From Clostridium sardiniense (lineage in GTDB: Bacteria > Bacillota > Clostridia > Clostridiales > Clostridiaceae), in the NCBI RefSeq assembly GCF_016907995.1, contig NZ_JAFBDA010000002.1, positions 1 through 64,000 of the forward strand: a stretch of DNA of 64,000 bases. The letters run 5' to 3'. The translations under genes and the position numbers were made by a program. Positions 1 to 64,000 of this stretch are shown piece after piece (position 1 is the stretch's first letter; each line of letters begins with the position of its first letter). The notes under the pieces are model-generated. The model saw nothing but the letters and a program-made list of their open reading frames with translations, did not search any database and had not been told where the DNA came from.

Positions 1-144
1 ATAAAATAAATGTAATTATATTAAATTTTATTATGCAAAATGTATTTATAGATATAAAATATTGATATATACTAATAACTAAAGAAGTTTTTTTGAGACA
101 AGTATATTTTATTCTCAAAAATTATTAGAAGGAGAGATAAACAG

Positions 145-1236
145 ATGAGTGAATTAAATCATGATCTTGGAATAATAGCATTAGAAAGCTGTAAAGAATT
201 AGGTAATGCTGTAGATAAATATATTCAAGAAAAAAGAAATTGCACAGAAACTTTTTTAATACCAACTAATGAAATAAGATTTTCAAATGGAGAAGGAAAG
301 GTTAAAATTTCTGAAACTGTTAGAGGAAAAGATATTTACATTTTATGTGATATTGGAAATTATAGTTGTAAATATAAAATGTTTGGGTTCACAAATCATA
401 AAGGACCTGATGAACATTTCCAAGATATAAAGAGAACTATATCAGCTATCAAGGGAAAAGCTTCAAGAATTACTGTAATTATGCCACTTCTATACGAGTC
501 AAGACAACATAGACGTAAGGGTAGAGAATCACTAGATTGCGCATTAGCACTTCAAGAGCTTGAAAGATTAGGTGTTGATGAAATTATTACTTTTGACGTT
601 CATGATCCTAATGTTCAAAATGCTGTTCCTTTATTATCATTTGAAAACATATATCCAACATATGATATAGTAAAATCACTTACAAGTGATCAATCTTCAT
701 TAGAATTAAATAAGGAGAAGTTACTTGTAATAAGTCCAGATACAGGAGCTATGGATAGAGCTATTTATTATTCAAGTGTATTAGGTGTAGATGTTGGTTT
801 ATTTTACAAGAGAAGAGACCATTCATTAATAGTTAATGGTAAGAATCCTATAGTTGAACATGAGTATATGGGAAGAGATGTTTCTGGAAAAGATGTATTA
901 ATAGTTGATGATATGATAGCATCAGGAGAATCAGTTCTAGATATTGCTTTAGAATTAAAAGCAAGAAATGTTAGAAATGTATATGTTGCAACTACTTTTG
1001 CTTTCTTTACAGAAGGATTAGAAAAGTTCAATAAGTTCTATCAAGATGGAGTAATATCAAAAGTTTACTCAACTAACTTAACATATATACCAAAAGAGTT
1101 AAGTAATTCAAAATGGTTCTACGGTGTTGATATGTCAGAATTCTTAGCAAGAATAATCAATAGATTAAACTATGGTAAATCTATTGCTAAGTACATGGAT
1201 GCGACAGAGATAATACGTAGATTATTAAATGAATAG
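145..1236 (+). CDS. prs: Ribose-phosphate pyrophosphokinase (PRPP synthetase), divergent long form
   Basis: Makes PRPP from ribose 5-phosphate and ATP for purine, pyrimidine, His, Trp and NAD synthesis in the cytoplasm. Visible signatures are FSNGEGKVKI and VRGKDIYI near the N terminus, a DVHDPNVQNA segment, a KRRDH segment and the PRPP-binding loop VDDMIASGES at about residues 254-263. At 363 residues it is longer than the usual 310-320. The usual YARQD motif is replaced by YESRQHRRKG, so it is a divergent family member and may be a second paralogue. AGAAGGAGAG lies 9 bases before the ATG. A terminator follows, so it appears monocistronic. Family assignment is firm; whether it is the main Prs is not known. 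Confidence 0.88.
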   Translation: MSELNHDLGIIALESCKELGNAVDKYIQEKRNCTETFLIPTNEIRFSNGEGKVKISETVRGKDIYILCDIGNYSCKYKMFGFTNHKGPDEHFQDIKRTISAIKGKASRITVIMPLLYESRQHRRKGRESLDCALALQELERLGVDEIITFDVHDPNVQNAVPLLSFENIYPTYDIVKSLTSDQSSLELNKEKLLVISPDTGAMDRAIYYSSVLGVDVGLFYKRRDHSLIVNGKNPIVEHEYMGRDVSGKDVLIVDDMIASGESVLDIALELKARNVRNVYVATTFAFFTEGLEKFNKFYQDGVISKVYSTNLTYIPKELSNSKWFYGVDMSEFLARIINRLNYGKSIAKYMDATEIIRRLLNE

Positions 1237-1261
1237 TTTATAATTATATAAAGCAAATAAC

Positions 1262-1291
1262 AGCAGAAATATTTAATATTTCTGCTTTTTT
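1262..1291 (+). terminator. Rho-independent terminator after prs
   Basis: A 12-bp perfect inverted repeat (AGCAGAAATATT and its complement) is followed by a run of T. Confidence 0.85.
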
Positions 1292-1503
1292 ATTTTTAGA
1301 ATAACTTATATTATTATCTTGATATGTTAGTATTAAGTTGCTACTAAAAGGTCTTAACATATCAAAAGATTTCATTTCATGAAATATAATTTAATATAAG
1401 TGCTTTTAGTACAAGTGTTATTAATTAAGATAATAGGGTTAAGTTTGGATATTTTTAGAGTTACTATGAATATAGTATTTAAAAATAGTTGGAGGTGGAT
1501 GTA

Positions 1504-2217
1504 ATGGTTAATTTTGCACATAGAGGAGCAAGTGGTAATTTCCCAGAAAATACACTACTTGCATTTGAGAAAGCAATAAATATTAAAGCATCTGGTATTG
1601 AACTAGATGTACATAAGACTAAGGATAATAGATTAGTTGTAATTCATGATGAGGATATAGAACGTACTTTTTATGGGAAAGGATTAGTTAAAGACTTTAC
1701 TTTAGAAGAACTTAAAAAGTTTAAATGCAGAAAAGAGCTATTTAGAGATAATGAAAAGTGTAAGATACCTGCCTTAGAGGAAGTATTAGACTTAACTAGG
1801 AAAACTGATTTAATACTTAATATAGAGGTAAAAACAGATAATATCCATTATAAAGGAATAGAAAAAGATGTTATTGACTTAATTAACAGATATTCTTTAA
1901 GAAATAGAGTAATATTATCAAGTTTTAACCATGAAACAATTCAAATATGCAAAAAAATAGATAAAGGTGTAGCTACTGGAATGCTGTATGATGAACCTAT
2001 AGAAAATGTAGTTGAATATGCAAAAAGGATTAAAGTAAATGCAATTCATCCAAGTAAGGATTTAGTATCAAAAGAATTAATAGAAGAAGCTCATAAGAAT
2101 AATATTTTGGTAAATATATATACTGTTAATGAAATAGAGGATATGAAGAGATTAAAAGAATATAATGCAGATGGATTATTTACAGACTATCCAGAAATAC
2201 TAAAAGAAATATTTTAG
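1504..2217 (+). CDS. Glycerophosphodiester phosphodiesterase
   Basis: Hydrolyses glycerophosphodiesters (deacylated phospholipid headgroups) to sn-glycerol 3-phosphate and an alcohol. The GDPD signature is clear: HRGASGNFPENT at the start, ELDVHKTKDN as the metal-binding ExD, then VIHDEDIERT, with EVK, HPS and NIYTVN strands later. About 237 residues, the usual size of a cytoplasmic UgpQ-type enzyme, and no signal peptide. I chose ATG 1504 because GGAGG at 1491-1495 sits 8 bases upstream; an in-frame TTG at 1489 lies before that site and is unlikely. It precedes a UgpC/B/A/E-like importer, an arrangement consistent with glycerophosphodiester use, but a terminator separates them. Confidence 0.9.
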   Translation: MVNFAHRGASGNFPENTLLAFEKAINIKASGIELDVHKTKDNRLVVIHDEDIERTFYGKGLVKDFTLEELKKFKCRKELFRDNEKCKIPALEEVLDLTRKTDLILNIEVKTDNIHYKGIEKDVIDLINRYSLRNRVILSSFNHETIQICKKIDKGVATGMLYDEPIENVVEYAKRIKVNAIHPSKDLVSKELIEEAHKNNILVNIYTVNEIEDMKRLKEYNADGLFTDYPEILKEIF

Positions 2218-2606
2218 AAAGAGAGATAAGTGTATTAGTTATATTTTATAATGCTTATATATTTAAAAAATGAAATAAGTTAGGGATATATCAGAAGGGA
2301 GGAGTGGTTAATAACTACTTCTCCTTTTATTTTTAATTGAATTCTTTTATAAATAGGTGTAATTAAGTGTTATTTAGGGCTAACCTACTAATTTTATGAA
2401 ATTAATAATTCAAGCGAGTAGAAAATATATTTAATTTATAATGTAGTAAGAAATATTAAATAATATTTCTATATAAAATTTATTTATAAATCTGTTATTA
2501 AAGTTATTTATACTGTATAGAAGAATCCTATTTCTCATAAAAGATATATATTTGTATAATTTAAACTGCTTTCAATATTAACAATTAATATATTTATAAA
2601 CTGGAG
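2218..2606. other. Intergenic region between the phosphodiesterase gene and the ABC importer operon
   Basis: It holds the phosphodiesterase terminator (2298-2330) and then about 270 bases of very AT-rich DNA. A TATAAT hexamer at 2554-2559 could be the -10 box for the importer operon, but no convincing -35 box is spaced correctly. I see no small gene or riboswitch. Confidence 0.5.
2298..2330 (+). terminator. Terminator after the glycerophosphodiesterase gene
   Basis: A 13-bp stem with two G-U pairs (2298-2310 against 2312-2324) is followed by TTTTATTTTT. Confidence 0.75.
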
Positions 2607-3713
2607 ATGAGAAGAATTAATTATGTAGTTTTTGAGGATTTAGTTAAGAGGTATAAAGGTAGCAATAAAAATGTTATAGAAAAATTCAATCTATTCATAG
2701 ACAAGGGTGAATTTATTGTAATTGTAGGTTCTAGCGGAAGTGGCAAATCTACTCTATTAGAAATGATTTGTGGATTTGAAGAAATAACTGAAGGTAGGAT
2801 ATCAATAGATAATAAAATTATAAATGATATAGAACCAAAGGATAGAGATATATCTATGGTATTTCAAAATTATGCATTATTGCCTCATTTAACAGCTTAT
2901 GAGAATATAGCTTTTGGTATGAAAATTAGAAAAGTGAAGAAAGAAGAAATACATAAAAAAGTAATATGGGCAGCTAGGATTTTGCATTTAGAAGAATATT
3001 TAAATGTAAAACCTAAAAAACTATCTGGTGGCCAAAGGCAAAGAATAGCCTTAGCCCGTGCAATTGTCAGGGAACCAAAGTTATTTTTAATGGATGAGCC
3101 ACTTTCAAATTTAGATGCTAAGTTAAGAAATGAAACCTGTAATGAAATAGTTGCACTACATAAAAAGATAAATGCAACAACAATTTACGTTACTCATGAT
3201 CAAACAGAAGCATTAACTATGGCGGATAGAATAGTTGTACTAAATGATGGAAAAGTAGAACAAGTAGGGACACCAAAAGAATTATATACAAATCCAAGTA
3301 GCATATTTGTAGCAACATTTCTTGGTAAACCTCAAATGAATTTGTTTGAGATGAAAATAAAAGAGGAAAGAGTAATATTAAATGATCTTATAGATATAGG
3401 TATATTAGATGAATCTAATATACTAAATAAAGATGAATACATAATTGGGTTTAGAGCTGAAGATATACAAATCAGTGAAGAAGGCAATTGGTCTATAAGA
3501 GCAATAATTGAGAAAATAGAGTATTTAGGAAGTGAAACAATTCTTTATTTAGATTATAAAGGAATAAAATTTACAACTAAAACTTATAAAATAAAAGATT
3601 TTAAATTAAATGAGAATGTTAATATTAGTTTTAATTTACAAAATGCTAATATTTTCAATAAACATAATAAAAGGAATATAAGGGGAGAACAAAATGAAGA
3701 AAAGAATAATTAG
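2607..3713 (+). CDS. ugpC: ABC importer ATPase, UgpC/MalK type
   Basis: Energises a CUT1-type sugar or glycerol-3-phosphate importer. Walker A GSSGSGKST is at 41-49, Q-loop VFQNYALLPH at about 85-94, LSGGQRQR at 139-146, Walker B LFLMDEP at 159-165 and the switch His of VTHDQTEALTMADR at about 197. A MalK-type OB-fold tail follows residue 240. The start is uncertain: GGAG at 2603-2606 abuts the ATG, so initiation may use the ATT codon at 2616 or be weak. It is the first of six same-strand genes; its end overlaps the lipoprotein gene by 20 bases. UgpC is the nearest named type, but the substrate cannot be read from the ATPase. Confidence 0.9.
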   Translation: MRRINYVVFEDLVKRYKGSNKNVIEKFNLFIDKGEFIVIVGSSGSGKSTLLEMICGFEEITEGRISIDNKIINDIEPKDRDISMVFQNYALLPHLTAYENIAFGMKIRKVKKEEIHKKVIWAARILHLEEYLNVKPKKLSGGQRQRIALARAIVREPKLFLMDEPLSNLDAKLRNETCNEIVALHKKINATTIYVTHDQTEALTMADRIVVLNDGKVEQVGTPKELYTNPSSIFVATFLGKPQMNLFEMKIKEERVILNDLIDIGILDESNILNKDEYIIGFRAEDIQISEEGNWSIRAIIEKIEYLGSETILYLDYKGIKFTTKTYKIKDFKLNENVNISFNLQNANIFNKHNKRNIRGEQNEEKNN

Positions 3714-4971
3714 TATGATGATAATGCTACCTCTTTTACTTACAGGGTGCGCAAAAGGGACTTCTTCTGTTGCAGAAGGAGAAATAGGTGGAACTATTAC
3801 AGTAATAACAGATAGAACTGACGCTGATAAATTATTTGAAGAAATGGAAGCTAAGTTTAAAAAATTACATCCTAAAGTAGAAGATATAGTTTTCGAATCA
3901 TCAAGTGATTATGATAATTACATTACAACTCGTATGAATACAAAGAACTATGGAGATGTTTTATTTGTACCATTTAGTATGAATGCAAATCCAAATGAAT
4001 ATGAAAATTATTTTGAACCTTTAGGTAAAGTTGATGAATTAGAAAAGAAGTATATAGATGTTACAGAGGCAGATTTTAATGGAACTGCCTATGGTATACC
4101 AGCAGCTCTTAACTCTTTAGGAATTATATATAATGAAGATGTTCTAAAAAAGGCAGGAGTAGAAAAAATGCCAACTTCATTAGAAGAAATGGTTGAAGCA
4201 TGTGAAAAAATTAAAAAGCATACTGATGCAATTCCATTCTATACAAACTACAATAACACACTTGGAGTCTGGGGAGGATCTTTAACTTCTTATGGTGGAG
4301 AGCAATATAGATCAGAAATGCTTAAAAAGGGAACTGCATTTAAAGAAGGACAACCAATAAGACAAGTTATGGATTTATTCTATACATTATCTTCAAAAGG
4401 TATTACTGAAAAGGATCCAATTACAGGAGACTATGCTAAGTCACAACAAATGCTTGCAGATGGAGAGGTTGCAATGTTTATGATGGGATCACAAGAGATT
4501 CCAGATATTCAGAAGCTTGTTAAGAATGGAAACAAAATAAATATAGCACCATTCCCAGTTAAATTTAATGGACAAACAAGTATACCATTTGGAGCACCAG
4601 CTGTAGTTGGAGTTAATAAAAATAGTGAAAATAAAGAAACTGCAAAAGCTTTCTTAGAGTTCTTAGTGTCTGATGAAAGTGGATATGCAAAAGAATTTGG
4701 TGGAATGTCACCAAATAGAGAAGATTTAAATGAAGAACAACAAAAAATGTTTAAAGAAAATAATATAATATTAACTGTTCCGACAGAAACACCAGAAAAT
4801 GATAAATTATATAGTACTATAGCTAATGAGGTTGGAGTTGGAAGACTTACAGATGTATTACAAAAGACTATAAATATAGGTTTATATCCAAATCAAAATG
4901 AAAGTTATGATGAATATGTCAATAAATTAGAAGATAAATGGGAAAAAGCTATAAAGAATAATGAAAAATAG
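3694..4971 (+). CDS. ABC importer substrate-binding lipoprotein (family 1, UgpB-like)
   Basis: Membrane-anchored extracellular binding protein of the importer. A lipoprotein signal ends in LLLTGC with Cys19 as the lipidation site. The rest resembles family-1 sugar-binding proteins: GTITVITDRTDADKLFEEME, KKLHPKVEDI, a YGIPAALNSLGIIYNEDVLKKAG hinge region (shortened here) and a late KAFLEFLVSDESGYAKEFGG segment. 425 residues is normal. GGGGAG lies 7 bases before the ATG. The nearby phosphodiesterase suggests glycerophosphodiesters or glycerol 3-phosphate, while the downstream prenyltransferase gene raises other possibilities. Ligand unproven. Confidence 0.88.
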   Translation: MKKRIISMMIMLPLLLTGCAKGTSSVAEGEIGGTITVITDRTDADKLFEEMEAKFKKLHPKVEDIVFESSSDYDNYITTRMNTKNYGDVLFVPFSMNANPNEYENYFEPLGKVDELEKKYIDVTEADFNGTAYGIPAALNSLGIIYNEDVLKKAGVEKMPTSLEEMVEACEKIKKHTDAIPFYTNYNNTLGVWGGSLTSYGGEQYRSEMLKKGTAFKEGQPIRQVMDLFYTLSSKGITEKDPITGDYAKSQQMLADGEVAMFMMGSQEIPDIQKLVKNGNKINIAPFPVKFNGQTSIPFGAPAVVGVNKNSENKETAKAFLEFLVSDESGYAKEFGGMSPNREDLNEEQQKMFKENNIILTVPTETPENDKLYSTIANEVGVGRLTDVLQKTINIGLYPNQNESYDEYVNKLEDKWEKAIKNNEK

Positions 4972-5839
4972 TAACCTAAAAAAAGAAAGAAAGATTATTT
5001 TTATCTTTCTTTTTTTTCCAATATTATTATTAATTTTATTTGGATTTTTACCTATAATATCTTTGATTAGTTATAGCTTTACTTCATGGAATGGTTTATC
5101 CACTACAAAAGAATTTGTTGGATTTGATAATTTTATAAAGATACTTACAGATCCTAGCTATATTGAAGTGTTTAAAAATAGCTTATATTATTTTGCATCT
5201 GGTATATTGCAAATTATAATTGGATTAACCTTTGCAATAATATTGTCTTTTAAGGTTAGGTTTAAAGGTTTCTTTAAAGCAGCTTTTGTATTTCCTTGCC
5301 TTATAAGTGGTGTTGCAATATCAATGATGTTTAGAGTTTTTTTCTCACCAGATGGAACATTTGATCAAATATTAACGTCTTTAGGTCTTGCAGATATTAT
5401 TCACTTTTGGCTTGGGGATCCAAGGTTTGTAAATTATACTTTAGCAAGTATATCCTTATGGAGATTTACTGGAATGAGCTTTATTATGTACTTTGGGGCA
5501 ATTCAGTCTATTCCAAAGGAGTACTTAAAGTGTGCTGAAATTGAAGGAGCGTCAATATTCCAAAAAGTTAGATATGTTATATTGCCAAACATACATACAG
5601 TAATTAAGATAAATTTCATTCTTTTAATTGTAGGATCAATTTCTGTATTTGAAATACCTATGATAATGACAAATGGATCTAATGGGACAAGTACCTTTTT
5701 ACTTATGACTATGAAGACAGCCTTTGAAAAGAAGCAGATAGGTCTTGCGGCTAGTATGGCAGTTATAATAACTATTCTAATCGTAGTTATGACTTTAATA
5801 CAAAAGAGGATGTATAGAAATGATGAAGATGAATATTAG
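4961..5839 (+). CDS. ABC importer permease 1, UgpA/MalF type
   Basis: One of two transmembrane subunits. About six hydrophobic helices are visible, starting IIFIFLFFPILLLILFGFLP. The permease coupling loop that touches the ATPase is EYLKCAEIEGASIFQKVRYV near residues 190-205, matching the EAA motif of the MalF/UgpA family, followed by ILPNI. 292 residues is the usual length. The start overlaps the lipoprotein gene by 11 bases, a sign of translational coupling. It pairs with the permease downstream. Confidence 0.88.
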   Translation: MKNSNLKKERKIIFIFLFFPILLLILFGFLPIISLISYSFTSWNGLSTTKEFVGFDNFIKILTDPSYIEVFKNSLYYFASGILQIIIGLTFAIILSFKVRFKGFFKAAFVFPCLISGVAISMMFRVFFSPDGTFDQILTSLGLADIIHFWLGDPRFVNYTLASISLWRFTGMSFIMYFGAIQSIPKEYLKCAEIEGASIFQKVRYVILPNIHTVIKINFILLIVGSISVFEIPMIMTNGSNGTSTFLLMTMKTAFEKKQIGLAASMAVIITILIVVMTLIQKRMYRNDEDEY

Positions 5840-6659
5840 GAAGATAATACTAAAGACAATTAAATATACAGCATTAATTTTATGGTTATTAATTTTGTTT
5901 ATACCTATTATAACTATATTTTTTGGTTCATTTAAAACTTACAATGAGTTTAATAATACAGCTGGAATAGCACCTCCTGAGAGTTTTTTAAATTTATCAA
6001 ATTATAAGGATGCATTTATAAATGGGAAGATGTTAGTAGGATTTTTCAATACCTTTATCCTAATTCTTTTTGGAGTTTTTGGAAGTGTAATAATTGGTTC
6101 TATGGTAGCATTTGCTGTAAATAGATTTAATTTTAGAGGTAAAAAAATAATTTTATTTATGTATTTATTAGTATCCATTGTTCCTATGGAAATATCACAA
6201 GTTGCAACATTTAAGATTATTAATGCAATGGGTATATATAATACACGCCTTGCACCTATAGTTTTATATTTAGGGGCAGATGTACTTATGGTATATATAT
6301 ATCTTCAAATGCTTGAGAAGATTCCAAAGGATATAGATAAAGCGGCAAGACTTGAAGGCGCAAGTTATTTTAAGATATACTGGAAGGTTATTTTTCCATT
6401 GCTTAAACCAGCAACAGCAACAGCATGTATGATAAAAATAATTTCAATTTATAATGATTTTTATATACCATTTTTATATATGCCAGGTGAGGGGTTAAAT
6501 ACAGTATCAACAGCTTTATTTAAGTTTATTGGACCAGCAAGAACAGATTGGCAGATTATATGTGCTGCCATAATAATTAGTATGATACCTATGATTATAT
6601 TCTTTTGTTTTCTTCAAAAGCATATATACGGTGGTATAACGTCAGGGAGTATTAAATGA
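5820..6659 (+). CDS. ABC importer permease 2, UgpE/MalG type
   Basis: Second transmembrane subunit of the importer. Six helices are visible, beginning YTALILWLLILFIPIITIFF, and the EAA coupling loop reads DIDKAARLEGASYFKIYWKV followed by IFPLLKPA, typical of MalG/UgpE proteins. 279 residues is usual. It starts 20 bases inside the preceding gene with AGAGGATG upstream, and its stop overlaps the ATG of the prenyltransferase gene by 4 bases (ATGA). Import and prenyltransferase genes are therefore almost certainly co-translated. Confidence 0.88.
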   Translation: MMKMNIRKIILKTIKYTALILWLLILFIPIITIFFGSFKTYNEFNNTAGIAPPESFLNLSNYKDAFINGKMLVGFFNTFILILFGVFGSVIIGSMVAFAVNRFNFRGKKIILFMYLLVSIVPMEISQVATFKIINAMGIYNTRLAPIVLYLGADVLMVYIYLQMLEKIPKDIDKAARLEGASYFKIYWKVIFPLLKPATATACMIKIISIYNDFYIPFLYMPGEGLNTVSTALFKFIGPARTDWQIICAAIIISMIPMIIFFCFLQKHIYGGITSGSIK

Positions 6660-7588
6660 TGAGAGAAAAAAATTTTTTTAAGAGAGTATATACAGTATTA
6701 GAAGTAAGAACTGGTTTTGCAACTGGACTACCTGTTTTAAGTGGTGGTTTATTTGGAGCTTATCTGGCTGGAAAGTTAGATATAGCTTTATTAGTTCTTA
6801 TGTTTATTTCAGGATTTAGTTTTAACATAGTATCTAATATAGCAAATGAAATAAGAGGATACTTAAAAAGTGAAGAAAGTGAAGAGACACTAACAGGACA
6901 TATAGGAAGCGAAGGTCTTGCTAGAGGTGATGCTAAGCTTAAAGATGCAGTTATTGCACTTATATTTATGACTGCGCTTGGAGGAGCATCAGGACTTCTT
7001 ATAGTATTTATAACTAGAGATTTAAATATATTGCTTATAGGAATTCTTAGTGCATTAGCTGCCATATGTTATTCTTTAGGACCTAAGCCGTATATTCTAT
7101 ATCCAGTAGGAGAGCTTATATCTGGAATTTTTGTTGGATTTATAAGTTGTTTTGTATCTATATATATTCAATTAGGTACAGTAACTGTAGATATAATTCT
7201 ATATTCAGTTATATCAATGATAATGACAGTATTTTTAATGTCTACTAACAATACATCGGATTATAATAAAGATATGGGAAATAGAACAACACTTCCTCAT
7301 GTTATTGGATTTAGAAATTCGATTAAGATAATAATACCAGAGGCTATAGTTATGATATTAGCTTGGATAGGGCTATTCTTTAATGGAAGCATAACACTTA
7401 TTATGTTTATAACTGGTCTTGCTACTTTCTATTATTATGGATATGTTCGTTGGTATAAAGATTATTATAAGATAAAAGAAGTTTATAAAGAGATGGGAAG
7501 AGAATGGGGACCAAGACCATTATTATTAATATATAGCTTTCATATAGTAGTATCTTTAGAATTTTTAATTATGATAATAGCAAAGTAA
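6656..7588 (+). CDS. dmkA: UbiA-superfamily prenyltransferase, MenA/DmkA-like
   Basis: An integral membrane enzyme expected to attach a polyprenyl chain to a quinone-type aromatic acceptor such as 1,4-dihydroxy-2-naphthoate, giving (demethyl)menaquinone. 310 residues with 8-9 helices. The second Asp-rich motif is intact (SDYNKDMGNRTTLP, about 202-215). The first differs from MenA: the usual NDYxD reads NEIRG at 64-68, so the first Asp is Glu and the second is Gly. Together with eetAB, apbE, ndh2 and dmkB in the next 8 kb this is the best candidate for the EET-dedicated DmkA. It is fused by a 4-base overlap to the importer operon, and the next gene begins 12 bases later. Acceptor identity is inferred. 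Confidence 0.8.
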   Translation: MMREKNFFKRVYTVLEVRTGFATGLPVLSGGLFGAYLAGKLDIALLVLMFISGFSFNIVSNIANEIRGYLKSEESEETLTGHIGSEGLARGDAKLKDAVIALIFMTALGGASGLLIVFITRDLNILLIGILSALAAICYSLGPKPYILYPVGELISGIFVGFISCFVSIYIQLGTVTVDIILYSVISMIMTVFLMSTNNTSDYNKDMGNRTTLPHVIGFRNSIKIIIPEAIVMILAWIGLFFNGSITLIMFITGLATFYYYGYVRWYKDYYKIKEVYKEMGREWGPRPLLLIYSFHIVVSLEFLIMIIAK

Positions 7589-7600
7589 GAGGAGATAATT

Positions 7601-8437
7601 ATGAGTATAATTAATATTACTTTAATAAAGAAAAATCCATTATGTATACCTGCAATTATGGCAAGTGAAATGGGGATATTTAAAAAGTATAATATAGAGG
7701 TTAATTTAGAGCTTCCAGATGATTTTGATTTTGGTGGTAAGAATCCATTTCTAGCAGGTGAATCTCATGCTATGATGGGAGATATAACATTCTTTTTCTA
7801 TATGCTTAAAAGAGGAAAGAATGCTGTTATAACATCAAATTTAACTCGTACTATAAGTTTTTTAGTAAGGAAGGATGCCCCTAAAGATTTAAGGGGATTA
7901 AGAGTTGGAGTAAATAGAGCTGGACTTTTTAAATTATTTTTAGAAAATGATTTAAAAAATAAAGTAGAAGATGTAAAAATTACTTGGATTAATAACACAT
8001 ATGAAAGAATTAAAGCAATTGACAATGGAGAAATCGATGCTTTAGTTGCTATAGAACCATTTATAGGAGAACTTGTAGATAAGGGTTATCAAAAGGTATG
8101 GAGCTTAAGAGAAAGTGAAAAAAATTTAGTTATGTGGTGTTTTGAAGAGAAATTCTATAGAGAGAATAAAGAAGCGGTTAAAAGCTTCCATAAAGCTTTA
8201 GAAGAGGCTAAAGTAATATTTAATGAATTTAGTAAAGAAGAGAAGGTAAGGATTGCTATAGACTATGCAGGATATAGTCTAAATGCAGCAAAAAGATTAG
8301 AAGGTTTTACTTTCGAAAAAGGGGAAGTTTATAGGGAAGAAGACTTTAATCTTTGCCAAGAGTGGATGTATAGAGAAGGGGATATTGATAGATTATATAG
8401 TCCTAAAGATTTAATAATTAAAGATACATTTATATAA
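7601..8437 (+). CDS. Cytoplasmic NMT1/THI5-like periplasmic-binding-fold protein
   Basis: Resembles SsuA/NMT1/THI5-type binding proteins: LIKKNPLCIPAIMASEMGIF at the N terminus, FKKYNIEVNLELP, then LRGLRVGVNRAG and IDNGEIDALVAIEPFIGELV. It has no signal peptide, lipobox or membrane segment, so it should stay in the cytoplasm. GAGGAG lies 7 bases before the ATG, and it is the last gene of the importer-prenyltransferase operon. Soluble enzymes with this fold exist (MqnA and MqnD of the futalosine menaquinone pathway, Thi5 in thiamin synthesis), so an enzymatic or carrier role in quinone-precursor handling is a reasonable guess. No catalytic motif of those enzymes is recognisable. Function unknown. 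Confidence 0.75.
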   Translation: MSIINITLIKKNPLCIPAIMASEMGIFKKYNIEVNLELPDDFDFGGKNPFLAGESHAMMGDITFFFYMLKRGKNAVITSNLTRTISFLVRKDAPKDLRGLRVGVNRAGLFKLFLENDLKNKVEDVKITWINNTYERIKAIDNGEIDALVAIEPFIGELVDKGYQKVWSLRESEKNLVMWCFEEKFYRENKEAVKSFHKALEEAKVIFNEFSKEEKVRIAIDYAGYSLNAAKRLEGFTFEKGEVYREEDFNLCQEWMYREGDIDRLYSPKDLIIKDTFI

Positions 8438-8443
8438 AATAAT

Positions 8444-8480
8444 AAGCCAAAAGTAAAATATATATTTTACTTTTGGCTTT
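8444..8480. terminator. Bidirectional terminator between the importer operon and eetB
   Basis: A 17-bp perfect inverted repeat (8444-8460 with 8463-8479) has A-rich and T-rich flanks, serving the convergent units on both strands. Confidence 0.85.
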
Positions 8481-8512
8481 AAAACTTTTAAGGTACTATT
8501 AGATTTTAAAGT

Positions 8513-9037
8513 TTAATTAGTTCTAAAATAAGGTATCTTTCTTAAGTGTGATAATAAATAATTTGCAGATAAGCCTACAAATATTCCGGTTCCTATACCT
8601 GCTAATGATAGGACAGGTAAATATAAAAACACACCGAAATTTTCTAATATAAGGGATGCTACAAAAAGCTGACCTATATTATGAAATACTGCAGCAGAAG
8701 CGCTAACGCCTATTATTGATACATATTTACTACCAAGTTCCTTAACTAAAACTATAATTGCAAAGCTAAGTAGACCACCAGCTGCACTATATAAAAGTGT
8801 TGATATACTTCCTCCTAACATAGTTGATAAAAGTAGTCTTAAAAGCAACACTAAGAATGAGTCTTTATAGCTATCTAATGTATATACTGATATCATTATT
8901 ACAAGATTTGCAAGTCCAAGTTTGGCACCAGGTGTTATAAATGGTACTGGTATCATACCTTCAAATATGTATAAAATTAGAGCCATAGCAACAAGTAGAG
9001 ACATATAAAGCATTTTTGAAGTTTTGTTAAATCTCAT
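8513..9037 (-). CDS. eetB: Gx transporter family membrane protein (EetB-like)
   Basis: A 174-residue, strongly hydrophobic protein of the Gx transporter family (often annotated heptaprenyl diphosphate synthase component I). About five helices; motif-like stretches are MIPVPFITPGAKLGLANLVI near 30-49 and GASAAVFHNIGQLFVAS-type sequence in the middle. In Listeria the homologue EetB is required with EetA for extracellular electron transfer. It lies 5 bases downstream of eetA on the same strand, so the two are one operon. The transported species, if any, is not established; this part of the call is family knowledge. Confidence 0.85.
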   Translation of the reverse strand: MRFNKTSKMLYMSLLVAMALILYIFEGMIPVPFITPGAKLGLANLVIMISVYTLDSYKDSFLVLLLRLLLSTMLGGSISTLLYSAAGGLLSFAIIVLVKELGSKYVSIIGVSASAAVFHNIGQLFVASLILENFGVFLYLPVLSLAGIGTGIFVGLSANYLLSHLRKIPYFRTN

Positions 9038-9042
9038 AATAT

Positions 9043-9438
9043 CTAATGGGAAAGTATAGTATCAGAATCACTATTACTTTCATCTCCTTTAATTTCTATT
9101 ATTAATTCATTGGGTAAACAAACAATGGTTTGTCCTACCTTGGATATAACTCCTTGCTTAATACAAAGGTCATCCCTGCAATCAGCTTCTATTATTTTAA
9201 TTGTATTATCTTTTATTGAAATAGTGTTGTTTCCATGATTAGTTTTTACTACTAAAGTCTTTTCACCTTTAAAAGATGAAAGTGGAATATTATCATATAC
9301 ATCGCCAGAAATTTTGATGTTAGCATAAGTACTACTGTAGTCTTTAGATAGAGTTTTTGCAAATATCAAATAAGGAACGAATGACAATATAATAAGAAAT
9401 AATATTATAATTATGTCTAATTTCTTGAAGATCTTCAT
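9043..9438 (-). CDS. eetA: NusG domain II-containing membrane-anchored protein (EetA-like)
   Basis: 131 residues with one N-terminal membrane helix (LDIIIILFLIILSFVPYLIF, about 7-26) and an outward NusG-domain-II-like fold: GDVYDNIPLS, VKTNHGNNTISIKDNTIKII, then ADCRDDLCIKQGVISKVGQT and IVCLPNELII. The DCRDDLC..G and CLPN stretches are the family hallmark. It is the first gene of the eetA-eetB operon. In the Listeria system EetA acts with EetB in passing electrons out of the membrane; the exact role is unresolved. It is transcribed divergently from the FMN-binding lipoprotein gene, sharing about 200 bases of upstream DNA. Confidence 0.87.
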   Translation of the reverse strand: MKIFKKLDIIIILFLIILSFVPYLIFAKTLSKDYSSTYANIKISGDVYDNIPLSSFKGEKTLVVKTNHGNNTISIKDNTIKIIEADCRDDLCIKQGVISKVGQTIVCLPNELIIEIKGDESNSDSDTILSH

Positions 9439-9640
9439 TTAACATTTCTCCTAAGTAAATTTAATTGTAGTTTTTTTATTAAAGCTACGATTAGATTTTA
9501 AATTATATAAAAAGAAAGGGGTAATAGAAAAAACTTATACTGTATAAAAAATATATATTAATATAAAATGTCAAAATCGTTGTATAATCCTCTTGGGAAT
9601 AATAAAAAATTAATCTATATATTTTTAGGAGGAAATTTTA

Positions 9641-10117
9641 ATGAAAAAGAAGTTATTAGTAGGATTATGCACAGCTGCATTAGCAATATCACTTGTAGGT
9701 TGTGGTGGAAGTGATGATAAAAAGGCAGAAACACCAGACAAAGGTTCAGAAGTTACAATGAAAGATGGTACTTATGAAGTAGAAACAAAGAATGCTGATG
9801 ATAATGGTGGAAAAGCTAAAGTTGTTCTTACTGTTGCAGATGGAAAAATAACAAAAGCTGCTTACAATGAATTTACTGACAAAGGTAATAAGAGAGAAGA
9901 CAAAGAATATAATGACATGATGAAAGAAAAAGCAGGTACAAATCCAGCGGCATATGAAGTTGAATTAGAAAAGAAAATTGTAGAATCTCAATCAGGAGAT
10001 TTCGATGCAGTAACTGGTGCAACAAGCTCATCAGATAAAGCTAAAGTTTTAGTTAAAGAAGCTATAAACAATGCAAATGAAGGAAAAGCAGAAAAAGAAT
10101 TAATAGAAATTAAATAA
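9641..10117 (+). CDS. pplA: FMN-binding-domain lipoprotein (PplA-like, single domain)
   Basis: A surface lipoprotein predicted to carry covalent FMN and act as the terminal extracellular electron carrier. The signal peptide ends LVGC with Cys21 lipidated; a charged linker follows. The FMN-binding domain begins MKDGTYEVETK (40-50), and the flavinylation motif DAVTGATSSS is at 122-131, with Thr128 the expected FMN attachment site. At 158 residues it carries one domain, whereas Listeria PplA has two. AGGAGG lies 9 bases upstream of the ATG. The next gene but one encodes the FMN transferase that would modify it. A strong terminator follows, so it can be expressed separately and abundantly. Confidence 0.88.
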   Translation: MKKKLLVGLCTAALAISLVGCGGSDDKKAETPDKGSEVTMKDGTYEVETKNADDNGGKAKVVLTVADGKITKAAYNEFTDKGNKREDKEYNDMMKEKAGTNPAAYEVELEKKIVESQSGDFDAVTGATSSSDKAKVLVKEAINNANEGKAEKELIEIK

Positions 10118-10168
10118 TTATAATTTATAAAACAAAATTTAAATTAAAAGATTTATTTAATAAATATA

Positions 10169-10213
10169 AGACTATTAATATAGTAATTTACCATATTAAT
10201 AGTCTTTTTTTTA
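10169..10213 (+). terminator. Terminator after the FMN-binding lipoprotein gene
   Basis: A perfect 13-bp stem (10169-10181 with 10193-10205) is followed by eight or more T. Confidence 0.87.
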
Positions 10214-10415
10214 TTGTTTTAACTTTAAACTAGAAAAAATGTTAATATTTATCAATAGGAGTTTGAGAAAATAGAGCAAATTAAAGAATAATTTGTTGTA
10301 TTTTACCGGAAAAACTTATAAAATATAAAATACATATGAATAATATGAATAAAAAATTAACAATACGATGAATGGAATCAATTGAAATGATTTCTTTTGG
10401 AAGGAGAATACACTT

Positions 10416-11462
10416 ATGGGCAAAAAAGTTATTACTTTTTTTATAACAACTATTTTGATCATTAGTTTAGTAGGATGTACTAAAGAAAAATCGAAAGATA
10501 CTAAATTGAAAGATCCCATTAGTAGAACTGAATTATTTATGGGAACTGCTATAAAGATAACACTTTATGATGTAGGAAGCGAAGAAATATTGGACAAGGC
10601 ATTTAAAAGAGTTATTGATCTAGAGGATTTAGTTAGTATTAATAAGTCCGGAACAGAGATTGTAGAACTTAATAAAAATTCAGGGATAAATCCGGTTAAG
10701 CTTAGTGATGATAGTTTTAATATTATAGAAAAAGGGTTAGAATATTCAAAAGCATCCAAGGGAGGATATGATATTACAATAGGTCCTCTAGTTAAGTTAT
10801 GGAGTATTGGACTTCCGGAAGCAAAGGTTCCAAATGAAAATGAAATAAGAGAAGCTATTAAACATGTTGATTATTCCAAATTAAAAATCAATAAAGATAC
10901 TAATGAGGTATTTTTAAGTGAAAAGGGAATGATGATAGACCTTGGAAGTATTGCAAAAGGATATGCAGCAGATGAAATTGTAAAACTTTTAAAAGAAGAA
11001 GGGGTAACAGAAGCTATTGTTGATTTAGGTGGAAACATATATGCTCTAGGTAAAAAGGAAGGTAATAAAAACTGGAAAATAGGAATCCAAGATCCTAATA
11101 CAGAAAGAGGTAATGTAGTCGGAATGGTTGAGACCTATAATAAATCTGTTGTTACCACTGGGGTTTATGAAAGATTTATAGAAAAAGATGGAGTTAAGTA
11201 TCACCATATTTTAAATCCTAAGATAGGATATCCTTACAAAACTGATATTGCAGGAGTATCTATAATCGCTGATAAATCAATGGATGCAGATGCATTATCA
11301 ACTTTAATATTCACTAAAGGATTAGATGAAGGTATTAAATTTATAGAAACTTTAGATGGGGTAGATGCAATATTTATAATGAATGATAGAAAGGTTTATA
11401 TAACTGAAGGAGTAAGAGAGAGCTTTAAATTAACAAATGAAAGTTTTGAACTTGCAAACTAG
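10416..11462 (+). CDS. apbE: FAD:protein FMN transferase lipoprotein (ApbE/FmnB)
   Basis: Transfers FMN from FAD to a Ser/Thr of flavoproteins outside the membrane; the likely target is Thr128 of the FMN-binding lipoprotein just upstream. The lipoprotein signal ends LVGC (Cys21). Family motifs are FMGTAIKITLYD, IDLGSIAKGYAADE (the conserved AKG), VDLGGNIYALG, VTTGVYERF, YHHILNPKIGYP and the metal/FAD-site ADALST segment. 348 residues is the usual ApbE length. GGAAGGAG is 10 bases before the ATG. It ends 14 bases before a LysR regulator gene, so the two probably share a transcript. Confidence 0.92.
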   Translation: MGKKVITFFITTILIISLVGCTKEKSKDTKLKDPISRTELFMGTAIKITLYDVGSEEILDKAFKRVIDLEDLVSINKSGTEIVELNKNSGINPVKLSDDSFNIIEKGLEYSKASKGGYDITIGPLVKLWSIGLPEAKVPNENEIREAIKHVDYSKLKINKDTNEVFLSEKGMMIDLGSIAKGYAADEIVKLLKEEGVTEAIVDLGGNIYALGKKEGNKNWKIGIQDPNTERGNVVGMVETYNKSVVTTGVYERFIEKDGVKYHHILNPKIGYPYKTDIAGVSIIADKSMDADALSTLIFTKGLDEGIKFIETLDGVDAIFIMNDRKVYITEGVRESFKLTNESFELAN

Positions 11463-11476
11463 AGAGGAGGAAAATT

Positions 11477-12355
11477 ATGCAAATAGATAGTTTGAAATAT
11501 TTTTATGAAGTGGCAGAACTAAAAAGTATATCAAAGGCCGCTAATAATTCACATATATCACAACCAGCTTTAAGTCATCAACTTTCTAAGCTTGAGAAGG
11601 AGCTTGGTGCAAGACTTCTTGAAAGAAGTAATAAAGGAGTTAAACTTACTAGTCAAGGAGAGATACTTTATAATTATGCTAGAGAAATTCTTATATCTCA
11701 CAATAACTTAATTGAAGAGATAAGTGCAAATAATGTTAGTAAAGAAGAAATAGAAATAACTAATTCAAGTATGTATGCTAATTTTTTAGTATCTAATATT
11801 GCTAAAGATATTAGCAAAATATTTAAGAACTTTAATGTGATCATAAACAATCAATTAGAAATTAATGAGCAAGTTTTATTATTACATAATAGATCAGATG
11901 TAGTAGTCGGTTGCAAAATGATATATGATGTTGACCTATCATCAAATTATATAGGAAGTGATAAGTTAATACTTATAAGTAAACAAGAAGTTAAAAAAGA
12001 TAAGTTTGATAAATTATCTATTGCGTTACTAGATGATAATTTAAGTATTCCAAGAAGGGAACTTGAAAAATTAGATAAATCCAATATATGCTTAAAAACA
12101 AATTCAATAGATACGATAAGGGAATATTTAAATAACTCTAATACAGCTGCTATTGTTCCAAGAATATCAGTTCAAGCAGAATTAGAATCAGGAATATTTA
12201 AAGATTTAGAATGTAAAAGTTATGAAATAGAATATGATTTATTTATAACTTATAAAAAAGATATAGAAAACAGTTTGAAAAAGAAGATTAATCTATTCAA
12301 AGATGAATTAGAAAAGATTCTAAACAAAGAGATAGAGAGTAAGGTGAAGTTGTAA
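11477..12355 (+). CDS. LysR-family transcriptional regulator
   Basis: The N-terminal helix-turn-helix is textbook LysR: LKYFYEVAELKSISKAANNS, HISQPALSHQLSKLEKELGA, RLLERSNKGVKLTSQG. A substrate-binding co-inducer domain follows from about residue 90 to 292, more divergent than usual. GAGGAGG precedes the ATG. Its position between apbE and ndh2 suggests it controls the electron-transfer genes, but it shares a transcript with apbE rather than being divergent from a target, so the regulon is a guess. Effector unknown. Confidence 0.88.
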   Translation: MQIDSLKYFYEVAELKSISKAANNSHISQPALSHQLSKLEKELGARLLERSNKGVKLTSQGEILYNYAREILISHNNLIEEISANNVSKEEIEITNSSMYANFLVSNIAKDISKIFKNFNVIINNQLEINEQVLLLHNRSDVVVGCKMIYDVDLSSNYIGSDKLILISKQEVKKDKFDKLSIALLDDNLSIPRRELEKLDKSNICLKTNSIDTIREYLNNSNTAAIVPRISVQAELESGIFKDLECKSYEIEYDLFITYKKDIENSLKKKINLFKDELEKILNKEIESKVKL

Positions 12356-12635
12356 GTATTGAGTATGCCTAATATTTAAAATGTTCATACTTCATAAAGA
12401 AAAGTTATAACAAAATTGAATAAATTAAATTAAGTTATGTATCTAAAGCGCCTAAATATAAGGGGTTATAAAGTTTCGTTAAAATGAAACGTTATTCATA
12501 AATTATATTTATTTAGTAATAAAACATGCTAGACAGTTATAGTTATTAAATATAGAATAGACATGCAAAACAACTTTTGAGATTATTTTAACAAAAGAAT
12601 ATTGGTTAATAATTAAAATGAAATGAGGGAATTAT

Positions 12636-14561
12636 ATGTCTACGAAAATTGTTATTTTAGGCGCTGGTTATGCAGGTGTACATGCAGCCAAAAAGTTAGC
12701 AAAAAAGTATAAAAAGAATAAAGAGGTAGAGATTACTTTAATTGATAAGAATCCTTACCATACTTTAATGACAGAATTACATGAAGTTGCAGGGGGGAGA
12801 GTTCCAGAAGAGTCTGTAAAGGTAGAACTTTCTAGAATATTCCACAGAACCAAAGTAAATGTTGTTGTTGACTACATAGAAAATGTAGATGAAAATAAAA
12901 ATATAGTAAAGACAAAACAAGGTGAGTATCAGTATGATTATCTAATGATAGGAACAGGAAGTGAACCGGCATTCTTTGGAGTACCGGGAGTAAAGGAAAA
13001 TGGATTTACTCTATGGTCACTAGAAGATGCCATTAGAATAAAAGCTCATATAAAAGATAGAGTTAAAGAAGCTTCTTATGAAAGAAATGCTGAAAAGAGA
13101 AAGAGAATGCTTACTTTTGTAGTTGCAGGATCAGGATTTACTGGAATAGAAATGGCTGGAGAACTATTAGAATGGAAAGAGACATTAGCAAGAGAGTATA
13201 GAGTTGATGTTAAGGAAATTAAGATATTAGTAGTTGAAGCAATGTCTACTATACTTAATATGTTAGATAGGAAACAAGCTGATAAAGCTGAAAAATACAT
13301 GGTCAAGCATGGAGTAGAAATCTTAAAGGATTCTCCAATTGTAGAAGTTACTAAAAACACTATAAAATTAAAGAGTGGAAAAGTAATTCCTACAGAAACT
13401 TTAATTTGGACTTGTGGAGTTCAAGCTAATCAAGATTTAGATCAAATTGAGATTAAAAAAATTAAAGCTGGAAGATATGCTGCTAACAAATATATGCAAG
13501 CAGAAGGAAAAGAAAATATATTTGTAGTTGGTGACATTGCATATGTAGAAGAAACACCAGGGAATGGTAATCCGCAAATAGTTGAAGCGGCAGAACAAAC
13601 AGCAGTAACAGCTGTTAAAAATATAGTAGCTTCAATGGAAAATAAAGAAAAAGTAGAATTTAAGTCAAATTACCACGGATTTATGGTATCTATAGGTGGA
13701 AGATATGCTGTAGCTAATTTAATGGGAATGAAATTATCAGGTTTCTTTGCTATGGTAATGAAACATCTTATAAATATGGTATATCTATTTAGTGTTAATA
13801 ATGTTCACGCAGTATATAATTATCTTCAACATGAATTCTTCGCTATGAAAGAAAGAAGATGTATAATGAGAGGACACTTATCATCTAAGGGAAATAGATT
13901 ATGGTTAGTTCCTTTAAGAGTTTATATAGGTTTCCTTTGGTTAATTGAAGGGCTTAAGAAATTAATTGGTGAAGAAACTTGGACTAAAGCTTTTGATTCA
14001 GCTTCTAGCGCATCAGATGCAGCTGGTGGAAGCATAACAGCTTATTTTGATAGTTTAAGCAGCAACTTAACAGTTGGTTGGGATAGCTGGATGAAGATGG
14101 GGAATGTTAAGATGCCATTTTCATGGCTTCAAGATACAGTCTCAGGAGCATCACAAGCAGCTGAAGGTACAGCAACAAATATGCCAACACCTATATTTGA
14201 AAGTATGCCAAAGTTCTATGAATCAATAATGGAAATATTTATGCCAAATGCTGAAATTGCAGTTTGGTTCCAAAGAATAGTTGTTTTAACTGAAATAGCT
14301 ATAGGGTTATGCTTAATTGTAGGATTGTTTACATTCTTAGCTTCAGCAGCATCTGCATTTATGACAGTTAACTTTATATTCTCAGCAATGGCTGGGTGGG
14401 ATATATTATGGTTCACATTTGGTAGTATCGCATTAATGGCTGGAGCTGGAAGAACTTTTGGATTAGATTACTATGTAATGCCTTGGATCAACAAACTTGT
14501 AGGTAACTTCTGGATGGGAAAGAGAGAACCTATCTATGATATACATGGTGGAAATAAGTAA
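12636..14561 (+). CDS. ndh2: Type II NADH dehydrogenase with C-terminal membrane domain (Ndh2 of EET)
   Basis: Oxidises NADH and passes electrons to membrane quinone without pumping protons. The FAD-binding GAGYAGVHAAKKL is at 9-21, the NADH-binding GSGFTGIEMAGEL at 165-177, and the second FAD motif IFVVGDIAYVEE at about 295-306. Unlike ordinary 400-residue NDH-2, it continues to 641 residues with a DoxX-like membrane domain: helices near 423-440, 543-566, 568-585 and 588-605. This two-part form is the Ndh2 dedicated to extracellular electron transfer in Listeria. The normally conserved AQxxxQ quinone-site motif reads EAAEQTAVTA. It has its own upstream region and terminator, and is followed by dmkB. 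Confidence 0.9.
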   Translation: MSTKIVILGAGYAGVHAAKKLAKKYKKNKEVEITLIDKNPYHTLMTELHEVAGGRVPEESVKVELSRIFHRTKVNVVVDYIENVDENKNIVKTKQGEYQYDYLMIGTGSEPAFFGVPGVKENGFTLWSLEDAIRIKAHIKDRVKEASYERNAEKRKRMLTFVVAGSGFTGIEMAGELLEWKETLAREYRVDVKEIKILVVEAMSTILNMLDRKQADKAEKYMVKHGVEILKDSPIVEVTKNTIKLKSGKVIPTETLIWTCGVQANQDLDQIEIKKIKAGRYAANKYMQAEGKENIFVVGDIAYVEETPGNGNPQIVEAAEQTAVTAVKNIVASMENKEKVEFKSNYHGFMVSIGGRYAVANLMGMKLSGFFAMVMKHLINMVYLFSVNNVHAVYNYLQHEFFAMKERRCIMRGHLSSKGNRLWLVPLRVYIGFLWLIEGLKKLIGEETWTKAFDSASSASDAAGGSITAYFDSLSSNLTVGWDSWMKMGNVKMPFSWLQDTVSGASQAAEGTATNMPTPIFESMPKFYESIMEIFMPNAEIAVWFQRIVVLTEIAIGLCLIVGLFTFLASAASAFMTVNFIFSAMAGWDILWFTFGSIALMAGAGRTFGLDYYVMPWINKLVGNFWMGKREPIYDIHGGNK

Positions 14562-14574
14562 AACAATTTAAATA

Positions 14575-14602
14575 AAAAAGCAGGAATATATTCCTGCTTT
14601 TT
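14575..14602 (+). terminator. Terminator after ndh2
   Basis: A 12-bp perfect stem AAAGCAGGAATA with its complement is followed by TTTTT. Confidence 0.8.
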
Positions 14603-14650
14603 AATTCAATAAAATTATAAGTCATTTGGAGATGAAACGAGGGGATAAAC

Positions 14651-15619
14651 ATGAGTAAGTTTTGGAGCAATTATCCTATAATTGATAGAGAAATTGAAGA
14701 GGTTAAAAAACAAATTAGCAAAAATGCTAAATGTAAAGATAAAATTATAGAAAAAAGTATATTAGAGTTATTGAATTCTGGTGGTAAGATGTTAAGACCT
14801 GCTTTTACAGTTATAGCTTCAAAATTTGGAGATTATAATGAAGAGAGAGTTATTGCGCTGGCATCAGTAATAGAAATGTTTCATATGGCCACATTAGTTC
14901 ATGACGATGTTATTGACGATGCGGAGTTAAGACGTGGAAAAGAGACAGTTCAAGCAAAGTATGGTAAAAACTATGCCGTATACATAGGTGATTATCTTTT
15001 CTGTTTATGTTTTAGAATATTAGCTACAACTTCATCAATAGAAAGAGGCGTGGATATTGATACAAAGGTAATGTCTAGGATATGTATGGGAGAAGTTGAA
15101 CAATTAAGCTCAAGGTTTAATAAAGATGTATCAATTAAGGATTATTTAAAAAGAATATCAGGTAAGACAGCAGAGTTATTTTCATTAAGTTTATATATAG
15201 GTGCTGCAGAAAGCTCATGTGATAAAAAAACCTGTAGATTGTTTTGGGAGATAGGTCATAATATAGGTATGGCATTCCAAATAATAGATGATATATTAGA
15301 TTATGTAGGAACAGACGAAGATATAGGTAAAAAGTCTGGAAATGACATAAAGGATGGTATATATACTCTTCCATTACTATTAGCTATGAAGAATAATAAA
15401 GAAGTATTTGATAAAATATTAAAAGAAGATAATTATACTGATGAAGAGGCTAGAAATATAATAGAAAAAGTCAAAGAAAATAATGGGGTAGAAGAATCTA
15501 TTAAACTTGCAGAAAAGTATTCTGAAAAATCTTTTAAATATATAAATAAATTACCTGATAATGAATATAAAGATATACTTTTAGAAGTAACGAAAAAACT
15601 GCTTAAAAGAAAATATTAA
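14651..15619 (+). CDS. dmkB: Polyprenyl diphosphate synthase (DmkB-like)
   Basis: Condenses isopentenyl diphosphate into a long allylic chain, the side chain for demethylmenaquinone. The family motifs are complete: GGKMLRPAF, first Asp-rich motif LVHDDVIDDAELRRG (about 83-97), and second QIIDDILDYVG (about 211-221), with GNDIKDGIYTLPLL after it. 322 residues matches heptaprenyl-type synthases. The start is supported by GAGGGG 8 bases upstream. Placement after ndh2 with dmkA, eetAB and apbE nearby makes the quinone-supply role for electron transfer likely; chain length cannot be read safely. Confidence 0.88.
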   Translation: MSKFWSNYPIIDREIEEVKKQISKNAKCKDKIIEKSILELLNSGGKMLRPAFTVIASKFGDYNEERVIALASVIEMFHMATLVHDDVIDDAELRRGKETVQAKYGKNYAVYIGDYLFCLCFRILATTSSIERGVDIDTKVMSRICMGEVEQLSSRFNKDVSIKDYLKRISGKTAELFSLSLYIGAAESSCDKKTCRLFWEIGHNIGMAFQIIDDILDYVGTDEDIGKKSGNDIKDGIYTLPLLLAMKNNKEVFDKILKEDNYTDEEARNIIEKVKENNGVEESIKLAEKYSEKSFKYINKLPDNEYKDILLEVTKKLLKRKY

Positions 15620-15623
15620 ATAA

Positions 15624-15650
15624 AAAATAACGGGCAATCCCGTTATTTTT
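15624..15650. terminator. Bidirectional terminator between dmkB and a small minus-strand gene
   Basis: An 11-bp stem (15624-15634 with 15639-15649) has a CAAT loop and A/T tails on both sides. Confidence 0.8.
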
Positions 15651-15655
15651 TATTT

Positions 15656-15802
15656 TTAAAAATGATTGCTTATTTCTTCTCTTTGAATTCTTTTTAAATC
15701 TTTAAGTCTTAAGTGTGTTTTATCCATAATTTTTTCAAAAGTTTCTCCATCAATAATCATTTGTTTAGCCGTATCGTGAGCAGACTTATTGTTATTATCC
15801 AT
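15656..15802 (-). CDS. Small hypothetical protein, 48 residues
   Basis: Begins MDNNNKSAHDTAKQMIIDGE and ends LKRIQREEISNHF. The start is strongly supported: AGGAGG at 15811-15816 lies 8 bases upstream of the ATG on the minus strand. Charged, soluble and probably helical, with no membrane segment; the middle (AKQMIIDGETFEKIMDKTHL) has the look of the small helical proteins that clostridia carry in numbers. It is bounded by a bidirectional terminator. Function not recognised. Confidence 0.7.
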   Translation of the reverse strand: MDNNNKSAHDTAKQMIIDGETFEKIMDKTHLRLKDLKRIQREEISNHF

Positions 15803-16181
15803 AACACATTCCTCCTATAATTTTTTCATTAATTATTTTGTGATTATAGATAAAAGTATATTCATTAAAATTTGATATCTATAAAAGTTTGATGATTTTC
15901 ATGAAGGAAGTTTAATATTCAATAAAAAAACTTGAAAAATCTAATAAAATAATTAAAAAGTTCTTAATATATCTTAAAAATACTTTAGTATATAATTTAG
16001 ATATGAGTTTTAGTATATAATGGATATGAATAGAAATTTACTATATAAACTAATAATAAGTAAGGATACAAAGAGATACTTTAGTACATATATGATATAA
16101 TTTAAAACATTAATGTACTAATATAATTAATTTTAAATAAATAGTTAGATATTTATGATAGAGAGGATGAGGGGTGAAAAG
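15803..16181. other. Intergenic region upstream of the AI-2E transporter gene
   Basis: Very AT-rich DNA between divergent genes. It contains an imperfect tandem repeat (15984-16029) and a third related copy near 16080-16100, each with a TATAAT-like hexamer. No RNA gene or extra coding sequence is convincing. Confidence 0.45.
15984..16029. repeat. Two imperfect tandem copies of a roughly 23-base motif
   Basis: TTTAGTATATAAT occurs at 15984 and again at 16008, each followed by a related stretch ending GATATGA. A weaker relative (CTTTAGTACATATATGATATAAT) lies about 70 bases on. In AT-rich DNA this could be chance or an operator. Confidence 0.4.
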
Positions 16182-16292
16182 ATGAAGATTGATTGGAATA
16201 AAAAATATAATACTATTTCTGTTTATGCATTTCTTGTTGTATGTGCAATAATTTTATTTAGCAATATCTCAGCTAGGTTCTCTTATGAATAA
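16182..16292 (+). pseudogene. N-terminal fragment of the AI-2E family transporter, separated by a frameshift
   Basis: A reading frame with a good ribosome-binding site (GAGGATGAGGGG) begins MKIDWNKKYNTISVYAFLVV and has the first hydrophobic helix of a YtvI-like protein, but it stops after 36 codons, overlapping the frame that carries the rest. Removing one base near 16257, in TTTTATTTA, would join the frames and give an uninterrupted N terminus reading about ILFLAISQLGSLMNKIHV. Either a real mutation or a sequencing error in a T-rich run. Confidence 0.6.
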
Positions 16293-17352
16293 GATACATG
16301 TTGCAATAGGTATACTTAAACCATTTATTTGGGGATTTGCTATAGCATATATACTAGATTTTGTTTTAAGGTTTTATGAAAATAAAGTGTTAGAATTTTC
16401 ATTTTTTAAAAATTTTTTTAAAAAATTTAATATTAGATCAAAAAGGGGACTTGGATTATTATTTACATATATAACTGCTTTTATAGTTGTTGGATTGTTT
16501 ATTCAATTTGTACTACCACAGCTGATTAATAGTATAGTTGGTTTAGTTAATGATATACCATCATACATATCTAATACTAGTAAGTTTATTAATGATATAG
16601 TAAATAAATTAGATATTCAAGAACACTATTTAGTAATAATAAATGATAAGTTTAACGGTCTTATTGATTATGTAATTAAGGCATCAGCAAACTTAATTCC
16701 TATGCTTGGAGGAATACTTACAGTTATTTTATCAAGTATCTGGAATATAGTATTAGGGATAATAGTTTCTATATATCTTCTAATAGAAAAAGAGAAGTTT
16801 TTTGGCCTAAGCAAGAAAATGACTTATGGAATATTTCCTATGAAGGCGGCTGAAAAGATATTAGAGTTAACACATAGAAGTAACGATACTTTTGGAAAGT
16901 TTTTAAGTGGAAAAATATTAGATTCACTTATAATTGGAGTATTAACTTTTGTTATTTTAACAATAGTCAAGATGCCATATACTCTTTTAATATCTGTAAT
17001 TATAGGTATAACCAATATAATACCATTCTTTGGACCGTTTATTGGTGCAATACCATCAATTATAATAGTTCTATTTGTTTCACCAATTAAAGCAGTATGG
17101 CTTGCAATAATTATTTTAATAATACAACAAATTGATGGAAATATTATAGGACCTAAAATACTTGGAGATTCCATTGGAATATCCGCTTTTTGGATATTAT
17201 TCTCAATACTAGTTGCAGGTAAATTCTTAGGATTAGTTGGAATGGTTATAGGGGTTCCATTATTTGCAATTGTATATTCTATAATTAAAGAGATTGTAGA
17301 GGATAGGCTGAAGAAAAAAGGAATGAAAGTTCGTACAAAGGATTATATGTAA
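16285..17352 (+). CDS. AI-2E family transporter (YtvI/PerM-like), main part
   Basis: A multi-pass membrane protein of the AI-2E exporter superfamily; members move varied solutes and few have proven substrates. Typical features are KPFIWGFAIAYILDF at the N terminus, the central amphipathic region (about 70-130), the ILELTHRSNDTFGKFLSGKI segment and the late GITNIIPFFGPFIGAIPS motif, with eight or so helices. 355 residues here, but a first helix is encoded upstream in another frame, and no ribosome-binding site precedes ATG 16285. The gene is therefore probably broken or misread at one base. Confidence 0.8.
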   Translation: MNKIHVAIGILKPFIWGFAIAYILDFVLRFYENKVLEFSFFKNFFKKFNIRSKRGLGLLFTYITAFIVVGLFIQFVLPQLINSIVGLVNDIPSYISNTSKFINDIVNKLDIQEHYLVIINDKFNGLIDYVIKASANLIPMLGGILTVILSSIWNIVLGIIVSIYLLIEKEKFFGLSKKMTYGIFPMKAAEKILELTHRSNDTFGKFLSGKILDSLIIGVLTFVILTIVKMPYTLLISVIIGITNIIPFFGPFIGAIPSIIIVLFVSPIKAVWLAIIILIIQQIDGNIIGPKILGDSIGISAFWILFSILVAGKFLGLVGMVIGVPLFAIVYSIIKEIVEDRLKKKGMKVRTKDYM

Positions 17353-17361
17353 AAATTAAAG

Positions 17362-17388
17362 GTCATTACAATATTGTAGTGACTTTTT
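17362..17388 (+). terminator. Terminator after the AI-2E transporter gene
   Basis: GTCATTACA pairs with TGTAGTGAC (one T-G pair), followed by TTTTT. Confidence 0.7.
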
Positions 17389-17625
17389 AATTTGTATTTT
17401 GTGAGTATATCTTTATTATATATAAATTGAGAAAAGTGTATCAGATATTGATGAGAATAATATAATGCATACAGTAAATATGCATATAGTATACGTGAGA
17501 AAACAAATTTAAAATAGATAAGAATATACAGTTTTAATTAAATACACTTGAATTATAAATATTTACAATTAAGATAATATATGATATATTGTGATGAGAA
17601 TATAAGCAGTAAGGAGTGGTATTAG
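17389..17625. other. Intergenic DNA before the 24-codon gene
   Basis: AT-rich sequence between a terminator and a small gene. Scattered TATA-like hexamers exist but no paired -35/-10 that I trust, and no other recognisable element. Confidence 0.4.
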
Positions 17626-17700
17626 ATGAAAAAAAATTTAGTGAAATCAGATAATGGAAATAGAAAAAAATATACTGCTCTAGAATATTATACTGTTTAA
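17626..17700 (+). CDS. Putative 24-residue small protein
   Basis: Begins MKKNLVKSDNGNRKKYTALE and ends YYTV. AAGGAGTGG lies about 8 bases upstream of the ATG and a hairpin terminator follows 30 bases after the stop, so it looks like an independent expressed unit. Basic N-terminal half, aromatic C terminus, no membrane helix. No family recognised; it might be a leader or signalling peptide, but that is a guess. Confidence 0.5.
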   Translation: MKKNLVKSDNGNRKKYTALEYYTV

Positions 17701-17944
17701 GATGAAAAATTTTAATTAAGAGAGTATTATACCTCGGGCAGGAAAAAATTCTATGCTAAGGTATTTTTTTATACTTAAATTTAATATTTTAATAAGAATT
17801 ATATTTAATTTATTTAAATAATCGTTAAGTAAAAAAAGATAATCATTTTGGGAATAATAAAATATAAATGTTATTATCTGTAGAATACAAGTGAGTATTT
17901 AAATTAATTTTATAAAATGAAACAATAGGAGGAGATGAGGATTA
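17701..17944. other. Intergenic DNA upstream of the ABC exporter pair
   Basis: Holds the small unit's terminator (17730-17770) and then about 170 AT-rich bases that must contain the exporter promoter. GGAGGAGATGAGG precedes the exporter ATG. No inverted repeat obvious enough to call an operator. Confidence 0.4.
17730..17770 (+). terminator. Hairpin terminator after the 24-codon gene
   Basis: TACCT pairs with AGGTA around an inner GCA/TGC pairing, followed by seven T. Confidence 0.65.
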
Positions 17945-19678
17945 ATGAAATTAATTTTAAGGTATTTAAAAAACTACAAATTACTGTTCATAATAAATGT
18001 GATATCTGTATTTGGTTTTGCATTAGTTGAGCTCGGGATACCAACAGTAATGGCAAAGATAATAGATATTGGTATAGTAGAAAATGATATACCGTATATA
18101 AGAAAAATGGGAATTATTATTGTAGTTATTTCTATAATAGGATCTATGGGAACAATTTTACTTGGATATTGTTCATCAAAGATTTCGACAAGTGTAACAA
18201 GAGATATTAGAAATGATATATTCGAAAAGGCACAAGAATTTTCTCATAGTGAGTATGATAAGTTTGGCATATCTTCAATGATTACTAGAACTACAAATGA
18301 TGCTTTCCAATTGCAACAATTCGTAAATACTGTTCTAAGGGTCGCACTTATAACTCCAATCATGTTTACAATTAGTTTAATAATGATAATAAGAACAAGT
18401 TTATCCCTATCTTTGGTTTTAGCTGTCACAATTCCATTTATAATTGCTGGAGTTGTAATCATAGCTAAGGTTTCTCACCCAATGTCAAAAAGTCAGCAAA
18501 AAGGTTTAGATAAATTAAATCGTATATCTAGAGAAAATCTAACTGGTATAAGGGTAATAAGAGCCTTTGGAAATGATGATCATGAAACTGAGAGATTTAA
18601 AGATACAAATGAGAATTATGCAAAAATTTCTAAAAAGCTTAATAAACTTATGGCAATTACTCAACCGACTTTCTTTTTCTTACTTAATATAGCTATAATA
18701 GCTATATTCTGGATATCAAGCAAGATGATAAATGTAGGCTCATTAGAAGTTGGGCAATTAGTTGCGTTTATAGAATATCTATTCCACGCAATGTTTTCAA
18801 TTATGTTATTTTCACTAGTATTCGTAATGTATCCAAGAGCTGAAGTTTCAGCAAATAGAATACAAGAATTATTAGAAGAAGAACCTCTAATAAAGAGTCC
18901 TAAAAAAGGTGTAATAGATACAGTAGAAGAGGGATATATAGAAGTTAATAATGTTACATTTACTTATCCATATGGAGAAGAACCAGTACTTAAAAATATA
19001 TCCTTTACTGCAAAGAAAGGGGAAACAGTAGCCTTTATAGGTAGTACTGGAAGTGGTAAGAGTACACTTATTAATTTAATACCAAGATTTTATGATGTTA
19101 CAGAAGGTAGCATAAAAATAGATGGAGTAGATGTAAGAGAATATGACCTTAAGGCCCTAAGAAAGAAAATAGGTTTCATTCCACAAAAAACTTTACTATT
19201 TACAGGTAGTATAGGTCAAAATATAAAGTTTGGTAAAAGAGATGCAAATACAGGAGAACTTGAACATTCAGCTAAAGTAGCTCAAGCTTATGAATTTATA
19301 TCAAAGAAACCTCATAAATTTGATGAAGAAATTAGTGAAGGTGGATCTAATGTATCTGGTGGGCAAAAGCAAAGATTATCTATAGCAAGAGCTGTAGTTA
19401 GAAGACCAGAAATATATATATTTGATGATAGTTTCTCAGCATTAGATTTTAAGACAGATGCAGTTTTAAGAGCTAAATTAAAAGAAGAAACTCAAGATTC
19501 CATAGTTTTAATAGTAGCACAAAGAATAAGTTCAATTTTGGATGCAGATAAGATTATAGTGCTTAATGAAGGGGAAGTTGTAGGAGAAGGTACTCACAGA
19601 GAATTACTTGAAAACTGTGAAATCTATTATGAAATAGCAACATCCCAGCTTACAGAGGAGGAATTAAAAGATGCGTAG
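17945..19678 (+). CDS. Heterodimeric ABC exporter subunit 1 (degenerate Walker B)
   Basis: A half-transporter: about six membrane helices (1-300) then a nucleotide-binding domain. Walker A GSTGSGKST is at about 366-374, the signature VSGGQ at 470-474 and Walker B IYIFDDS near 491-497. The catalytic Glu after Walker B is Asp, the mark of the non-hydrolysing site in BmrCD/LmrCD-type pairs. GGAGGAG precedes the ATG. It overlaps the next half-transporter gene by 8 bases. Likely a drug or lipid exporter; substrate unknown. The TetR gene downstream may control the pair. Confidence 0.9.
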   Translation: MKLILRYLKNYKLLFIINVISVFGFALVELGIPTVMAKIIDIGIVENDIPYIRKMGIIIVVISIIGSMGTILLGYCSSKISTSVTRDIRNDIFEKAQEFSHSEYDKFGISSMITRTTNDAFQLQQFVNTVLRVALITPIMFTISLIMIIRTSLSLSLVLAVTIPFIIAGVVIIAKVSHPMSKSQQKGLDKLNRISRENLTGIRVIRAFGNDDHETERFKDTNENYAKISKKLNKLMAITQPTFFFLLNIAIIAIFWISSKMINVGSLEVGQLVAFIEYLFHAMFSIMLFSLVFVMYPRAEVSANRIQELLEEEPLIKSPKKGVIDTVEEGYIEVNNVTFTYPYGEEPVLKNISFTAKKGETVAFIGSTGSGKSTLINLIPRFYDVTEGSIKIDGVDVREYDLKALRKKIGFIPQKTLLFTGSIGQNIKFGKRDANTGELEHSAKVAQAYEFISKKPHKFDEEISEGGSNVSGGQKQRLSIARAVVRRPEIYIFDDSFSALDFKTDAVLRAKLKEETQDSIVLIVAQRISSILDADKIIVLNEGEVVGEGTHRELLENCEIYYEIATSQLTEEELKDA

Positions 19679-21461
19679 AATGAAGAATTTAAAGACAACT
19701 TTTAAAAATATTTCTCCATATGTTAAACCATACAAAATAGGATTTATAGCCTCTATATTATTTATAATAGGTGCAGCAACTATAAGTGCAGTATCACCTA
19801 AGGTTGAAGGGCTTATAATAACTCAACTTACTGAAGATGTAATAGAAATGGCAAAGGGTATATCAGGTGTTACTGTAAACTTTACTTATATTACTAAAAT
19901 ACTTGTAATTCTTGGATGTCTTTATACAACTTATACTATATTAACTTACGCAGCAAACTTTTTATTAACAAATGCAATTCAAAACACTATTAGGGACTTA
20001 AGAAATGCAGTACAAAATAAAATTAGAAAATTACCTATAAGTTATTTTGATAGCAATAGTTATGGAGATGTTTTAAGTCGTATATCAAATGATGTTGATA
20101 CAATATCTAATGCACTTCAACAAAGTTTTAGCCAGGTAATAAATTCTATATTAGCTGTAACATTAGCACTTGCAATGATGTTTACTATCAATGTAAAAAT
20201 GGCACTTTTAGCAATGCTTATAATTCCAATTAGCTATCTTGTTTCAAGATTTATTGTAGGTAAATCACAAAATTTATTTGAAAAACAGCAAAATGCTTTG
20301 GGAAAATTAAATGGTACAGTTCAAGAAATGTATACAGGATTTAATGAAATAAAATTATATGGAAAACAAGAGGATGCAATATCAGAATTTAAAGAAATAA
20401 ATGAAGAGCTTTGTACTAATGGGTTTAAAGCACAATTTGTATCTGGTATTATGTCACCGTTAGTTTCATTAGTGACATATTTGGGAATAGCTGTAATGGC
20501 ATTTATAGGTCCAGTTTATGCTATAAAGGGAATAATAACAGTAGGTAATCTGCAAGCCTTCATTCGTTATATATGGCAAATTAATCAACCTCTTTCTCAA
20601 ATAACTCAATTATCTTCAACTATACAATCAGCTTTTGCAGCTATGGAACGTGTATTTGAAATATTAAATGAGAAGGAAGAGACACCTGATCCAGTAAATT
20701 CAGTAAAGATAAAAGAATTACGTGGAGATGTCACATTTGAGCATGTTAAATTTGGATATAATGATGATAAGATATTAATAAATGATTTAAATGCAGAAGT
20801 AAAGAGTGGGCAGATGGTCGCAATAGTTGGACCAACAGGAGCAGGTAAAACTACATTAATAAATTTATTAATGAGATTCTATGATATTAAAGGTGGTTCA
20901 ATTAAGATAGATGGAGTAGATACTAGAGATATGAAACGTGAGGATTTGCGTTCCATGTTTGGTATGGTACTTCAAGATACATGGTTATTTAATGGAACAA
21001 TACATGATAATATAGAGTATGGTAGATTTGGAGCAACAAAAGAAGAGATAGTGAAAGCTGCTAAGATTGCAAATGTACATCACTTTATTAAAACTCTTCC
21101 AGATGGATATAATATGTTCTTGAATGAAGAAGCATCTAATATATCACAGGGAGAAAAGCAGCTTTTAACTATAGCAAGAGCTATAATATCAGACCCGTCA
21201 ATTCTTATACTAGATGAGGCAACAAGTTCAGTAGATACAAGACTCGAACAATTACTTCAAAAAGCTATGCAAAATATAATGAAAGGCAGAACAAGTTTTG
21301 TTATAGCGCATAGACTTTCAACAATACGTAATGCGGATTTAATTTTAGTTATGAATGATGGAAATATTATAGAACAAGGAAATCATGAAGAGCTTATGGC
21401 AAAAGGTGGTTTCTATGAAAAACTTTATAATAGTCAATTTGCAAGCAAAGAAGCAAAATAA
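19671..21461 (+). CDS. Heterodimeric ABC exporter subunit 2 (catalytic Walker B, degenerate signature)
   Basis: Partner of the preceding half-transporter. Membrane domain in residues 1-330; Walker A GPTGAGKTT at about 387-395, Walker B ILILDEATSSVD at about 511 with the catalytic Glu present, and switch AHRLST. Its signature is ISQGE in place of LSGGQ. In the dimer this altered signature would face the Asp-bearing Walker B of subunit 1, so both changes fall in the same, inactive site. That complementarity confirms the two form one exporter. 596 residues is normal. Confidence 0.9.
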   Translation: MRRMKNLKTTFKNISPYVKPYKIGFIASILFIIGAATISAVSPKVEGLIITQLTEDVIEMAKGISGVTVNFTYITKILVILGCLYTTYTILTYAANFLLTNAIQNTIRDLRNAVQNKIRKLPISYFDSNSYGDVLSRISNDVDTISNALQQSFSQVINSILAVTLALAMMFTINVKMALLAMLIIPISYLVSRFIVGKSQNLFEKQQNALGKLNGTVQEMYTGFNEIKLYGKQEDAISEFKEINEELCTNGFKAQFVSGIMSPLVSLVTYLGIAVMAFIGPVYAIKGIITVGNLQAFIRYIWQINQPLSQITQLSSTIQSAFAAMERVFEILNEKEETPDPVNSVKIKELRGDVTFEHVKFGYNDDKILINDLNAEVKSGQMVAIVGPTGAGKTTLINLLMRFYDIKGGSIKIDGVDTRDMKREDLRSMFGMVLQDTWLFNGTIHDNIEYGRFGATKEEIVKAAKIANVHHFIKTLPDGYNMFLNEEASNISQGEKQLLTIARAIISDPSILILDEATSSVDTRLEQLLQKAMQNIMKGRTSFVIAHRLSTIRNADLILVMNDGNIIEQGNHEELMAKGGFYEKLYNSQFASKEAK

Positions 21462-21480
21462 TCTCTAATACAAAGGAAGA

Positions 21481-21520
21481 AATAAAAGCATATATCAATT
21501 TTGATATGTGCTTTTATTTA
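21481..21520 (+). terminator. Terminator after the ABC exporter pair
   Basis: A 17-bp stem (21481-21497 with 21502-21518, one T-G pair) ends in TTTATT. Confidence 0.8.
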
Positions 21521-21642
21521 TTAGATATATGAATAGATATAATAAATAAAAGAAAAAGATATTAAATAATAGATTAAAAAGAATGATTTCTACTTTATGG
21601 TATAATAAGAATAATTTATTTCAAGGTATGGAAGGTGGTAGT

Positions 21643-22218
21643 ATGTCTAATTCTTTAAGCACAAAGAAATCTTTAGCATGTTCATTAAAAAAATTAATGA
21701 GGAAAACTGAGTTAAATAAAATATCTGTAAAGAGCATAGTAGATGATTGCAAAGTCAACAGGCAGACCTTCTATTATCATTTTATAGATATATATGATTT
21801 ACTTGAGTGGATTTATAAAACAGAAGCAATTGAAAGTATATCCGAATGTAAAAGTTATGAGACTTGGACTGAGGGATTTTATAAAATATTTGTTTATATA
21901 GAAAATAATAGAGAGTTTTGTATGAATTCATTAAATTCTTTGGGAAGAAATCATTTAGATAATTATATATACTCGGTAACTAATGATTTAATAATAGGAG
22001 TTATAAATGAGATATCAGAAGGAATGATTGTAGAAGATTCTGATAAGCAATTTATTGCAGATTTTTATACTGTAGCTTTTACAGGACTTGTTGTAAAATG
22101 GATGCATAATGGGATGAGAGAAAAACCAAAGGAAATAATAGAAAAGTTAAGCGAGTTAATAGAAGGCAATTTTTTAAGAGCCTTAGAGAGATATTCTAAA
22201 AAAGAGAATTGTAGTTAA
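21643..22218 (+). CDS. TetR/AcrR-family regulator (DhaS-like)
   Basis: The N-terminal DNA-binding domain reads KKSLACSLKKLMRKTELNKI, SVKSIVDDCKVNRQTFYYHF, IDIYDLLEWIYKTE, a standard TetR helix-turn-helix. The C-terminal helical domain is of the TetR_C type found in DhaS and relatives. I chose ATG 21643 because GGAAGGTGG lies 7-8 bases upstream; an ATG 60 bases earlier has no such site. Same strand and directly downstream of the ABC exporter, so exporter control is plausible but not shown. Confidence 0.85.
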   Translation: MSNSLSTKKSLACSLKKLMRKTELNKISVKSIVDDCKVNRQTFYYHFIDIYDLLEWIYKTEAIESISECKSYETWTEGFYKIFVYIENNREFCMNSLNSLGRNHLDNYIYSVTNDLIIGVINEISEGMIVEDSDKQFIADFYTVAFTGLVVKWMHNGMREKPKEIIEKLSELIEGNFLRALERYSKKENCS

Positions 22219-22240
22219 TAAAAATATACTAATTTTAAAT

Positions 22241-22277
22241 AATAAGAATAATAATTTATTATTCTTATTATTTTTTT
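22241..22277 (+). terminator. Terminator after the TetR gene
   Basis: A 14-bp AT-only perfect stem (22241-22254 with 22256-22269) is followed by TTTTTTT. Low GC makes it weaker than others here. Confidence 0.6.
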
Positions 22278-22326
22278 ATTTATTGTCTCTGATTAAAGGG
22301 AGTAAATTATCAGTAGAATATGTTTA

Positions 22327-22355
22327 TTGACATAATAATACTATTATGATAAAAT
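22327..22355 (+). promoter_or_regulatory. Sigma-A-type promoter for the CarD-like gene
   Basis: TTGACA at 22327-22332 and TAAAAT at 22350-22355 with a 17-base spacer, about 64 bases before the start codon. Confidence 0.65.
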
Positions 22356-22418
22356 AAAAAATTTATATATATGTTAAAAGTGTGATATAATATAAATATA
22401 GAAAAAAGGAGGGATTAG

Positions 22419-22910
22419 TTGTTTAATATAGGAGATAAAATAGTTTATCCAAGTCAAGGTGTTGGAATAGTTGATTTCATTGAAACAAAAGAATTTAAAG
22501 GTGAAATGAAAAAATATTATAGGATACATCTTTTTAATAACACAATGAAATTAATGTTACCATTTAGTAGAGTAGAGCAATCAAATATAAGGTTAGTTAG
22601 TGATATTAAAACAATGGATTATAATTTAGACAATATGGATAAATTTATAACTAAAGGTGATGATTTAATGAATCATAACTTTAAAGAAAGATTAGTTATT
22701 AATTCTACAAAAATAAAATCAGGTTTACTATCAGATTATTTTGAAGTTATATGTAATCTTAGTCAAATTGATTCTAAGCATCCTCTAAATACTAGTGAAA
22801 AGCAGATGTTAACTAGTACAAAGAAAATTCTAATTGAAGAGATATGCCAATCTAAAAGTTTATCTAATGAAGAAGCTTCCAATTTATTGGAACTTTCTAT
22901 AGTCTTTTAA
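22419..22910 (+). CDS. CarD-like RNA polymerase-interacting regulator
   Basis: The N-terminal 60 residues are a CarD/TRCF RNA-polymerase-interaction domain: MFNIGDKIVYPSQGVGIVDF, KKYYRIHLFNN, TMKLMLPFSRVEQSNIRLV. The rest is helical and ends in a KQMLTSTKKILIEEICQSK region as in CdnL proteins. 163 residues is typical. CarD proteins bind the RNA polymerase beta subunit and tune promoter-complex stability. The start is TTG, fixed by AAGGAGGG at 22407-22414. A consensus promoter lies upstream; a small gene follows on the same strand. Confidence 0.88.
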   Translation: MFNIGDKIVYPSQGVGIVDFIETKEFKGEMKKYYRIHLFNNTMKLMLPFSRVEQSNIRLVSDIKTMDYNLDNMDKFITKGDDLMNHNFKERLVINSTKIKSGLLSDYFEVICNLSQIDSKHPLNTSEKQMLTSTKKILIEEICQSKSLSNEEASNLLELSIVF

Positions 22911-23015
22911 TTCATAATAATATAAGAAAATACTTCAATATTATTTATAAATAAACTAGGGAAAAGAAAATTTTTGATGTGACCATTTAAATTTTAAATA
23001 AAAAGGAGTGATTAA

Positions 23016-23183
23016 TTGGGAAATTTAATAAAGATAAACATGTATGTAGAAAGAAAAGAACCTAAAGATATAGATATGATTTTATTAAAGGAAAATTTTC
23101 TTTCCTATAATAAGTGGTTAGAAAAAATGAATAAAGAAGATATTATTGAAAGTTATAAAATGTTTTTAACTACAATATCTTAA
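23016..23183 (+). CDS. Small hypothetical protein, 55 residues
   Basis: A TTG start with AAAGGAG 7 bases upstream begins MGNLIKINMYVERKEPKDID and ends MFLTTIS. Soluble, acidic-basic mixed, with one Trp (NKWLEKMNKED). No family recognised. It sits between the CarD-like gene and a strong terminator, so it is probably transcribed with the former or from its own promoter. Confidence 0.65.
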   Translation: MGNLIKINMYVERKEPKDIDMILLKENFLSYNKWLEKMNKEDIIESYKMFLTTIS

Positions 23184-23191
23184 TTTAAGAG

Positions 23192-23228
23192 AAATAAGGC
23201 AGAGTCTAAAGGCTTTGCCTTATTTTAA
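23192..23228 (+). terminator. Terminator after the 55-residue gene
   Basis: AAATAAGGCA pairs with TGCCTTATTT around an inner AG-CT hairpin. Confidence 0.75.
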
Positions 23229-23280
23229 TTTTAGTGATAACTTTATAAGTATAATAAAGTGTAATCTGGAGGGCTAGAAT

Positions 23281-23727
23281 ATGAAAATAATGATTATAAA
23301 TGGACCTAATATAAATATGATTGGGGTTAGAGAAAAAGGTATATATGGTACAAAGAGCTTTGAAGAAATTTGTTCATACATAAGATCAGAAGGAGAAAAA
23401 AGAGGTCATGATATAACTCTTCTTCAAAGTAATTGTGAAGGTAAAATAATAGACTTATTACAAGATGCATACTTTGAAAAGTATGATGGTGTGGTTATAA
23501 ATCCAGGGGCATATACTCATTATAGCTATGCTATACATGATGCTATAAAAGGAAATACAGGAATACCAACTGTTGAAGTACATCTTTCAAATGTTCATGC
23601 AAGAGAAGATTTTAGAAAAGAATCAAAAACTGCACCAGCTTGTATTGGACAGATTGCAGGGTTCGGAGAAAAAGGATATATACTAGCAATTGAAGCATTA
23701 GAAGATTATAAGGAAAAAAATATTTAA
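23281..23727 (+). CDS. aroQ: 3-dehydroquinate dehydratase, type II
   Basis: Third step of the shikimate pathway: 3-dehydroquinate to 3-dehydroshikimate. Family motifs are all present: IINGPNINMIGVREKGIYGT with the catalytic Tyr in IYG, LLQSNCEGKIIDLLQ, INPGAYTHYSYAIHDAI, and EVHLSNVHAREDFRKES. 148 residues is the normal size. GGAGGG lies 7 bases before the ATG. It stands alone here, away from other aro genes. Shikimate products feed aromatic amino acids and, where present, naphthoate quinones. Confidence 0.95.
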   Translation: MKIMIINGPNINMIGVREKGIYGTKSFEEICSYIRSEGEKRGHDITLLQSNCEGKIIDLLQDAYFEKYDGVVINPGAYTHYSYAIHDAIKGNTGIPTVEVHLSNVHAREDFRKESKTAPACIGQIAGFGEKGYILAIEALEDYKEKNI

Positions 23728-23791
23728 TTTAGATTAAATAATATAAAATTAGACATATTATATTGAGATAAGCAAATAGAGTTGGAATTAT

Positions 23792-23840
23792 AAACCTTAA
23801 GTGTAATTATTTAAAGTTACATTTAAGGTTTATTATTTTT
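23792..23840 (+). terminator. Hairpin with T run between aroQ and the ABC-F gene
   Basis: A 15-bp stem (23792-23806 with 23817-23831, one G-U pair) is followed by TATTATTTTT. It may simply end aroQ, or act as an attenuator in the ABC-F leader, about 90 bases before that gene's start. Confidence 0.75.
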
Positions 23841-23929
23841 GTATGAAGATAAATATTTAAAAAGTATTATCTAATCTATTTAATGAAATAATAAACTTAG
23901 GTTTTATTATAAATAAGGAAGTGTTCTAT

Positions 23930-25600
23930 ATGGAGTTAGCTATATTAAATAAAGTAAAGAAAAGCTATGGAAATAGAGATATATTGTATATTGAAAAGTT
24001 TGAGATATTAGATGGAGATAGGATTGGGATAGTAGGTAGGAATGGCTCCGGAAAGACTACATTAATTAAATGCTTAATAGGAGAGATAGATATTGATGAA
24101 GGAGAGAGGTTTATTACAGACAGTTATTCTTATATAAGCCAGATTGAGGATGATTATGGGGATTGTACAGAAGGTAAGATAAAGAGTTTGTTTGCAGCGT
24201 CGGATAAGTATAATGAGTTTTTATCAGGTGGAGAAAAGATAAAAATTAAAATAGTAAATGCACTTAGTGAAAATAAAAATCTTATAATAGCAGATGAACC
24301 AACATCAAATTTAGATAGTTCTAGTATTGAGGTATTAGAAAATATGCTAGAAAGTCATAATGGTTCATTGATTTTAATATCTCATGATAGAGAATTCTTA
24401 GACTGTTTATGCAATTATATAGTAGAAATAGATGATGGAAAGATAAAAAGATATAAAGGTAATTATACAGATTATATAAATCAAAAAAAAGAGGAGAGAA
24501 AGATAGCAGATAGAGAATATCATAGTTATATTAAAGAAAGAGAACGTTTAGAAAAAGCTATATTAAAGAAAGAAGGATTAAGAGATAGAATAAAGAAAGC
24601 CCCAAAAGGAATGGGAAAATCCGAAGCTAAAACTATAAAAATGGGCGATCAAAAGGGAAAGAAAAATATTGATAATAATATCAAAAATATAAAAAGTAGA
24701 ATAAATCATTTAGATATTAAAGAAAAGCCTAAGGATGAAGTAGAAATTATAATAAAGGTAAAAGAAGCAAGAGATTTTAAAGCTAAAATACCAGTAAAGG
24801 TAAAAGATCTAAAATTAACTGTTGGAGATAAGGTTCTAATAGAAGAATGTGAGTTTAGCATAAACAAAGGAGATAAAGTTGCTATTATAGGAGAAAATGG
24901 ATGTGGTAAATCAACTCTCTTAAAGGAAATAATAAAAAATGATAATGACAATATTAAAATTTCTAAAGGGGTAGAAATAGGTTATTTTGATCAAAGTCAA
25001 AAAATATTAGATGAAAGGAAGAGTGTGCTAGAAAATGTAAAAGTGGATTCCTATTATGATGAAAGTTTTATAAGAAGTAAATTAAATAATTTCGGATTTA
25101 AAGGAGAAGCTGTAAATAAAGAAGTTAATTTATTAAGTGGTGGAGAAAGAGTTAAGGTATCACTTTGTAAAATACTTTTATGCGACAATAATTTATTAAT
25201 ATTAGATGAGCCAACAAATTATTTAGATATAAAATCAATGGAAGCTCTTGAATCAGCATTAGTTAATACAGATAAAACAATTATATTAGTTTCACATGAT
25301 AGAAAATTTATATCAAATATATGTAATAAAATTATAGAGATAAAAGATAAGAAAATAAATAAATTTGATGGAAATTATAAAGAGTTAAAAGAATCTATAA
25401 AGAAAAGAGACGAGAGTAAAGTGGAAAAACATAATAAAGATGAAATTTTAGTATTAGAAAATAAAATTTCAGAAGTCATATCAATGCTTTCAATTGAAAC
25501 AGATGTTAATAAAAAAGAGAAGTTAGATAATGAATATAATATACTATTAAAAGATATAAAAAAACTCAAAGAAGAAAATATTAAGAATCTAAACAAGTAA
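23930..25600 (+). CDS. ABC-F ATPase, antibiotic-resistance (ribosome-protection) type
   Basis: Two nucleotide-binding domains with no membrane segment: first Walker A GRNGSGKTT, FLSGGEKIK, LIIADEPTSNLD; second Walker A GENGCGKST, LLSGGERVK, LLILDEPTNYLD. The interdomain linker carries RIKKAPKGMGKSEAKTIKMG, the hallmark of Lsa/Vga/VmlR-type proteins that enter the ribosome E site and dislodge lincosamides, streptogramin A or pleuromutilins. A charged coiled C-terminal tail follows. I chose ATG 23930, with AAGGAAG upstream, over a GTG three codons earlier. Substrate spectrum cannot be read; intrinsic resistance is the inference. Confidence 0.85.
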   Translation: MELAILNKVKKSYGNRDILYIEKFEILDGDRIGIVGRNGSGKTTLIKCLIGEIDIDEGERFITDSYSYISQIEDDYGDCTEGKIKSLFAASDKYNEFLSGGEKIKIKIVNALSENKNLIIADEPTSNLDSSSIEVLENMLESHNGSLILISHDREFLDCLCNYIVEIDDGKIKRYKGNYTDYINQKKEERKIADREYHSYIKERERLEKAILKKEGLRDRIKKAPKGMGKSEAKTIKMGDQKGKKNIDNNIKNIKSRINHLDIKEKPKDEVEIIIKVKEARDFKAKIPVKVKDLKLTVGDKVLIEECEFSINKGDKVAIIGENGCGKSTLLKEIIKNDNDNIKISKGVEIGYFDQSQKILDERKSVLENVKVDSYYDESFIRSKLNNFGFKGEAVNKEVNLLSGGERVKVSLCKILLCDNNLLILDEPTNYLDIKSMEALESALVNTDKTIILVSHDRKFISNICNKIIEIKDKKINKFDGNYKELKESIKKRDESKVEKHNKDEILVLENKISEVISMLSIETDVNKKEKLDNEYNILLKDIKKLKEENIKNLNK

Positions 25601-25809
25601 TTTAAAATATAATAGCATTATATAAAATTTAATTTAAAGGTTAAAAATAAGTTAAAATGATAAAAAAACTTTATATTTTTAACAAATTATAATACAATTA
25701 TATTAATATTTGAAATATTCGGTAAAATTTATTGAATTTAGTAGAAGGGTATATCTACTTATATAATTAAATTTTACTTGTATATAAATATATTTTGGAG
25801 GTGGTAGAT

Positions 25810-27237
25810 GTGATAAACTTGATGATCATTTGTGCTTTGATTCTACTAGTATGTGTAACCTCTACTAAGATTTTATACAAATTTGGGGTACCTATTCTTT
25901 TAATTTTCATCATATTTGGAATGTTATTTGGTTCAGATGGAGTTATAGGAATATATTTTGACAATTACGAATTAACAAGTCAGTTATGTTCAATTGCATT
26001 AATTTTTATAATGTTCTATGGAGGTTTTGGTACCAATTGGAAGATGGCCAAACCTGTCGCAGTACAATCTGTACTACTCTCAACAATAGGAGTTGTTATA
26101 ACAGCAGGACTTACTGGATTATTTTGTTTCTGGGTGTTTAAGACAACTATATTAGAGGGACTGCTTATAGGTTCAGTAATTGCATCCACTGATGCAGCAG
26201 CAGTCTTTGCAATTTTGCGTTCTCAGAAATTAAATTTAAAAGGTTCTTTAGCATCAATATTAGAAGTTGAAAGTGGTAGTAATGATCCATTTGCATATAT
26301 GTTAACAATAATCATATTGGGATTAATGGCAGGTAATGGTTATGGATCAATAGTGCCAATGCTTTTAACTCAAGTAATAATTGGAGTATTATGTGGAGCA
26401 ATTTTAGCAAAAGGAACTGTATATTTATTAAAGCGTGCAAATTTCGAAATAGAAGGATTTTATCCAATATTCGTTACAGCAGTTGCAGTTTTAGCTTATG
26501 CTTTAAGCGAATATTTAGGAGGAAATGGATATTTAAGTGTATATATTGCAGGTATAATAATAGGTAACAAAAAAATACCTCATAAAAAGAGTCTTGTTCA
26601 TTTCTTTGATGGTATATCATGGATAATGCAAATAATGTTATTCTTTATACTTGGATTATTAGCATTTCCGTCACAGTTACCGGCAGTCGCATTTAAAGGT
26701 GTATCAATATCATTATTTATGATTATAATTGCAAGGCCAATTGCAGTATTTGGAATACTAAGCTTCTTTAAGATGACATTTAAAGAAAAGCTTTTTATAT
26801 CATGGGTAGGACTTAGAGGAGCAGCATCTATGGTATTTGCAATCTTTGCTGTAACTTATGGAGTACCTATAAACAATGATATTTTTCATATAATATTCTT
26901 TTTAGCATTATTCTCAGTTGCTGTGCAAGGAACGCTTGTGCCAACTGTAGCAAAAAAGCTTGACTTAGTAGATGATGAATCACCTGTACTAAAAACATTC
27001 AATGATTATAAAAGTGAAAAAAGTACAAAGTTATTAGAAATTAAGGTTAAAAAAGGTAGTAAGTATGCAAATAAGTCAATTATGGATTCAGATATACCAG
27101 AAGAAATTTTAATTGTTATGATAAAACGTGATGGTAATGTATTAGTACCAAAGGGTTCTACTATAATAATGGAAGGTGACATAGTTGTATTAACTGGTGA
27201 GAATTTAGAACAATTAAATGATTTAGTTTCTAATTGA
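25810..27237 (+). CDS. Cation/proton antiporter with RCK-C domain (CvrA/NhaP2-like)
   Basis: A CPA1-family exchanger of K+ or Na+ for protons. About twelve helices span residues 1-385; the key ion-binding stretch is GSVIASTDAAAVFAILRSQK and the paired ESGSNDPFAYMLT follows, as in potassium/proton antiporters. The C-terminal 75 residues (LLEIKVKKGSKYANKSIMDS onward) form a TrkA-C regulatory domain. Start GTG 25810 is chosen because GGAGGTGG ends 6-8 bases upstream; an in-frame TTG at 25795 precedes that site. A converging terminator separates it from the MerR gene. Confidence 0.88.
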   Translation: MINLMIICALILLVCVTSTKILYKFGVPILLIFIIFGMLFGSDGVIGIYFDNYELTSQLCSIALIFIMFYGGFGTNWKMAKPVAVQSVLLSTIGVVITAGLTGLFCFWVFKTTILEGLLIGSVIASTDAAAVFAILRSQKLNLKGSLASILEVESGSNDPFAYMLTIIILGLMAGNGYGSIVPMLLTQVIIGVLCGAILAKGTVYLLKRANFEIEGFYPIFVTAVAVLAYALSEYLGGNGYLSVYIAGIIIGNKKIPHKKSLVHFFDGISWIMQIMLFFILGLLAFPSQLPAVAFKGVSISLFMIIIARPIAVFGILSFFKMTFKEKLFISWVGLRGAASMVFAIFAVTYGVPINNDIFHIIFFLALFSVAVQGTLVPTVAKKLDLVDDESPVLKTFNDYKSEKSTKLLEIKVKKGSKYANKSIMDSDIPEEILIVMIKRDGNVLVPKGSTIIMEGDIVVLTGENLEQLNDLVSN

Positions 27238-27239
27238 TA

Positions 27240-27267
27240 AAAGGACTAGTAAGTATACTAGTCCTTT
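27240..27267. terminator. Bidirectional hairpin between the antiporter and MerR genes
   Basis: AAAGGACTAGTA (27240-27251) pairs perfectly with 27256-27267; the T tail is short on the plus strand. Confidence 0.65.
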
Positions 27268-27292
27268 CAATCTGTATTTTTTTATATTTAAT

Positions 27293-28057
27293 TTATTTGT
27301 TCATTCCTGTGAAAATGAGAATAGAGTCTCTTAAAAACTCTGCAAGGCCATCTTGTTCTTTATCATAATAAGCTTTAAATCTTTCATCATCAACATACAT
27401 CTGTGCAAGACCTGCATGAGCTTCCTTGATATACTTAGGCCAAGTATATAATAACCATTCTTTATGCATATTAGCTACTTTTTGAGCTAAATCACTTGAA
27501 GGATCGTTAGTTTTAAATGCTTCTAAAAGAGTTTTATTTATTTCTTCTGAAAGGGAATTAAATTTATTATAATCTTCTTCACTCATATTAGTAAATAATT
27601 TATTTGACTTATCTATTGTATCATTACCATACTTAGTTCTAATTTCTTTTCCATATTTTTTTTCATTATCATCTATAATTTTTTGTTTAAAGCCCTTAAA
27701 TTTTTCTTTATTATCCATTTTTACATCTCCTTTTACTGAGGCAATAGTTTGCTCAACATTTTCTATAAGCAAGTCTAATTGCTTTCTTTTTTCAAGAAGT
27801 TTGTTATGATGATCTTTAAGAGAATTTAGTTTATTAAATAAGGGATTTTCTAATATTGATTTTATAGTATCTAGATTTATACCAAGTTCCTTATAAAAAA
27901 GAATTTGTTGTAGAATATCAATTTCTTCCTCACCATAAATTCTATATCCAGATGAATTGATTCTTGCCGGCTTAAGAATTCCAATTTCATCATAATATCT
28001 TAAAGTTCTAGTACTAACTCCTGCTAGCTTGCTTAGTTTTTGTACTGTATATTCCAT
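27293..28057 (-). CDS. MerR-family regulator with TipAS antibiotic-recognition domain
   Basis: An N-terminal MerR winged helix (YTVQKLSKLAGVSTRTLRYY, DEIGILKPARINSSGYRIYG) and coiled dimer helix (about 75-115) are followed by a TipAS-like domain (about 130-254): a helical bundle with YNKFNSLSEEINKTLLEAF, HKEWLLYTWPKY and YVDDERFKAYYDKEQDGLAE. TipAS domains trap peptide or other hydrophobic drugs and switch on promoters. GGAGGTGG lies 5-6 bases before the ATG. It is divergent from the YeiH gene but 260 bases apart; its target is not evident. Confidence 0.9.
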   Translation of the reverse strand: MEYTVQKLSKLAGVSTRTLRYYDEIGILKPARINSSGYRIYGEEEIDILQQILFYKELGINLDTIKSILENPLFNKLNSLKDHHNKLLEKRKQLDLLIENVEQTIASVKGDVKMDNKEKFKGFKQKIIDDNEKKYGKEIRTKYGNDTIDKSNKLFTNMSEEDYNKFNSLSEEINKTLLEAFKTNDPSSDLAQKVANMHKEWLLYTWPKYIKEAHAGLAQMYVDDERFKAYYDKEQDGLAEFLRDSILIFTGMNK

Positions 28058-28319
28058 ATTTCCACCTCCTGATAAGATAACTATATACCTTTACGTAGCG
28101 TTAATGTCAACAATATAAATAAGGAAATTTAGATTTAAAAAATAAACATAAAAAATCTATATAATAACCTCTTATTAATAATAGGTTATATAAAATTATA
28201 TTAATAGTTAAATACATATAAGTATATACTTATAATATATATAACATAATAATATTTTACTTAAGAAAAACTTTATGTATAATTTGAAGAAGGAAAATAT
28301 ACATAGAGGAGATATATAA

Positions 28320-29351
28320 TTGAATAAAATAAAGAAAATAATTCCAGGAATAATAATTTGTATAATTATTGGGATAATATCAGAAGTACTTGGAAAAAAA
28401 TTTACTACAATTGGAGCTGCAACATTTGCAATCTTCATTGGAATAATAGTTGGAAATACAATTTTTCATGATAAAAAGTATGAGGATGGAACAAAGTTTG
28501 CAGAAAAAGACCTTTTAAATTATTCCATAGTACTTATGGGAGCAAATATAAATTTAACTGAAATATTGAGTTTAGGTTTTAGTGGATTAATTTTTATAAT
28601 TATACAAATGACCTTAACAATATTTATAGCATATTTTATTGGGAGAAGACTTCAATTTAATAAGAAATATTGTCTTCTTATGGCATCAGGTAATGCTGTG
28701 TGTGGATCTTCTGCAATAGCAGCTACAGCGCCAGTTATTGAAGCAGATGATTCAGATAAGGTTATATCAATAACTATAGTAAACATAATTGGTACAATAT
28801 TAATGATAACCTTACCCTTAATAGCATCATCATTATATTCTAATGATACACTTCAAACATCGGCTATTATTGGAGGAACCTTGCAATCTGTAGGACAAGT
28901 AATTGGTTCAGCTAAATTTGTTGGAGATAGTGTTGTAGAATTAGCTACAGTATTTAAAATAATTAGAATTATACTACTTGTAGTAGTTGTATTAGTTTAT
29001 GAAAAGATACATATTTCAGAATACAATAAAAATATAAAATATGATAAGAACATAAGAGATAATGAAAATATAAATATTAATAAGAGAAAGAAAAGAATTA
29101 ATATACCTTGGTTTATAACAGGATTTTTCATAGTCTGTATTCTTTATACAATAGGAGTAGTTCCAGATTTCTTATCAAAATTATTTAAATGGATAAGTAG
29201 TAACTTTGAAATTATAGCATTAGCTGGTATAGGGATGAGAGTAAAGATAAGGGACCTTGTAAAAGAAGGGCCAAAAGCATTGTTATATGGAGTGTTAGTA
29301 GGAATATGCCAAGTTATATTTGCAATAATATTAATTAGAATATTATTATAA
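28320..29351 (+). CDS. YeiH family putative sulfate exporter
   Basis: A ten-helix membrane protein of the UPF0324/YeiH family. Characteristic stretches are LLNYSIVLMGANINLTEI, the glycine/serine-rich MASGNAVCGSSAIAATAPVI, GGTLQSVGQVIGSA and the C-terminal LAGIGMRVKIRDLVKEGPKA. 343 residues is normal. TTG start with GAGGAG 9 bases upstream. The family is usually called a sulfate exporter, but direct evidence is slim; I give the family name only. A hydrophilic Asn/Lys-rich loop at about 232-260 is longer than usual. Confidence 0.85.
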   Translation: MNKIKKIIPGIIICIIIGIISEVLGKKFTTIGAATFAIFIGIIVGNTIFHDKKYEDGTKFAEKDLLNYSIVLMGANINLTEILSLGFSGLIFIIIQMTLTIFIAYFIGRRLQFNKKYCLLMASGNAVCGSSAIAATAPVIEADDSDKVISITIVNIIGTILMITLPLIASSLYSNDTLQTSAIIGGTLQSVGQVIGSAKFVGDSVVELATVFKIIRIILLVVVVLVYEKIHISEYNKNIKYDKNIRDNENININKRKKRINIPWFITGFFIVCILYTIGVVPDFLSKLFKWISSNFEIIALAGIGMRVKIRDLVKEGPKALLYGVLVGICQVIFAIILIRILL

Positions 29352-29375
29352 ACATAATAATAAGCATTAAATTGG

Positions 29376-29412
29376 AAAGTAGAAAGCTTTTAAGGAAGTT
29401 TTCTACTTTTTA
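29376..29412 (+). terminator. Terminator after the YeiH gene
   Basis: AAAGTAGAAA pairs with TTTCTACTTT, then TTTATTTT. Confidence 0.7.
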
Positions 29413-29553
29413 TTTTATAAGAGAGAATTCTTAAAGCACTAAATATTGAAAAAAGTAATATAAATAAAATTACATCACAATAGCTTTACTGTATAAATAC
29501 TATAAAAGTATATAAGTTTCTTATAGTATTTTAAAGGTTTTAGGGGGATAATT

Positions 29554-30501
29554 ATGAGGAAATTTATAATTGATACTGATACGGCAACAGATGATGTTGT
29601 TGCTATAATTGCAGCATTAAGAGCAAAAAATATAGAAGTTTTAGCACTTACTGTTGTGGCTGGAAATGTAGAATTAAAGCAAGCAGTTAAAAATTCATTA
29701 ATTGCAGTACAAGTTGCAAACACATATAGACCACCTGTATATATAGGAATGGCAGAGCCACTTTGTAGAAAACTTGTTAAAGCTGAAAATGTTCATGGAG
29801 ATGATGGAATGGGGAATACACATTTATTTCCTTCTAAATTAAAACCTAAAAAAGAGCATGCAGTATGTGCTCTAATAAGATTAATAGAAGAAAATCCATA
29901 TGAGATAGAACTTATAACACTTGGGCCTCTTACTAATGTTGCTATGGCATGCTTAAGAGCTCCGAAAACAATGGAAAAACTTAAGTCAATGACATTAATG
30001 GTTGGATCGGGGCCCAATACACCAGGAAATACTACAGAAACAGCAGAATTCAATGCATATGTTGATGCTGAAGCATTAAGTATAATATTAGATTTAAATG
30101 TACCTAAATTTTTAGTAGGGTTAGATGTTATTACAAGAGATGCCTTTGTCGGAAAAGATAATCTTAAACATTTACAAGAAAGTAACTTTTTCACAACAAA
30201 ATTTATATTAAGAATCACAAAATCTATTAAAAAATTTAATGAAAATATGGGGAATGAAGTATTTGATTTAGCAGACCCTACAGCGATGGCAGCCACAATA
30301 TGGCCAGATATTGTAGAGCAGACAGAAGAGGTGTATGCAACAGTTGAAACTAATAATGAAGAGAATTATGGTCAGATGTTTTATAGTATAAAGAAAAAGA
30401 AGGAAGAAATATATAATGCAACAATATGCTTGAAAATACATAGAGAGAAGTACAGAAAGCACATGATAGATGTAATTTTTAATGATGGATATTTAGAATA
30501 A
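29554..30501 (+). CDS. Nucleoside hydrolase (IunH family), variant first motif
   Basis: Cleaves a ribonucleoside to base and ribose. The calcium-binding N-terminal motif is DTDTATDD (residues 6-13), with Thr-Ala where most members have Pro-Gly; the Asp ligands remain. Other family marks are VHGDDGMGN, LGPLTNVAMA, TAEFNAYVDAEA and LADPTAMAA with the late metal-site Asp. 315 residues is normal. GGGGG precedes the ATG weakly (TTTTAGGGGGATAATTATG). It has no obvious partner here and is less likely than the gene at 33 kb to be the queuosine hydrolase, since it lacks a riboswitch. Confidence 0.88.
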   Translation: MRKFIIDTDTATDDVVAIIAALRAKNIEVLALTVVAGNVELKQAVKNSLIAVQVANTYRPPVYIGMAEPLCRKLVKAENVHGDDGMGNTHLFPSKLKPKKEHAVCALIRLIEENPYEIELITLGPLTNVAMACLRAPKTMEKLKSMTLMVGSGPNTPGNTTETAEFNAYVDAEALSIILDLNVPKFLVGLDVITRDAFVGKDNLKHLQESNFFTTKFILRITKSIKKFNENMGNEVFDLADPTAMAATIWPDIVEQTEEVYATVETNNEENYGQMFYSIKKKKEEIYNATICLKIHREKYRKHMIDVIFNDGYLE

Positions 30502-30573
30502 TGTTTTTTAGGTAGACAAATCCGAGTAAAAAGGTTATAATTGATAAAAATTATCAGTTAAGGAGGGGATGAT

Positions 30574-31392
30574 ATGAGTAATGTAGCAATGGCATTTTTA
30601 CTAACACTAATTGCAGGATTAGCAACAGGAATAGGAAGTTGTATAGCATTCTTTGCTAAAAAGACTAATACAAAATTTCTTTGTGTAAGTTTAGGATTTT
30701 CAGCAGGAGTTATGATATATGTTTCAATGGTAGAAATATTTCAAGGAGCTAAAGAGTCATTAATTGGTGCAATGGGAGTTAAAGCTGGCAATATAATAAC
30801 TGTAGTTTCATTCTTTGCAGGAATAGCAATTATAGCAATTATAGACAAGCTTGTGCCAAAGGAAGAAAATCCCCATGAAGTAAAAACAATAGAAGATGTT
30901 AATAGTTTAGATATTACTGATCATAAATCAAAACAAGACAAAATGCTTTTAAGAACTGGCTTAGTTACAGCACTTGCAATTGGGATACACAATTTTCCGG
31001 AAGGACTTGCAACATTTGTTTCGGCACTGGATAATGTTAGCCTTGCAATACCAATAACTGTAGCTATAGCTATTCATAATATTCCGGAAGGTATATCAGT
31101 TTCTGTACCTATTTATTATGCAACTGGAGATAGGAAAAAAGCTTTTATATATTCATTTTTATCAGGGATGTCAGAACCAGTAGGAGCTATTATTGGATAT
31201 GTATTGCTTAGAAATATTTTTAATGATGTAACTTTAGGAATTTTACTTGCAGCAGTTGCTGGTATTATGGTATTTATATCAATTGATGAGCTTCTTCCAA
31301 CGGCTAGGAAGTATGGCGAACATCATTTATCAATATATGGATTAGTAGCAGGAATGGCAGTTATGGCAATAAGTTTAATTTTATTTATTTAG
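30574..31392 (+). CDS. zupT: ZIP-family metal transporter (ZupT-like)
   Basis: Imports divalent metals (zinc, iron, manganese) through an eight-helix channel-like carrier. The two metal-binding helices are visible: ALAIGIHNFPEGLATFVSAL (about residues 135-154) and VAIAIHNIPEGISVSVPI (about 166-183), each with the HNxPEG motif. A cytoplasmic loop at about 97-128 separates them. 272 residues is usual for ZupT. AAGGAGGGG lies 8 bases upstream. Followed by a strong terminator, so single gene. No metal-regulator box recognised upstream. Confidence 0.92.
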   Translation: MSNVAMAFLLTLIAGLATGIGSCIAFFAKKTNTKFLCVSLGFSAGVMIYVSMVEIFQGAKESLIGAMGVKAGNIITVVSFFAGIAIIAIIDKLVPKEENPHEVKTIEDVNSLDITDHKSKQDKMLLRTGLVTALAIGIHNFPEGLATFVSALDNVSLAIPITVAIAIHNIPEGISVSVPIYYATGDRKKAFIYSFLSGMSEPVGAIIGYVLLRNIFNDVTLGILLAAVAGIMVFISIDELLPTARKYGEHHLSIYGLVAGMAVMAISLILFI

Positions 31393-31414
31393 TAAATATC
31401 ATATTTGTATGTCT

Positions 31415-31446
31415 AAAGAGTATCAGTTAAAACTGATACTCTTTAA
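31415..31446 (+). terminator. Terminator after zupT
   Basis: A perfect 14-bp stem (31415-31428 with 31431-31444) with short loop and a T-poor tail. Confidence 0.75.
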
Positions 31447-31603
31447 TATTTATTAAAAAATTATTCTTAAAACTAACATTTAATAGCAATAACTATTAGT
31501 TATTACTATGATATAATAAATTTTATGTAATATAATGCAAAATTTACTTATGAGAAAAGAGGTTATATAGGAACAATAAAATAACGGAGGTGATAAACAA
31601 TTC

Positions 31604-32791
31604 ATGGAGAATTGGAAAAGAAATCTAATAATTTGTTGGTTTGGAACATTTATAACAATGGTAGGAATGAGCCAAATAGCACCTATTTTACCTATATACA
31701 TAAAGCAACTTGGTATAAGTGATGTTACAATGATTGAACAATTATCAGGTATAGCCTTTGGGGTTACCTTTGTAGTATCAGGGATATTTTCTCCAATTTG
31801 GGGTAAACTTGCTGATAAATATGGAAGAAAACCGATGCTTTTGCGGGCAAGTCTCGGAATGGCTATTGTGGTTTTACTTATGGGATTTGTACATAACGTA
31901 TATGTTCTAATAGGGCTTAGGCTTCTACAAGGAACTATATCTGGATATAGTACTGCATGTACTACACTTATTGCAACACAAACTGATAGAGAACATGCTG
32001 GAACTGCACTTGGTACCTTATCAACCGCTGGAGTTGCAGGTTCATTACTTGGACCGATGATAGGAGGGTATTTAGAAGGCGTAACAGGAATAAGGAGTGT
32101 TTTCTTTATAACTGGAGTATTATTATTAATAGTATTTATAGCTACTATATTATTTGTAAAAGAAGATTTTCAAGTATCAAAAGAAAAAGCACTTAAGTTT
32201 AAAGAGGTATGGGATATTATTCCTAATAAGAATTTAATGATTGCAATGTTTGTAACATCATTTGTTCTTCAGTTAGCATTTTATTCTATAGAGCCTATTA
32301 TAACTGTATATGTAACAGACTTATCTAAAAATGCTACTAATATTGCATTTATTTCTGGGATGGTATTTTCAACATCAGGACTCGCAAATATTTTAGCAGC
32401 AAGGAGACTCGGTAGATTATCAGATAGGATTGGTGCACATAAAGTTATGCTAGTAGCTCTTATATTTGCTGGAATTATATTTATACCGCAGGCCTTCGTT
32501 AAAAATCCATGGCAACTTATGGGGCTTAGATTTTTCTTAGGATTATCAGCAGCGGGACTTAATCCATCAATAAATGCAATAATTAAAAAAATAACACCAG
32601 ATAAGATTGTTGGAAGAGCCTTTGGATTTAATATGTCTGCACAATATTTTGGAACGTTTGGAGGTTCAATATTAGGTGGACAAGTAGCTGCTTTTTTTGG
32701 AATTAAATATATATTCTTTATTACAAGTACACTTTTATTATTGAATGGGCTTTGGGTATATAAACTAGTTTATAAAAAAATGGAAGAATAA
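31604..32791 (+). CDS. MFS multidrug exporter
   Basis: A twelve-helix major-facilitator protein of the drug:proton antiporter group. The motif A loop is GKLADKYGRKPML (about 68-80), and the motif C region GSLLGPMIGGYLEG follows helix 5. 395 residues is standard. An ideal GGAGGTGAT ribosome-binding site precedes the ATG. Nearest named relatives would be MdtG/NorA-type exporters, but substrate cannot be inferred. No local regulator gene is adjacent. Confidence 0.88.
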   Translation: MENWKRNLIICWFGTFITMVGMSQIAPILPIYIKQLGISDVTMIEQLSGIAFGVTFVVSGIFSPIWGKLADKYGRKPMLLRASLGMAIVVLLMGFVHNVYVLIGLRLLQGTISGYSTACTTLIATQTDREHAGTALGTLSTAGVAGSLLGPMIGGYLEGVTGIRSVFFITGVLLLIVFIATILFVKEDFQVSKEKALKFKEVWDIIPNKNLMIAMFVTSFVLQLAFYSIEPIITVYVTDLSKNATNIAFISGMVFSTSGLANILAARRLGRLSDRIGAHKVMLVALIFAGIIFIPQAFVKNPWQLMGLRFFLGLSAAGLNPSINAIIKKITPDKIVGRAFGFNMSAQYFGTFGGSILGGQVAAFFGIKYIFFITSTLLLLNGLWVYKLVYKKMEE

Positions 32792-32797
32792 AATATC

Positions 32798-32826
32798 TTG
32801 AAAATATGATGTAATTATAGTAAATT
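32798..32826 (+). promoter_or_regulatory. Promoter of the preQ1-riboswitch operon
   Basis: TTGAAA (32798-32803) and TAAATT (32821-32826) with a 17-base spacer; transcription would start near 32833, about 30 bases before the aptamer. Confidence 0.5.
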
Positions 32827-32861
32827 TAAATTAAGTGAATAAAAGAAATCCACTAAGTGGT

Positions 32862-32896
32862 AGAGGTTCGAGACCATCCCTCTATAAAAAACTAGG
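32862..32896 (+). promoter_or_regulatory. preQ1-I riboswitch aptamer
   Basis: The sequence AGAGGTTCGAGACCATCCCT followed by CTATAAAAAACTAGG matches the compact class I preQ1 aptamer: P1 AGAGG/CCTCT, the C before CCTCT that pairs with preQ1, the A-rich ATAAAAAAC loop and a pseudoknot strand CTAG. The pseudoknot is G-C, A-U, a G/A mismatch and C-G, a little different from B. subtilis. Terminator hairpins follow directly, implying transcriptional OFF control by preQ1 (or a related 7-deazaguanine). Confidence 0.85.
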
Positions 32897-32912
32897 CAAA
32901 CATGACTTTTAT

Positions 32913-32945
32913 AGGTTGCACGGTCTTTTCGTGCAACCTTTTTTA
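32913..32945 (+). terminator. Riboswitch terminator, first of a tandem pair
   Basis: AGGTTGCACG pairs with CGTGCAACCT around GTCTTTT, followed by TTTTTT. It starts 16 bases after the aptamer and is the likely expression platform. Confidence 0.85.
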
Positions 32946-32955
32946 GTTTTATTTT

Positions 32956-32988
32956 AATGCCTTGAGATAGTCTCAAGGCATTTTTTTT
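32956..32988 (+). terminator. Second tandem terminator in the queuosine leader
   Basis: AATGCCTTGAGA pairs with TCTCAAGGCATT (loop TAG), followed by eight T. It lies between the first terminator and the gene, so both must be bypassed for expression. Confidence 0.85.
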
Positions 32989-33020
32989 GTTCAATTAATT
33001 ATATAAAAGGAGAGTTTTTT

Positions 33021-34001
33021 ATGGATAAAAGAAAGGTAATAATAGATTGTGATCCTGGTATAGATGATTCACTAGCTATTATGTTAGCACTAAATTCAGA
33101 GGAGCTTGATGTATTAGGAATTACGATTGTATCTGGAAATGTACACGGAGAAAAGGGAGCAAAGAATGCATTAAAGATACTAAAGAAGCTTAATAGATTA
33201 GATGTTAATGTGTATATAGGAGAAGTAAATCCAATAAAAAGAGAACTTATTACAGCTGAAGATACTCATGGGGAAGATGGACTTGGAGAAACATTTTTAG
33301 AAGAAGTGACAGAAGTATCATACAAAGAAGGGGCGGTAGATTTTATAATTGAATCATTAAAAAAGGAAGATGATATATCAATAATAGCATTAGGTCCACT
33401 TACTAATATAGCAATGGCTATTGAGAGAGAGAAAGAAGCTATGAAAAATTTAAAGGAATTAGTTTTAATGGGGGGAGCTTTTAAAAGTCATGGAAATTGC
33501 TCACAAGTTGCAGAATTTAATTTTTGGGTAGATCCTCATGGGGCAGAGAAAGTATTTAATGAATTAGAAAAAAGTATAACAATGGTGGGACTAGATGTAA
33601 CAAGAGATATAGTATTGACTCCAAATTATATTGAAATGATAAGACAGTTTAATGAACCATTAGGAGATTTAATTGTTGATATAACTAGATTTTATGTAGA
33701 TTTCCATTGGATGCAAGAGAGAACTCTTGGTTGCGTTATAAATGATCCACTTGCAGTTGCATATTTTATAGATAGAAGCCTTTGTACTGGAGAAGAATAT
33801 TATGTAGATATAGTTACTGAAGGTAAGGCTATAGGTATGAGTTTAGTTGATGAAGGAAACTTCTATAGAAAGAATCCAAATTGCTTAGTTTTAAGAAAAG
33901 TTGACTCTAAAAGATTTATGAGAATGTTTTTAGGAAGATTATTTAAAGAGCACATAAAAGATATAGATATTGTTTTAAATTCTGATAAATATAGTTATTA
34001 A
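33021..34001 (+). CDS. queK: Nucleoside hydrolase, probable queuosine hydrolase (QueK-like)
   Basis: An IunH-family enzyme with the canonical IDCDPGIDDS motif (8-17), THGEDGLGE, LGPLTNIAMA, AEFNFWVDPHGAEKV and VINDPLAVAYF with the last calcium-ligand Asp. 326 residues. Ordinary family members split purine or pyrimidine nucleosides. Here the gene sits behind a preQ1 riboswitch and before an ECF substrate component, the context reported for QueK, which releases queuine from queuosine in Clostridioides difficile. Substrate is therefore inferred from context. AAAGGAGAG precedes the ATG. Confidence 0.78.
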   Translation: MDKRKVIIDCDPGIDDSLAIMLALNSEELDVLGITIVSGNVHGEKGAKNALKILKKLNRLDVNVYIGEVNPIKRELITAEDTHGEDGLGETFLEEVTEVSYKEGAVDFIIESLKKEDDISIIALGPLTNIAMAIEREKEAMKNLKELVLMGGAFKSHGNCSQVAEFNFWVDPHGAEKVFNELEKSITMVGLDVTRDIVLTPNYIEMIRQFNEPLGDLIVDITRFYVDFHWMQERTLGCVINDPLAVAYFIDRSLCTGEEYYVDIVTEGKAIGMSLVDEGNFYRKNPNCLVLRKVDSKRFMRMFLGRLFKEHIKDIDIVLNSDKYSY

Positions 34002-34057
34002 TAGTTTAAATGATAGATGAAATAAGATATATGTAGTAAGAAAGAGAGAGATAAGAA

Positions 34058-34618
34058 ATGAAAAAAATTAATGTAAGTATGATTGTATTTATGGCACTAT
34101 GTATAGTTATAAATATTTTAGGTGGTTTTATTGCATTATCATTAAGATTACCAGTATACATAGATACAATAGGAACAATTATGTCAGCTGTAACTTTGGG
34201 ACCAATATGTGGAGGAATAGTTGGAATATTGACATCTATAGTTAATGCTGCAACATTTGACCCAATATCAATTTTCTTTATACCAGTACAGTTAGTTGTA
34301 GGAGTAAGTACAGGTTTATTATTTAGAAGTAGTAAATTTAATGGGGTAAAATCTATTCTATCTATAATATTAATTACAGTTTTAGGATCAATTACAGCCT
34401 CTGTTATTGCAGCAATAGTATTTGATGGAGTTACTTCATCAGGTTCAAGTATATTAGTCGCTATACTTAAAAATTCGGGAGTAAATATAATAGCATCAGT
34501 ATTTTCTACACAAATATTTACTGATTTATTGGATAAGGGAATTAGCTTTTTTGTTGTTTTTAGCATACTTAAAGCAATGCCTAATAGCCTTAAGCTAAAT
34601 TTATGTAGAGAGAGTTAG
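34058..34618 (+). CDS. ECF transporter substrate-binding (S) component, queuosine-related
   Basis: A 186-residue, six-helix membrane protein with typical ECF-S features: an N-terminal MIVFMALCIVINILGGFIAL helix, LRLPVYIDTIGTIMSAVTLG, PICGGIVGILTSIVNAATFD. Such proteins capture a vitamin-like solute and dock to the shared EcfA/A'/T module, which is not in this window. Position 56 bases after the nucleoside hydrolase, within the riboswitch-controlled unit, points to a queuosine/queuine or preQ1 transporter of the QueT/QrtT kind. AAGAGAGAG is a modest ribosome-binding site. Confidence 0.75.
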   Translation: MKKINVSMIVFMALCIVINILGGFIALSLRLPVYIDTIGTIMSAVTLGPICGGIVGILTSIVNAATFDPISIFFIPVQLVVGVSTGLLFRSSKFNGVKSILSIILITVLGSITASVIAAIVFDGVTSSGSSILVAILKNSGVNIIASVFSTQIFTDLLDKGISFFVVFSILKAMPNSLKLNLCRES

Positions 34619-34634
34619 TAAAAAAGAGGAGTTA

Positions 34635-34662
34635 TTGACTTTAATGTTGAAGTAGGTATAAT
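34635..34662 (+). promoter_or_regulatory. Sigma-A-type promoter for the GNAT gene
   Basis: TTGACT (34635-34640) and TATAAT (34657-34662), 16-base spacer, about 48 bases before the ATG, suggesting this gene is not dependent on the riboswitch operon. Confidence 0.7.
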
Positions 34663-34709
34663 GAAGATAAAAATTTCATTAGCAATAAGTAAATAGAAAG
34701 GTGATAAAA

Positions 34710-35270
34710 ATGATAAGACAAGCAGAAAAAGAAGACGTAAAGCAAGTTGTACCATTACTACTAAATGCAATGTATGATATAGCTTTTATGTTAACTGGGG
34801 GAAAAACAGAAAGTGAGGTAGTTGAAAATTTAGAATACTTATTTAAAAAGAAAGGTAATAGGTTAAGTTTTGAGAACACGCTTGTAAAAGAAGTAGAGGG
34901 GAAGTTTGCAGGGGTAATTGTTTGCTATCATGGAAATGATTCTAAAAAGTTAGATAGTCCAATTATTTATAACTTGAGAGAAAATACAGGAAAAGAAATT
35001 CATTTCTTTGATAAAGAAGCGGAAGAGGATGAATTCTATATAGATACTTTATCAGTTTCAAAAAACTTTAGAGGAAGAGGGCTTGGAACAGATCTTATTA
35101 AAGGAGCAGAAAGAATAAGTAAAGAAAGAGGGCATAAAAAAATTTCTCTAAATGTAGATGTAGAAAATGTACGTGCATACAATCTTTATAGTAAATTAGG
35201 TTATAGAGTTGATAAAGAGATTCTAATAAATAACCATAAATATTTTCATATGATAAAAAAGATACAGTAA
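34710..35270 (+). CDS. GNAT-family N-acetyltransferase
   Basis: Transfers an acetyl group from acetyl-CoA to an amine. The acetyl-CoA-binding motif is visible: YIDTLSVSKNFRGRGLGTDL, then IKGAERISKERGHKKISLNV, DVENVRAYNLYSKLGYR, as in RimI-like proteins. N terminus MIRQAEKEDVKQVVPLLLNA is typical. I chose ATG 34710, preceded by GAAAGGTG, over a GTG three codons earlier. It follows the ECF-S gene on the same strand but has its own promoter. Acceptor unknown. Confidence 0.87.
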   Translation: MIRQAEKEDVKQVVPLLLNAMYDIAFMLTGGKTESEVVENLEYLFKKKGNRLSFENTLVKEVEGKFAGVIVCYHGNDSKKLDSPIIYNLRENTGKEIHFFDKEAEEDEFYIDTLSVSKNFRGRGLGTDLIKGAERISKERGHKKISLNVDVENVRAYNLYSKLGYRVDKEILINNHKYFHMIKKIQ

Positions 35271-35288
35271 TTTAATTAATATAAATAT

Positions 35289-35325
35289 AAAACACTAACT
35301 CTAATTAGAGTTAGTGTTTTATATT
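35289..35325 (+). terminator. Terminator after the GNAT gene
   Basis: A perfect 16-bp palindrome-like stem AAAACACTAACTCTAA with its complement, then AT-rich tail. Confidence 0.75.
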
Positions 35326-35531
35326 TATATTGTAGAATTTATATCAGTTACTTATAGTTTATATTCAATCGATGTAAAATAATAACAATTAAAAACAATA
35401 ATAAATAATAACAAACAATATGATATAATAAAAAATATTAATAAAATGAAAACTTAGATCTATAGATTTAATATTATATATCTAAAGATTATTAATAATA
35501 GTAAAAATAGTAGTAGGCAGGAGAGAAAAAT

Positions 35532-36323
35532 ATGATAAAATTAATTGCAACAGATATGGATGGAACTTTATTAAATGAGAATGGACAACTACCAAAAGAG
35601 TTTTTTGATACTTTAAACAAATTAATTAAAAAAAATGTAAAGTTTGTTGTTGCGAGTGGACGTTCTTATGTTAATCTTAAGGAAACATTTAAAGAGATGA
35701 AAGATAAACTCTATTATATATGTGATAATGGCGCTTTTGTAGTAGAAGACAATGAGATATCAAGTGTTGAAATTATTGATAAAGAAGAAGTAAATAATAT
35801 AATAAAAGTTTGCTCGGATATAAAAGATATACAAATAGTTTTATGTGGAAAAAAGGGCGCTTATCAAACAGAATGTTCTGATGAATTTAATAAAGAAATA
35901 GATAAATATTATAATAAGAAATATATAGTTGAAGATTTATGCGATGTTGATGATGATATATTTAAAATAGCTATTTGTGATTTAGGCAATTCTGCTAAGA
36001 ACTCCTATAAGGTTTTAGAGCCAATATTTGGACATGATCTTAGTGTAGTAGTGTCAGGGGCTGTTTGGTTAGATATAATGAATCAAAATATAAATAAAGG
36101 TAATGCTTTAGAAAAAATTCAAAATGATTTTAATATATCTAGAGATGAAACTATGGTATTTGGAGATTTTTATAATGATGTGGAAATGTTAAAAAAGGCT
36201 CAATATAGCTTCGTTATGGAGAATGCCAATGAGGACATGAAACAATATGGAAACTTTATAGCTAAAAGTAATATAGAAAATGGAGTTATAGAAGCTATTA
36301 AAGAATACGTGCTAAATGAATAA
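35532..36323 (+). CDS. Cof-type HAD hydrolase
   Basis: A haloacid-dehalogenase phosphatase with C2 cap. Motif I is IATDMDGTLLNENGQ (5-19, nucleophile in DMDGT), motif II VVASGRSY, motif III around NINKGNALEKIQ and motif IV VFGDFYNDVEMLKKA. 263 residues is standard for Cof proteins acting on sugar phosphates or cofactor phosphates such as FMN. GGCAGGAGAG precedes the ATG. Physiological substrate unknown. Confidence 0.9.
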   Translation: MIKLIATDMDGTLLNENGQLPKEFFDTLNKLIKKNVKFVVASGRSYVNLKETFKEMKDKLYYICDNGAFVVEDNEISSVEIIDKEEVNNIIKVCSDIKDIQIVLCGKKGAYQTECSDEFNKEIDKYYNKKYIVEDLCDVDDDIFKIAICDLGNSAKNSYKVLEPIFGHDLSVVVSGAVWLDIMNQNINKGNALEKIQNDFNISRDETMVFGDFYNDVEMLKKAQYSFVMENANEDMKQYGNFIAKSNIENGVIEAIKEYVLNE

Positions 36324-36422
36324 ATAAAATATATAATAATTATTATTAAACCATATCTTTTATCTTACAAAAGCTGTATAATAAAATAAATAACTATAAT
36401 AGAAGCGAGGGATAGATTTAAG

Positions 36423-36848
36423 ATGAAGTTTGAATTAACTATAAATGAATTAGGAAGATTACTTAAAAAATTAGGTGATGAATATAAATTAGAATTAATG
36501 ACTAAAATGGAGCTAAGTGGTGGATGGATGACTATGCATGGAGAAGCTACAATAGAAAGTATTCCAGCTGAAAGTGTAGGATGCAAAAGTAAAAGTAACA
36601 ATATAATAAGTATAAGAGTTAAGTCAAATGATAGTGAACATGGTACATCATTAAAGCTTACAGGAGCTAAAAACTTAAAGTTTAAGATTAATGTTGCATC
36701 AACAAGATATAAAGAGTTAGCTCCAGGTAAATTAACACTTAATCAAATAAAAGTTAATGATGAAGAATGTAAATTAAGAATAGATGAAAATATTATATTT
36801 AAAATTCCAGGAACAGTAGAAGAGGTAATAGATTTTATAGAAAAATAA
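36423..36848 (+). CDS. Hypothetical protein, 141 residues
   Basis: No family recognised. It starts MKFELTINELGRLLKKLGDE, with no signal peptide or membrane segment, contains YKLELMTKMELSGGWMTMHG and a strand-rich middle, and ends GTVEEVIDFIEK. Alternating hydrophobic pattern suggests a small beta-rich domain with terminal helices. GAAGCGAGGG is upstream of the ATG. Single gene ended by a bidirectional terminator shared with cotJC. Confidence 0.7.
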   Translation: MKFELTINELGRLLKKLGDEYKLELMTKMELSGGWMTMHGEATIESIPAESVGCKSKSNNIISIRVKSNDSEHGTSLKLTGAKNLKFKINVASTRYKELAPGKLTLNQIKVNDEECKLRIDENIIFKIPGTVEEVIDFIEK

Positions 36849-36858
36849 AAGATGAAAA

Positions 36859-36888
36859 AATAGAGACGAAATAACGTCTCTATTTTAT
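36859..36888. terminator. Bidirectional terminator between the 141-residue gene and cotJC
   Basis: AATAGAGACG pairs with CGTCTCTATT around AAATAA, with A and T tails. Confidence 0.82.
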
Positions 36889-36903
36889 TTAATTATAAAT
36901 TAT

Positions 36904-37473
36904 TTAATATTTAATCTTGTCCATATTTTCTTGAACGTTTACCAAAGCTTCTCCAAATCTTTGGAAATGAACAATTTCTCTTTCTCTTAAGAATTTTAAT
37001 ATTTCTTTTATTTCGTAGTCATCTGATAAGTTTATTAACCATTGATAAGTTGCCCTAGCTTTTTCTTCTGCTGCCATATCTTCGTGAAGATCAGCAATGA
37101 CATCATCTTTATTTTGAATATAAGTAGCTGTCCATGGATTTCCAGTAGCATCTGTATAAAATAGACCTTTTCCATGATCAGTATAATGACCACCAAGACC
37201 AGCTTTTTTAATTTCATCAACGGTCGCATTTTCCATTAATTGATATACCATAGTTCCTATCATTTCAACGTGTGCCATTTCTTCAGTTCCTATATCAGTT
37301 AGTAATGCTTTAGATTTACCTGTAGGCATTGTGAAGCGTTGATTTAAATATCTTAAAGCTGCACTTAATTCCCCATCTGGTCCCCCATATTGAGATATAA
37401 GAAATTTTGCCATTTTAAGATCTTTAGATTTAAGATTTATTGGATACTCTAATGTTTTTACGTAATACCACAT
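36904..37473 (-). CDS. cotJC: Spore coat protein CotJC, manganese-catalase family
   Basis: A 189-residue ferritin-like protein: YPINLKSKDLKMAKFLISQY, GGPDGELSAALRYLNQRFTM, IGTEEMAHVEMIGTMVYQL and HEDMAAEEKARATYQWLINL carry the Glu and His ligands of a di-manganese centre (EExxH in GTEEMAHVE, second E/H pair in the last helices, REREIVHFQRF). It is incorporated in the spore and may have catalase activity. Last gene of the cotJABC operon; GGGAGGAAT lies before the ATG. Confidence 0.93.
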   Translation of the reverse strand: MWYYVKTLEYPINLKSKDLKMAKFLISQYGGPDGELSAALRYLNQRFTMPTGKSKALLTDIGTEEMAHVEMIGTMVYQLMENATVDEIKKAGLGGHYTDHGKGLFYTDATGNPWTATYIQNKDDVIADLHEDMAAEEKARATYQWLINLSDDYEIKEILKFLREREIVHFQRFGEALVNVQENMDKIKY

Positions 37474-37493
37474 AAATTAATAATTCCTCCCTT

Positions 37494-37742
37494 TTAACAA
37501 TTTTCCCAAGGCCATGGAGCATCTGTCCAAGCCTTTGGATTTTCTACAAAAGCTGAACCAAAGTTAGTAAGTGGTCCATAAAGATTTTCATACTTACATA
37601 TTAAACAATTTAAGGTACTAGATATTGCAGCATAATCTTCTGTAGCTTGCTTATTTTCAGGGAAGTTATCAAGATAAAGGTTTAAGTCAATAGCATAAAA
37701 TTGATGTTTCATAATTTTTTCTAATAATTCTTGTTTAGACAT
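37494..37742 (-). CDS. cotJB: Spore coat protein CotJB
   Basis: 82 residues with the family pattern: LLEKIMKHQFYAIDLNLYLD, then NFPENKQATEDYAAISSTLN, a CLICKYENLYGPLTNFGSA middle, and the C-terminal WTDAPWPWENC (Trp/Pro-rich) typical of CotJB. Middle gene of the sporulation operon, needed for CotJC assembly in the spore in Bacillus. GGAGGTAAATG ribosome-binding site. Twenty bases separate it from cotJC. Confidence 0.92.
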   Translation of the reverse strand: MSKQELLEKIMKHQFYAIDLNLYLDNFPENKQATEDYAAISSTLNCLICKYENLYGPLTNFGSAFVENPKAWTDAPWPWENC

Positions 37743-37760
37743 ACATTTACCTCCAATAAT

Positions 37761-37934
37761 TTATTTTTCATGATAGGGTTTATAAAGATCTTTAAATATA
37801 GTACCTTTTTTTAAAGCAGAATTTATTGTGAATAAATTTTCGTATAATTGAGGTAATACATATGCTTTTGCATAATAATTTTTTCTAGAGTTACCATCTT
37901 TACAATTTGGCATTAATTTATCGTAATTACACAT
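37761..37934 (-). CDS. cotJA: Spore coat-associated protein CotJA
   Basis: 57 residues, starting MCNYDKLMPNCKDGNSRKNY and continuing YAKAYVLPQLYENLFTINSA, then LKKGTIFKDLYKPYHEK. The AYVxPQxYxxLF and final LYKPYHEK are the CotJA consensus. It is the first gene of cotJABC, 18 bases from cotJB. Ribosome-binding site AAAGGATG about 10 bases before the ATG. Such operons are mother-cell (sigma-E) controlled; I cannot confirm the promoter by eye. Confidence 0.88.
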   Translation of the reverse strand: MCNYDKLMPNCKDGNSRKNYYAKAYVLPQLYENLFTINSALKKGTIFKDLYKPYHEK

Positions 37935-38190
37935 TTGATATTTTCATCCTTTCGATAAAACTTATTTCATGATTATATTATGGTATTTAAACTCATGATG
38001 TGATATAAAAAAATGAAAAATGCAATTTAAAGGTGTAAATTGTGGTACAAACTTAAATAGAAAATATTAATGTAAAAAAATAGTGATTGAAATTATTTTT
38101 TTTGGTAGTATAATCATATTATTAACAGATTATTAAAGGAATAAGTTCTAGATAATTTGTATATTTAAAGACTAATAGGGGGTGGACATA

Positions 38191-38535
38191 ATGTTAAGGG
38201 ATTATTATGTAGAATTTCAGAATATTTCACGAATATTCAATGAGTATTGTAAAAATAATGAGGAGTGTATTAAAGAAGCTAAAGATGATATTATAGATTA
38301 TTTAAGCAGATTAGATATGAAAATAATAAAGGATATTAAAGTAATATTACATATAGGAAAAAATGAATCAAATAATTGTATACATACACCAATTGAGTTA
38401 TATAAAAGAACAATGACTACATTTGATGTGTTTAAAGGTTGGGGTGATAAAGAATCAGAAGTAGCAAGTATTATAGAAAATACTTCACTTAATGAATATT
38501 TTGATAATGGACTATCAGTTCTAGATATGAAGTAA
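38191..38535 (+). CDS. Hypothetical protein, 114 residues
   Basis: Starts MLRDYYVEFQNISRIFNEYC; I chose ATG 38191 because AGGGGGTGG lies 7-8 bases upstream, although a GTG three codons earlier is in frame. Helical, soluble, with three Cys (two near 20-26). Sequence IIDYLSRLDMKIIKDIKVIL suggests a compact helical domain. No family recognised. Single gene with terminator after it. Confidence 0.7.
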   Translation: MLRDYYVEFQNISRIFNEYCKNNEECIKEAKDDIIDYLSRLDMKIIKDIKVILHIGKNESNNCIHTPIELYKRTMTTFDVFKGWGDKESEVASIIENTSLNEYFDNGLSVLDMK

Positions 38536-38543
38536 TTAATTAT

Positions 38544-38590
38544 AAAAATAGCTGTGAATAGATACTATTATTTAGAGCTATTTTTATTTT
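38544..38590 (+). terminator. Terminator after the 114-residue gene
   Basis: AAAAATAGCT pairs with AGCTATTTTT over a 22-base loop, followed by more T. Confidence 0.65.
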
Positions 38591-38674
38591 TGTAAAGAAA
38601 AATTTAATAGTGTTGCAATATAGTACTTAAATACATACTAATATAATAAAAATATTTAGATAAGGAAAATTAAT

Positions 38675-39148
38675 ATGTATATGATGGATCCCGTTGAACT
38701 TTACAACTCTTTTGATTATAAAAACTTTAATACTAATATGTTATTATTTGTTAATGAAAACAAGATAAAAAGTAGTACAGATTACTTGATAACAACTTCA
38801 TTAAAGGAAAAATATACTTATATTTTTAAAAAGAATAATGATAAATGGATGCAATTATATAAATGGATATGTACAGTTGGTAAACCATCTACACCTACAA
38901 TAAAGGGGATATTTTATATAACAGGAAGAAAACCTGGATTTGGTACTGAAGACTACAGGGTAAAGTATGCTACTAGAATAATAAATGGATATTATTATCA
39001 TTCTATTCTTTATGATAAGACTGGAAGCTATGTAATAGATGGAAGACTTGGGATGGCATTAAGTCATGGATGTATAAGACTTTTAACTAGTAATGCAAAG
39101 TGGATATATGATAATATACCAAATGGAACAACTGTTATAATTGCATAG
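38675..39148 (+). CDS. L,D-transpeptidase (YkuD) domain protein without signal peptide
   Basis: Carries the YkuD catalytic core: strand region YLITTSLKEKYTYIFKKNND, PSTPTIKGIFYITGRKPGFG and the active-site SHGCIRL at 130-136 with Cys133. These enzymes form 3-3 crosslinks in peptidoglycan or attach polymers to it, outside the membrane. The 157-residue protein starts MYMMDPVELYNSFDYKNFNT with no hydrophobic segment, so either export is non-classical, it is a truncated gene, or it acts before mother-cell lysis. AAGGAAA precedes the ATG weakly. Confidence 0.82.
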   Translation: MYMMDPVELYNSFDYKNFNTNMLLFVNENKIKSSTDYLITTSLKEKYTYIFKKNNDKWMQLYKWICTVGKPSTPTIKGIFYITGRKPGFGTEDYRVKYATRIINGYYYHSILYDKTGSYVIDGRLGMALSHGCIRLLTSNAKWIYDNIPNGTTVIIA

Positions 39149-39328
39149 AGATTAAAATAATAATTAAAAATCTTTCTATATTAAGAGGAATGTATACTAT
39201 TAAGTTTGTAAAGTAAAATGCTGTATATAATTTTTTTAATAACTAGGGAGTTTTTATTGAGTATAAGGTTTAAAATAACTAATAATAAGCATACTAAGGG
39301 TATAAAAGCTTTAAAAGAGGTGTTTTAA

Positions 39329-39766
39329 ATGGAATCAAGTAAAGTAAAGGAACTTAACTCACAATTAGAGGGAGTTATAATGGGAGAAAAAGAATTTATT
39401 AAATTAATAGAGAAAGCTAAAGATGAAAAGCTAGTAGACTTATTAAATAATAATATGGATTCTATAAAGAGTCATAAAGAAGTATTAGTTAATGAAATAA
39501 ATAGTTTAGATGAAGAGGCAACAAGAGATGAAGGAACTTTAGGTAAAGTAATCGAATTCTTTAGTGGATTCACTAACATGACAATAGATACAGATAAGAA
39601 AGTGGCAAAAGCAGCTCTAAAAGGTATAGAGATGGGATATACTTCTATAAATGATTTAATGATAAAGGATATAGAATTAAGCGAGGATTTAAGCAGTAGA
39701 TTAATAGACATATCTAAATCATATTCTAAAGGTATTAATTCTATACAAAAATATTTATTTGAATAA
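39329..39766 (+). CDS. DUF2383 ferritin-like protein
   Basis: 145 residues, wholly helical: MESSKVKELNSQLEGVIMGE, KEFIKLIEKAKDEKLVDLLN, HKEVLVNEINSL, and KAALKGIEMGYTSINDLMIK. The pattern matches DUF2383, a ferritin-like four-helix domain with unknown role, often in spore formers. AAAAGAGGTG lies upstream. Single gene; terminator shared with the GxGYxYP gene on the other strand. Confidence 0.72.
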   Translation: MESSKVKELNSQLEGVIMGEKEFIKLIEKAKDEKLVDLLNNNMDSIKSHKEVLVNEINSLDEEATRDEGTLGKVIEFFSGFTNMTIDTDKKVAKAALKGIEMGYTSINDLMIKDIELSEDLSSRLIDISKSYSKGINSIQKYLFE

Positions 39767-39767
39767 A

Positions 39768-39800
39768 TTAAAAGGCCGTAATTTGTGGCCTTTTAATTTT
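39768..39800. terminator. Bidirectional terminator overlapping the end of the GxGYxYP gene
   Basis: TTAAAAGGCC pairs with GGCCTTTTAA; the minus-strand gene's stop codon lies in the stem's right arm. Confidence 0.8.
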
Positions 39801-41415
39801 TAACATTTTTCTTTATTAATTTCATAAATGTATCAGGAGTAACTATTCGTACTTTTGAATTTTTATTAAGCTCATTAACTACATTTTGCACAATATCCAT
39901 ATCTTTTGTCCATACATGGATATATACAAAAGTATAAGCATTAATATTAGTTATATCAGTATATCCAGAGTTAACTCTTTGATTTATTGTATTTACAAAT
40001 TCAGATTCTTCTTCAAGTCCTCCCCAAATAAGATCTCTACAAGAAACTACAGGTTTGTTATTTGACCAAACTATTTCACCTTTATAATTGTTATTTCTAG
40101 CATAATCTAAATAAAATAAGCCGTGTATATTGTCTTCTTTAGTATATTTATCCCATAGTTTTATATTATTAAAGGATGAATCATCTATTATGGTGACATA
40201 TCTTTGGTCAACATTTTTCATATAATCACTTAGCCTTTTAGTATAGGAATCAAGTTTATTATAAGGGTATTTACTTGGATAAATATATCCAGTACCAGAA
40301 GGAGCAACTACAAAATCATCATTAAATTTACCATAGCTTGAATTTTTATAGTAATTCTTAAATACAGTTGGTGCTAAATAATATAATGATGGACTAATAC
40401 TCCAACCAAGATTAAAATTACCTTTATTTTTAGAGCCATACCATTTAGGAGAGGTGAAATTATCACCCATAAACCATTGAAGATTATCACCATCTGACAT
40501 CATAATTGTTACATAATGAACATCTTTTTCATTAGAAATATTAGTTTTAGTATTTTGTTTTATAGGTTTAGAAGGGAAAGCGCTAAGGACAGTTAGGTTA
40601 TATGACCAATCAGCAGCCACCATATCAATACCATATTTAGAAGTTAAGCTTACATTTTTAAATTCATCAGGTCCCCAACCAAGGCATACACTATAGGAAT
40701 TCATAGAGCTAAATATTTTTTCTCTAAAATCTAATGATGATGCATTATCTTCATAAAAAACAAGAGATTTAGTCATAATTGCATAATCTCTTAAAGCAGT
40801 AGCGTGGCTAGGAGATAGCTCAATAATAGTAGAATGATTTAAACCAGAATTCCATAAATTTTTATAAGCCCATTCTTTATCTGTGTTTCTACAATCGCCA
40901 ATGAGTTTATTTATTCTATGATTTTTAACTGAATCTTCAAGCTCTTTAGTAATTACTAAGGAGTCATTTAAAGAAGCTAGTGAGCAAGCATTGTTAATTG
41001 AAGGATCATTTTTAGAATTACGCTCATAGAGTACATATCCATTTATATAGTTTTTGAATATGTCGATAAGTTCAAATGGATTAGAAATCATCTTATAATT
41101 AATATTATAGTTATCCTTTAAATCATCAAGCCATACTTTATAAGCAGGTTCACTAGAGGTTAATATATAGATTTGAGAGCTACTTTTATTTGATATAATA
41201 CCTTGGAGTGATGCTATCATAGTTCTCTCATCCTTTTTTAATAAATTCTCGTTAATAACATATAAAAAGTTTGGAATTTTAGTATTTTTAATAAAAGATG
41301 ATTCTATATTATTTGAATTAGTAGTAATACTTTCTTTTACTTTAGTATTCATGATTATAGAAAATATTATAAATATACTTAGAGTAATACTAATTAGTTT
41401 TGTGAATTTTTTCAA
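39793..41415 (-). CDS. Secreted GxGYxYP-family protein (putative glycoside hydrolase)
   Basis: About 540 residues. N-terminal hydrophobic helix (KLISITLSIFIIFSIIMNTK region) is a signal or anchor. The family's name motif appears as SGTGYIYPSKYP near residues 365-376, with MMSDGDNLQWFMGDNF before it. The C-terminal fold is predicted glycosidase-like from the family; enzymatic activity is not established. The start is TTG 41415, given GAGGTGA just upstream; an in-frame GTG lies inside that site. It follows the phosphatase gene by about 30 bases, so they are probably co-transcribed. Confidence 0.82.
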   Translation of the reverse strand: MKKFTKLISITLSIFIIFSIIMNTKVKESITTNSNNIESSFIKNTKIPNFLYVINENLLKKDERTMIASLQGIISNKSSSQIYILTSSEPAYKVWLDDLKDNYNINYKMISNPFELIDIFKNYINGYVLYERNSKNDPSINNACSLASLNDSLVITKELEDSVKNHRINKLIGDCRNTDKEWAYKNLWNSGLNHSTIIELSPSHATALRDYAIMTKSLVFYEDNASSLDFREKIFSSMNSYSVCLGWGPDEFKNVSLTSKYGIDMVAADWSYNLTVLSAFPSKPIKQNTKTNISNEKDVHYVTIMMSDGDNLQWFMGDNFTSPKWYGSKNKGNFNLGWSISPSLYYLAPTVFKNYYKNSSYGKFNDDFVVAPSGTGYIYPSKYPYNKLDSYTKRLSDYMKNVDQRYVTIIDDSSFNNIKLWDKYTKEDNIHGLFYLDYARNNNYKGEIVWSNNKPVVSCRDLIWGGLEEESEFVNTINQRVNSGYTDITNINAYTFVYIHVWTKDMDIVQNVVNELNKNSKVRIVTPDTFMKLIKKNVKN

Positions 41416-41447
41416 TATAATCACCTCATATTCATAAAAAAATTAAG

Positions 41448-42350
41448 TTAATTCTTATTTTTTATCCATTCAGACCAAGGTTTTGAACATGAATCAGAAT
41501 TTTCTTTGCAATAAGTATAAAAATTCTTTAATAAATCCATACGTGGAGCACTAGCTTTAAAAGAATTTATAGTAGTCTCTTTGAAGTTAGCCAAAAGTAA
41601 TTGTCTATTTACTATATCATCATAAGAAACTTTATTAGAATTTTTCATCATATCATACATAATCATAAAGGTAGTTGTTCTCCCAATTCCACGCTTGCAA
41701 TGAAAATATATCCATTTATTATTGAATTTACTGTTTACTAATGAAACAAAATAATCCACCATATCATCTGTGGGAATTTTTCCATCTGTTACAGGAATTC
41801 TTATATATTTAAGAGAATTTTTGCTTACTAATGCATTTTCATCCTCTATAAAAACTGGAGTTATTATTTTGGGATGACTGCCACATAAAGTTAATGGAGT
41901 GTTTAGGGGGATACTTAATAATTGTGAAGTTTCACGTATTAGAACTTGATTTCTAGATAAACCTTCATTTGCATTATTTAGTTTATTCATAAAGCTTATA
42001 GCTATTCCATTTATGAATCCATGAGATTCTTGGCGAAGGTCTACATCTATAATATCTAAAGTAGTTCCTGTTTCTTTTATTAAATTTTTAATATTATACC
42101 CAGAGAATTGCTCACTTCCTGAAATATTAAGTTTATCTAAGCCATAAAGATTTAAATTATTATAATTTTTAAGTATTTCAAGATTAGATGTTTTTCGAAA
42201 GTTACTTAGAACAATTTCATTTAAGGAAGAATCTTGTACTATATAAACAAGATTATTAGTAATAGGAGAAGCAAGTGAAGAAATTTCTGGACAAATAGTT
42301 ATAAGTATTGTTAATAATATTATTAGAAATTTTTGTAGTTTTTTTATCAT
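41448..42350 (-). CDS. Secreted PTP-like inositol polyphosphatase (phytase-type)
   Basis: A protein-tyrosine-phosphatase fold enzyme that removes phosphates from inositol phosphates. The P-loop HCKRGIGRTT has nucleophile Cys218 and Arg224; general acid Asp189 is in IPVTDGKIP; and DLRQESHGFINGIAISF matches the PTP-like phytases such as Selenomonas PhyA. Signal peptide is clear (LQKFLIILLTILITICPEIS). About 300 residues. ATG 42350 is chosen from GAGGTGAT upstream. Relatives include bacterial effector phosphatases, so a non-phytate substrate is possible. Confidence 0.85.
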   Translation of the reverse strand: MIKKLQKFLIILLTILITICPEISSLASPITNNLVYIVQDSSLNEIVLSNFRKTSNLEILKNYNNLNLYGLDKLNISGSEQFSGYNIKNLIKETGTTLDIIDVDLRQESHGFINGIAISFMNKLNNANEGLSRNQVLIRETSQLLSIPLNTPLTLCGSHPKIITPVFIEDENALVSKNSLKYIRIPVTDGKIPTDDMVDYFVSLVNSKFNNKWIYFHCKRGIGRTTTFMIMYDMMKNSNKVSYDDIVNRQLLLANFKETTINSFKASAPRMDLLKNFYTYCKENSDSCSKPWSEWIKNKN

Positions 42351-42536
42351 TTGTATCACCTCGATAAAGATAATATTTGTTATATATAAATTAATATGTA
42401 TTATAGGTATGATATAAATAAATATTATGTAGATTTATAAACTTAATAATCTAGAGAATAATTTAATAAATTTATTCATATATTAATCAAATTACTATGA
42501 TAGAATAAAAAAAAGTCTAAAGATGGAGAATTGAAC

Positions 42537-42809
42537 ATGAATTATTTAAATAATAAAAAAAAGAAAACCATAGTTTTAATTGTAGCTGGAATGGTAGTAG
42601 CGATTGCAGGTGGAGTAGCAGTTGAAGTATCTAGTAATTTAAAAAAAGCTCAAAATGATAGGATTATAGAAGAAGAGAAAAAATTAATGGATGATATAAA
42701 ACAAAATAAAATAACAAGACCAAGTTATAATTATGGATATGAAGAAGATGATGAACATATCCATAATCATGGCGCTAATGGAGGAGAAAATAATGAACAT
42801 AATCATTAG
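42537..42809 (+). CDS. Small membrane-anchored protein with His-rich tail
   Basis: 90 residues: a short basic start (MNYLNNKKKK), one helix TIVLIVAGMVVAIAGGVAVE at about 11-30, a charged coiled segment KKAQNDRIIEEEKKLMDDIK, and an extracellular-looking tail EEDDEHIHNHGANGGENNEH ending NH with six His. ATG 42537 is chosen (GGAG 8 bases upstream) over a TTG two codons earlier. The tail could bind nickel, zinc or other metal. It lies just upstream of the hydrogenase-maturation genes but has its own terminator. Unrecognised family. Confidence 0.68.
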   Translation: MNYLNNKKKKTIVLIVAGMVVAIAGGVAVEVSSNLKKAQNDRIIEEEKKLMDDIKQNKITRPSYNYGYEEDDEHIHNHGANGGENNEHNH

Positions 42810-42911
42810 TTAAAATATTAAAACTAATAGGAAATATATTTGCATAATAATAAAATTAGATATCTTATAATATACAATTTTATTATTAAAGTATAATATT
42901 TTAATAATATT

Positions 42912-42946
42912 AAGCCTAATACAATTAAAGTGTATTAGGCTTTTCT
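42912..42946 (+). terminator. Terminator after the His-rich small protein gene
   Basis: AAGCCTAATACA pairs with TGTATTAGGCTT, followed by TTCTTATTTT. Confidence 0.8.
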
Positions 42947-43014
42947 TATTTTATTATGTAAAGATTGTAATAAATTATAGTTTATATAAGTAATTATAAA
43001 GTAGAGGTGATCTC

Positions 43015-45291
43015 ATGGTTAGAAGATTTATTATTATAAAAGGTATTGTTCAAGGAGTTGGATTTAGACCATTTATATACAAAATAGCTTTAGAGAATAA
43101 TCTTTATGGAAGTGTATATAACACATCAAAAGGAGTTTATATAGATATAGAGGGGGAGAAGGAGAATATAGATATATTTATTAAAGATATAAGAAAAAAA
43201 GCTCCTGTATTAAGCAAGATAGAAAATGTGCATGTAGAGGATAGAGAATTTATAGGATATAAAAAATTTAAAATAGTTGCTAGTAAAGATGAAGAAGGAA
43301 TAACATTAATATCCCCAGATATCGGAATATGTGATGATTGTATAAATGATATAAAAAATAATATAGAGAATAGGAGATATAACTACCCTTTTACTAACTG
43401 TACAAATTGTGGACCAAGATTTTCTATAATTAAAAAACTTCCTTATGATAGAAAATTTACTACTATGAATGAATTTAATATGTGTGATGATTGCAAAGAT
43501 GAGTATGAAAATCCATTAGATAGAAGGTTTCATGCAGAGCCTACTTGTTGCAAAAAATGTGGACCAAAGATTTCTCTTTTAGATAAGAAGGGAGAAGTGG
43601 TTAAATGTGGTGATCCTATAGAGGAAGTTAGAAAGTATATTCTTAAAGGAAAAATAATTGCAATTAAAGGTATAGGTGGCTATAACATAGTATGTGATGC
43701 TGATAATAAAGAAAGCATTCTGAAATTAAGAGAGAGAAAGGTTCGGAAAAGTAAACCATTAGCTGTAATGTTTAAGGATGAAAACATTGTGAATAAATAC
43801 TGTTATTTAAATGACGTAGAATTGAAGGTACTTAAAAGCAATAAAAAGCCTATAGTGCTTTTAAAAAAGCAGAATGAAGAACTACCATATAATATATCAT
43901 TTGATAGTCCAAGCATAGGGGCAGTGCTTCCATATAGTCCACTACATTATTTATTATTTGATAATAAAATAGAAAGCATTGTTTTTACAAGTGGAAATAT
44001 AAGTGGAAGCCCAATGATATATATGGATAATGAGGCATTAATTAAATTAAATAGTATTGTAGATTATTATTTAGTTCATAATAGAGAAATTAATATGCCA
44101 GTTGATGATTCTGTAGTAAAAGTTATTAACTCAAAAGAGAGAATAATTAGAAATGGACGTGGATATTCTCCTTTATCAATAAATAAAGAGAGTAAAGATG
44201 AAATATTAGCACTAGGTGGGGAGCTTAAGAATACTTTTTCTATAAGTAGTAAAGGGTATATTTTTTTAAGTCCATACTTAGGAGATATGAACAACATACA
44301 GGGAAGATATAATATTAATAAAAATATTGAACATATGATAGGTATGTATAATATAAATCCTAATGTTATATGTTATGATATGCATCCTAATTACTGGAGC
44401 AGAGAATATATAAAGGAGCTGCCATTAAAAAAAATAGGCGTATATCATCATCATGCTCATATTGCTAGCTGTATGGGAGAGAACAATATAAAGGATAAAG
44501 TTATCGGTATAGCCTATGATGGTGCAGGTTTCGGAGATGATGGCACTATATGGGGAGGAGAATTTATAGTATGTAATTATAAAAAATTTAAAAGAGTTGG
44601 ACATGTTTCGAACTTCAAGCTTCCAGGTGGAGATAAGGCTACAGAAAATCCATGGAGGATAGGAGTAAGTCTAATTTATGAAGCATTAGGTTATGATGAT
44701 GAATCATTAGATAGAATGGTAGATGTTATATCTAAGGATAGAAGAGAGATAAAATTTATATTAGATATATTAGATAAAAAGATTAATACACCTGTATGCT
44801 CAAGTATAGGTAGATTATTTGATGGAATTTCATCAATGTTAGGTTTTACAATGAAGAGAAGTTATGAAGGAGAGGCAGCTATATATCTAGAGAATTTAGC
44901 ATATAAATTTTTAGAAAATAATAATTTATATAAAGAGCATTATAGTTATGAAATTAGAAAAGATAACGAGATGTTACAAATTGATTTTAAGAGAATGATA
45001 ATAGAAATCCTGAAGGATATAGATAATAAAAAGTCTAAAGAGGAGATAGCATTAAAATTCCACAATACTGTAGTAGAATTTACTATAAATTTAGCTATTA
45101 AATTAAGAGAAGTTTATAGATTAAATAATATTGCTTTAAGTGGAGGCGTATTTCAAAATGAAATTTTACTAAGTGGAATAAGTAGAGGATTAGAGGAGAA
45201 GGAATTTAATGTTATAACTCATAAACTTATTCCATGTAATGATAGTGGTATATCATATGGACAATTACTAATTGGAAATAATCAAATTTAA
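43015..45291 (+). CDS. hypF: Carbamoyltransferase HypF
   Basis: Makes the thiocarboxamide on HypE from carbamoyl phosphate, the source of cyanide ligands of [NiFe]-hydrogenase. Domains in order: acylphosphatase (GIVQGVGFRPFIYKIALENN, 9-28), two Cys4 zinc fingers (CDDCIND...CTNCGPRF and CDDCKDE...CCKKCGPK, about 105-190), YrdC-like domain (IAIKGIGGYNIVCDADNKES onward), and Kae1-like domain with HHHAHIASCMGE near 480. 758 residues is the usual length. AGAGGTGAT is upstream. First of hypFCDE. Confidence 0.95.
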   Translation: MVRRFIIIKGIVQGVGFRPFIYKIALENNLYGSVYNTSKGVYIDIEGEKENIDIFIKDIRKKAPVLSKIENVHVEDREFIGYKKFKIVASKDEEGITLISPDIGICDDCINDIKNNIENRRYNYPFTNCTNCGPRFSIIKKLPYDRKFTTMNEFNMCDDCKDEYENPLDRRFHAEPTCCKKCGPKISLLDKKGEVVKCGDPIEEVRKYILKGKIIAIKGIGGYNIVCDADNKESILKLRERKVRKSKPLAVMFKDENIVNKYCYLNDVELKVLKSNKKPIVLLKKQNEELPYNISFDSPSIGAVLPYSPLHYLLFDNKIESIVFTSGNISGSPMIYMDNEALIKLNSIVDYYLVHNREINMPVDDSVVKVINSKERIIRNGRGYSPLSINKESKDEILALGGELKNTFSISSKGYIFLSPYLGDMNNIQGRYNINKNIEHMIGMYNINPNVICYDMHPNYWSREYIKELPLKKIGVYHHHAHIASCMGENNIKDKVIGIAYDGAGFGDDGTIWGGEFIVCNYKKFKRVGHVSNFKLPGGDKATENPWRIGVSLIYEALGYDDESLDRMVDVISKDRREIKFILDILDKKINTPVCSSIGRLFDGISSMLGFTMKRSYEGEAAIYLENLAYKFLENNNLYKEHYSYEIRKDNEMLQIDFKRMIIEILKDIDNKKSKEEIALKFHNTVVEFTINLAIKLREVYRLNNIALSGGVFQNEILLSGISRGLEEKEFNVITHKLIPCNDSGISYGQLLIGNNQI

Positions 45292-45303
45292 ATGGAGGAT
45301 AGT

Positions 45304-45528
45304 ATGTGTGTTGCAATACCTGGACGAGTCATTGAATTATATAAAGATGAAGCTTTAGTGGAGTTTATAGGTAGCAAAAAGATAGTAAACACGTCTTTAA
45401 TTAAGAATGTTAAGATTGGCGATTACTTGCTTATACATGTAGGTATAGCTATAGAGAAAATAGATAAAGATGAAGGCAGAAAGACAATTGATATTTTTAA
45501 AAGTATGATTTCAAAGTTAGAGGAGTAA
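45304..45528 (+). CDS. hypC: Hydrogenase maturation chaperone HypC
   Basis: 74 residues beginning MCVAIPGRVIELYKDEALVE, with the essential N-terminal Cys2 and the conserved LLIHVGIAIEKIDKDE. HypC carries the Fe(CN)2CO unit with HypD to the hydrogenase large subunit. ATG 45304 chosen because GGAGGA lies just upstream, in the same string as the preceding stop. One base separates its stop from hypD. Confidence 0.94.
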   Translation: MCVAIPGRVIELYKDEALVEFIGSKKIVNTSLIKNVKIGDYLLIHVGIAIEKIDKDEGRKTIDIFKSMISKLEE

Positions 45529-45529
45529 T

Positions 45530-46606
45530 ATGAATAATCTAATTAAAGAAGAGATTAAGTTATGTAAAGATATAATTGAAGAAATAAAAGTTAATGCCAA
45601 GAAAAAGATAAATATTATGGAGGTATGTGGTACTCATACAAGGAGTATATATAAATATGGAATAGATAAGATATTACCTGAGAATATTAAACTAATATCA
45701 GGTCCAGGATGTCCAGTATGTGTTACAGGAGAATCTTTTATAGAAAATGCAATAGAATTATCTAGGAGGGAAAATATAATAATAGCAACCTTTGGAGATA
45801 TGATAAAGGTACCTTGTAGTAAGGGTTCTCTTAGAAGAGAGAAGGCAAAGGGAAGAGACATAAGAGTTATAACATCACCTATTCAGGCATTGAATATTGC
45901 CAAAAATAATGAGGATAAATTAATAATTTTTCTAGGAGTAGGATTTGAAACTACAATGCCAGCTATAGCTGTTTTATTGAAAAAGATAAAAGAAAATAAT
46001 ATAAATAATTTTTATATACTTCAAGAGGGAAAGCAGATGCCTAAAGTAATTGAGACATTGCTAGAAGATAAAGATATTAAAATAAATGGATTTTTAGTTC
46101 CAGGTCATGTTAGTACAGTTATTGGGGTAGAGGAGTTTAGAGAATTAGGAGAGCGGTATAGTGTTCCTATGGTAGTTAGTGGATTTGGATGTCTAGATAT
46201 TCTAGGAAGCATACTGATGATAGTTAAGATGATTAATAAGAAAGACTATAATTTAAAGAATTTATATAAAAGAGCTGTACGAAATAGTGGGAATATTGAG
46301 GCTAAAAATATACTAAACGAAGTATTTTTTACTTCAAGTGGAATGTGGAGAGGACTTGGAGAGATAAATGGAACTGGATATGACCTTAGAGAAGAATATG
46401 AAAAATATGATGCAAGGTTATATTTTAAATTAGATAATAATAAAGAGTATATGGATACTGGATGTATTTGTGGAGATATATTAAAGGGGAAAAAAACTCC
46501 AAATGAATGCAAGTTATTCAAAAAAGTTTGCAATCCTAATAATCCTAAAGGTCCTTGCATGGTATCTAATGAAGGGACATGCTCAATATTATATTCATAT
46601 AGATAA
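45530..46606 (+). CDS. hypD: Hydrogenase maturation protein HypD
   Basis: Iron-sulfur scaffold where the iron cyanide/CO group is built. Signatures present: MEVCGTHTRSIYKYGID with Cys of CGTHT, LISGPGCPVCVTG, FLGVGFETTMPA, FLVPGHVSTVIG, VVSGFGCLDILGSI and the C-terminal four-Cys cluster motif CICGDILKGKKTPNECKLF and NPKGPCMVSNEGTCS. 358 residues is typical. Start 1 base after hypC, with GAGGAG upstream. Confidence 0.95.
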   Translation: MNNLIKEEIKLCKDIIEEIKVNAKKKINIMEVCGTHTRSIYKYGIDKILPENIKLISGPGCPVCVTGESFIENAIELSRRENIIIATFGDMIKVPCSKGSLRREKAKGRDIRVITSPIQALNIAKNNEDKLIIFLGVGFETTMPAIAVLLKKIKENNINNFYILQEGKQMPKVIETLLEDKDIKINGFLVPGHVSTVIGVEEFRELGERYSVPMVVSGFGCLDILGSILMIVKMINKKDYNLKNLYKRAVRNSGNIEAKNILNEVFFTSSGMWRGLGEINGTGYDLREEYEKYDARLYFKLDNNKEYMDTGCICGDILKGKKTPNECKLFKKVCNPNNPKGPCMVSNEGTCSILYSYR

Positions 46607-46627
46607 TTTAAAAATAAAGGAGAGAAG

Positions 46628-47635
46628 ATGAATATTATAACATTAGCTTGCGGAAATGGTGGAGAAGAAAGCCATAGGTTAATTAATGACCTATTTTATA
46701 AATATTTTAGAAATAATGAATTATTAAAAGGAAATGATTCTGCTATTTTAGATACAATGAGTAAAAGGATGGCGGTTACAACAGATAGCTTTGTTATAAA
46801 ACCTATATTTTTTAAAGGCGGAGATATAGGAAAACTTAGTGTTTGTGGAACAATAAATGATCTAGCTGTAAGCGGAGCTAAACCTCTTTATATGACAGTT
46901 GCATTTATAATAGAAGAGGGATTTTTAATAAAAGATTTAGAAAAAATAGTTGTATCAATAAGTGAAGAGGCCAAAAGAAATAATATATTAATTGTTTCAG
47001 GAGATACAAAAGTAGTTGAGAGGGGTAGCTGTGATGGTATATATATAAATACTACTGGAATAGGGATTATACCTAACGAAAAAGGAAGATTAGATTATAA
47101 AAACATTAAAGATGGCGATAAAATTATAGTAAGTGGAACTATTGGAGATCACGGAATAAGTATAATGTGTGATAGAGAGGAACTAGAATTAGATAGTGAA
47201 ATAAAGAGTGATTGTGCAAGTCTTTATAAGTTAACAGAAGAAATATTAAAATGTAGCAATAATATAAGGGTTATGAGAGATCCAACAAGAGGTGGAATTG
47301 CTACAACACTAAAAGAAATTGTGGACTCTTCTGGAATGAGTATGAGAATTAAAGAGGATAGTATACCTATAAAGGATAATGTTAATAATGTGTGTGACAT
47401 GATAGGACTTGATCCTTTGTATATAGCTAACGAGGGGAAAATTATATGTATAGTTTCTAAAGAGGATAGCAATAAAGTTTTAAAGACAATGAGATCTCTA
47501 CAAATTGGGAAAGACTCAACTATTATTGGTGAAGTTATAGATGATGGAGCAAGAAAATTATATTATGAGACGCTGATAGGGGCAGAACGAACTTTAGAGA
47601 GAGTTAAAGGAGAACAGATACCAAGAATTTGTTAG
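46628..47635 (+). CDS. hypE: Hydrogenase maturation protein HypE
   Basis: Dehydrates the HypF-made thiocarboxamide to thiocyanate, using ATP (PurM/AIRS fold). Key marks: HRLINDLF, NDSAILD, MAVTTDSFVIKPIFFKGGDI, GKLSVCGTINDLAVSGAKPL, MRDPTRGGIATTLKEI and the essential C-terminal PRIC with the modified Cys as last residue. 335 residues is standard. GGAGAG precedes the ATG. Last of the four hyp genes. Confidence 0.95.
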   Translation: MNIITLACGNGGEESHRLINDLFYKYFRNNELLKGNDSAILDTMSKRMAVTTDSFVIKPIFFKGGDIGKLSVCGTINDLAVSGAKPLYMTVAFIIEEGFLIKDLEKIVVSISEEAKRNNILIVSGDTKVVERGSCDGIYINTTGIGIIPNEKGRLDYKNIKDGDKIIVSGTIGDHGISIMCDREELELDSEIKSDCASLYKLTEEILKCSNNIRVMRDPTRGGIATTLKEIVDSSGMSMRIKEDSIPIKDNVNNVCDMIGLDPLYIANEGKIICIVSKEDSNKVLKTMRSLQIGKDSTIIGEVIDDGARKLYYETLIGAERTLERVKGEQIPRIC

Positions 47636-47722
47636 AATGGAATTATATTTATTTACATTATAATAAAAATATGGTAATTTATTCTCATGAAGATTTAAGA
47701 ATAATAAAAGGGGAGAAATTGT

Positions 47723-48256
47723 GTGAGTGGGAAAATAGCATTAGTTTATAAATCAAAGTATGGGAGCACTAAAAAATATGCTAAATGGATCCAAGAGGAA
47801 TTAGATTGTGATATATATGAAAGAGATAAGGTTAATATTAAAAAAATATTAGAATATGACACAATAATATATGCTGGGGGATTGTATGCAAGTGGCATAA
47901 AAGGTTTTAAATTAATAAAAAAGAATATTGATAAGATAAGTGAAAAAAGATTGATTCTTCTTGCAGTTGGATGTTGTCTTGGAAGTGAAAAAGATATAGA
48001 TACAATAAAAGAAAGAAATTTACAAGATGGATTAGATAAAAAATTAGAGTTCTTTTATCTAAGGGGAGGATTAAATTTTAATGAATTAAAATTTTTTGAT
48101 AAGACAGCAATGAAAATGCTTAGAAATAAATTAGCAAATAAAAAAGAACCATTAACAGAAGAAGAAACCTTACTATTAGGATGCTATGAAAAACCTCATG
48201 ACTGGACAAATAAGAAAAATATAATTCCTTTAATAGAATATATTAAAGGAAAATAA
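47723..48256 (+). CDS. Flavodoxin-domain protein (HemG-like)
   Basis: A 177-residue flavodoxin-fold protein with the phosphate-binding loop KSKYGSTKKYAKWI (about 10-23) and isoalloxazine-side GGLYASGIKGFKLI (about 51-64). Such proteins in clostridia are annotated flavodoxin or protoporphyrinogen-oxidase-like. Start GTG 47723 with AAGGGGAG upstream. It lies 90 bases after hypE, with its own terminator, so any link to hydrogenase is only positional. Confidence 0.82.
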   Translation: MSGKIALVYKSKYGSTKKYAKWIQEELDCDIYERDKVNIKKILEYDTIIYAGGLYASGIKGFKLIKKNIDKISEKRLILLAVGCCLGSEKDIDTIKERNLQDGLDKKLEFFYLRGGLNFNELKFFDKTAMKMLRNKLANKKEPLTEEETLLLGCYEKPHDWTNKKNIIPLIEYIKGK

Positions 48257-48282
48257 AAAAACCACCATATGGTGGTTTTTTA
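48256..48282. terminator. Bidirectional terminator between the flavodoxin-like gene and fba
   Basis: AACCACCATATGGTGGTT perfect palindrome with A and T tails. Confidence 0.82.
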
Positions 48283-48293
48283 TTTAATGAATA

Positions 48294-49157
48294 TTAAGCT
48301 CTGTTTACTGAACCGAATAATTCCATTTTTTCTTTAACTATATCTTTAATAGCTTCAAATCCTGGAGCAAGAAGTTTTCTTGGATCGAATCCTTTTCCTT
48401 CTAAATCTTTTCCAGCTTCGATGTACTTTCTTGTAGCTTCTTGGAATACTAATTGACATTCAGTATTTACATTGATTTTTGAAACTCCTAATGAGATAGC
48501 TTCTTTAATCATATCAGCAGGGATACCAGTACCACCGTGTAATACTAAAGGCATTGGTGCAGTAGCATCATTTATAGCTTTTAATGCAGCAAAGTCTAAT
48601 CCCTTCCAGTTTGCTGGGTATTTTCCGTGGATATTACCGATACCAGCAGCTAACATTGTAACTCCTAAATCAGCAATTTGTTTACATTCTTGAGGATCTG
48701 CGATTTCTCCAGCTCCAACAACTCCGTCTTCTTCTCCACCGATTGATCCAACTTCAGCTTCTAATGAAACACCTTTTTCTGAAGTTAATCTAACTAATTC
48801 TGAAGTTTTTTCTATGTTTTCAGCTAATGGGTAGTGTGATCCGTCAAACATTACTGATGAGAATCCAGCTGCCATAGCTGCCTTAGCTCCTTCATAGCTA
48901 CCGTGGTCTAAGTGTAATGCTACAGGAACTGTTATGTTTAATTCTTCTAACATTCCGTTAACCATTCCAACTATTGTTTTGTAACCACACATATATTTTC
49001 CTGCACCTTCTGATACTCCTAAGATTACAGGTGAATTGTTTTCTTGAGCAGTTAATAGAATAGCTTTAGTCCATTCTAAGTTGTTAATGTTAAATTGTCC
49101 AACTGCATATTTGCCTTCTCTAGCTTTATTTAGCATTTCTTTTGCTGAAACTAACAT
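48294..49157 (-). CDS. fba: Class II fructose-bisphosphate aldolase
   Basis: Zinc-dependent reversible cleavage of fructose 1,6-bisphosphate in glycolysis. Signatures: YAVGQFNINNLEWTKAIL, VALHLDHGSYEGAKAAMAAG (catalytic Asp and zinc His), GIGNIHGKYP, LVLHGGTGIPADMIKEAISL and KINVNTECQL. About 287 residues. I chose ATG 49157 because GGAGG lies 7-8 bases upstream; an ATG five codons earlier precedes that site. Codon use is noticeably more biased than in neighbours, as expected for a highly expressed gene. Confidence 0.96.
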   Translation of the reverse strand: MLVSAKEMLNKAREGKYAVGQFNINNLEWTKAILLTAQENNSPVILGVSEGAGKYMCGYKTIVGMVNGMLEELNITVPVALHLDHGSYEGAKAAMAAGFSSVMFDGSHYPLAENIEKTSELVRLTSEKGVSLEAEVGSIGGEEDGVVGAGEIADPQECKQIADLGVTMLAAGIGNIHGKYPANWKGLDFAALKAINDATAPMPLVLHGGTGIPADMIKEAISLGVSKINVNTECQLVFQEATRKYIEAGKDLEGKGFDPRKLLAPGFEAIKDIVKEKMELFGSVNRA

Positions 49158-49476
49158 GTGCAAAACCTCCATATACTTATATAATTATTATTATTATTTT
49201 TGAGAAGTAAATGCTTTTTACATATATTTCTCTCTATCTAGTAGTATAACCCAAAATCATAATTATGAAAATAGTAAAATATATAAAATTACCATAGAAT
49301 ATCTTATAAAAAAGGTATTATACCCAAATATTAGGAAATTATGTCTAAAATATTAACCTTTTATTAAATAGCAATTTTGTTTCCAAAAATTAATCTTTTA
49401 AGTTGTTCAATGGTGGTAGAATGTTTGTATAAATTAAAAAAATAAGCAGAAGATAAAGTAGAGGAACTGATTAAAG
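49158..49476. other. Divergent intergenic region between fba and the deacetylase gene
   Basis: AT-rich DNA with promoters for both directions presumably inside; TAGTATAA near 49239 could be part of a minus or plus -10 box. I see no RNA structure, repeat or small gene that I can support. Confidence 0.4.
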
Positions 49477-50532
49477 ATGGAAATGGATAACAGAAACAGA
49501 AGAAGAATGGAAAAAAGAAAAAAATTTAAGAAAAGAAGGATTATTTCAGGAATTATTCTTGTAGCACTAATTGTTTCAGGTGTAGGTATTTATTCTTATG
49601 CTCATCATAAAAGTGATAGTAAGATAGCTACAGAGCAAAAAGACGGAGCAAAAAATATGATTGGGGATAACACAAAAGAGAAAGCGAAACCAAAACCAAC
49701 TGATATCATGCCAGGACAAAATATAATCTATGCAGCAGATAGCTATGCGGTGCCAGCAAGTGATGTTGATAAGATGATGAATTCTAAGGATCCAGTAAAT
49801 AATGAAAAACAAGTATTTTTAACATTTGATGATGGTCCAAGTGAAAACACAAGTAACATTTTAAAAATACTGAAGGAACAAGATGTACATGCTACTTTCT
49901 TTGTATTAGGATCACAGCTTAAAGATAATCCTAAAAATCAACAATTATTAAAAGATGAAATAGATAGTGGTAATGCTATAGCTAATCATACTATGAGTCA
50001 CGAATATAAGAAATTATATCCAGGTAATAGTGTTGATGTACCAGTATTTATGAAAGAAATAAATGACAATAATGAGCAAATGAAAAATATACTTGGAGAA
50101 AATTTCAATACAAGAGTTTTAAGAATGCCTGGTGGATATATGTCTAGAAAATATTATAGAGATCCACATTTAAAACAATTAAATGAAGCAATGAATAAAG
50201 AAGGAATTATATCTGTAGATTGGGATGCTGAAACAGGTGATGCAGAATCAAATACATATTCAGTAGACTATTTAATTTCTAGAGCTAGAGGTTATATGAA
50301 GAGTGAAAAGCATGTTATTTTATTAATGCATGATGCAGCAGCTAAAAAATCAACCGTTAAAGCACTACCAGAAATTATAAAAATGTTTAAGGATAATGGA
50401 TATAAATTTAAAGTTATAAAAAATGCACCTATGAGTTATTTTGATTCAAATAATAAAGAACAAAATTCTCAAAATAATAAAGATACACAAAAGAATAATA
50501 CTCAAAATAATTCTCAAAAGGAAAGTAAGTAA
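49477..50532 (+). CDS. Membrane-anchored polysaccharide deacetylase
   Basis: A carbohydrate-esterase-4 enzyme, probably removing acetyl groups from peptidoglycan N-acetylglucosamine (PgdA-like). A highly basic start and helix ISGIILVALIVSGVGIYSYA anchor it. The NodB domain has TFDDGPSENT (catalytic and metal Asp at 118-119), ANHTMSHEY (zinc-binding His pair near 168-172), RMPGGYMSRK and ILLMHDAA. A Gln/Asn/Lys-rich tail ends it. 351 residues. AGAGGAAC about 10 bases upstream. Confidence 0.9.
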   Translation: MEMDNRNRRRMEKRKKFKKRRIISGIILVALIVSGVGIYSYAHHKSDSKIATEQKDGAKNMIGDNTKEKAKPKPTDIMPGQNIIYAADSYAVPASDVDKMMNSKDPVNNEKQVFLTFDDGPSENTSNILKILKEQDVHATFFVLGSQLKDNPKNQQLLKDEIDSGNAIANHTMSHEYKKLYPGNSVDVPVFMKEINDNNEQMKNILGENFNTRVLRMPGGYMSRKYYRDPHLKQLNEAMNKEGIISVDWDAETGDAESNTYSVDYLISRARGYMKSEKHVILLMHDAAAKKSTVKALPEIIKMFKDNGYKFKVIKNAPMSYFDSNNKEQNSQNNKDTQKNNTQNNSQKESK

Positions 50533-50533
50533 T

Positions 50534-50567
50534 AAAAAAGCAAGGAATTTAAATTCCTTGCTTTTTT
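50534..50567. terminator. Bidirectional terminator after the deacetylase gene
   Basis: Perfect 17-bp inverted repeat AAAAAAGCAAGGAATTT with its complement, shared with the convergent TPR gene. Confidence 0.85.
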
Positions 50568-50569
50568 AT

Positions 50570-51958
50570 TTAATTATATAATATTTTTCTTGATGTATCA
50601 TTGTAGTAAGGTGAACTTGGATATGAATCTTCTAAATGTTGAGCATATTTCTTAGCTTCAGCTTTATCACCTTTATCATTATAGTATAAACATAAGTTGT
50701 ATAATATTTCAGCTGTATAAAGATCAGAATGAGGATATTTATCTAAATATTCTTTGAAATATTTAACCGCATCATCTTTCTTATCTAAAGAATTTTCAGT
50801 TGATCCTAAAAAGTATAATACATGTGGTTCTAAGTAAGTTCCACCACAGTATTTATAAGCTTTTGATAAATTATCTAATGCTACATCAAACTTTTTATCT
50901 TTGTAAGCATTTAATCCATCATTATAATATTTCTCTACACCGTCTTTTTTCATCATATCAAGGGCTTTATCATAGCTATCTTTAGCATCAGCTGGTACTT
51001 TATCAGCTGGAGTTTCACTTAATAAAGTATAAAGAGTATTTATATCTTTACTTTCAATAGCTTTATCAAGATCCGCTTTTAGGTTTGCTGGAACTTCTTG
51101 CACTGGCTCTTGACTTTGTGATTGCTCAGTTTGAGGTGTTGAATCATTTGAATTAAAATGTTTAACACTTGCATAAGCTGCAACAACCACAATAAGTGCA
51201 CAAACTGCAATTATTGCTGATTTTTTACCTTTAGCTGAAGAGGTTTTAGTTTTACTTGTGGATTGTGAGTTATTAGTATCATCTAATTTTGATGAATGAA
51301 CTTTATTTTCTATATTATTAGAAATATTAGTATCTACAGATTCAGTTTTATTATCAATTGAATCATTATTACTTTTAACGTCATAATTACTAGTATTTTC
51401 AGATTCATCAATAACATATTCTTTAATATCTTCATTAGAAGTAATAGAATCTTCTTTATTAAACTCATCCATAGTAGTTATTTCCTCTTGATCTAAATGA
51501 GTAGTATCTATTTTAACTTCTTCTACATCTTCAACAGTTTCAGCAGGATTCTCAGAAGATAATTCTTCAGAGGTGTTAATATTAGTTGTAACTTCTTCGT
51601 TAATCTCATGGATTGTAGGCGTAGATGGATTTACAACATCTTCTATCTCATCTTCTGGTGTACTACTTACAGCATTTAAATTATCAAAACTTAAAGCTTG
51701 CTCCTTGGTAGACTTATCTATATCTTCAAGACGCATTTTTGCTGTTGGATTATTGTTGTATTCAGAATTAATCTTCCAATTCAAAATTGCCTCGTCTATT
51801 CTGTCTAGCTTGTATAAAATTTCCCCCTCAAGTTCTAAAGCTTTTTCATTGTTATAATCTTTTGCTAAAATTTTATCACATAGTTTTAAAGCTTCTTTAT
51901 ATTTTTTATTTTCATAGTATTTGGTTGCCTTATCTAATTTTTTATCAAAATTACTCAT
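50570..51958 (-). CDS. TPR-repeat membrane protein
   Basis: 462 residues: an N-terminal TPR-like region (DKATKYYENKKYKEALKLCD, KALELEGEILYKLDRIDEAI, 7-60), a long acidic Ser/Thr/Asn-rich linker (75-240), one helix SAIIAVCALIVVVAAYASVK (about 246-265), and a C-terminal set of TPRs outside (YYNDGLNAYKDKKFDVALDN, FKEYLDKYPHSDLYTAEILY). The two TPR regions on opposite sides of the membrane suggest a scaffold. Family not recognised beyond the repeats. GGAGG precedes the ATG. Confidence 0.82.
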   Translation of the reverse strand: MSNFDKKLDKATKYYENKKYKEALKLCDKILAKDYNNEKALELEGEILYKLDRIDEAILNWKINSEYNNNPTAKMRLEDIDKSTKEQALSFDNLNAVSSTPEDEIEDVVNPSTPTIHEINEEVTTNINTSEELSSENPAETVEDVEEVKIDTTHLDQEEITTMDEFNKEDSITSNEDIKEYVIDESENTSNYDVKSNNDSIDNKTESVDTNISNNIENKVHSSKLDDTNNSQSTSKTKTSSAKGKKSAIIAVCALIVVVAAYASVKHFNSNDSTPQTEQSQSQEPVQEVPANLKADLDKAIESKDINTLYTLLSETPADKVPADAKDSYDKALDMMKKDGVEKYYNDGLNAYKDKKFDVALDNLSKAYKYCGGTYLEPHVLYFLGSTENSLDKKDDAVKYFKEYLDKYPHSDLYTAEILYNLCLYYNDKGDKAEAKKYAQHLEDSYPSSPYYNDTSRKILYN

Positions 51959-52484
51959 ATTTCCTCCTTAGTCAATCCATCCTTCTTATTATTTTAATAC
52001 AAAATGTTAAATAAATTATTTCAAAAGTATTTCATTTGTAGTAATTTATCTAAAAAATTATAAATTATTATAGGTAAGATGTAAAAATAAGTTATATTAA
52101 TGTAATATTTATATCATCTTACTTTAAAAGGAAGGACTATTCTAAATAAACAATTAAATAATATCACTAAATAAACGAGAATGTTGGTATTTTAATAAAA
52201 TAATATACAATTAACAAAAAATTCACAATGCACTTGCCTTTTAGGTTATATTATCATCGTCATAGATAGCAAATAGAGAAATAGAATGATCATTATTAGA
52301 TTTTTATTGACTAGTATAATTTTAGATATAATTAGAAAGTTAGCATTAAAAAACATAAGATTATTAAATGAGAGGTTAAGTTAAGAATTATTTAAGAAAA
52401 TATAAATAATTAATTTAAAAATATTTTGATAATATAATTATAAGGTTAAAAGAGATGATTATGGGACTATGGGGGGATTAGAAT
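51959..52484. other. Divergent intergenic region, 526 bases, no gene seen
   Basis: AT-rich DNA between the TPR gene and the DedA gene. TTGACT near 52308 and nearby TATAAT-like hexamers do not have standard spacing. No hairpin with a T run, no conserved RNA motif and no small gene with a convincing ribosome-binding site. Confidence 0.45.
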
Positions 52485-52988
52485 ATGGAAATTGAAATAA
52501 TATTAGATTATTTTTCACAATATGGATTGATATTTCTTTTTGTTATTGTATTTTTAGAATATCTTAATTTACCTGGACTTCCTGCTGGAATAATTATGCC
52601 AGCTACAGGAGTTTTAATTGCAAATGGAGAGAGTAATTTTTTTGTTGCAATAATTATTTCTGTAATTGCCGGAGTTTTAGGTAGTGTTTCACTATATATA
52701 ATAGGAAGAGTAGGGGGAGCTAAATTATTAGATAAATATTTAAAAAAATTTCCAAAGCAAAAGCATTATGTTGATAAGATTGCAAAAATAGTTGAAGAAA
52801 AAGGAAATTTTGGAGTTTTTATAAGTAAACTTATTCCGGTGGCAAGAACATTAGTATCAATACCTGCTGGAGTTTTTAAATTAAACTTTGTTAGTTTCGT
52901 AGCATATTCTGCATTAGGAATATTTTTGTGGAACACAGTGTTTATATCAGCTGGATATTTTTTAGGGGATATAATTTTATTTAGATAG
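52485..52988 (+). CDS. DedA/SNARE-associated family membrane protein
   Basis: 167 residues with four to five helices; DedA family marks are PGLPAGIIMPATGVLIANGE, the helix with GVLGSVSLYIIGRVGG, and the conserved KLIPVARTLVSIPAGVFKLN. Slightly short for the family (about 200). Members flip lipid carriers (undecaprenyl phosphate) or phospholipids. GGGGGG lies 7 bases before the ATG. Single gene with terminator. Confidence 0.88.
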   Translation: MEIEIILDYFSQYGLIFLFVIVFLEYLNLPGLPAGIIMPATGVLIANGESNFFVAIIISVIAGVLGSVSLYIIGRVGGAKLLDKYLKKFPKQKHYVDKIAKIVEEKGNFGVFISKLIPVARTLVSIPAGVFKLNFVSFVAYSALGIFLWNTVFISAGYFLGDIILFR

Positions 52989-52999
52989 AATAAATTTGT

Positions 53000-53038
53000 A
53001 AAAAGAGGTTATCTTATTTTAAGATAACCTCTTTTTCT
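53000..53038 (+). terminator. Terminator after the DedA gene
   Basis: AAAAAGAGGTTATCTTA pairs with the same-length complement at 53020-53036, then T-rich. Confidence 0.85.
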
Positions 53039-53219
53039 TTATAAAAAATTATTAGTTTTTTTAGTTAATTACTTTACTTTATAGCATTTTAATAAACTTG
53101 TATAAATTTTAACAAAAAAACTATTTACAAATAAATAATAAAGAAGTATGATTTAATTATGAAAATTAAAAAATAAAGATTATTAATTAAGAATGAGTAT
53201 AAATTAGGAGGAATTAATC

Positions 53220-54548
53220 ATGAAAGTTCTTGTTATAGGATGTACACATGCAGGTACAGCAACAGTAGTAAATTTAAAGGCACTATACCCAGATAGTGAA
53301 GTAACTATATACGAAAGAAATGATAATATATCATTCTTATCATGTGGTATAGCACTTCATGTTGGAGATGTTGTTAAGGATTTAAATGATATGTTTTATA
53401 GTTCACCAGAAGCATTAGCTGAGCTTGGTGTTAAAACAAATATGAAACATGATGTATTAGATATAGATTTTGATAATAAAAAAGTTAGAGTTAAAAATTT
53501 AGTAACAGAAGAAATATTTGAAGATAATTATGATAAATTAGTCTTAACAGTTGGTTCATGGCCAATAGTTCCAAACTTTGTTGGTGGAGACTTAGAAAAT
53601 ATAGTTTTATGTAAAAACTACAATCAAGCAAAGGCGATTACTGAAAAGGGTAAGAAAGCTAAGAATGTAGTTATTATTGGAGCAGGATACATTGGTGTTG
53701 AACTTGCAGAAGCATTTGAAATGTTAGGTAAGAACGTAACGTTAATTGATGCAGAAGAAAGAATAATGCCTAAATATTTAGATAAAGAATTTACAGATAT
53801 AGCAGAAAAATCATTTATAGAACATGGAGTTAATTTAGTTCTTGGTGAAAAAGTTAAGTGCTTTGAAGGAGAAAATGGAAAGGTACAAACTGTAGTAACT
53901 GACAATGGTACTTATGCTGGAGACCTAGTAGTATTGTGTATTGGATTTAGACCAAATACAGCATTAGTAAATGGAAAGCTTAATACTCTTCCAAATGGTG
54001 CAATAATGATTGACGAATACATGAGAACAAGCAGAGAGGATGTATTTGCAGCAGGAGATTGTTGTGTTGTTAAATTTAATCCAACTAAAGAAGAAAGATA
54101 TATTCCACTAGCTACAAATGCAGTAAGAATGGGAACTTTAGTTGCTAGAAATATAAATGGTCCTACAATTAAGTACATGGGTACTCAAGGTACATCAGGT
54201 ATTAAAATATATGAAGAATGTATAGCATCAACAGGATTAACAGAAGAAGGTGCTAAACTTGCTGGATTAGAAGTTGAAACTGCAACAATTGAAGAAAATT
54301 ATAGACCAGAATTCATGCCAACATACGAAAAGGCAATGGTTAAAATTGTATTTGATAAAAATTCAAGAAGAATTTTAGGTGGTCAAATTATTTCAAAAGC
54401 TGATTTAACTCAATTTATGAATACTTTATCAGTAGTTATTCAAAATGATATGACTGTAGAAGAACTTGCAATGACTGACTTCTTCTTCCAGCCACACTTT
54501 AATAAACCATGGAGTTTATTAAATGCAGTAGCGCTTAAAGCTCTATAA
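53220..54548 (+). CDS. FAD-dependent NADH oxidase (Nox family)
   Basis: A pyridine-nucleotide-disulfide family oxidoreductase with single redox Cys: SCGIALHVGD, Cys42, as in water-forming NADH oxidases and CoA-disulfide reductases. FAD motif VLVIGCTHAGTATVVNL (3-19), NADH motif VVIIGAGYIGVELAEAFEML (about 148-167), second FAD motif VFAAGDCCVVKFN. 442 residues. Reduces oxygen to water, or peroxide/disulfide, for oxygen defence in an anaerobe; choice among them is not decidable by eye. AGGAGG is 7 bases upstream. Confidence 0.9.
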   Translation: MKVLVIGCTHAGTATVVNLKALYPDSEVTIYERNDNISFLSCGIALHVGDVVKDLNDMFYSSPEALAELGVKTNMKHDVLDIDFDNKKVRVKNLVTEEIFEDNYDKLVLTVGSWPIVPNFVGGDLENIVLCKNYNQAKAITEKGKKAKNVVIIGAGYIGVELAEAFEMLGKNVTLIDAEERIMPKYLDKEFTDIAEKSFIEHGVNLVLGEKVKCFEGENGKVQTVVTDNGTYAGDLVVLCIGFRPNTALVNGKLNTLPNGAIMIDEYMRTSREDVFAAGDCCVVKFNPTKEERYIPLATNAVRMGTLVARNINGPTIKYMGTQGTSGIKIYEECIASTGLTEEGAKLAGLEVETATIEENYRPEFMPTYEKAMVKIVFDKNSRRILGGQIISKADLTQFMNTLSVVIQNDMTVEELAMTDFFFQPHFNKPWSLLNAVALKAL

Positions 54549-54572
54549 TATTGAAGTAGAATAATATATTTA

Positions 54573-54606
54573 AGAACCTATCATGAATGTGATAGGTTCT
54601 TTTTTA
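54573..54606 (+). terminator. Terminator after the NADH oxidase gene
   Basis: AGAACCTATCA pairs with TGATAGGTTCT, followed by TTTTTT. Confidence 0.85.
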
Positions 54607-54819
54607 TTAAGATAATATCCATTATTAGTTAAAATGAATAATTAATAAATAATTAACAAAATCTAAAGTAAGGATAAAAAAATTAAAAAATATTAATTAA
54701 TATATAAAACATGTTAATGTAATAAAATTTTAATCAAATTTTAACTACATTAAAAAAGATGAGTGATACCATTAAAACATAGTTTGGAAGAGAGAAGAGT
54801 GATGAGGGTGAGATCACAG

Positions 54820-55692
54820 ATGTTTAAAATAGATAATAGTATTTATAAAAAAGAAATATTAAGAAGAAAAAGAAGGAAACGAAAAAAAATTGTATTAGGA
54901 GTTTTATCGTTAACAGTTATAATATTTATATTTTCTGGGACTTATAGATTAAGTGCACATATTAAAGAAAAGTTAGAGAGAGTTGATATGGTTGAAGAGG
55001 GTGTACTAGCTATTAGAAACTTAGAAAATAAGAATGTATCAGATATTCAAAGTAAAATAGAAAAAATAAAACAAGATAAAATAGATGAATTAAATAAGAT
55101 AAATAAAGAAAGTATAAAAAAGCATGAGAAAAGTAATACAAAGGAACAGAAGAATAGAAGTTATAAAGCGATATTTGAAGATACGGTTTTTATGGGGGAC
55201 TCTTTAGTTGAACCTTTAGATGAATATAATTTTCTATTAGCTTCATCAGTAGTTGCAACTAAAGGAAGAAATGTTATAACGGCCAATGAAAAAGACATAA
55301 GTTCAGTAATAAGTTTAAAACCTAGAAAAATTGTAATGTTATATGGGATGAATGATCTTGGCATGTTTAAATATAAAAATGATTTTATAAATAAATACAA
55401 AAAATTAATAGCAAATATAAGAAAGCAATTACCTGGAACACAAATATACATAAATAATATTTTTAAAACTCAAGAAAAAGTTTGGCTAAAGGATAAGAAT
55501 CTTAGGCCAGAGAGAATAACTGAATTTAACAATGCATTAAAAGATATGTGTGATGAACTAAAAATTAATTATATAGATGTAAGTTATTTAGTTCAAAGTA
55601 ATAGTAAGTTATATGAACCTGATGGAATTCATTTAATAGCAAACTTTTATCCTAAATGGTTAGAGCAGATAAATAAAAAAATTAATAAATAA
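54820..55692 (+). CDS. Membrane-anchored SGNH/GDSL-like hydrolase
   Basis: First gene of a surface O-acylation cluster. N-terminal basic patch KEILRRKRRKRKKIVLGVLS and a helix, a coiled segment to about 120, then an SGNH fold: block I VFMGDSLVEPL, block III LYGMNDLGMF, and block V YEPDGIHLIANFYPKWL with Asp-His. Such proteins attach or remove acyl groups on exopolymers. Start uncertain: ATG 54820 has GAGGGTGA upstream; in-frame GTG 54763 and ATG 54802 are possible earlier starts with weak sites. Confidence 0.78.
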   Translation: MFKIDNSIYKKEILRRKRRKRKKIVLGVLSLTVIIFIFSGTYRLSAHIKEKLERVDMVEEGVLAIRNLENKNVSDIQSKIEKIKQDKIDELNKINKESIKKHEKSNTKEQKNRSYKAIFEDTVFMGDSLVEPLDEYNFLLASSVVATKGRNVITANEKDISSVISLKPRKIVMLYGMNDLGMFKYKNDFINKYKKLIANIRKQLPGTQIYINNIFKTQEKVWLKDKNLRPERITEFNNALKDMCDELKINYIDVSYLVQSNSKLYEPDGIHLIANFYPKWLEQINKKINK

Positions 55693-55705
55693 AAAGGGGG
55701 CTATT

Positions 55706-56188
55706 ATGAAAGATATCAATAAAAGGTCGTGTGTAAAATTACTATTAGTGATATTTTTAGCAATAATATTTAAAGGGTGTACAACTTTTTCAGATACAAA
55801 AAATATACCAGTTAATAATATAGTAAAAGAAATAGAAGTAGCACATGATTTATCATCTATGAGAAAGGGAGACAGCAAAGTATTAAAAAGATATTATGGA
55901 TTAAATTCAAATGATTTAGAAGAATTTTGTTTATACTTACCTTCATCAACGATGGATGTAGATGAAATACTTATAGTAAAGGTGAAGAATAAAAAACAAA
56001 TTGAATCAATAGAAGATAGTATGGAGGAGAGGGCTAATAAACAATTAGAGAGCTTTAAAGATTATGCACCAGAACAGGCAAATTTAATAGAAAATAATGA
56101 AATTGCTGTAAGAGGTAACTATGTAATTTTTGTAATATCAAAAGATGCTGAAGCAATAAAGGACAAATTTAAAGAAGCAATAAAATAG
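55706..56188 (+). CDS. DUF4358 lipoprotein of the O-acylation cluster
   Basis: 160 residues with a lipoprotein-like signal (LLLVIFLAIIFKGC, Cys25; the Lys before Gly is unusual) and DUF4358 pattern: LKRYYGLNSNDLEEFCLYLP, SSTMDVDEILIVKVKNKKQI, ENNEIAVRGNYVIFVISKDA. The domain is commonly found beside MBOAT/DHHW genes in Firmicutes; function unknown. AAAAAGGGGG 7-8 bases before the ATG; 13 bases after the SGNH gene and 15 before MBOAT. Confidence 0.8.
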   Translation: MKDINKRSCVKLLLVIFLAIIFKGCTTFSDTKNIPVNNIVKEIEVAHDLSSMRKGDSKVLKRYYGLNSNDLEEFCLYLPSSTMDVDEILIVKVKNKKQIESIEDSMEERANKQLESFKDYAPEQANLIENNEIAVRGNYVIFVISKDAEAIKDKFKEAIK

Positions 56189-56203
56189 AAAGAGGTAATA
56201 GAC

Positions 56204-57610
56204 GTGGTATTTAGCAGTATAATTTTTATTTTTACTTTTTTACCTATTACATTAATTTTATATTACATATCTCCAAGGAAAATAAAAAATATAACATTAT
56301 TAATAGCTAGCTTAATTTTTTATGCATGGGGTGAACCTAAATATATATTTTTAATGATACTTACTATAATTTTTGATTACTTTGCAGCCTTATTAATAAA
56401 TAAAAATTCAAAGAATAGAAGAAAAGTAAGACAGATTTTTATATTTACTATAATAATGAATATAGCAATACTTGGATTTTTTAAATATTTTGGATTTATT
56501 GTAGAGAATATAAATAGTTTATTCTCTACACATATTGAATATGAATCTCTTCCATTACCTGTAGGGATATCATTTTATACATTTCAAACATTATCATATA
56601 TAGTAGATGTTTATATGAAGAAAGTTAATGTGCAAAAGAATTTTATAAATTTTTCACTTTATATATCAATGTTCCCACAATTAGTTGCAGGACCAATTGT
56701 TCAATATTCTGATATAAATAAACAGTTGGAAAATAGAAATGAAAATATAGATAAGTTTGGTGAAGGTGTAGAGAGGTTTATAGAGGGATTAGGTAAAAAA
56801 GTATTACTTGCTAATAATATAGGAATGGTATGGACTGCTATATCTAGTATGAATATAGCAAATATTTCTGTGATTTCTTCATGGATAGGAATAGCTGCAT
56901 ATACATTTCAAATATATTTTGATTTTAGTGGATACTCGGATATGGCAATTGGACTTGGTAAGATGTTTGGTTTTGATTTTATAGAAAATTTTAATTATCC
57001 ATATATATCAAAGAGTGTAACTGAGTTTTGGAGAAGATGGCATATATCACTTGGATCATGGTTTAGAGATTACATATATATACCTCTTGGAGGAAATCGT
57101 ATAGGCATAAGCAAACAATGTAGAAATATTTTTATTGTATGGCTTTTAACGGGGTTATGGCATGGTGCGAGTTGGAACTTTATAGCCTGGGGATTATACT
57201 ATGGGTTCTTTGTTCTTATAGAGAAGATATTTATGAAGAATTTATTAGAAAAACTTCCAGTGGCAATAAGACGTATTTATACAATGATAATAGTTATGGT
57301 AGGCTGGGTATTATTTTCTATGAATACATTAGATGAGTCAATACAATATATAAAAGTAATGTTTGGACTGTCTGGAAATAAGTTCATAGACGGAACATCA
57401 ATATATTATCTATATACTAATATATTAATATTTATAATTTTAATATTATGTTCAACTCCAATTATAAAGAAAATATTTAATAGAATAAGAGAGGTATATA
57501 ATTCTAAAGGGGTAATAGTAGCATTATTAATACAGATGACAATATTATTACTAAGTATTGCTTATTTAGTTAATGCAACCTATAATCCATTTTTATACTT
57601 TAGATTTTAG
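56204..57610 (+). CDS. MBOAT-family membrane O-acyltransferase (AlgI/DltB-like)
   Basis: Moves an acyl (usually acetyl) group across the membrane for surface-polymer modification. Roughly eleven helices; catalytic region FWRRWHISLGSWFRDYIYIP, LGGNR, then LLTGLWHGASWNFIAWGLYY with the conserved His near residue 320; the family PLPVGISFYTFQTLSYIVDV and FPQLVAGPIVQY are present. 468 residues is normal for AlgI/PatA-type. GTG start with AAAGAGG upstream. Works with the DHHW protein after it. Confidence 0.92.
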   Translation: MVFSSIIFIFTFLPITLILYYISPRKIKNITLLIASLIFYAWGEPKYIFLMILTIIFDYFAALLINKNSKNRRKVRQIFIFTIIMNIAILGFFKYFGFIVENINSLFSTHIEYESLPLPVGISFYTFQTLSYIVDVYMKKVNVQKNFINFSLYISMFPQLVAGPIVQYSDINKQLENRNENIDKFGEGVERFIEGLGKKVLLANNIGMVWTAISSMNIANISVISSWIGIAAYTFQIYFDFSGYSDMAIGLGKMFGFDFIENFNYPYISKSVTEFWRRWHISLGSWFRDYIYIPLGGNRIGISKQCRNIFIVWLLTGLWHGASWNFIAWGLYYGFFVLIEKIFMKNLLEKLPVAIRRIYTMIIVMVGWVLFSMNTLDESIQYIKVMFGLSGNKFIDGTSIYYLYTNILIFIILILCSTPIIKKIFNRIREVYNSKGVIVALLIQMTILLLSIAYLVNATYNPFLYFRF

Positions 57611-57633
57611 AAAAGAAAGTAGATGAATATGTT

Positions 57634-58794
57634 ATGTATAAAAAATCTAATATAAATAAAATTAGATATCAGAGATTATTAGCAGTTAGTTTTCTACTTT
57701 TTCTAATAATCTTAGTAAGTTTAAATATTGTGATTAAACCCAAAGAGTTTTCAGAAGTAGAAAATAGAATGCTAGCTCAAGCTCCAAAATTTTCAATAGA
57801 TAGATTATTCGAAGGTAGATTTATAAAAAAATATGAGAAATACAAAAGTGATCAATTTGCATTTAGAGGTTCTTGGATAAATATTAAATCAACAATTGAT
57901 AAAATAAGTGGTAAAAAAGAGAGTAACGGAATTTATTTATCAGAGAATGCTTATCTTATAGAGAGTTTTAAGGAACCTAATGATGATTATATAAATCAAA
58001 ATATAAATGCTATAAATAAGTTTTCAAAAATACATAAGAATATTAAGAGTTATGTAATGGTTGCACCTAATGCTATAAGTATAGTTAAAGATAAGTTACC
58101 TAAATTTGCACCAGTATTAAATCAAAGAGATTACATAAATAATTTTAAAAGTAAATTAAGTTCAGATATTAAATTTATTGATACTTTTGATATATTAAAT
58201 AATCATAAGAATGAGTATTTATATTATAGGACGGATCATCATTGGACAACTTTAGGAGCGTATTACTCATACTTAGAAGCATGTAAGACTATGAATTTAA
58301 AAGCAAATACTAAAGATAATTATTCTATAGAGCGAGTTACTAATGATTTTTATGGAACATTATCTTCAAAGAGTGCATTTGATGTTGATGAGCCTGATAG
58401 CATAGATATATATATTCCTAAAAGTAGTGATGATGAAGTAATAGCAAACTATGTTAAAGAAAAGAAAAAAGAAGGGACTTTATATGATAGTGATAGTCTT
58501 AAAAAGAAGGATAAATATACAGTGTTTTTAGAAGGAAATCATCCTATTGTAAAAATAAATACAACTTCCAAGAGTGATAAAAAGTTATTACTAATAAAAG
58601 ATTCTTATGCAAATAGTTTTGTACAATTTTTAACTACTCATTATAGTGAAATCGTAATGGTTGATCCTAGATACTATTATGATGATATTGAAAGTTTAAT
58701 TAAAAATGAAGGAACAACAGATATATTATATCTTTATAATGCGAATACATTTTTCCAAGATAATTCCTTAGCACCAGTTTTAAATAACGAATAA
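57634..58794 (+). CDS. DHHW-family (AlgJ/AlgX-like) protein
   Basis: Partner of the MBOAT acyltransferase that transfers the acyl group to polymer at the surface. One N-terminal helix (LLAVSFLLFLIILVSLNIVI), then an SGNH-like domain with the name motif DHHW at 201-204 in YYRTDHHWTTLGAYYSY, and the Ser region LLLIKDSYANSFVQFL near the end. 386 residues is usual. Ends the four-gene cluster. Confidence 0.9.
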   Translation: MYKKSNINKIRYQRLLAVSFLLFLIILVSLNIVIKPKEFSEVENRMLAQAPKFSIDRLFEGRFIKKYEKYKSDQFAFRGSWINIKSTIDKISGKKESNGIYLSENAYLIESFKEPNDDYINQNINAINKFSKIHKNIKSYVMVAPNAISIVKDKLPKFAPVLNQRDYINNFKSKLSSDIKFIDTFDILNNHKNEYLYYRTDHHWTTLGAYYSYLEACKTMNLKANTKDNYSIERVTNDFYGTLSSKSAFDVDEPDSIDIYIPKSSDDEVIANYVKEKKKEGTLYDSDSLKKKDKYTVFLEGNHPIVKINTTSKSDKKLLLIKDSYANSFVQFLTTHYSEIVMVDPRYYYDDIESLIKNEGTTDILYLYNANTFFQDNSLAPVLNNE

Positions 58795-58820
58795 GAAAAT
58801 AAATTTAATATGTAAAAGGG

Positions 58821-58848
58821 ACCATCATAGATTATGATGGTTTTTTTA
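58821..58848 (+). terminator. Terminator after the O-acylation cluster
   Basis: ACCATCATA pairs with TATGATGGT over GAT, then TTTTTT. Confidence 0.85.
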
Positions 58849-58919
58849 TATATTAAAAATAGAATTTTATTTTAATAAAAGGATAATCCTAAATATATAA
58901 AAATTAAGGAGATGATTTT

Positions 58920-59195
58920 ATGAATATAAATATAGATGAAAAAGCAAAGGAAGCATTAATAAAATTAGGTGCAAATTCACAGGATGAATATGTTAGAATA
59001 AAAGCAACACTTTCTTGTGGAGTTTCCTATTATGAACTATTTACTGATTTTAAGAGGGAAGATGATAAAGTATTTAATATAGATGGAATAAAGTTTGTGC
59101 TAGATGAATATTCTGAGAAAGCATGTGATAATACTACAATCTTTTATGATAGAGATAAGTATATTAATGGATTTTATATAAAGGAGAATAAATGA
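58920..59195 (+). CDS. HesB-like small protein
   Basis: 91 residues of HesB/IscA-like type: INIDEKAKEALIKLGANSQD, YVRIKATLSCGVSYYELFTD and the C-terminal CDNTTIFYDRD-like end. One Cys at about 36 and another at 71 remain; the C-terminal CGC of iron-sulfur A-type carriers is absent, so it is of the HesB-like group of unclear function. AAGGAG precedes. Its stop overlaps the ATG of the next gene by 4 bases. Confidence 0.72.
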   Translation: MNINIDEKAKEALIKLGANSQDEYVRIKATLSCGVSYYELFTDFKREDDKVFNIDGIKFVLDEYSEKACDNTTIFYDRDKYINGFYIKENK

Positions 59196-60235
59196 AAGAT
59201 TTAGAAAAGAGTAAGAGTAGAAAGTTAGAGCATATAAAATATGCTATGGAGGCTTATTCTAAAGAAGATTATTTTAAGGATATAAAAATTTTTAATAATT
59301 CTGTACCAGAAATAAATTATGATGAAATAAATCTTAAATGTAATTTTTTAGAGAAAAAAATAGATATGCCAGTTATGATAAATGCTATGACTGGTGGAAC
59401 AGATTTGAGCTTTGAAATAAATAGAGATTTAAGTATTATAGCAAAAGAATTTAATATTCCTATGGCAGTTGGATCCCAAGCTATAATGTTTAAAGATAAA
59501 GGGTTAGAAAGAACATTTAAGGTAGCTCGAGAGAATAATAAAGAGGGTATTATTCTCTCTAATTTAAGTGCACTTAGTTCTTTAGAAAATGTAAAAAGAG
59601 CAATAGACTTAATAGAAGCGGATGGAATTCAGCTTCATTTAAATCCAGCGCAGGAATTGGTTATGACAGAAGGGGATAGAAATTTTAAGGGAATGTTAAA
59701 AAATATAGAAAATATAATAAAAAATATAGACGTTCCAGTTATTATAAAGGAAGTTGGCAGTGGAATTAGCTTTGATGCTTGCAAAGAATTAATAAATGCT
59801 GGTGTAGAGTATGTGGATGTTGGTGGAAAAGGTGGAACAAGCTTTATTAAAATTGAAGCATTAAGAAAAACTATTGATATATTCGAAGAAATAGAAGAAA
59901 TTGAAATACCAACACCTCAATCAATCCTTTTTTGTAAGGTTGCAAAACCAGATTTAAATATAATATCATCTGGAGGAATAAGCAAAGGAAGTCATATAAT
60001 AAAGTCTATAATGCTTGGTGCAAATATAAGTGGGATATCAGGACCTATACTATATAAATATTTAAATGGTGGAATGTATGAAGTTATAGAATATATAAAT
60101 TCATTAAGAGAAAATATTAAAATACTTATGGGATGTTTAGGATGCGAGAATATTGAAGATATCAAAAAAGTAAAATATTACTATAAAGAGGAAGATATTA
60201 TTAAAAACTTTGTAAAATCTAAAATAAATATTTAG
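59192..60235 (+). CDS. fni: Isopentenyl-diphosphate delta-isomerase, type 2
   Basis: FMN-dependent conversion of IPP to DMAPP, supplying allylic starter for polyprenyl chains. Marks: RKLEHIKYAMEAYSK, MPVMINAMTGGTDLSFEINR, GSQAIM, LHLNPAQELVMTEGDR (metal site), IIKEVGSGISFDAC, VDVGGKGGTSFIKIE and ISSGGISKGSHIIKSIMLGA. 347 residues is typical. Starts within the HesB-like gene, GGAG upstream, so the two are coupled. Feeds the same isoprenoid pool as dmkB. Confidence 0.92.
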   Translation: MKDLEKSKSRKLEHIKYAMEAYSKEDYFKDIKIFNNSVPEINYDEINLKCNFLEKKIDMPVMINAMTGGTDLSFEINRDLSIIAKEFNIPMAVGSQAIMFKDKGLERTFKVARENNKEGIILSNLSALSSLENVKRAIDLIEADGIQLHLNPAQELVMTEGDRNFKGMLKNIENIIKNIDVPVIIKEVGSGISFDACKELINAGVEYVDVGGKGGTSFIKIEALRKTIDIFEEIEEIEIPTPQSILFCKVAKPDLNIISSGGISKGSHIIKSIMLGANISGISGPILYKYLNGGMYEVIEYINSLRENIKILMGCLGCENIEDIKKVKYYYKEEDIIKNFVKSKINI

Positions 60236-60317
60236 TAACTATCCAATAAGTGTAGAAGATACAAGCTGTTTGTGTTATAATTTTCATGTTATTCTTTAAT
60301 AATGGAGGAGTAAGTAT

Positions 60318-60455
60318 ATGAAACACATAAAAACAATTAATAAAACAAACATCAAGAACAGTTTAAAGAAACCAGGATGCAAAGAATGTGCAAATTCATG
60401 CCAATCAGCATGTAAAACTTCATGCACAGTTGCAAACTTAGAGTGCGAAAACTAA
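60318..60455 (+). CDS. scfA: SCIFF ranthipeptide precursor
   Basis: A 45-residue peptide with six Cys in its C-terminal half: GCKECANSCQSACKTSC and the final LEC. It starts MKHIKTINKTNIKNSLKKPG. This matches the SCIFF (six cysteines in forty-five residues) family nearly universal in Clostridia, in which a radical-SAM enzyme links Cys sulfur to a backbone carbon. GGAGGAG 6-7 bases upstream. A hairpin separates it from the maturase gene downstream. Confidence 0.95.
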   Translation: MKHIKTINKTNIKNSLKKPGCKECANSCQSACKTSCTVANLECEN

Positions 60456-60460
60456 TAAAT

Positions 60461-60492
60461 AAGCAGTAACTTAAACTTAAGTTACTGCTTAA
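60461..60492 (+). terminator. Hairpin between scfA and scfB (probable partial terminator)
   Basis: A perfect 12-bp stem AAGCAGTAACTT with its complement and loop AAACTT, followed by AATTATT rather than a full T run. Likely sets higher peptide than maturase expression, or protects the scfA mRNA end. Confidence 0.65.
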
Positions 60493-60523
60493 TTATTAAT
60501 GTAATTTAGGAGGAGTTTTTAAA

Positions 60524-61879
60524 ATGGCATTAATACATAAATTTAAACAAGGGGACAATTGTTTTGTCTTAGATGTTAATACAGGAGCAGTTCACGTTGT
60601 TGACGAACTAGTTTATGACTTAGTAGATGACAATGGATTAAGAGATAAGAATACAGTTATAAATGAATTAAAATCAAAATATGATGAAAAAGAGCTTAGT
60701 GAAGCTTATGATGAAATAAAGCAATTAGTAGATGAGGACATGCTTTATACAAAAGATATGTATGAAGATATAGCTCATAGTTCAATGGATGATAGAGACT
60801 ATATAAAGGCTGTATGCTTAAATATTATTCATGGATGCAACTTAAGATGTAAGTATTGTTTTGCAGATGAAGGAGAATATCATGGACACAAAGGTGTTAT
60901 GGATATAGAAACTGCAAAGAAAGCAATAGACTATGTCGTAAAGAGAAGTGGTCCTAGAAGAAATATAGAAATAGATCTTTTTGGTGGAGAACCAACTCTT
61001 ATAATGGATACTATTAAAGAAATAATAAAGTATGCAAGAGATAATGAAAAAGCGTGGAAGAAAAATATAAGATTCACTATGACAACTAATGCAACTCTTT
61101 TAAATGATGAAATGATGGAATTCATGGATAAAGAAATGGGTAATATTATACTTTCATTAGATGGAAGAAAAGAAGTAAATGATAATGTAAGAATTAAAGT
61201 TGATGGTTCAGGATCATATGATGATATACTTCCAAACATCAAAAAGATGGTTGAAAGAAGAAATAAAGATAAGATGTTCTATGTAAGAGGAACATTTACA
61301 AGAGCAAACACTGATTTCTATGAAGATGTTATGGAAATGGCTAAAGAAGGCTTTAGAGAAATATCAATAGAACCAGTTGTATTACCAGGGGAGCATCCTC
61401 TTTCATTAAGAGAAGAAGATTTAGATACTATCTTTGAAAACTATGACAAGCTATATGATGAAATGGTTAGAAGAAAGAGAGAAGGGGATGAATTTAGATT
61501 CTATCACTTCAATGTAGATCTTAATGGAGGACCATGTGTATACAAGAGAATTTCAGGTTGTGGAGCTGGATTTGAATATGTAGCAATAACTCCTCAAGGT
61601 GATGTATATCCATGTCATCAATTTGTTGGTAAGGAAGAATACAAATTAGGAACAATATTTGATGATAGCTATGATAAAGAACTTGGAAGAGAATTTAAGA
61701 AAGCTCATATATACAACAAACCAAAGTGTAAGGATTGCTGGGCAAGATTCTACTGTAGTGGTGGATGCCAAGCTAACAACGTAAACTTTAATGGTGATAT
61801 ACATGTTCCTTATGAAATAGGATGTAAGATGCAAAAGAAGAGAATTGAATGTGCAATTGCATTAAAGGCAGCAGAATAA
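60524..61879 (+). CDS. scfB: Thioether-forming SCIFF peptide maturase (radical SAM/SPASM)
   Basis: Installs a thioether crosslink in the SCIFF peptide. N-terminal peptide-recognition region (1-90), radical-SAM CxxxCxxC at Cys105, Cys109, Cys112 in HGCNLRCKYCFADE, then GGEPTLIM, and a SPASM domain with extra cluster Cys (GGPCVYKRISGCGAG, DVYPCHQFVG, CKDCWARFYCSGGCQAN, and CKMQKKR). 451 residues is normal. AGGAGG 8 bases upstream. Next is an M16 peptidase gene. Confidence 0.95.
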   Translation: MALIHKFKQGDNCFVLDVNTGAVHVVDELVYDLVDDNGLRDKNTVINELKSKYDEKELSEAYDEIKQLVDEDMLYTKDMYEDIAHSSMDDRDYIKAVCLNIIHGCNLRCKYCFADEGEYHGHKGVMDIETAKKAIDYVVKRSGPRRNIEIDLFGGEPTLIMDTIKEIIKYARDNEKAWKKNIRFTMTTNATLLNDEMMEFMDKEMGNIILSLDGRKEVNDNVRIKVDGSGSYDDILPNIKKMVERRNKDKMFYVRGTFTRANTDFYEDVMEMAKEGFREISIEPVVLPGEHPLSLREEDLDTIFENYDKLYDEMVRRKREGDEFRFYHFNVDLNGGPCVYKRISGCGAGFEYVAITPQGDVYPCHQFVGKEEYKLGTIFDDSYDKELGREFKKAHIYNKPKCKDCWARFYCSGGCQANNVNFNGDIHVPYEIGCKMQKKRIECAIALKAAE

Positions 61880-61907
61880 ATTTTAAAATATTTTGGAGTG
61901 ATAAAGT

Positions 61908-63119
61908 TTGAAAGAGTATATCCTTGAAAATGGAGTAAAGTTAATATATAAAAAAAATATATCAGATCTTACTTCAATATGTATATCTTTAGATGCTGGA
62001 GCTTTAAGAGATGAAGAAAAGTATGGAGTAGCACATGCTACAGAGCATATGGTTTATAAAGGAACAAAAAATAGAAGCGAAGAAGATATAAATAAAGAAC
62101 TTAGTGAAATTTTTGGATTCCAAAATGCTATGACAAATTATCCATATGTAATATACTACGGAACTCTTTTAGGAGAAGATTTAGAAAGAGGAATAGAACT
62201 TTTCTCAGATATTATTATAAATCCTTCCTTTAAAAATGATGGCTTTAAAGAAGAAATGAGTGTAATAGTTGAAGAGTTAAAAGAGTGGGATGAAGATTTA
62301 GAGCAATATTTAGAAGATAAACTATTTTTAAATGCATTTAAAAGTAGAAGAATAAAGTATCCTATAATAGGTACATTTGATAGTTTAAAAAATATATGCT
62401 TAGAAGATATTAAGGGGTTTTATAAAAAGACATATTTCCCAAGGAATACTAAAATTGCAGTTGTTACTTCATTAGATTTTGATATAGTCTTAGACATAGT
62501 TAAAAGATATTTTGAAGAGTGGAACAGTACACTAGATACAATAGATGAAATAACTTATGAAACTCTTTATTCAAAAGTCTTTGAAGATATAAAAGGTGAT
62601 ATAAAAACTAATAAAATACAAATAAATTATTCTATTGATAAACTTTCAGAAAAAGAAGTAAGAGCTCTTAGAATATTTAATGAATATTTTGGAGAAGGTA
62701 TAAACTCTAAACTTTTTGATACATTAAGAACTAAAAATGGATTAGTATATGATGTATTAACGAGAGTTTGTCATGAAAATGGGATAAAATTTTATAAAAT
62801 TACATTTAGTACAGCAAAAGAAAATGTGGATAAAGCACTATCTTTAATAGATGAGTGTGTTTATGAAATTAAAAATCTTAAAAATACAATTAGTGAATCT
62901 GAACTTTTAAAGTGGAAAAAGAGGTTTAAGCTTAAAAGATTATTTAGAGAAGAGCAAAGTATTGTTTTAGCTAAAGAGTTATCTACCTATGAGACCATGT
63001 TTAATGACTATAGAGTTTATATCAATGAAACGGAAGATATAGATAATATTGATATAGATTTTATAATAGATACTTTAGAGAAGGTATTTAAAAATAAATT
63101 AGTTCAAATTATCAAATAA
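61908..63119 (+). CDS. M16-family zinc peptidase of the SCIFF locus
   Basis: A 403-residue insulinase-type metallopeptidase with the inverted zinc motif HATEH at 43-47 (Glu46 catalytic) and a third ligand Glu in EELKEW near 122-123. C-terminal half-domain is present, with INSKLFDTLRTKNGLVYDVL (the R/Y motif) near 270. TTG start with GGAG upstream. 28 bases after scfB, so probably in the same transcript; M16 enzymes are regularly near SCIFF genes and may remove the leader. Substrate inferred. Confidence 0.85.
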   Translation: MKEYILENGVKLIYKKNISDLTSICISLDAGALRDEEKYGVAHATEHMVYKGTKNRSEEDINKELSEIFGFQNAMTNYPYVIYYGTLLGEDLERGIELFSDIIINPSFKNDGFKEEMSVIVEELKEWDEDLEQYLEDKLFLNAFKSRRIKYPIIGTFDSLKNICLEDIKGFYKKTYFPRNTKIAVVTSLDFDIVLDIVKRYFEEWNSTLDTIDEITYETLYSKVFEDIKGDIKTNKIQINYSIDKLSEKEVRALRIFNEYFGEGINSKLFDTLRTKNGLVYDVLTRVCHENGIKFYKITFSTAKENVDKALSLIDECVYEIKNLKNTISESELLKWKKRFKLKRLFREEQSIVLAKELSTYETMFNDYRVYINETEDIDNIDIDFIIDTLEKVFKNKLVQIIK

Positions 63120-63155
63120 AAAAGTTGCCTTATTAGCTTAGGGCAACTTTTTTAG
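63120..63155 (+). terminator. Terminator after the M16 peptidase gene
   Basis: AAAAGTTGCC pairs with GGCAACTTTT, followed by TTTT. Confidence 0.85.
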
Positions 63156-63337
63156 TTATATAAATATTCAAAATTAGATTATAACCTTGTATAATTTATA
63201 TAGTTAAAGCCATATTATGTTTTGAATATTAATATAAATTAATTTATTTTAAATAGAGATTTTAAGGGAAAATAAAGGGTTTAATTAGAATATTATAAAC
63301 TGAATGGAAGAACTTATTAAAAATAAGGAGAAGTACT

Positions 63338-64000
63338 ATGAGTAGAAAAATACCAATATTACAAACACTATTAGATTATCATAATGAAAATAATTTGATT
63401 TTATCAATGCCAGGAAATAAGTGTGGCATAGGTTTTTTGAAGGATGATATAGGAAAAGAATTTACAAATAGACTTGGATTTCTAGATATAACAGAAAATG
63501 ATCCTTTGGATAATCTTCAACACCCAGAGGGAATAATAAAAGAGGCAGAAGAACTTTTAGCAAAAACTTATAACGGAAAAAAGGGTTATTTTATGGTTAA
63601 TGGAAGTTCAGGTGGAAATATAATTTCTATATTTAGTGCTTTTAATGAAGGTGATGAGGTGCTTGTTGAAAGGAACTGTCACAAATCTGTATATAATGGA
63701 TTGATATTAAGAAAACTTAAAGTTACGTATATAGAGCCAGTAATAGATAAGGAAAGAGATATATTCTTGCCACCGGATAAGAGTAAAATTTATGAAGCAT
63801 TAAGTAAAAGTAATAATCCAAAAGGTATAATATTAACTCATCCAAACTATTTTGGTATAAGTTATATCTTAGAAGATATAATTAAAGATTTAAAAAATAG
63901 AGGTTTAAAGGTTGTAATTGATGCAGCACATGGAGCTCATTTTGGAATAAATGAAAGATTACCTAAAAGTATTACACAAGTTGCAGACTATACAATTTTA
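63338..64000 (+). CDS. Orn/Lys/Arg decarboxylase family protein (start only)
   Basis: The gene runs off the window after 221 codons. It begins MSRKIPILQTLLDYHNENNL, then LSMPGNKCG (the usual PGHK-type motif), FLDITENDPLDNLQHPEGII, YFMVNGSSGGN, RNCHKSVYNGLIL, HPNYFGISYILE and VVIDAAHGAH, all typical of the SpeA/YaaO-type PLP-dependent amino-acid decarboxylases. The catalytic PLP Lys lies beyond the end. AAGGAG 8-9 bases upstream. Reaction probably arginine or lysine to polyamine precursor; which one cannot be told. Confidence 0.88.
   Translation, partial: MSRKIPILQTLLDYHNENNLILSMPGNKCGIGFLKDDIGKEFTNRLGFLDITENDPLDNLQHPEGIIKEAEELLAKTYNGKKGYFMVNGSSGGNIISIFSAFNEGDEVLVERNCHKSVYNGLILRKLKVTYIEPVIDKERDIFLPPDKSKIYEALSKSNNPKGIILTHPNYFGISYILEDIIKDLKNRGLKVVIDAAHGAHFGINERLPKSITQVADYTIL

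Follow-up and report, generated by a model that had tools for sequence, protein, structure and literature searches.

Six plus-strand genes at 2607-8437 of a 64,000-nucleotide stretch of Clostridium sardiniense DNA (contig NZ_JAFBDA010000002.1; hereafter the window) join a CUT1-type ABC importer to a divergent UbiA-superfamily protein and a leaderless NMT1-like protein, termed X here, in an order that is conserved across three bacterial classes. We propose, with moderate confidence, that this unit imports and prenylates a precursor of the quinone head group and so feeds Ndh2 and a flavin-based extracellular electron transfer (FLEET)-like chain. The proposal builds on which genes are present, on their conserved order, on their co-occurrence with Ndh2, on the lack of matches to the head-group enzymes searched and on a single UbiA protein in the genome; from these we infer the substrate, the role of X, the catalytic activity of the UbiA protein and the product.

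Results

Organization and Conservation of the Unit

The first-pass annotation had described six genes separated by overlaps of 20, 11, 20 and 4 bases and a 12-base gap, and we recover all six open reading frames at 2607-8437 of the plus strand with the same junctions (-20, -11, -20, -4 and +12 bases). By Pfam and NCBIfam profiles, the unit opens with a MalK/UgpC-like CUT1-type ATPase carrying a TOBE/OB domain (2607..3713), followed by a lipoprotein solute-binding protein (SBP) matching SBP_bac_8/SBP_bac_1 (3694..4971, with an LLTGC lipobox read by eye), the BPD_transp_1 permeases A (4961..5839) and B (5820..6659), the UbiA protein, of a divergent MenA-like subfamily (6656..7588), and X, an NMT1/THI5-like and presumably cytosolic protein (7601..8437). 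On visual inspection the genes for the SBP, permease B, UbiA and X each start behind a Shine-Dalgarno-like stretch, that of permease A is weak, and the ATPase has a GGAG directly against its ATG. Terminator-like hairpins lie on both sides, one (2294..2328, plus strand) following an upstream glycerophosphodiesterase (GDPD) gene at 1489-2217 and the other (8444..8479, scored on the minus strand only) between X and a convergent eetB-like gene, in a scan that found 5 sites versus 2.1 expected. Judged from the sequence, the six genes likely form one transcription unit. The tight coupling emphasized in the first-pass annotation holds in the window but is not universal, with UbiA and X spaced 512-734 bases apart in three of 18 intact loci.

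We found the unit in 20 distinct genomes of Clostridia, Erysipelotrichia and Bacilli, comprising the window and 19 relatives' loci, nine of which belong to the genomes of our family survey (G-numbers). The order SBP-permease-permease-UbiA-X is kept in 18 of the 20, well beyond close relatives; the two exceptions are a locus that ends at a contig edge (L074, which starts within UbiA and leaves the importer end outside the contig) and one in which UbiA alone is missing (G167). Of the 19 loci that show the importer end, three, all from Vagococcus, lack the ATPase; L076 lies on a draft contig where several frames of the importer are short. Because the order persists in distant genomes while the chromosomal surroundings differ, the unit is more than a chance arrangement. 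Sequence identities between pairs of genomes also correlate among X, UbiA, SBP and permease A (Spearman 0.78-0.88, 18 genomes), as they would from vertical descent alone.

The Importer Scores Below Glycerol-Phosphate Importer Cut-offs

One lipoprotein SBP, two BPD_transp_1 permeases and a MalK-type ATPase identify the importer as a CUT1 system. The solved chains nearest to the SBP are the mannotriose-binding BlMnBP1 proteins, and its solved relatives bind sugars, those for mannotriose and maltodextrin being closest. Assignment to UgpBAEC failed, with scores of 426.6 bits for UgpC (cut-off 432), 74 for UgpA (335) and 70 for UgpE (297), and with the UgpB model absent among the three matches of the SBP. 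Glycerol-phosphate import in concert with the upstream phosphodiesterase was rejected on these subthreshold scores, on the hairpin between the two and on the lack of the phosphodiesterase elsewhere: none of the 19 other loci matched it at E 1e-15, four of them (L038, L074, L076 and L081) showing less than 1 kb of upstream sequence or none.

A Divergent UbiA Protein

The window UbiA protein is matched best by DHNA polyprenyltransferase models, but at 101 bits versus a cut-off of 289; for all 18 members these models are the only matches at E 1e-5, and the window genome holds a single UbiA match, the unit's own. Asp-rich motif I reads NDxxD in typical members and NDxxDxxxD in MenA/DmkA, a pattern that is missing here, with 17 of 18 members of the unit's UbiA group reading NExR(A/G); in DmkA-type relatives the motif reads NNYxD. 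Motif II conforms to DxxxD, D202 and D206 being invariant in 18/18. Given the degenerate motif I, the protein may not be a normal prenyltransferase.

In four genomes (G000, G174, G119 and G199), all of which have Ndh2, the unit's protein is the sole MenA-like UbiA. Ten module genomes encode a DHNA prenyltransferase above an NCBIfam cut-off and four more (G169, G195, G197 and G201) a look-alike, so that the unit UbiA would be redundant there. G167 keeps importer and X with UbiA gone (the gap yielded chance-level matches only when searched for a remnant) and encodes a DHNA prenyltransferase above cut-off elsewhere, a pattern that would fit importer and X being able to supply a standard enzyme as well.

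Protein X Is Presumably Retained in the Cell

In 19 of the 20 genomes the N terminus of X could be extended by 13 residues at most, whereas G167 leaves room for 55, and because so little space is left for additional residues we take X not to be exported. It carries invariant motifs such as GDxTFFFY and matches the Pfam NMT1/THI5-like family at 31 bits; at E 0.01, three of 10 orthologues reach NMT1 and eight of 10 reach NMT1_2, families broader than THI5. X has no match to PF02621, the MqnA/MqnD family, matches solved structures only at marginal, chance-like levels, and found no counterpart in a plasmid search. We also fetched its best nonorthologous relatives, one per genome from 20 genomes (three second matches in the same score range were left out, and one relative, L024, comes from a genome that supplied query genes). 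Fourteen of them lie within 1.5 kb of other genes of quinone or FLEET type, for UbiX, an MqnP-like UbiA, a U32 protein, an aminotransferase or ApbE, and six, including one of two tied for best, have none of these within that distance.

An Adjoining FLEET-Like Locus and Co-occurrence with Ndh2

Directly downstream, the unit adjoins a FLEET-like locus, which the first-pass annotation had overlooked. FLEET loci are defined by Ndh2, EetA, EetB, a polyprenyl synthase, an FMN-binding protein and ApbE, and all are found together here: EetB-like (Hpre_diP_synt_I, 8513..9037) and EetA-like (NusG_II, 9043..9438) proteins on the minus strand and, on the plus strand, a PplA-like FMN-binding-domain protein (9641..10117), an ApbE-family flavin transferase (10416..11462), an Ndh2-type Pyr_redox_2 dehydrogenase with a DoxX-like C terminus (12636..14561) and a polyprenyl diphosphate synthase (14651..15619), which is HepT-like yet under that model's cut-off and likely supplies the prenyl donor. 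The locus departs from FLEET in the standard DmkA, the genome's only UbiA being the divergent one (101/289 bits). A LysR-type regulator gene (11477..12355, plus strand) is followed by a DmkA-like gene in four relatives' loci and by only a 280-base gap in the window.

An Ndh2-type dehydrogenase is encoded in 19 of 20 module genomes. Within the surveyed family it is present in 10/10 genomes with the unit versus 56/184 without (Fisher 1.3e-5, uncorrected for relatedness), and it recurs in nine of 10 further module genomes, five times at 46-55% identity; no Ndh2 match was found in G203, a 2.2 Mb MAG. The notion advanced in the first-pass annotation, that the importer might scavenge a naphthoate or glycosylated quinone precursor for demethylmenaquinone, is partly supported by the conserved order and by the lack of men or mqn matches in the families searched, and further by the FLEET-like locus with its Ndh2 and polyprenyl diphosphate synthase and by the presence of Ndh2 in 19 of 20 module genomes. 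Not all such chains need the importer: in G018 (locus L104), FLEET-like genes occur together with a DmkA-like gene and no module.

Head-Group Biosynthesis Genes

The host had been supposed to lack men genes. In the window genome, searched for MenB, MenD, PF02621 and UbiD, MenD and PF02621 were indeed unmatched and the best MenB-like protein scored 162.8 versus a cut-off of 342.7 bits, giving no sign of a men or mqn route in these families; no UbiD match was found either. Across the module genomes MenB exceeded its cut-off in one of 20 (G195), with subthreshold matches in 10/10 family and 5/10 other genomes, and UbiD occurred in two of 20. MenD was above cut-off in none of 10 module genomes; the matches seen in seven of them were all below it and were set aside, those of L064, L065 and L070 being IlvB-like members of an ilv/leu cluster by eye. 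PF02621 exceeded its Pfam cut-off in three of 10 family and three of 10 other module genomes. Its matches, in 3/10 and 5/21 genomes, scored 23.9-41.3 bits (7/8 above cut-off) and were taken for exported binding proteins on their frame length of 327-341 aa. Among 10 tested genomes with an MqnP-UbiD-UbiX cluster, PF02621 matched in one; the rates in these clusters (L091-L098), as in the UbiD and later PF02621 searches, are biased, the genomes having been picked for an NMT1 binding protein (as top match or near Ndh2).

Discussion

We favor a model in which bacteria unable to make the quinone head group would acquire one through this unit. The lipoprotein SBP would capture a soluble precursor, either a naphthoate resembling DHNA or such a compound conjugated to a sugar or another group, for the two permeases and ATPase to bring into the cell; X, with its binding-protein fold retained inside, would hold, deliver or convert it, and the membrane UbiA protein would link it to polyprenyl diphosphate from the synthase at 14651-15619. 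The resulting quinone, similar to demethylmenaquinone, would serve Ndh2 and the neighboring FLEET-like electron chain.

A variant makes X an enzyme rather than a carrier, one that, like MqnA/MqnD or THI5, would produce the head group from whatever is imported; the unit would then constitute a new short quinone route. The leaderless, nonexported sequence and its invariant motifs fit such a role, whereas neither a known enzyme's catalytic motif nor a PF02621 match could be recognized, and we regard this variant as unlikely. Comparably improbable is a sugar or oligosaccharide importer whose UbiA and X partners make a nonquinone prenylated molecule, such as a lipid-linked sugar or glycerolipid: the CUT1 type, the sugar-binding relatives of the SBP, an ATPase nearest UgpC and the degenerate UbiA motif I would all accommodate it, but the exclusive DHNA prenyltransferase matches of 18/18 UbiA members, the presence of Ndh2 in 19/20 genomes (four with the unit UbiA as sole MenA-like protein) and the listed loci, in which visual inspection recognized no glycoside hydrolase next to the unit, argue against it. 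Salvage of a thiamine precursor by a THI5/ThiY-type X, with UbiA as a passenger, would account for the 31-bit Pfam match of X; it is very unlikely, as that match belongs to families broader than THI5, a TPP riboswitch is absent at the gathering threshold from the window and from 7/7 relatives' loci scanned, and UbiA is not known to be linked to thiamine. That this strain has a glycerol-phosphate importer ahead of a prenyltransferase by mere chance is hardly credible despite the upstream glycerophosphodiesterase, given the order conserved across three classes, the absence of the phosphodiesterase from the unit elsewhere and the intervening hairpin.

Our preferred reading, precursor import and prenylation, bears on a known gap. 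Some gut and food bacteria rely on quinones or DHNA from neighbors (PMC5738691, PMC10746273); three papers, dating from 2016, 2017 and 2023, treat such importers as undescribed, with import genes expected to be present but their annotation pending (PMC4746308), menaquinone or DHNA transporters not yet described (PMC5738691) and yet unidentified uptake pathways anticipated (PMC10746273). The conserved importer-prenyltransferase unit offers a concrete, testable candidate for the expected uptake system; in the window genome it neighbors an electron transfer locus, and the searched men and mqn genes are unmatched there. If the reading is right, it would be a scavenging system by which bacteria unable to make membrane electron carriers take the building block from their neighbors. 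More tentatively, and a little short of what we would call probable, the unit could be the first system identified for importing a precursor of the quinone head group. It would be a portable and self-contained salvage unit whose importer, intracellular binding-fold X and divergent prenyltransferase hand the precursor on from the cell's exterior to its membrane, and related Clostridiaceae would have a second cluster of importer and prenyltransferase, assembled independently, for the same kind of electron chain.

Comparison with Known Systems

In composition the importer resembles MalEFGK and UgpABCE, with one lipoprotein SBP, two permeases and one MalK-type ATPase, and differs from them in a gene order that ties it to a prenyltransferase and X, with no catabolic enzyme recognized alongside. 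The UbiA protein resembles MenA in its second motif and shares with MenA/DmkA its only profile matches at E 1e-5; it diverges in the degenerate first Asp motif and in a score under the curated NCBIfam cut-off. On this model 11 standard enzymes of relatives reach 307-394 bits, versus 101 for the window protein. X shares a leaderless sequence and an NMT1-family match with THI5/NMT1 and with MqnA/MqnD, which are binding-protein-fold enzymes; unlike MqnA/MqnD it has no PF02621 match, and unlike THI5 it shows no recognizable active-site motif. The neighboring locus has the Ndh2/EetA/EetB/synthase/FMN-binding/ApbE set of Listeria and Lactiplantibacillus FLEET, but in place of a standard DmkA the window holds importer, divergent UbiA and X; FLEET loci are not known to include an importer. 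A parallel in plan is provided by the MqnP-UbiD-UbiX clusters of other Clostridiaceae FLEET-like loci (L091-L098), which likewise set a quinone-type prenyltransferase and an ABC importer beside Ndh2 and whose binding protein is distantly related to X, yet which use an SsuABC-type importer, an exported binding protein, a UbiD/UbiX decarboxylase, a U32 protein and an aminotransferase.

A six-gene unit and its FLEET-like neighborhood

The six genes at 2607–8437 (+) were reproduced at the positions claimed by the first-pass annotation, together with their junctions (overlaps of 20, 11, 20 and 4 bases and a 12-base gap), and profile matches identify the products as a MalK/UgpC-type ATPase, a lipoprotein solute-binding protein (SBP), two permeases (A and B), a UbiA-superfamily protein and an NMT1-like protein, hereafter X (7601–8437, +). 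Terminator-like hairpins lie before (2294–2328) and after the unit (8444–8479, scored on the − strand), and an upstream glycerophosphodiesterase gene lies beyond the former, i.e. outside the unit; this enzyme is unmatched in all 19 other loci carrying the module, four of which have less than 1 kb or no upstream DNA. Overlooked in that annotation was a locus resembling those for flavin-based extracellular electron transfer (FLEET) immediately downstream, where EetB-like and EetA-like genes (8513–9438) are followed by genes for an FMN-binding protein, ApbE, a LysR regulator, Ndh2 with a DoxX-like tail and a HepT-like polyprenyl diphosphate synthase (9641–15619). Four relatives' loci (L032, L034, L074, L076) carry a gene resembling the DHNA polyprenyltransferase DmkA between the LysR and Ndh2 genes, where the window has only a 280-base gap; the L032 copy and L113 (the L074 gene) exceed the NCBIfam DHNA prenyltransferase cut-off.

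Elsewhere in the window, an FMN_dh-family protein (59192–60235) by eye resembles type 2 isopentenyl diphosphate isomerase and is possibly relevant to prenyl supply. Other features are a PTP-like phytase-family phosphatase with a signal-peptide-like start (41448–42359), hydrogenase maturation genes (HypF, then by eye HypD- and HypE-like, 43015–47635) and a SCIFF-type radical SAM peptide maturase followed by a by-eye peptidase-like gene (60524–63119), the maturase exceeding the TIGR03974 cut-off and scoring higher on the not_ScfB exception model.

Distribution and gene order

Of 194 family genomes sampled, 10, the window's among them, encode an orthologue of X (49–60% identity), with remaining matches falling to 18–31%; all ten carry the unit, but UbiA is missing from the copy in genome G167. 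A species-genome scan returned 19 loci, ten of them new (Romboutsia, Faecalimicrobium, Clostridium sp. CCUG 7971, Cellulosilyticum, Niameybacter, Turicibacter and four Vagococcus), and those module genera whose classification was checked fall within Clostridia, Erysipelotrichia and Bacilli. Of 20 genomes, 18 conserve the gene order; the ATPase is present in 15 of these and absent from three, all Vagococcus. By gene names assigned by eye, the unit adjoins FLEET-like genes in six of 20 loci (the window's, L032, L034, L040, L074 and L076) and germination-like genes in L033 and L035–L038, of which four have a trpS-like gene on the opposite side, and has other surroundings in the remainder; the L077 contig stops just past X. 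X, UbiA, SBP and permease A show correlated pairwise identities, a pattern that shared ancestry would by itself produce too. The whole unit appears to have been inherited and relocated together.

The window also holds a queuosine-salvage-like set (32857–34618), in which genes for a nucleoside hydrolase and an ECF transporter S component follow a PreQ1 riboswitch; by eye, a similar pair precedes the module in Niameybacter (L083, 1739–3344). Six-frame ORFs of Vagococcus fluvialis bH819 (L088, about 17285–19394) contain a regular, CRISPR-array-like repeated peptide.

Electron transfer and head-group enzymes

Ndh2 is encoded in 10/10 family genomes with the unit versus 56/184 without it, and in nine of the ten further module genomes. 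The first-pass annotation had proposed that the importer scavenges a naphthoate or glycosylated quinone precursor for UbiA in a strain without men genes; the window's genome agrees as far as the families covered go, with no MenB or MenD over cut-off, no UbiD and no PF02621 (MqnA/MqnD family). Across the ten family module genomes neither MenB nor MenD exceeds its respective cut-off, UbiD was not found, and PF02621 is over cut-off in three; among the other ten, MenB occurs in one Vagococcus fluvialis, UbiD in two and PF02621 matches in four, three of them over cut-off.

The UbiA-superfamily protein and protein X

All 18 aligned UbiA members match solely DHNA polyprenyltransferase models (E 1e-5), the window's protein scoring well under the cut-off. 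Motif II is intact (D202 and D206, 18/18), and motif I reads NExR(A/G) in 17/18, where NDxxD is expected, followed by invariant K71, E73, H82 and GSEGL. As the motif I change is itself conserved, these sequences represent a distinct, possibly catalytic UbiA subfamily and not decay. The unit's UbiA is the sole UbiA match in the window's genome and the only MenA-like one in four Ndh2 genomes (the window's, G174, G119 and G199, a 1.8 Mb MAG), the second UbiA of G119 being a decaprenyl-phosphate phosphoribosyltransferase. Ten others encode a DHNA prenyltransferase over cut-off (G166, G167, G182, G188, G189, G190, G194, G196, G200, G202), and G169, G195, G197 and G201 have look-alikes outside the cut-off scan. 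G167 lacks UbiA between permease B and X (L037, 9253–9432), retains an intact importer and X, and encodes its DHNA prenyltransferase elsewhere, which suggests that importer and X supply something such an enzyme can use.

X of the window (278 residues) has no signal peptide, and at most 13 residues are available ahead of the chosen start in 19/20 genomes (55 in G167), too few in those 19 for a usual signal peptide; invariant motifs run throughout all 20 sequences. Within the family, its closest non-orthologous relatives have longer frames (310–336 aa), with lipoprotein-like starts where read. Among 20 relatives fetched, one per genome, 14 have a UbiX, MqnP-like UbiA, U32, aminotransferase or ApbE gene within 1.5 kb, and six, including one of the two tied best, have none.

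A candidate import route for quinone head groups

Most likely, the importer would bring in a soluble head-group precursor, X would carry or convert it, and UbiA would prenylate it using the product of the adjacent polyprenyl synthase, the resulting quinone serving Ndh2 and FLEET. The sugar-type binding protein, together with genome G018, whose FLEET-like locus (L104) has a DmkA-like gene without the unit, hints, speculatively, at a possible conjugated substrate unable to diffuse in.

A second quinone cluster, likewise equipped with an importer, appears to feed electron chains of this type. In eight Clostridiaceae FLEET-like loci picked for their proximity to Ndh2 (L091, 1900–16776, and L092–L098), the gene set varies around an SsuABC-type ABC importer with an X-related binding protein, UbiD and an MqnP-like UbiA (8/8), accompanied by UbiX (at least 7/8), U32 and a class III aminotransferase (at least 7/8) and EetA with EetB (at least 6/8). 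In L091 UbiD exceeds the menaquinone-decarboxylase cut-off and UbiA is MqnP-like; ten such cluster genomes tested gave UbiD in all and a PF02621 match in one. This cluster, possibly a partial futalosine-type route supplied by import, adds weight to the idea of head-group import.

Importers for these compounds are stated as unknown in PMC4746308 (2016), PMC5738691 (2017) and PMC10746273 (2023), and searches of openly licensed papers yielded no description of a DHNA or quinone importer. The unit is real and conserved and, within the literature and data searched, not described so far; with a putative substrate and chemistry, it is a strong candidate to fill this predicted but missing import function.
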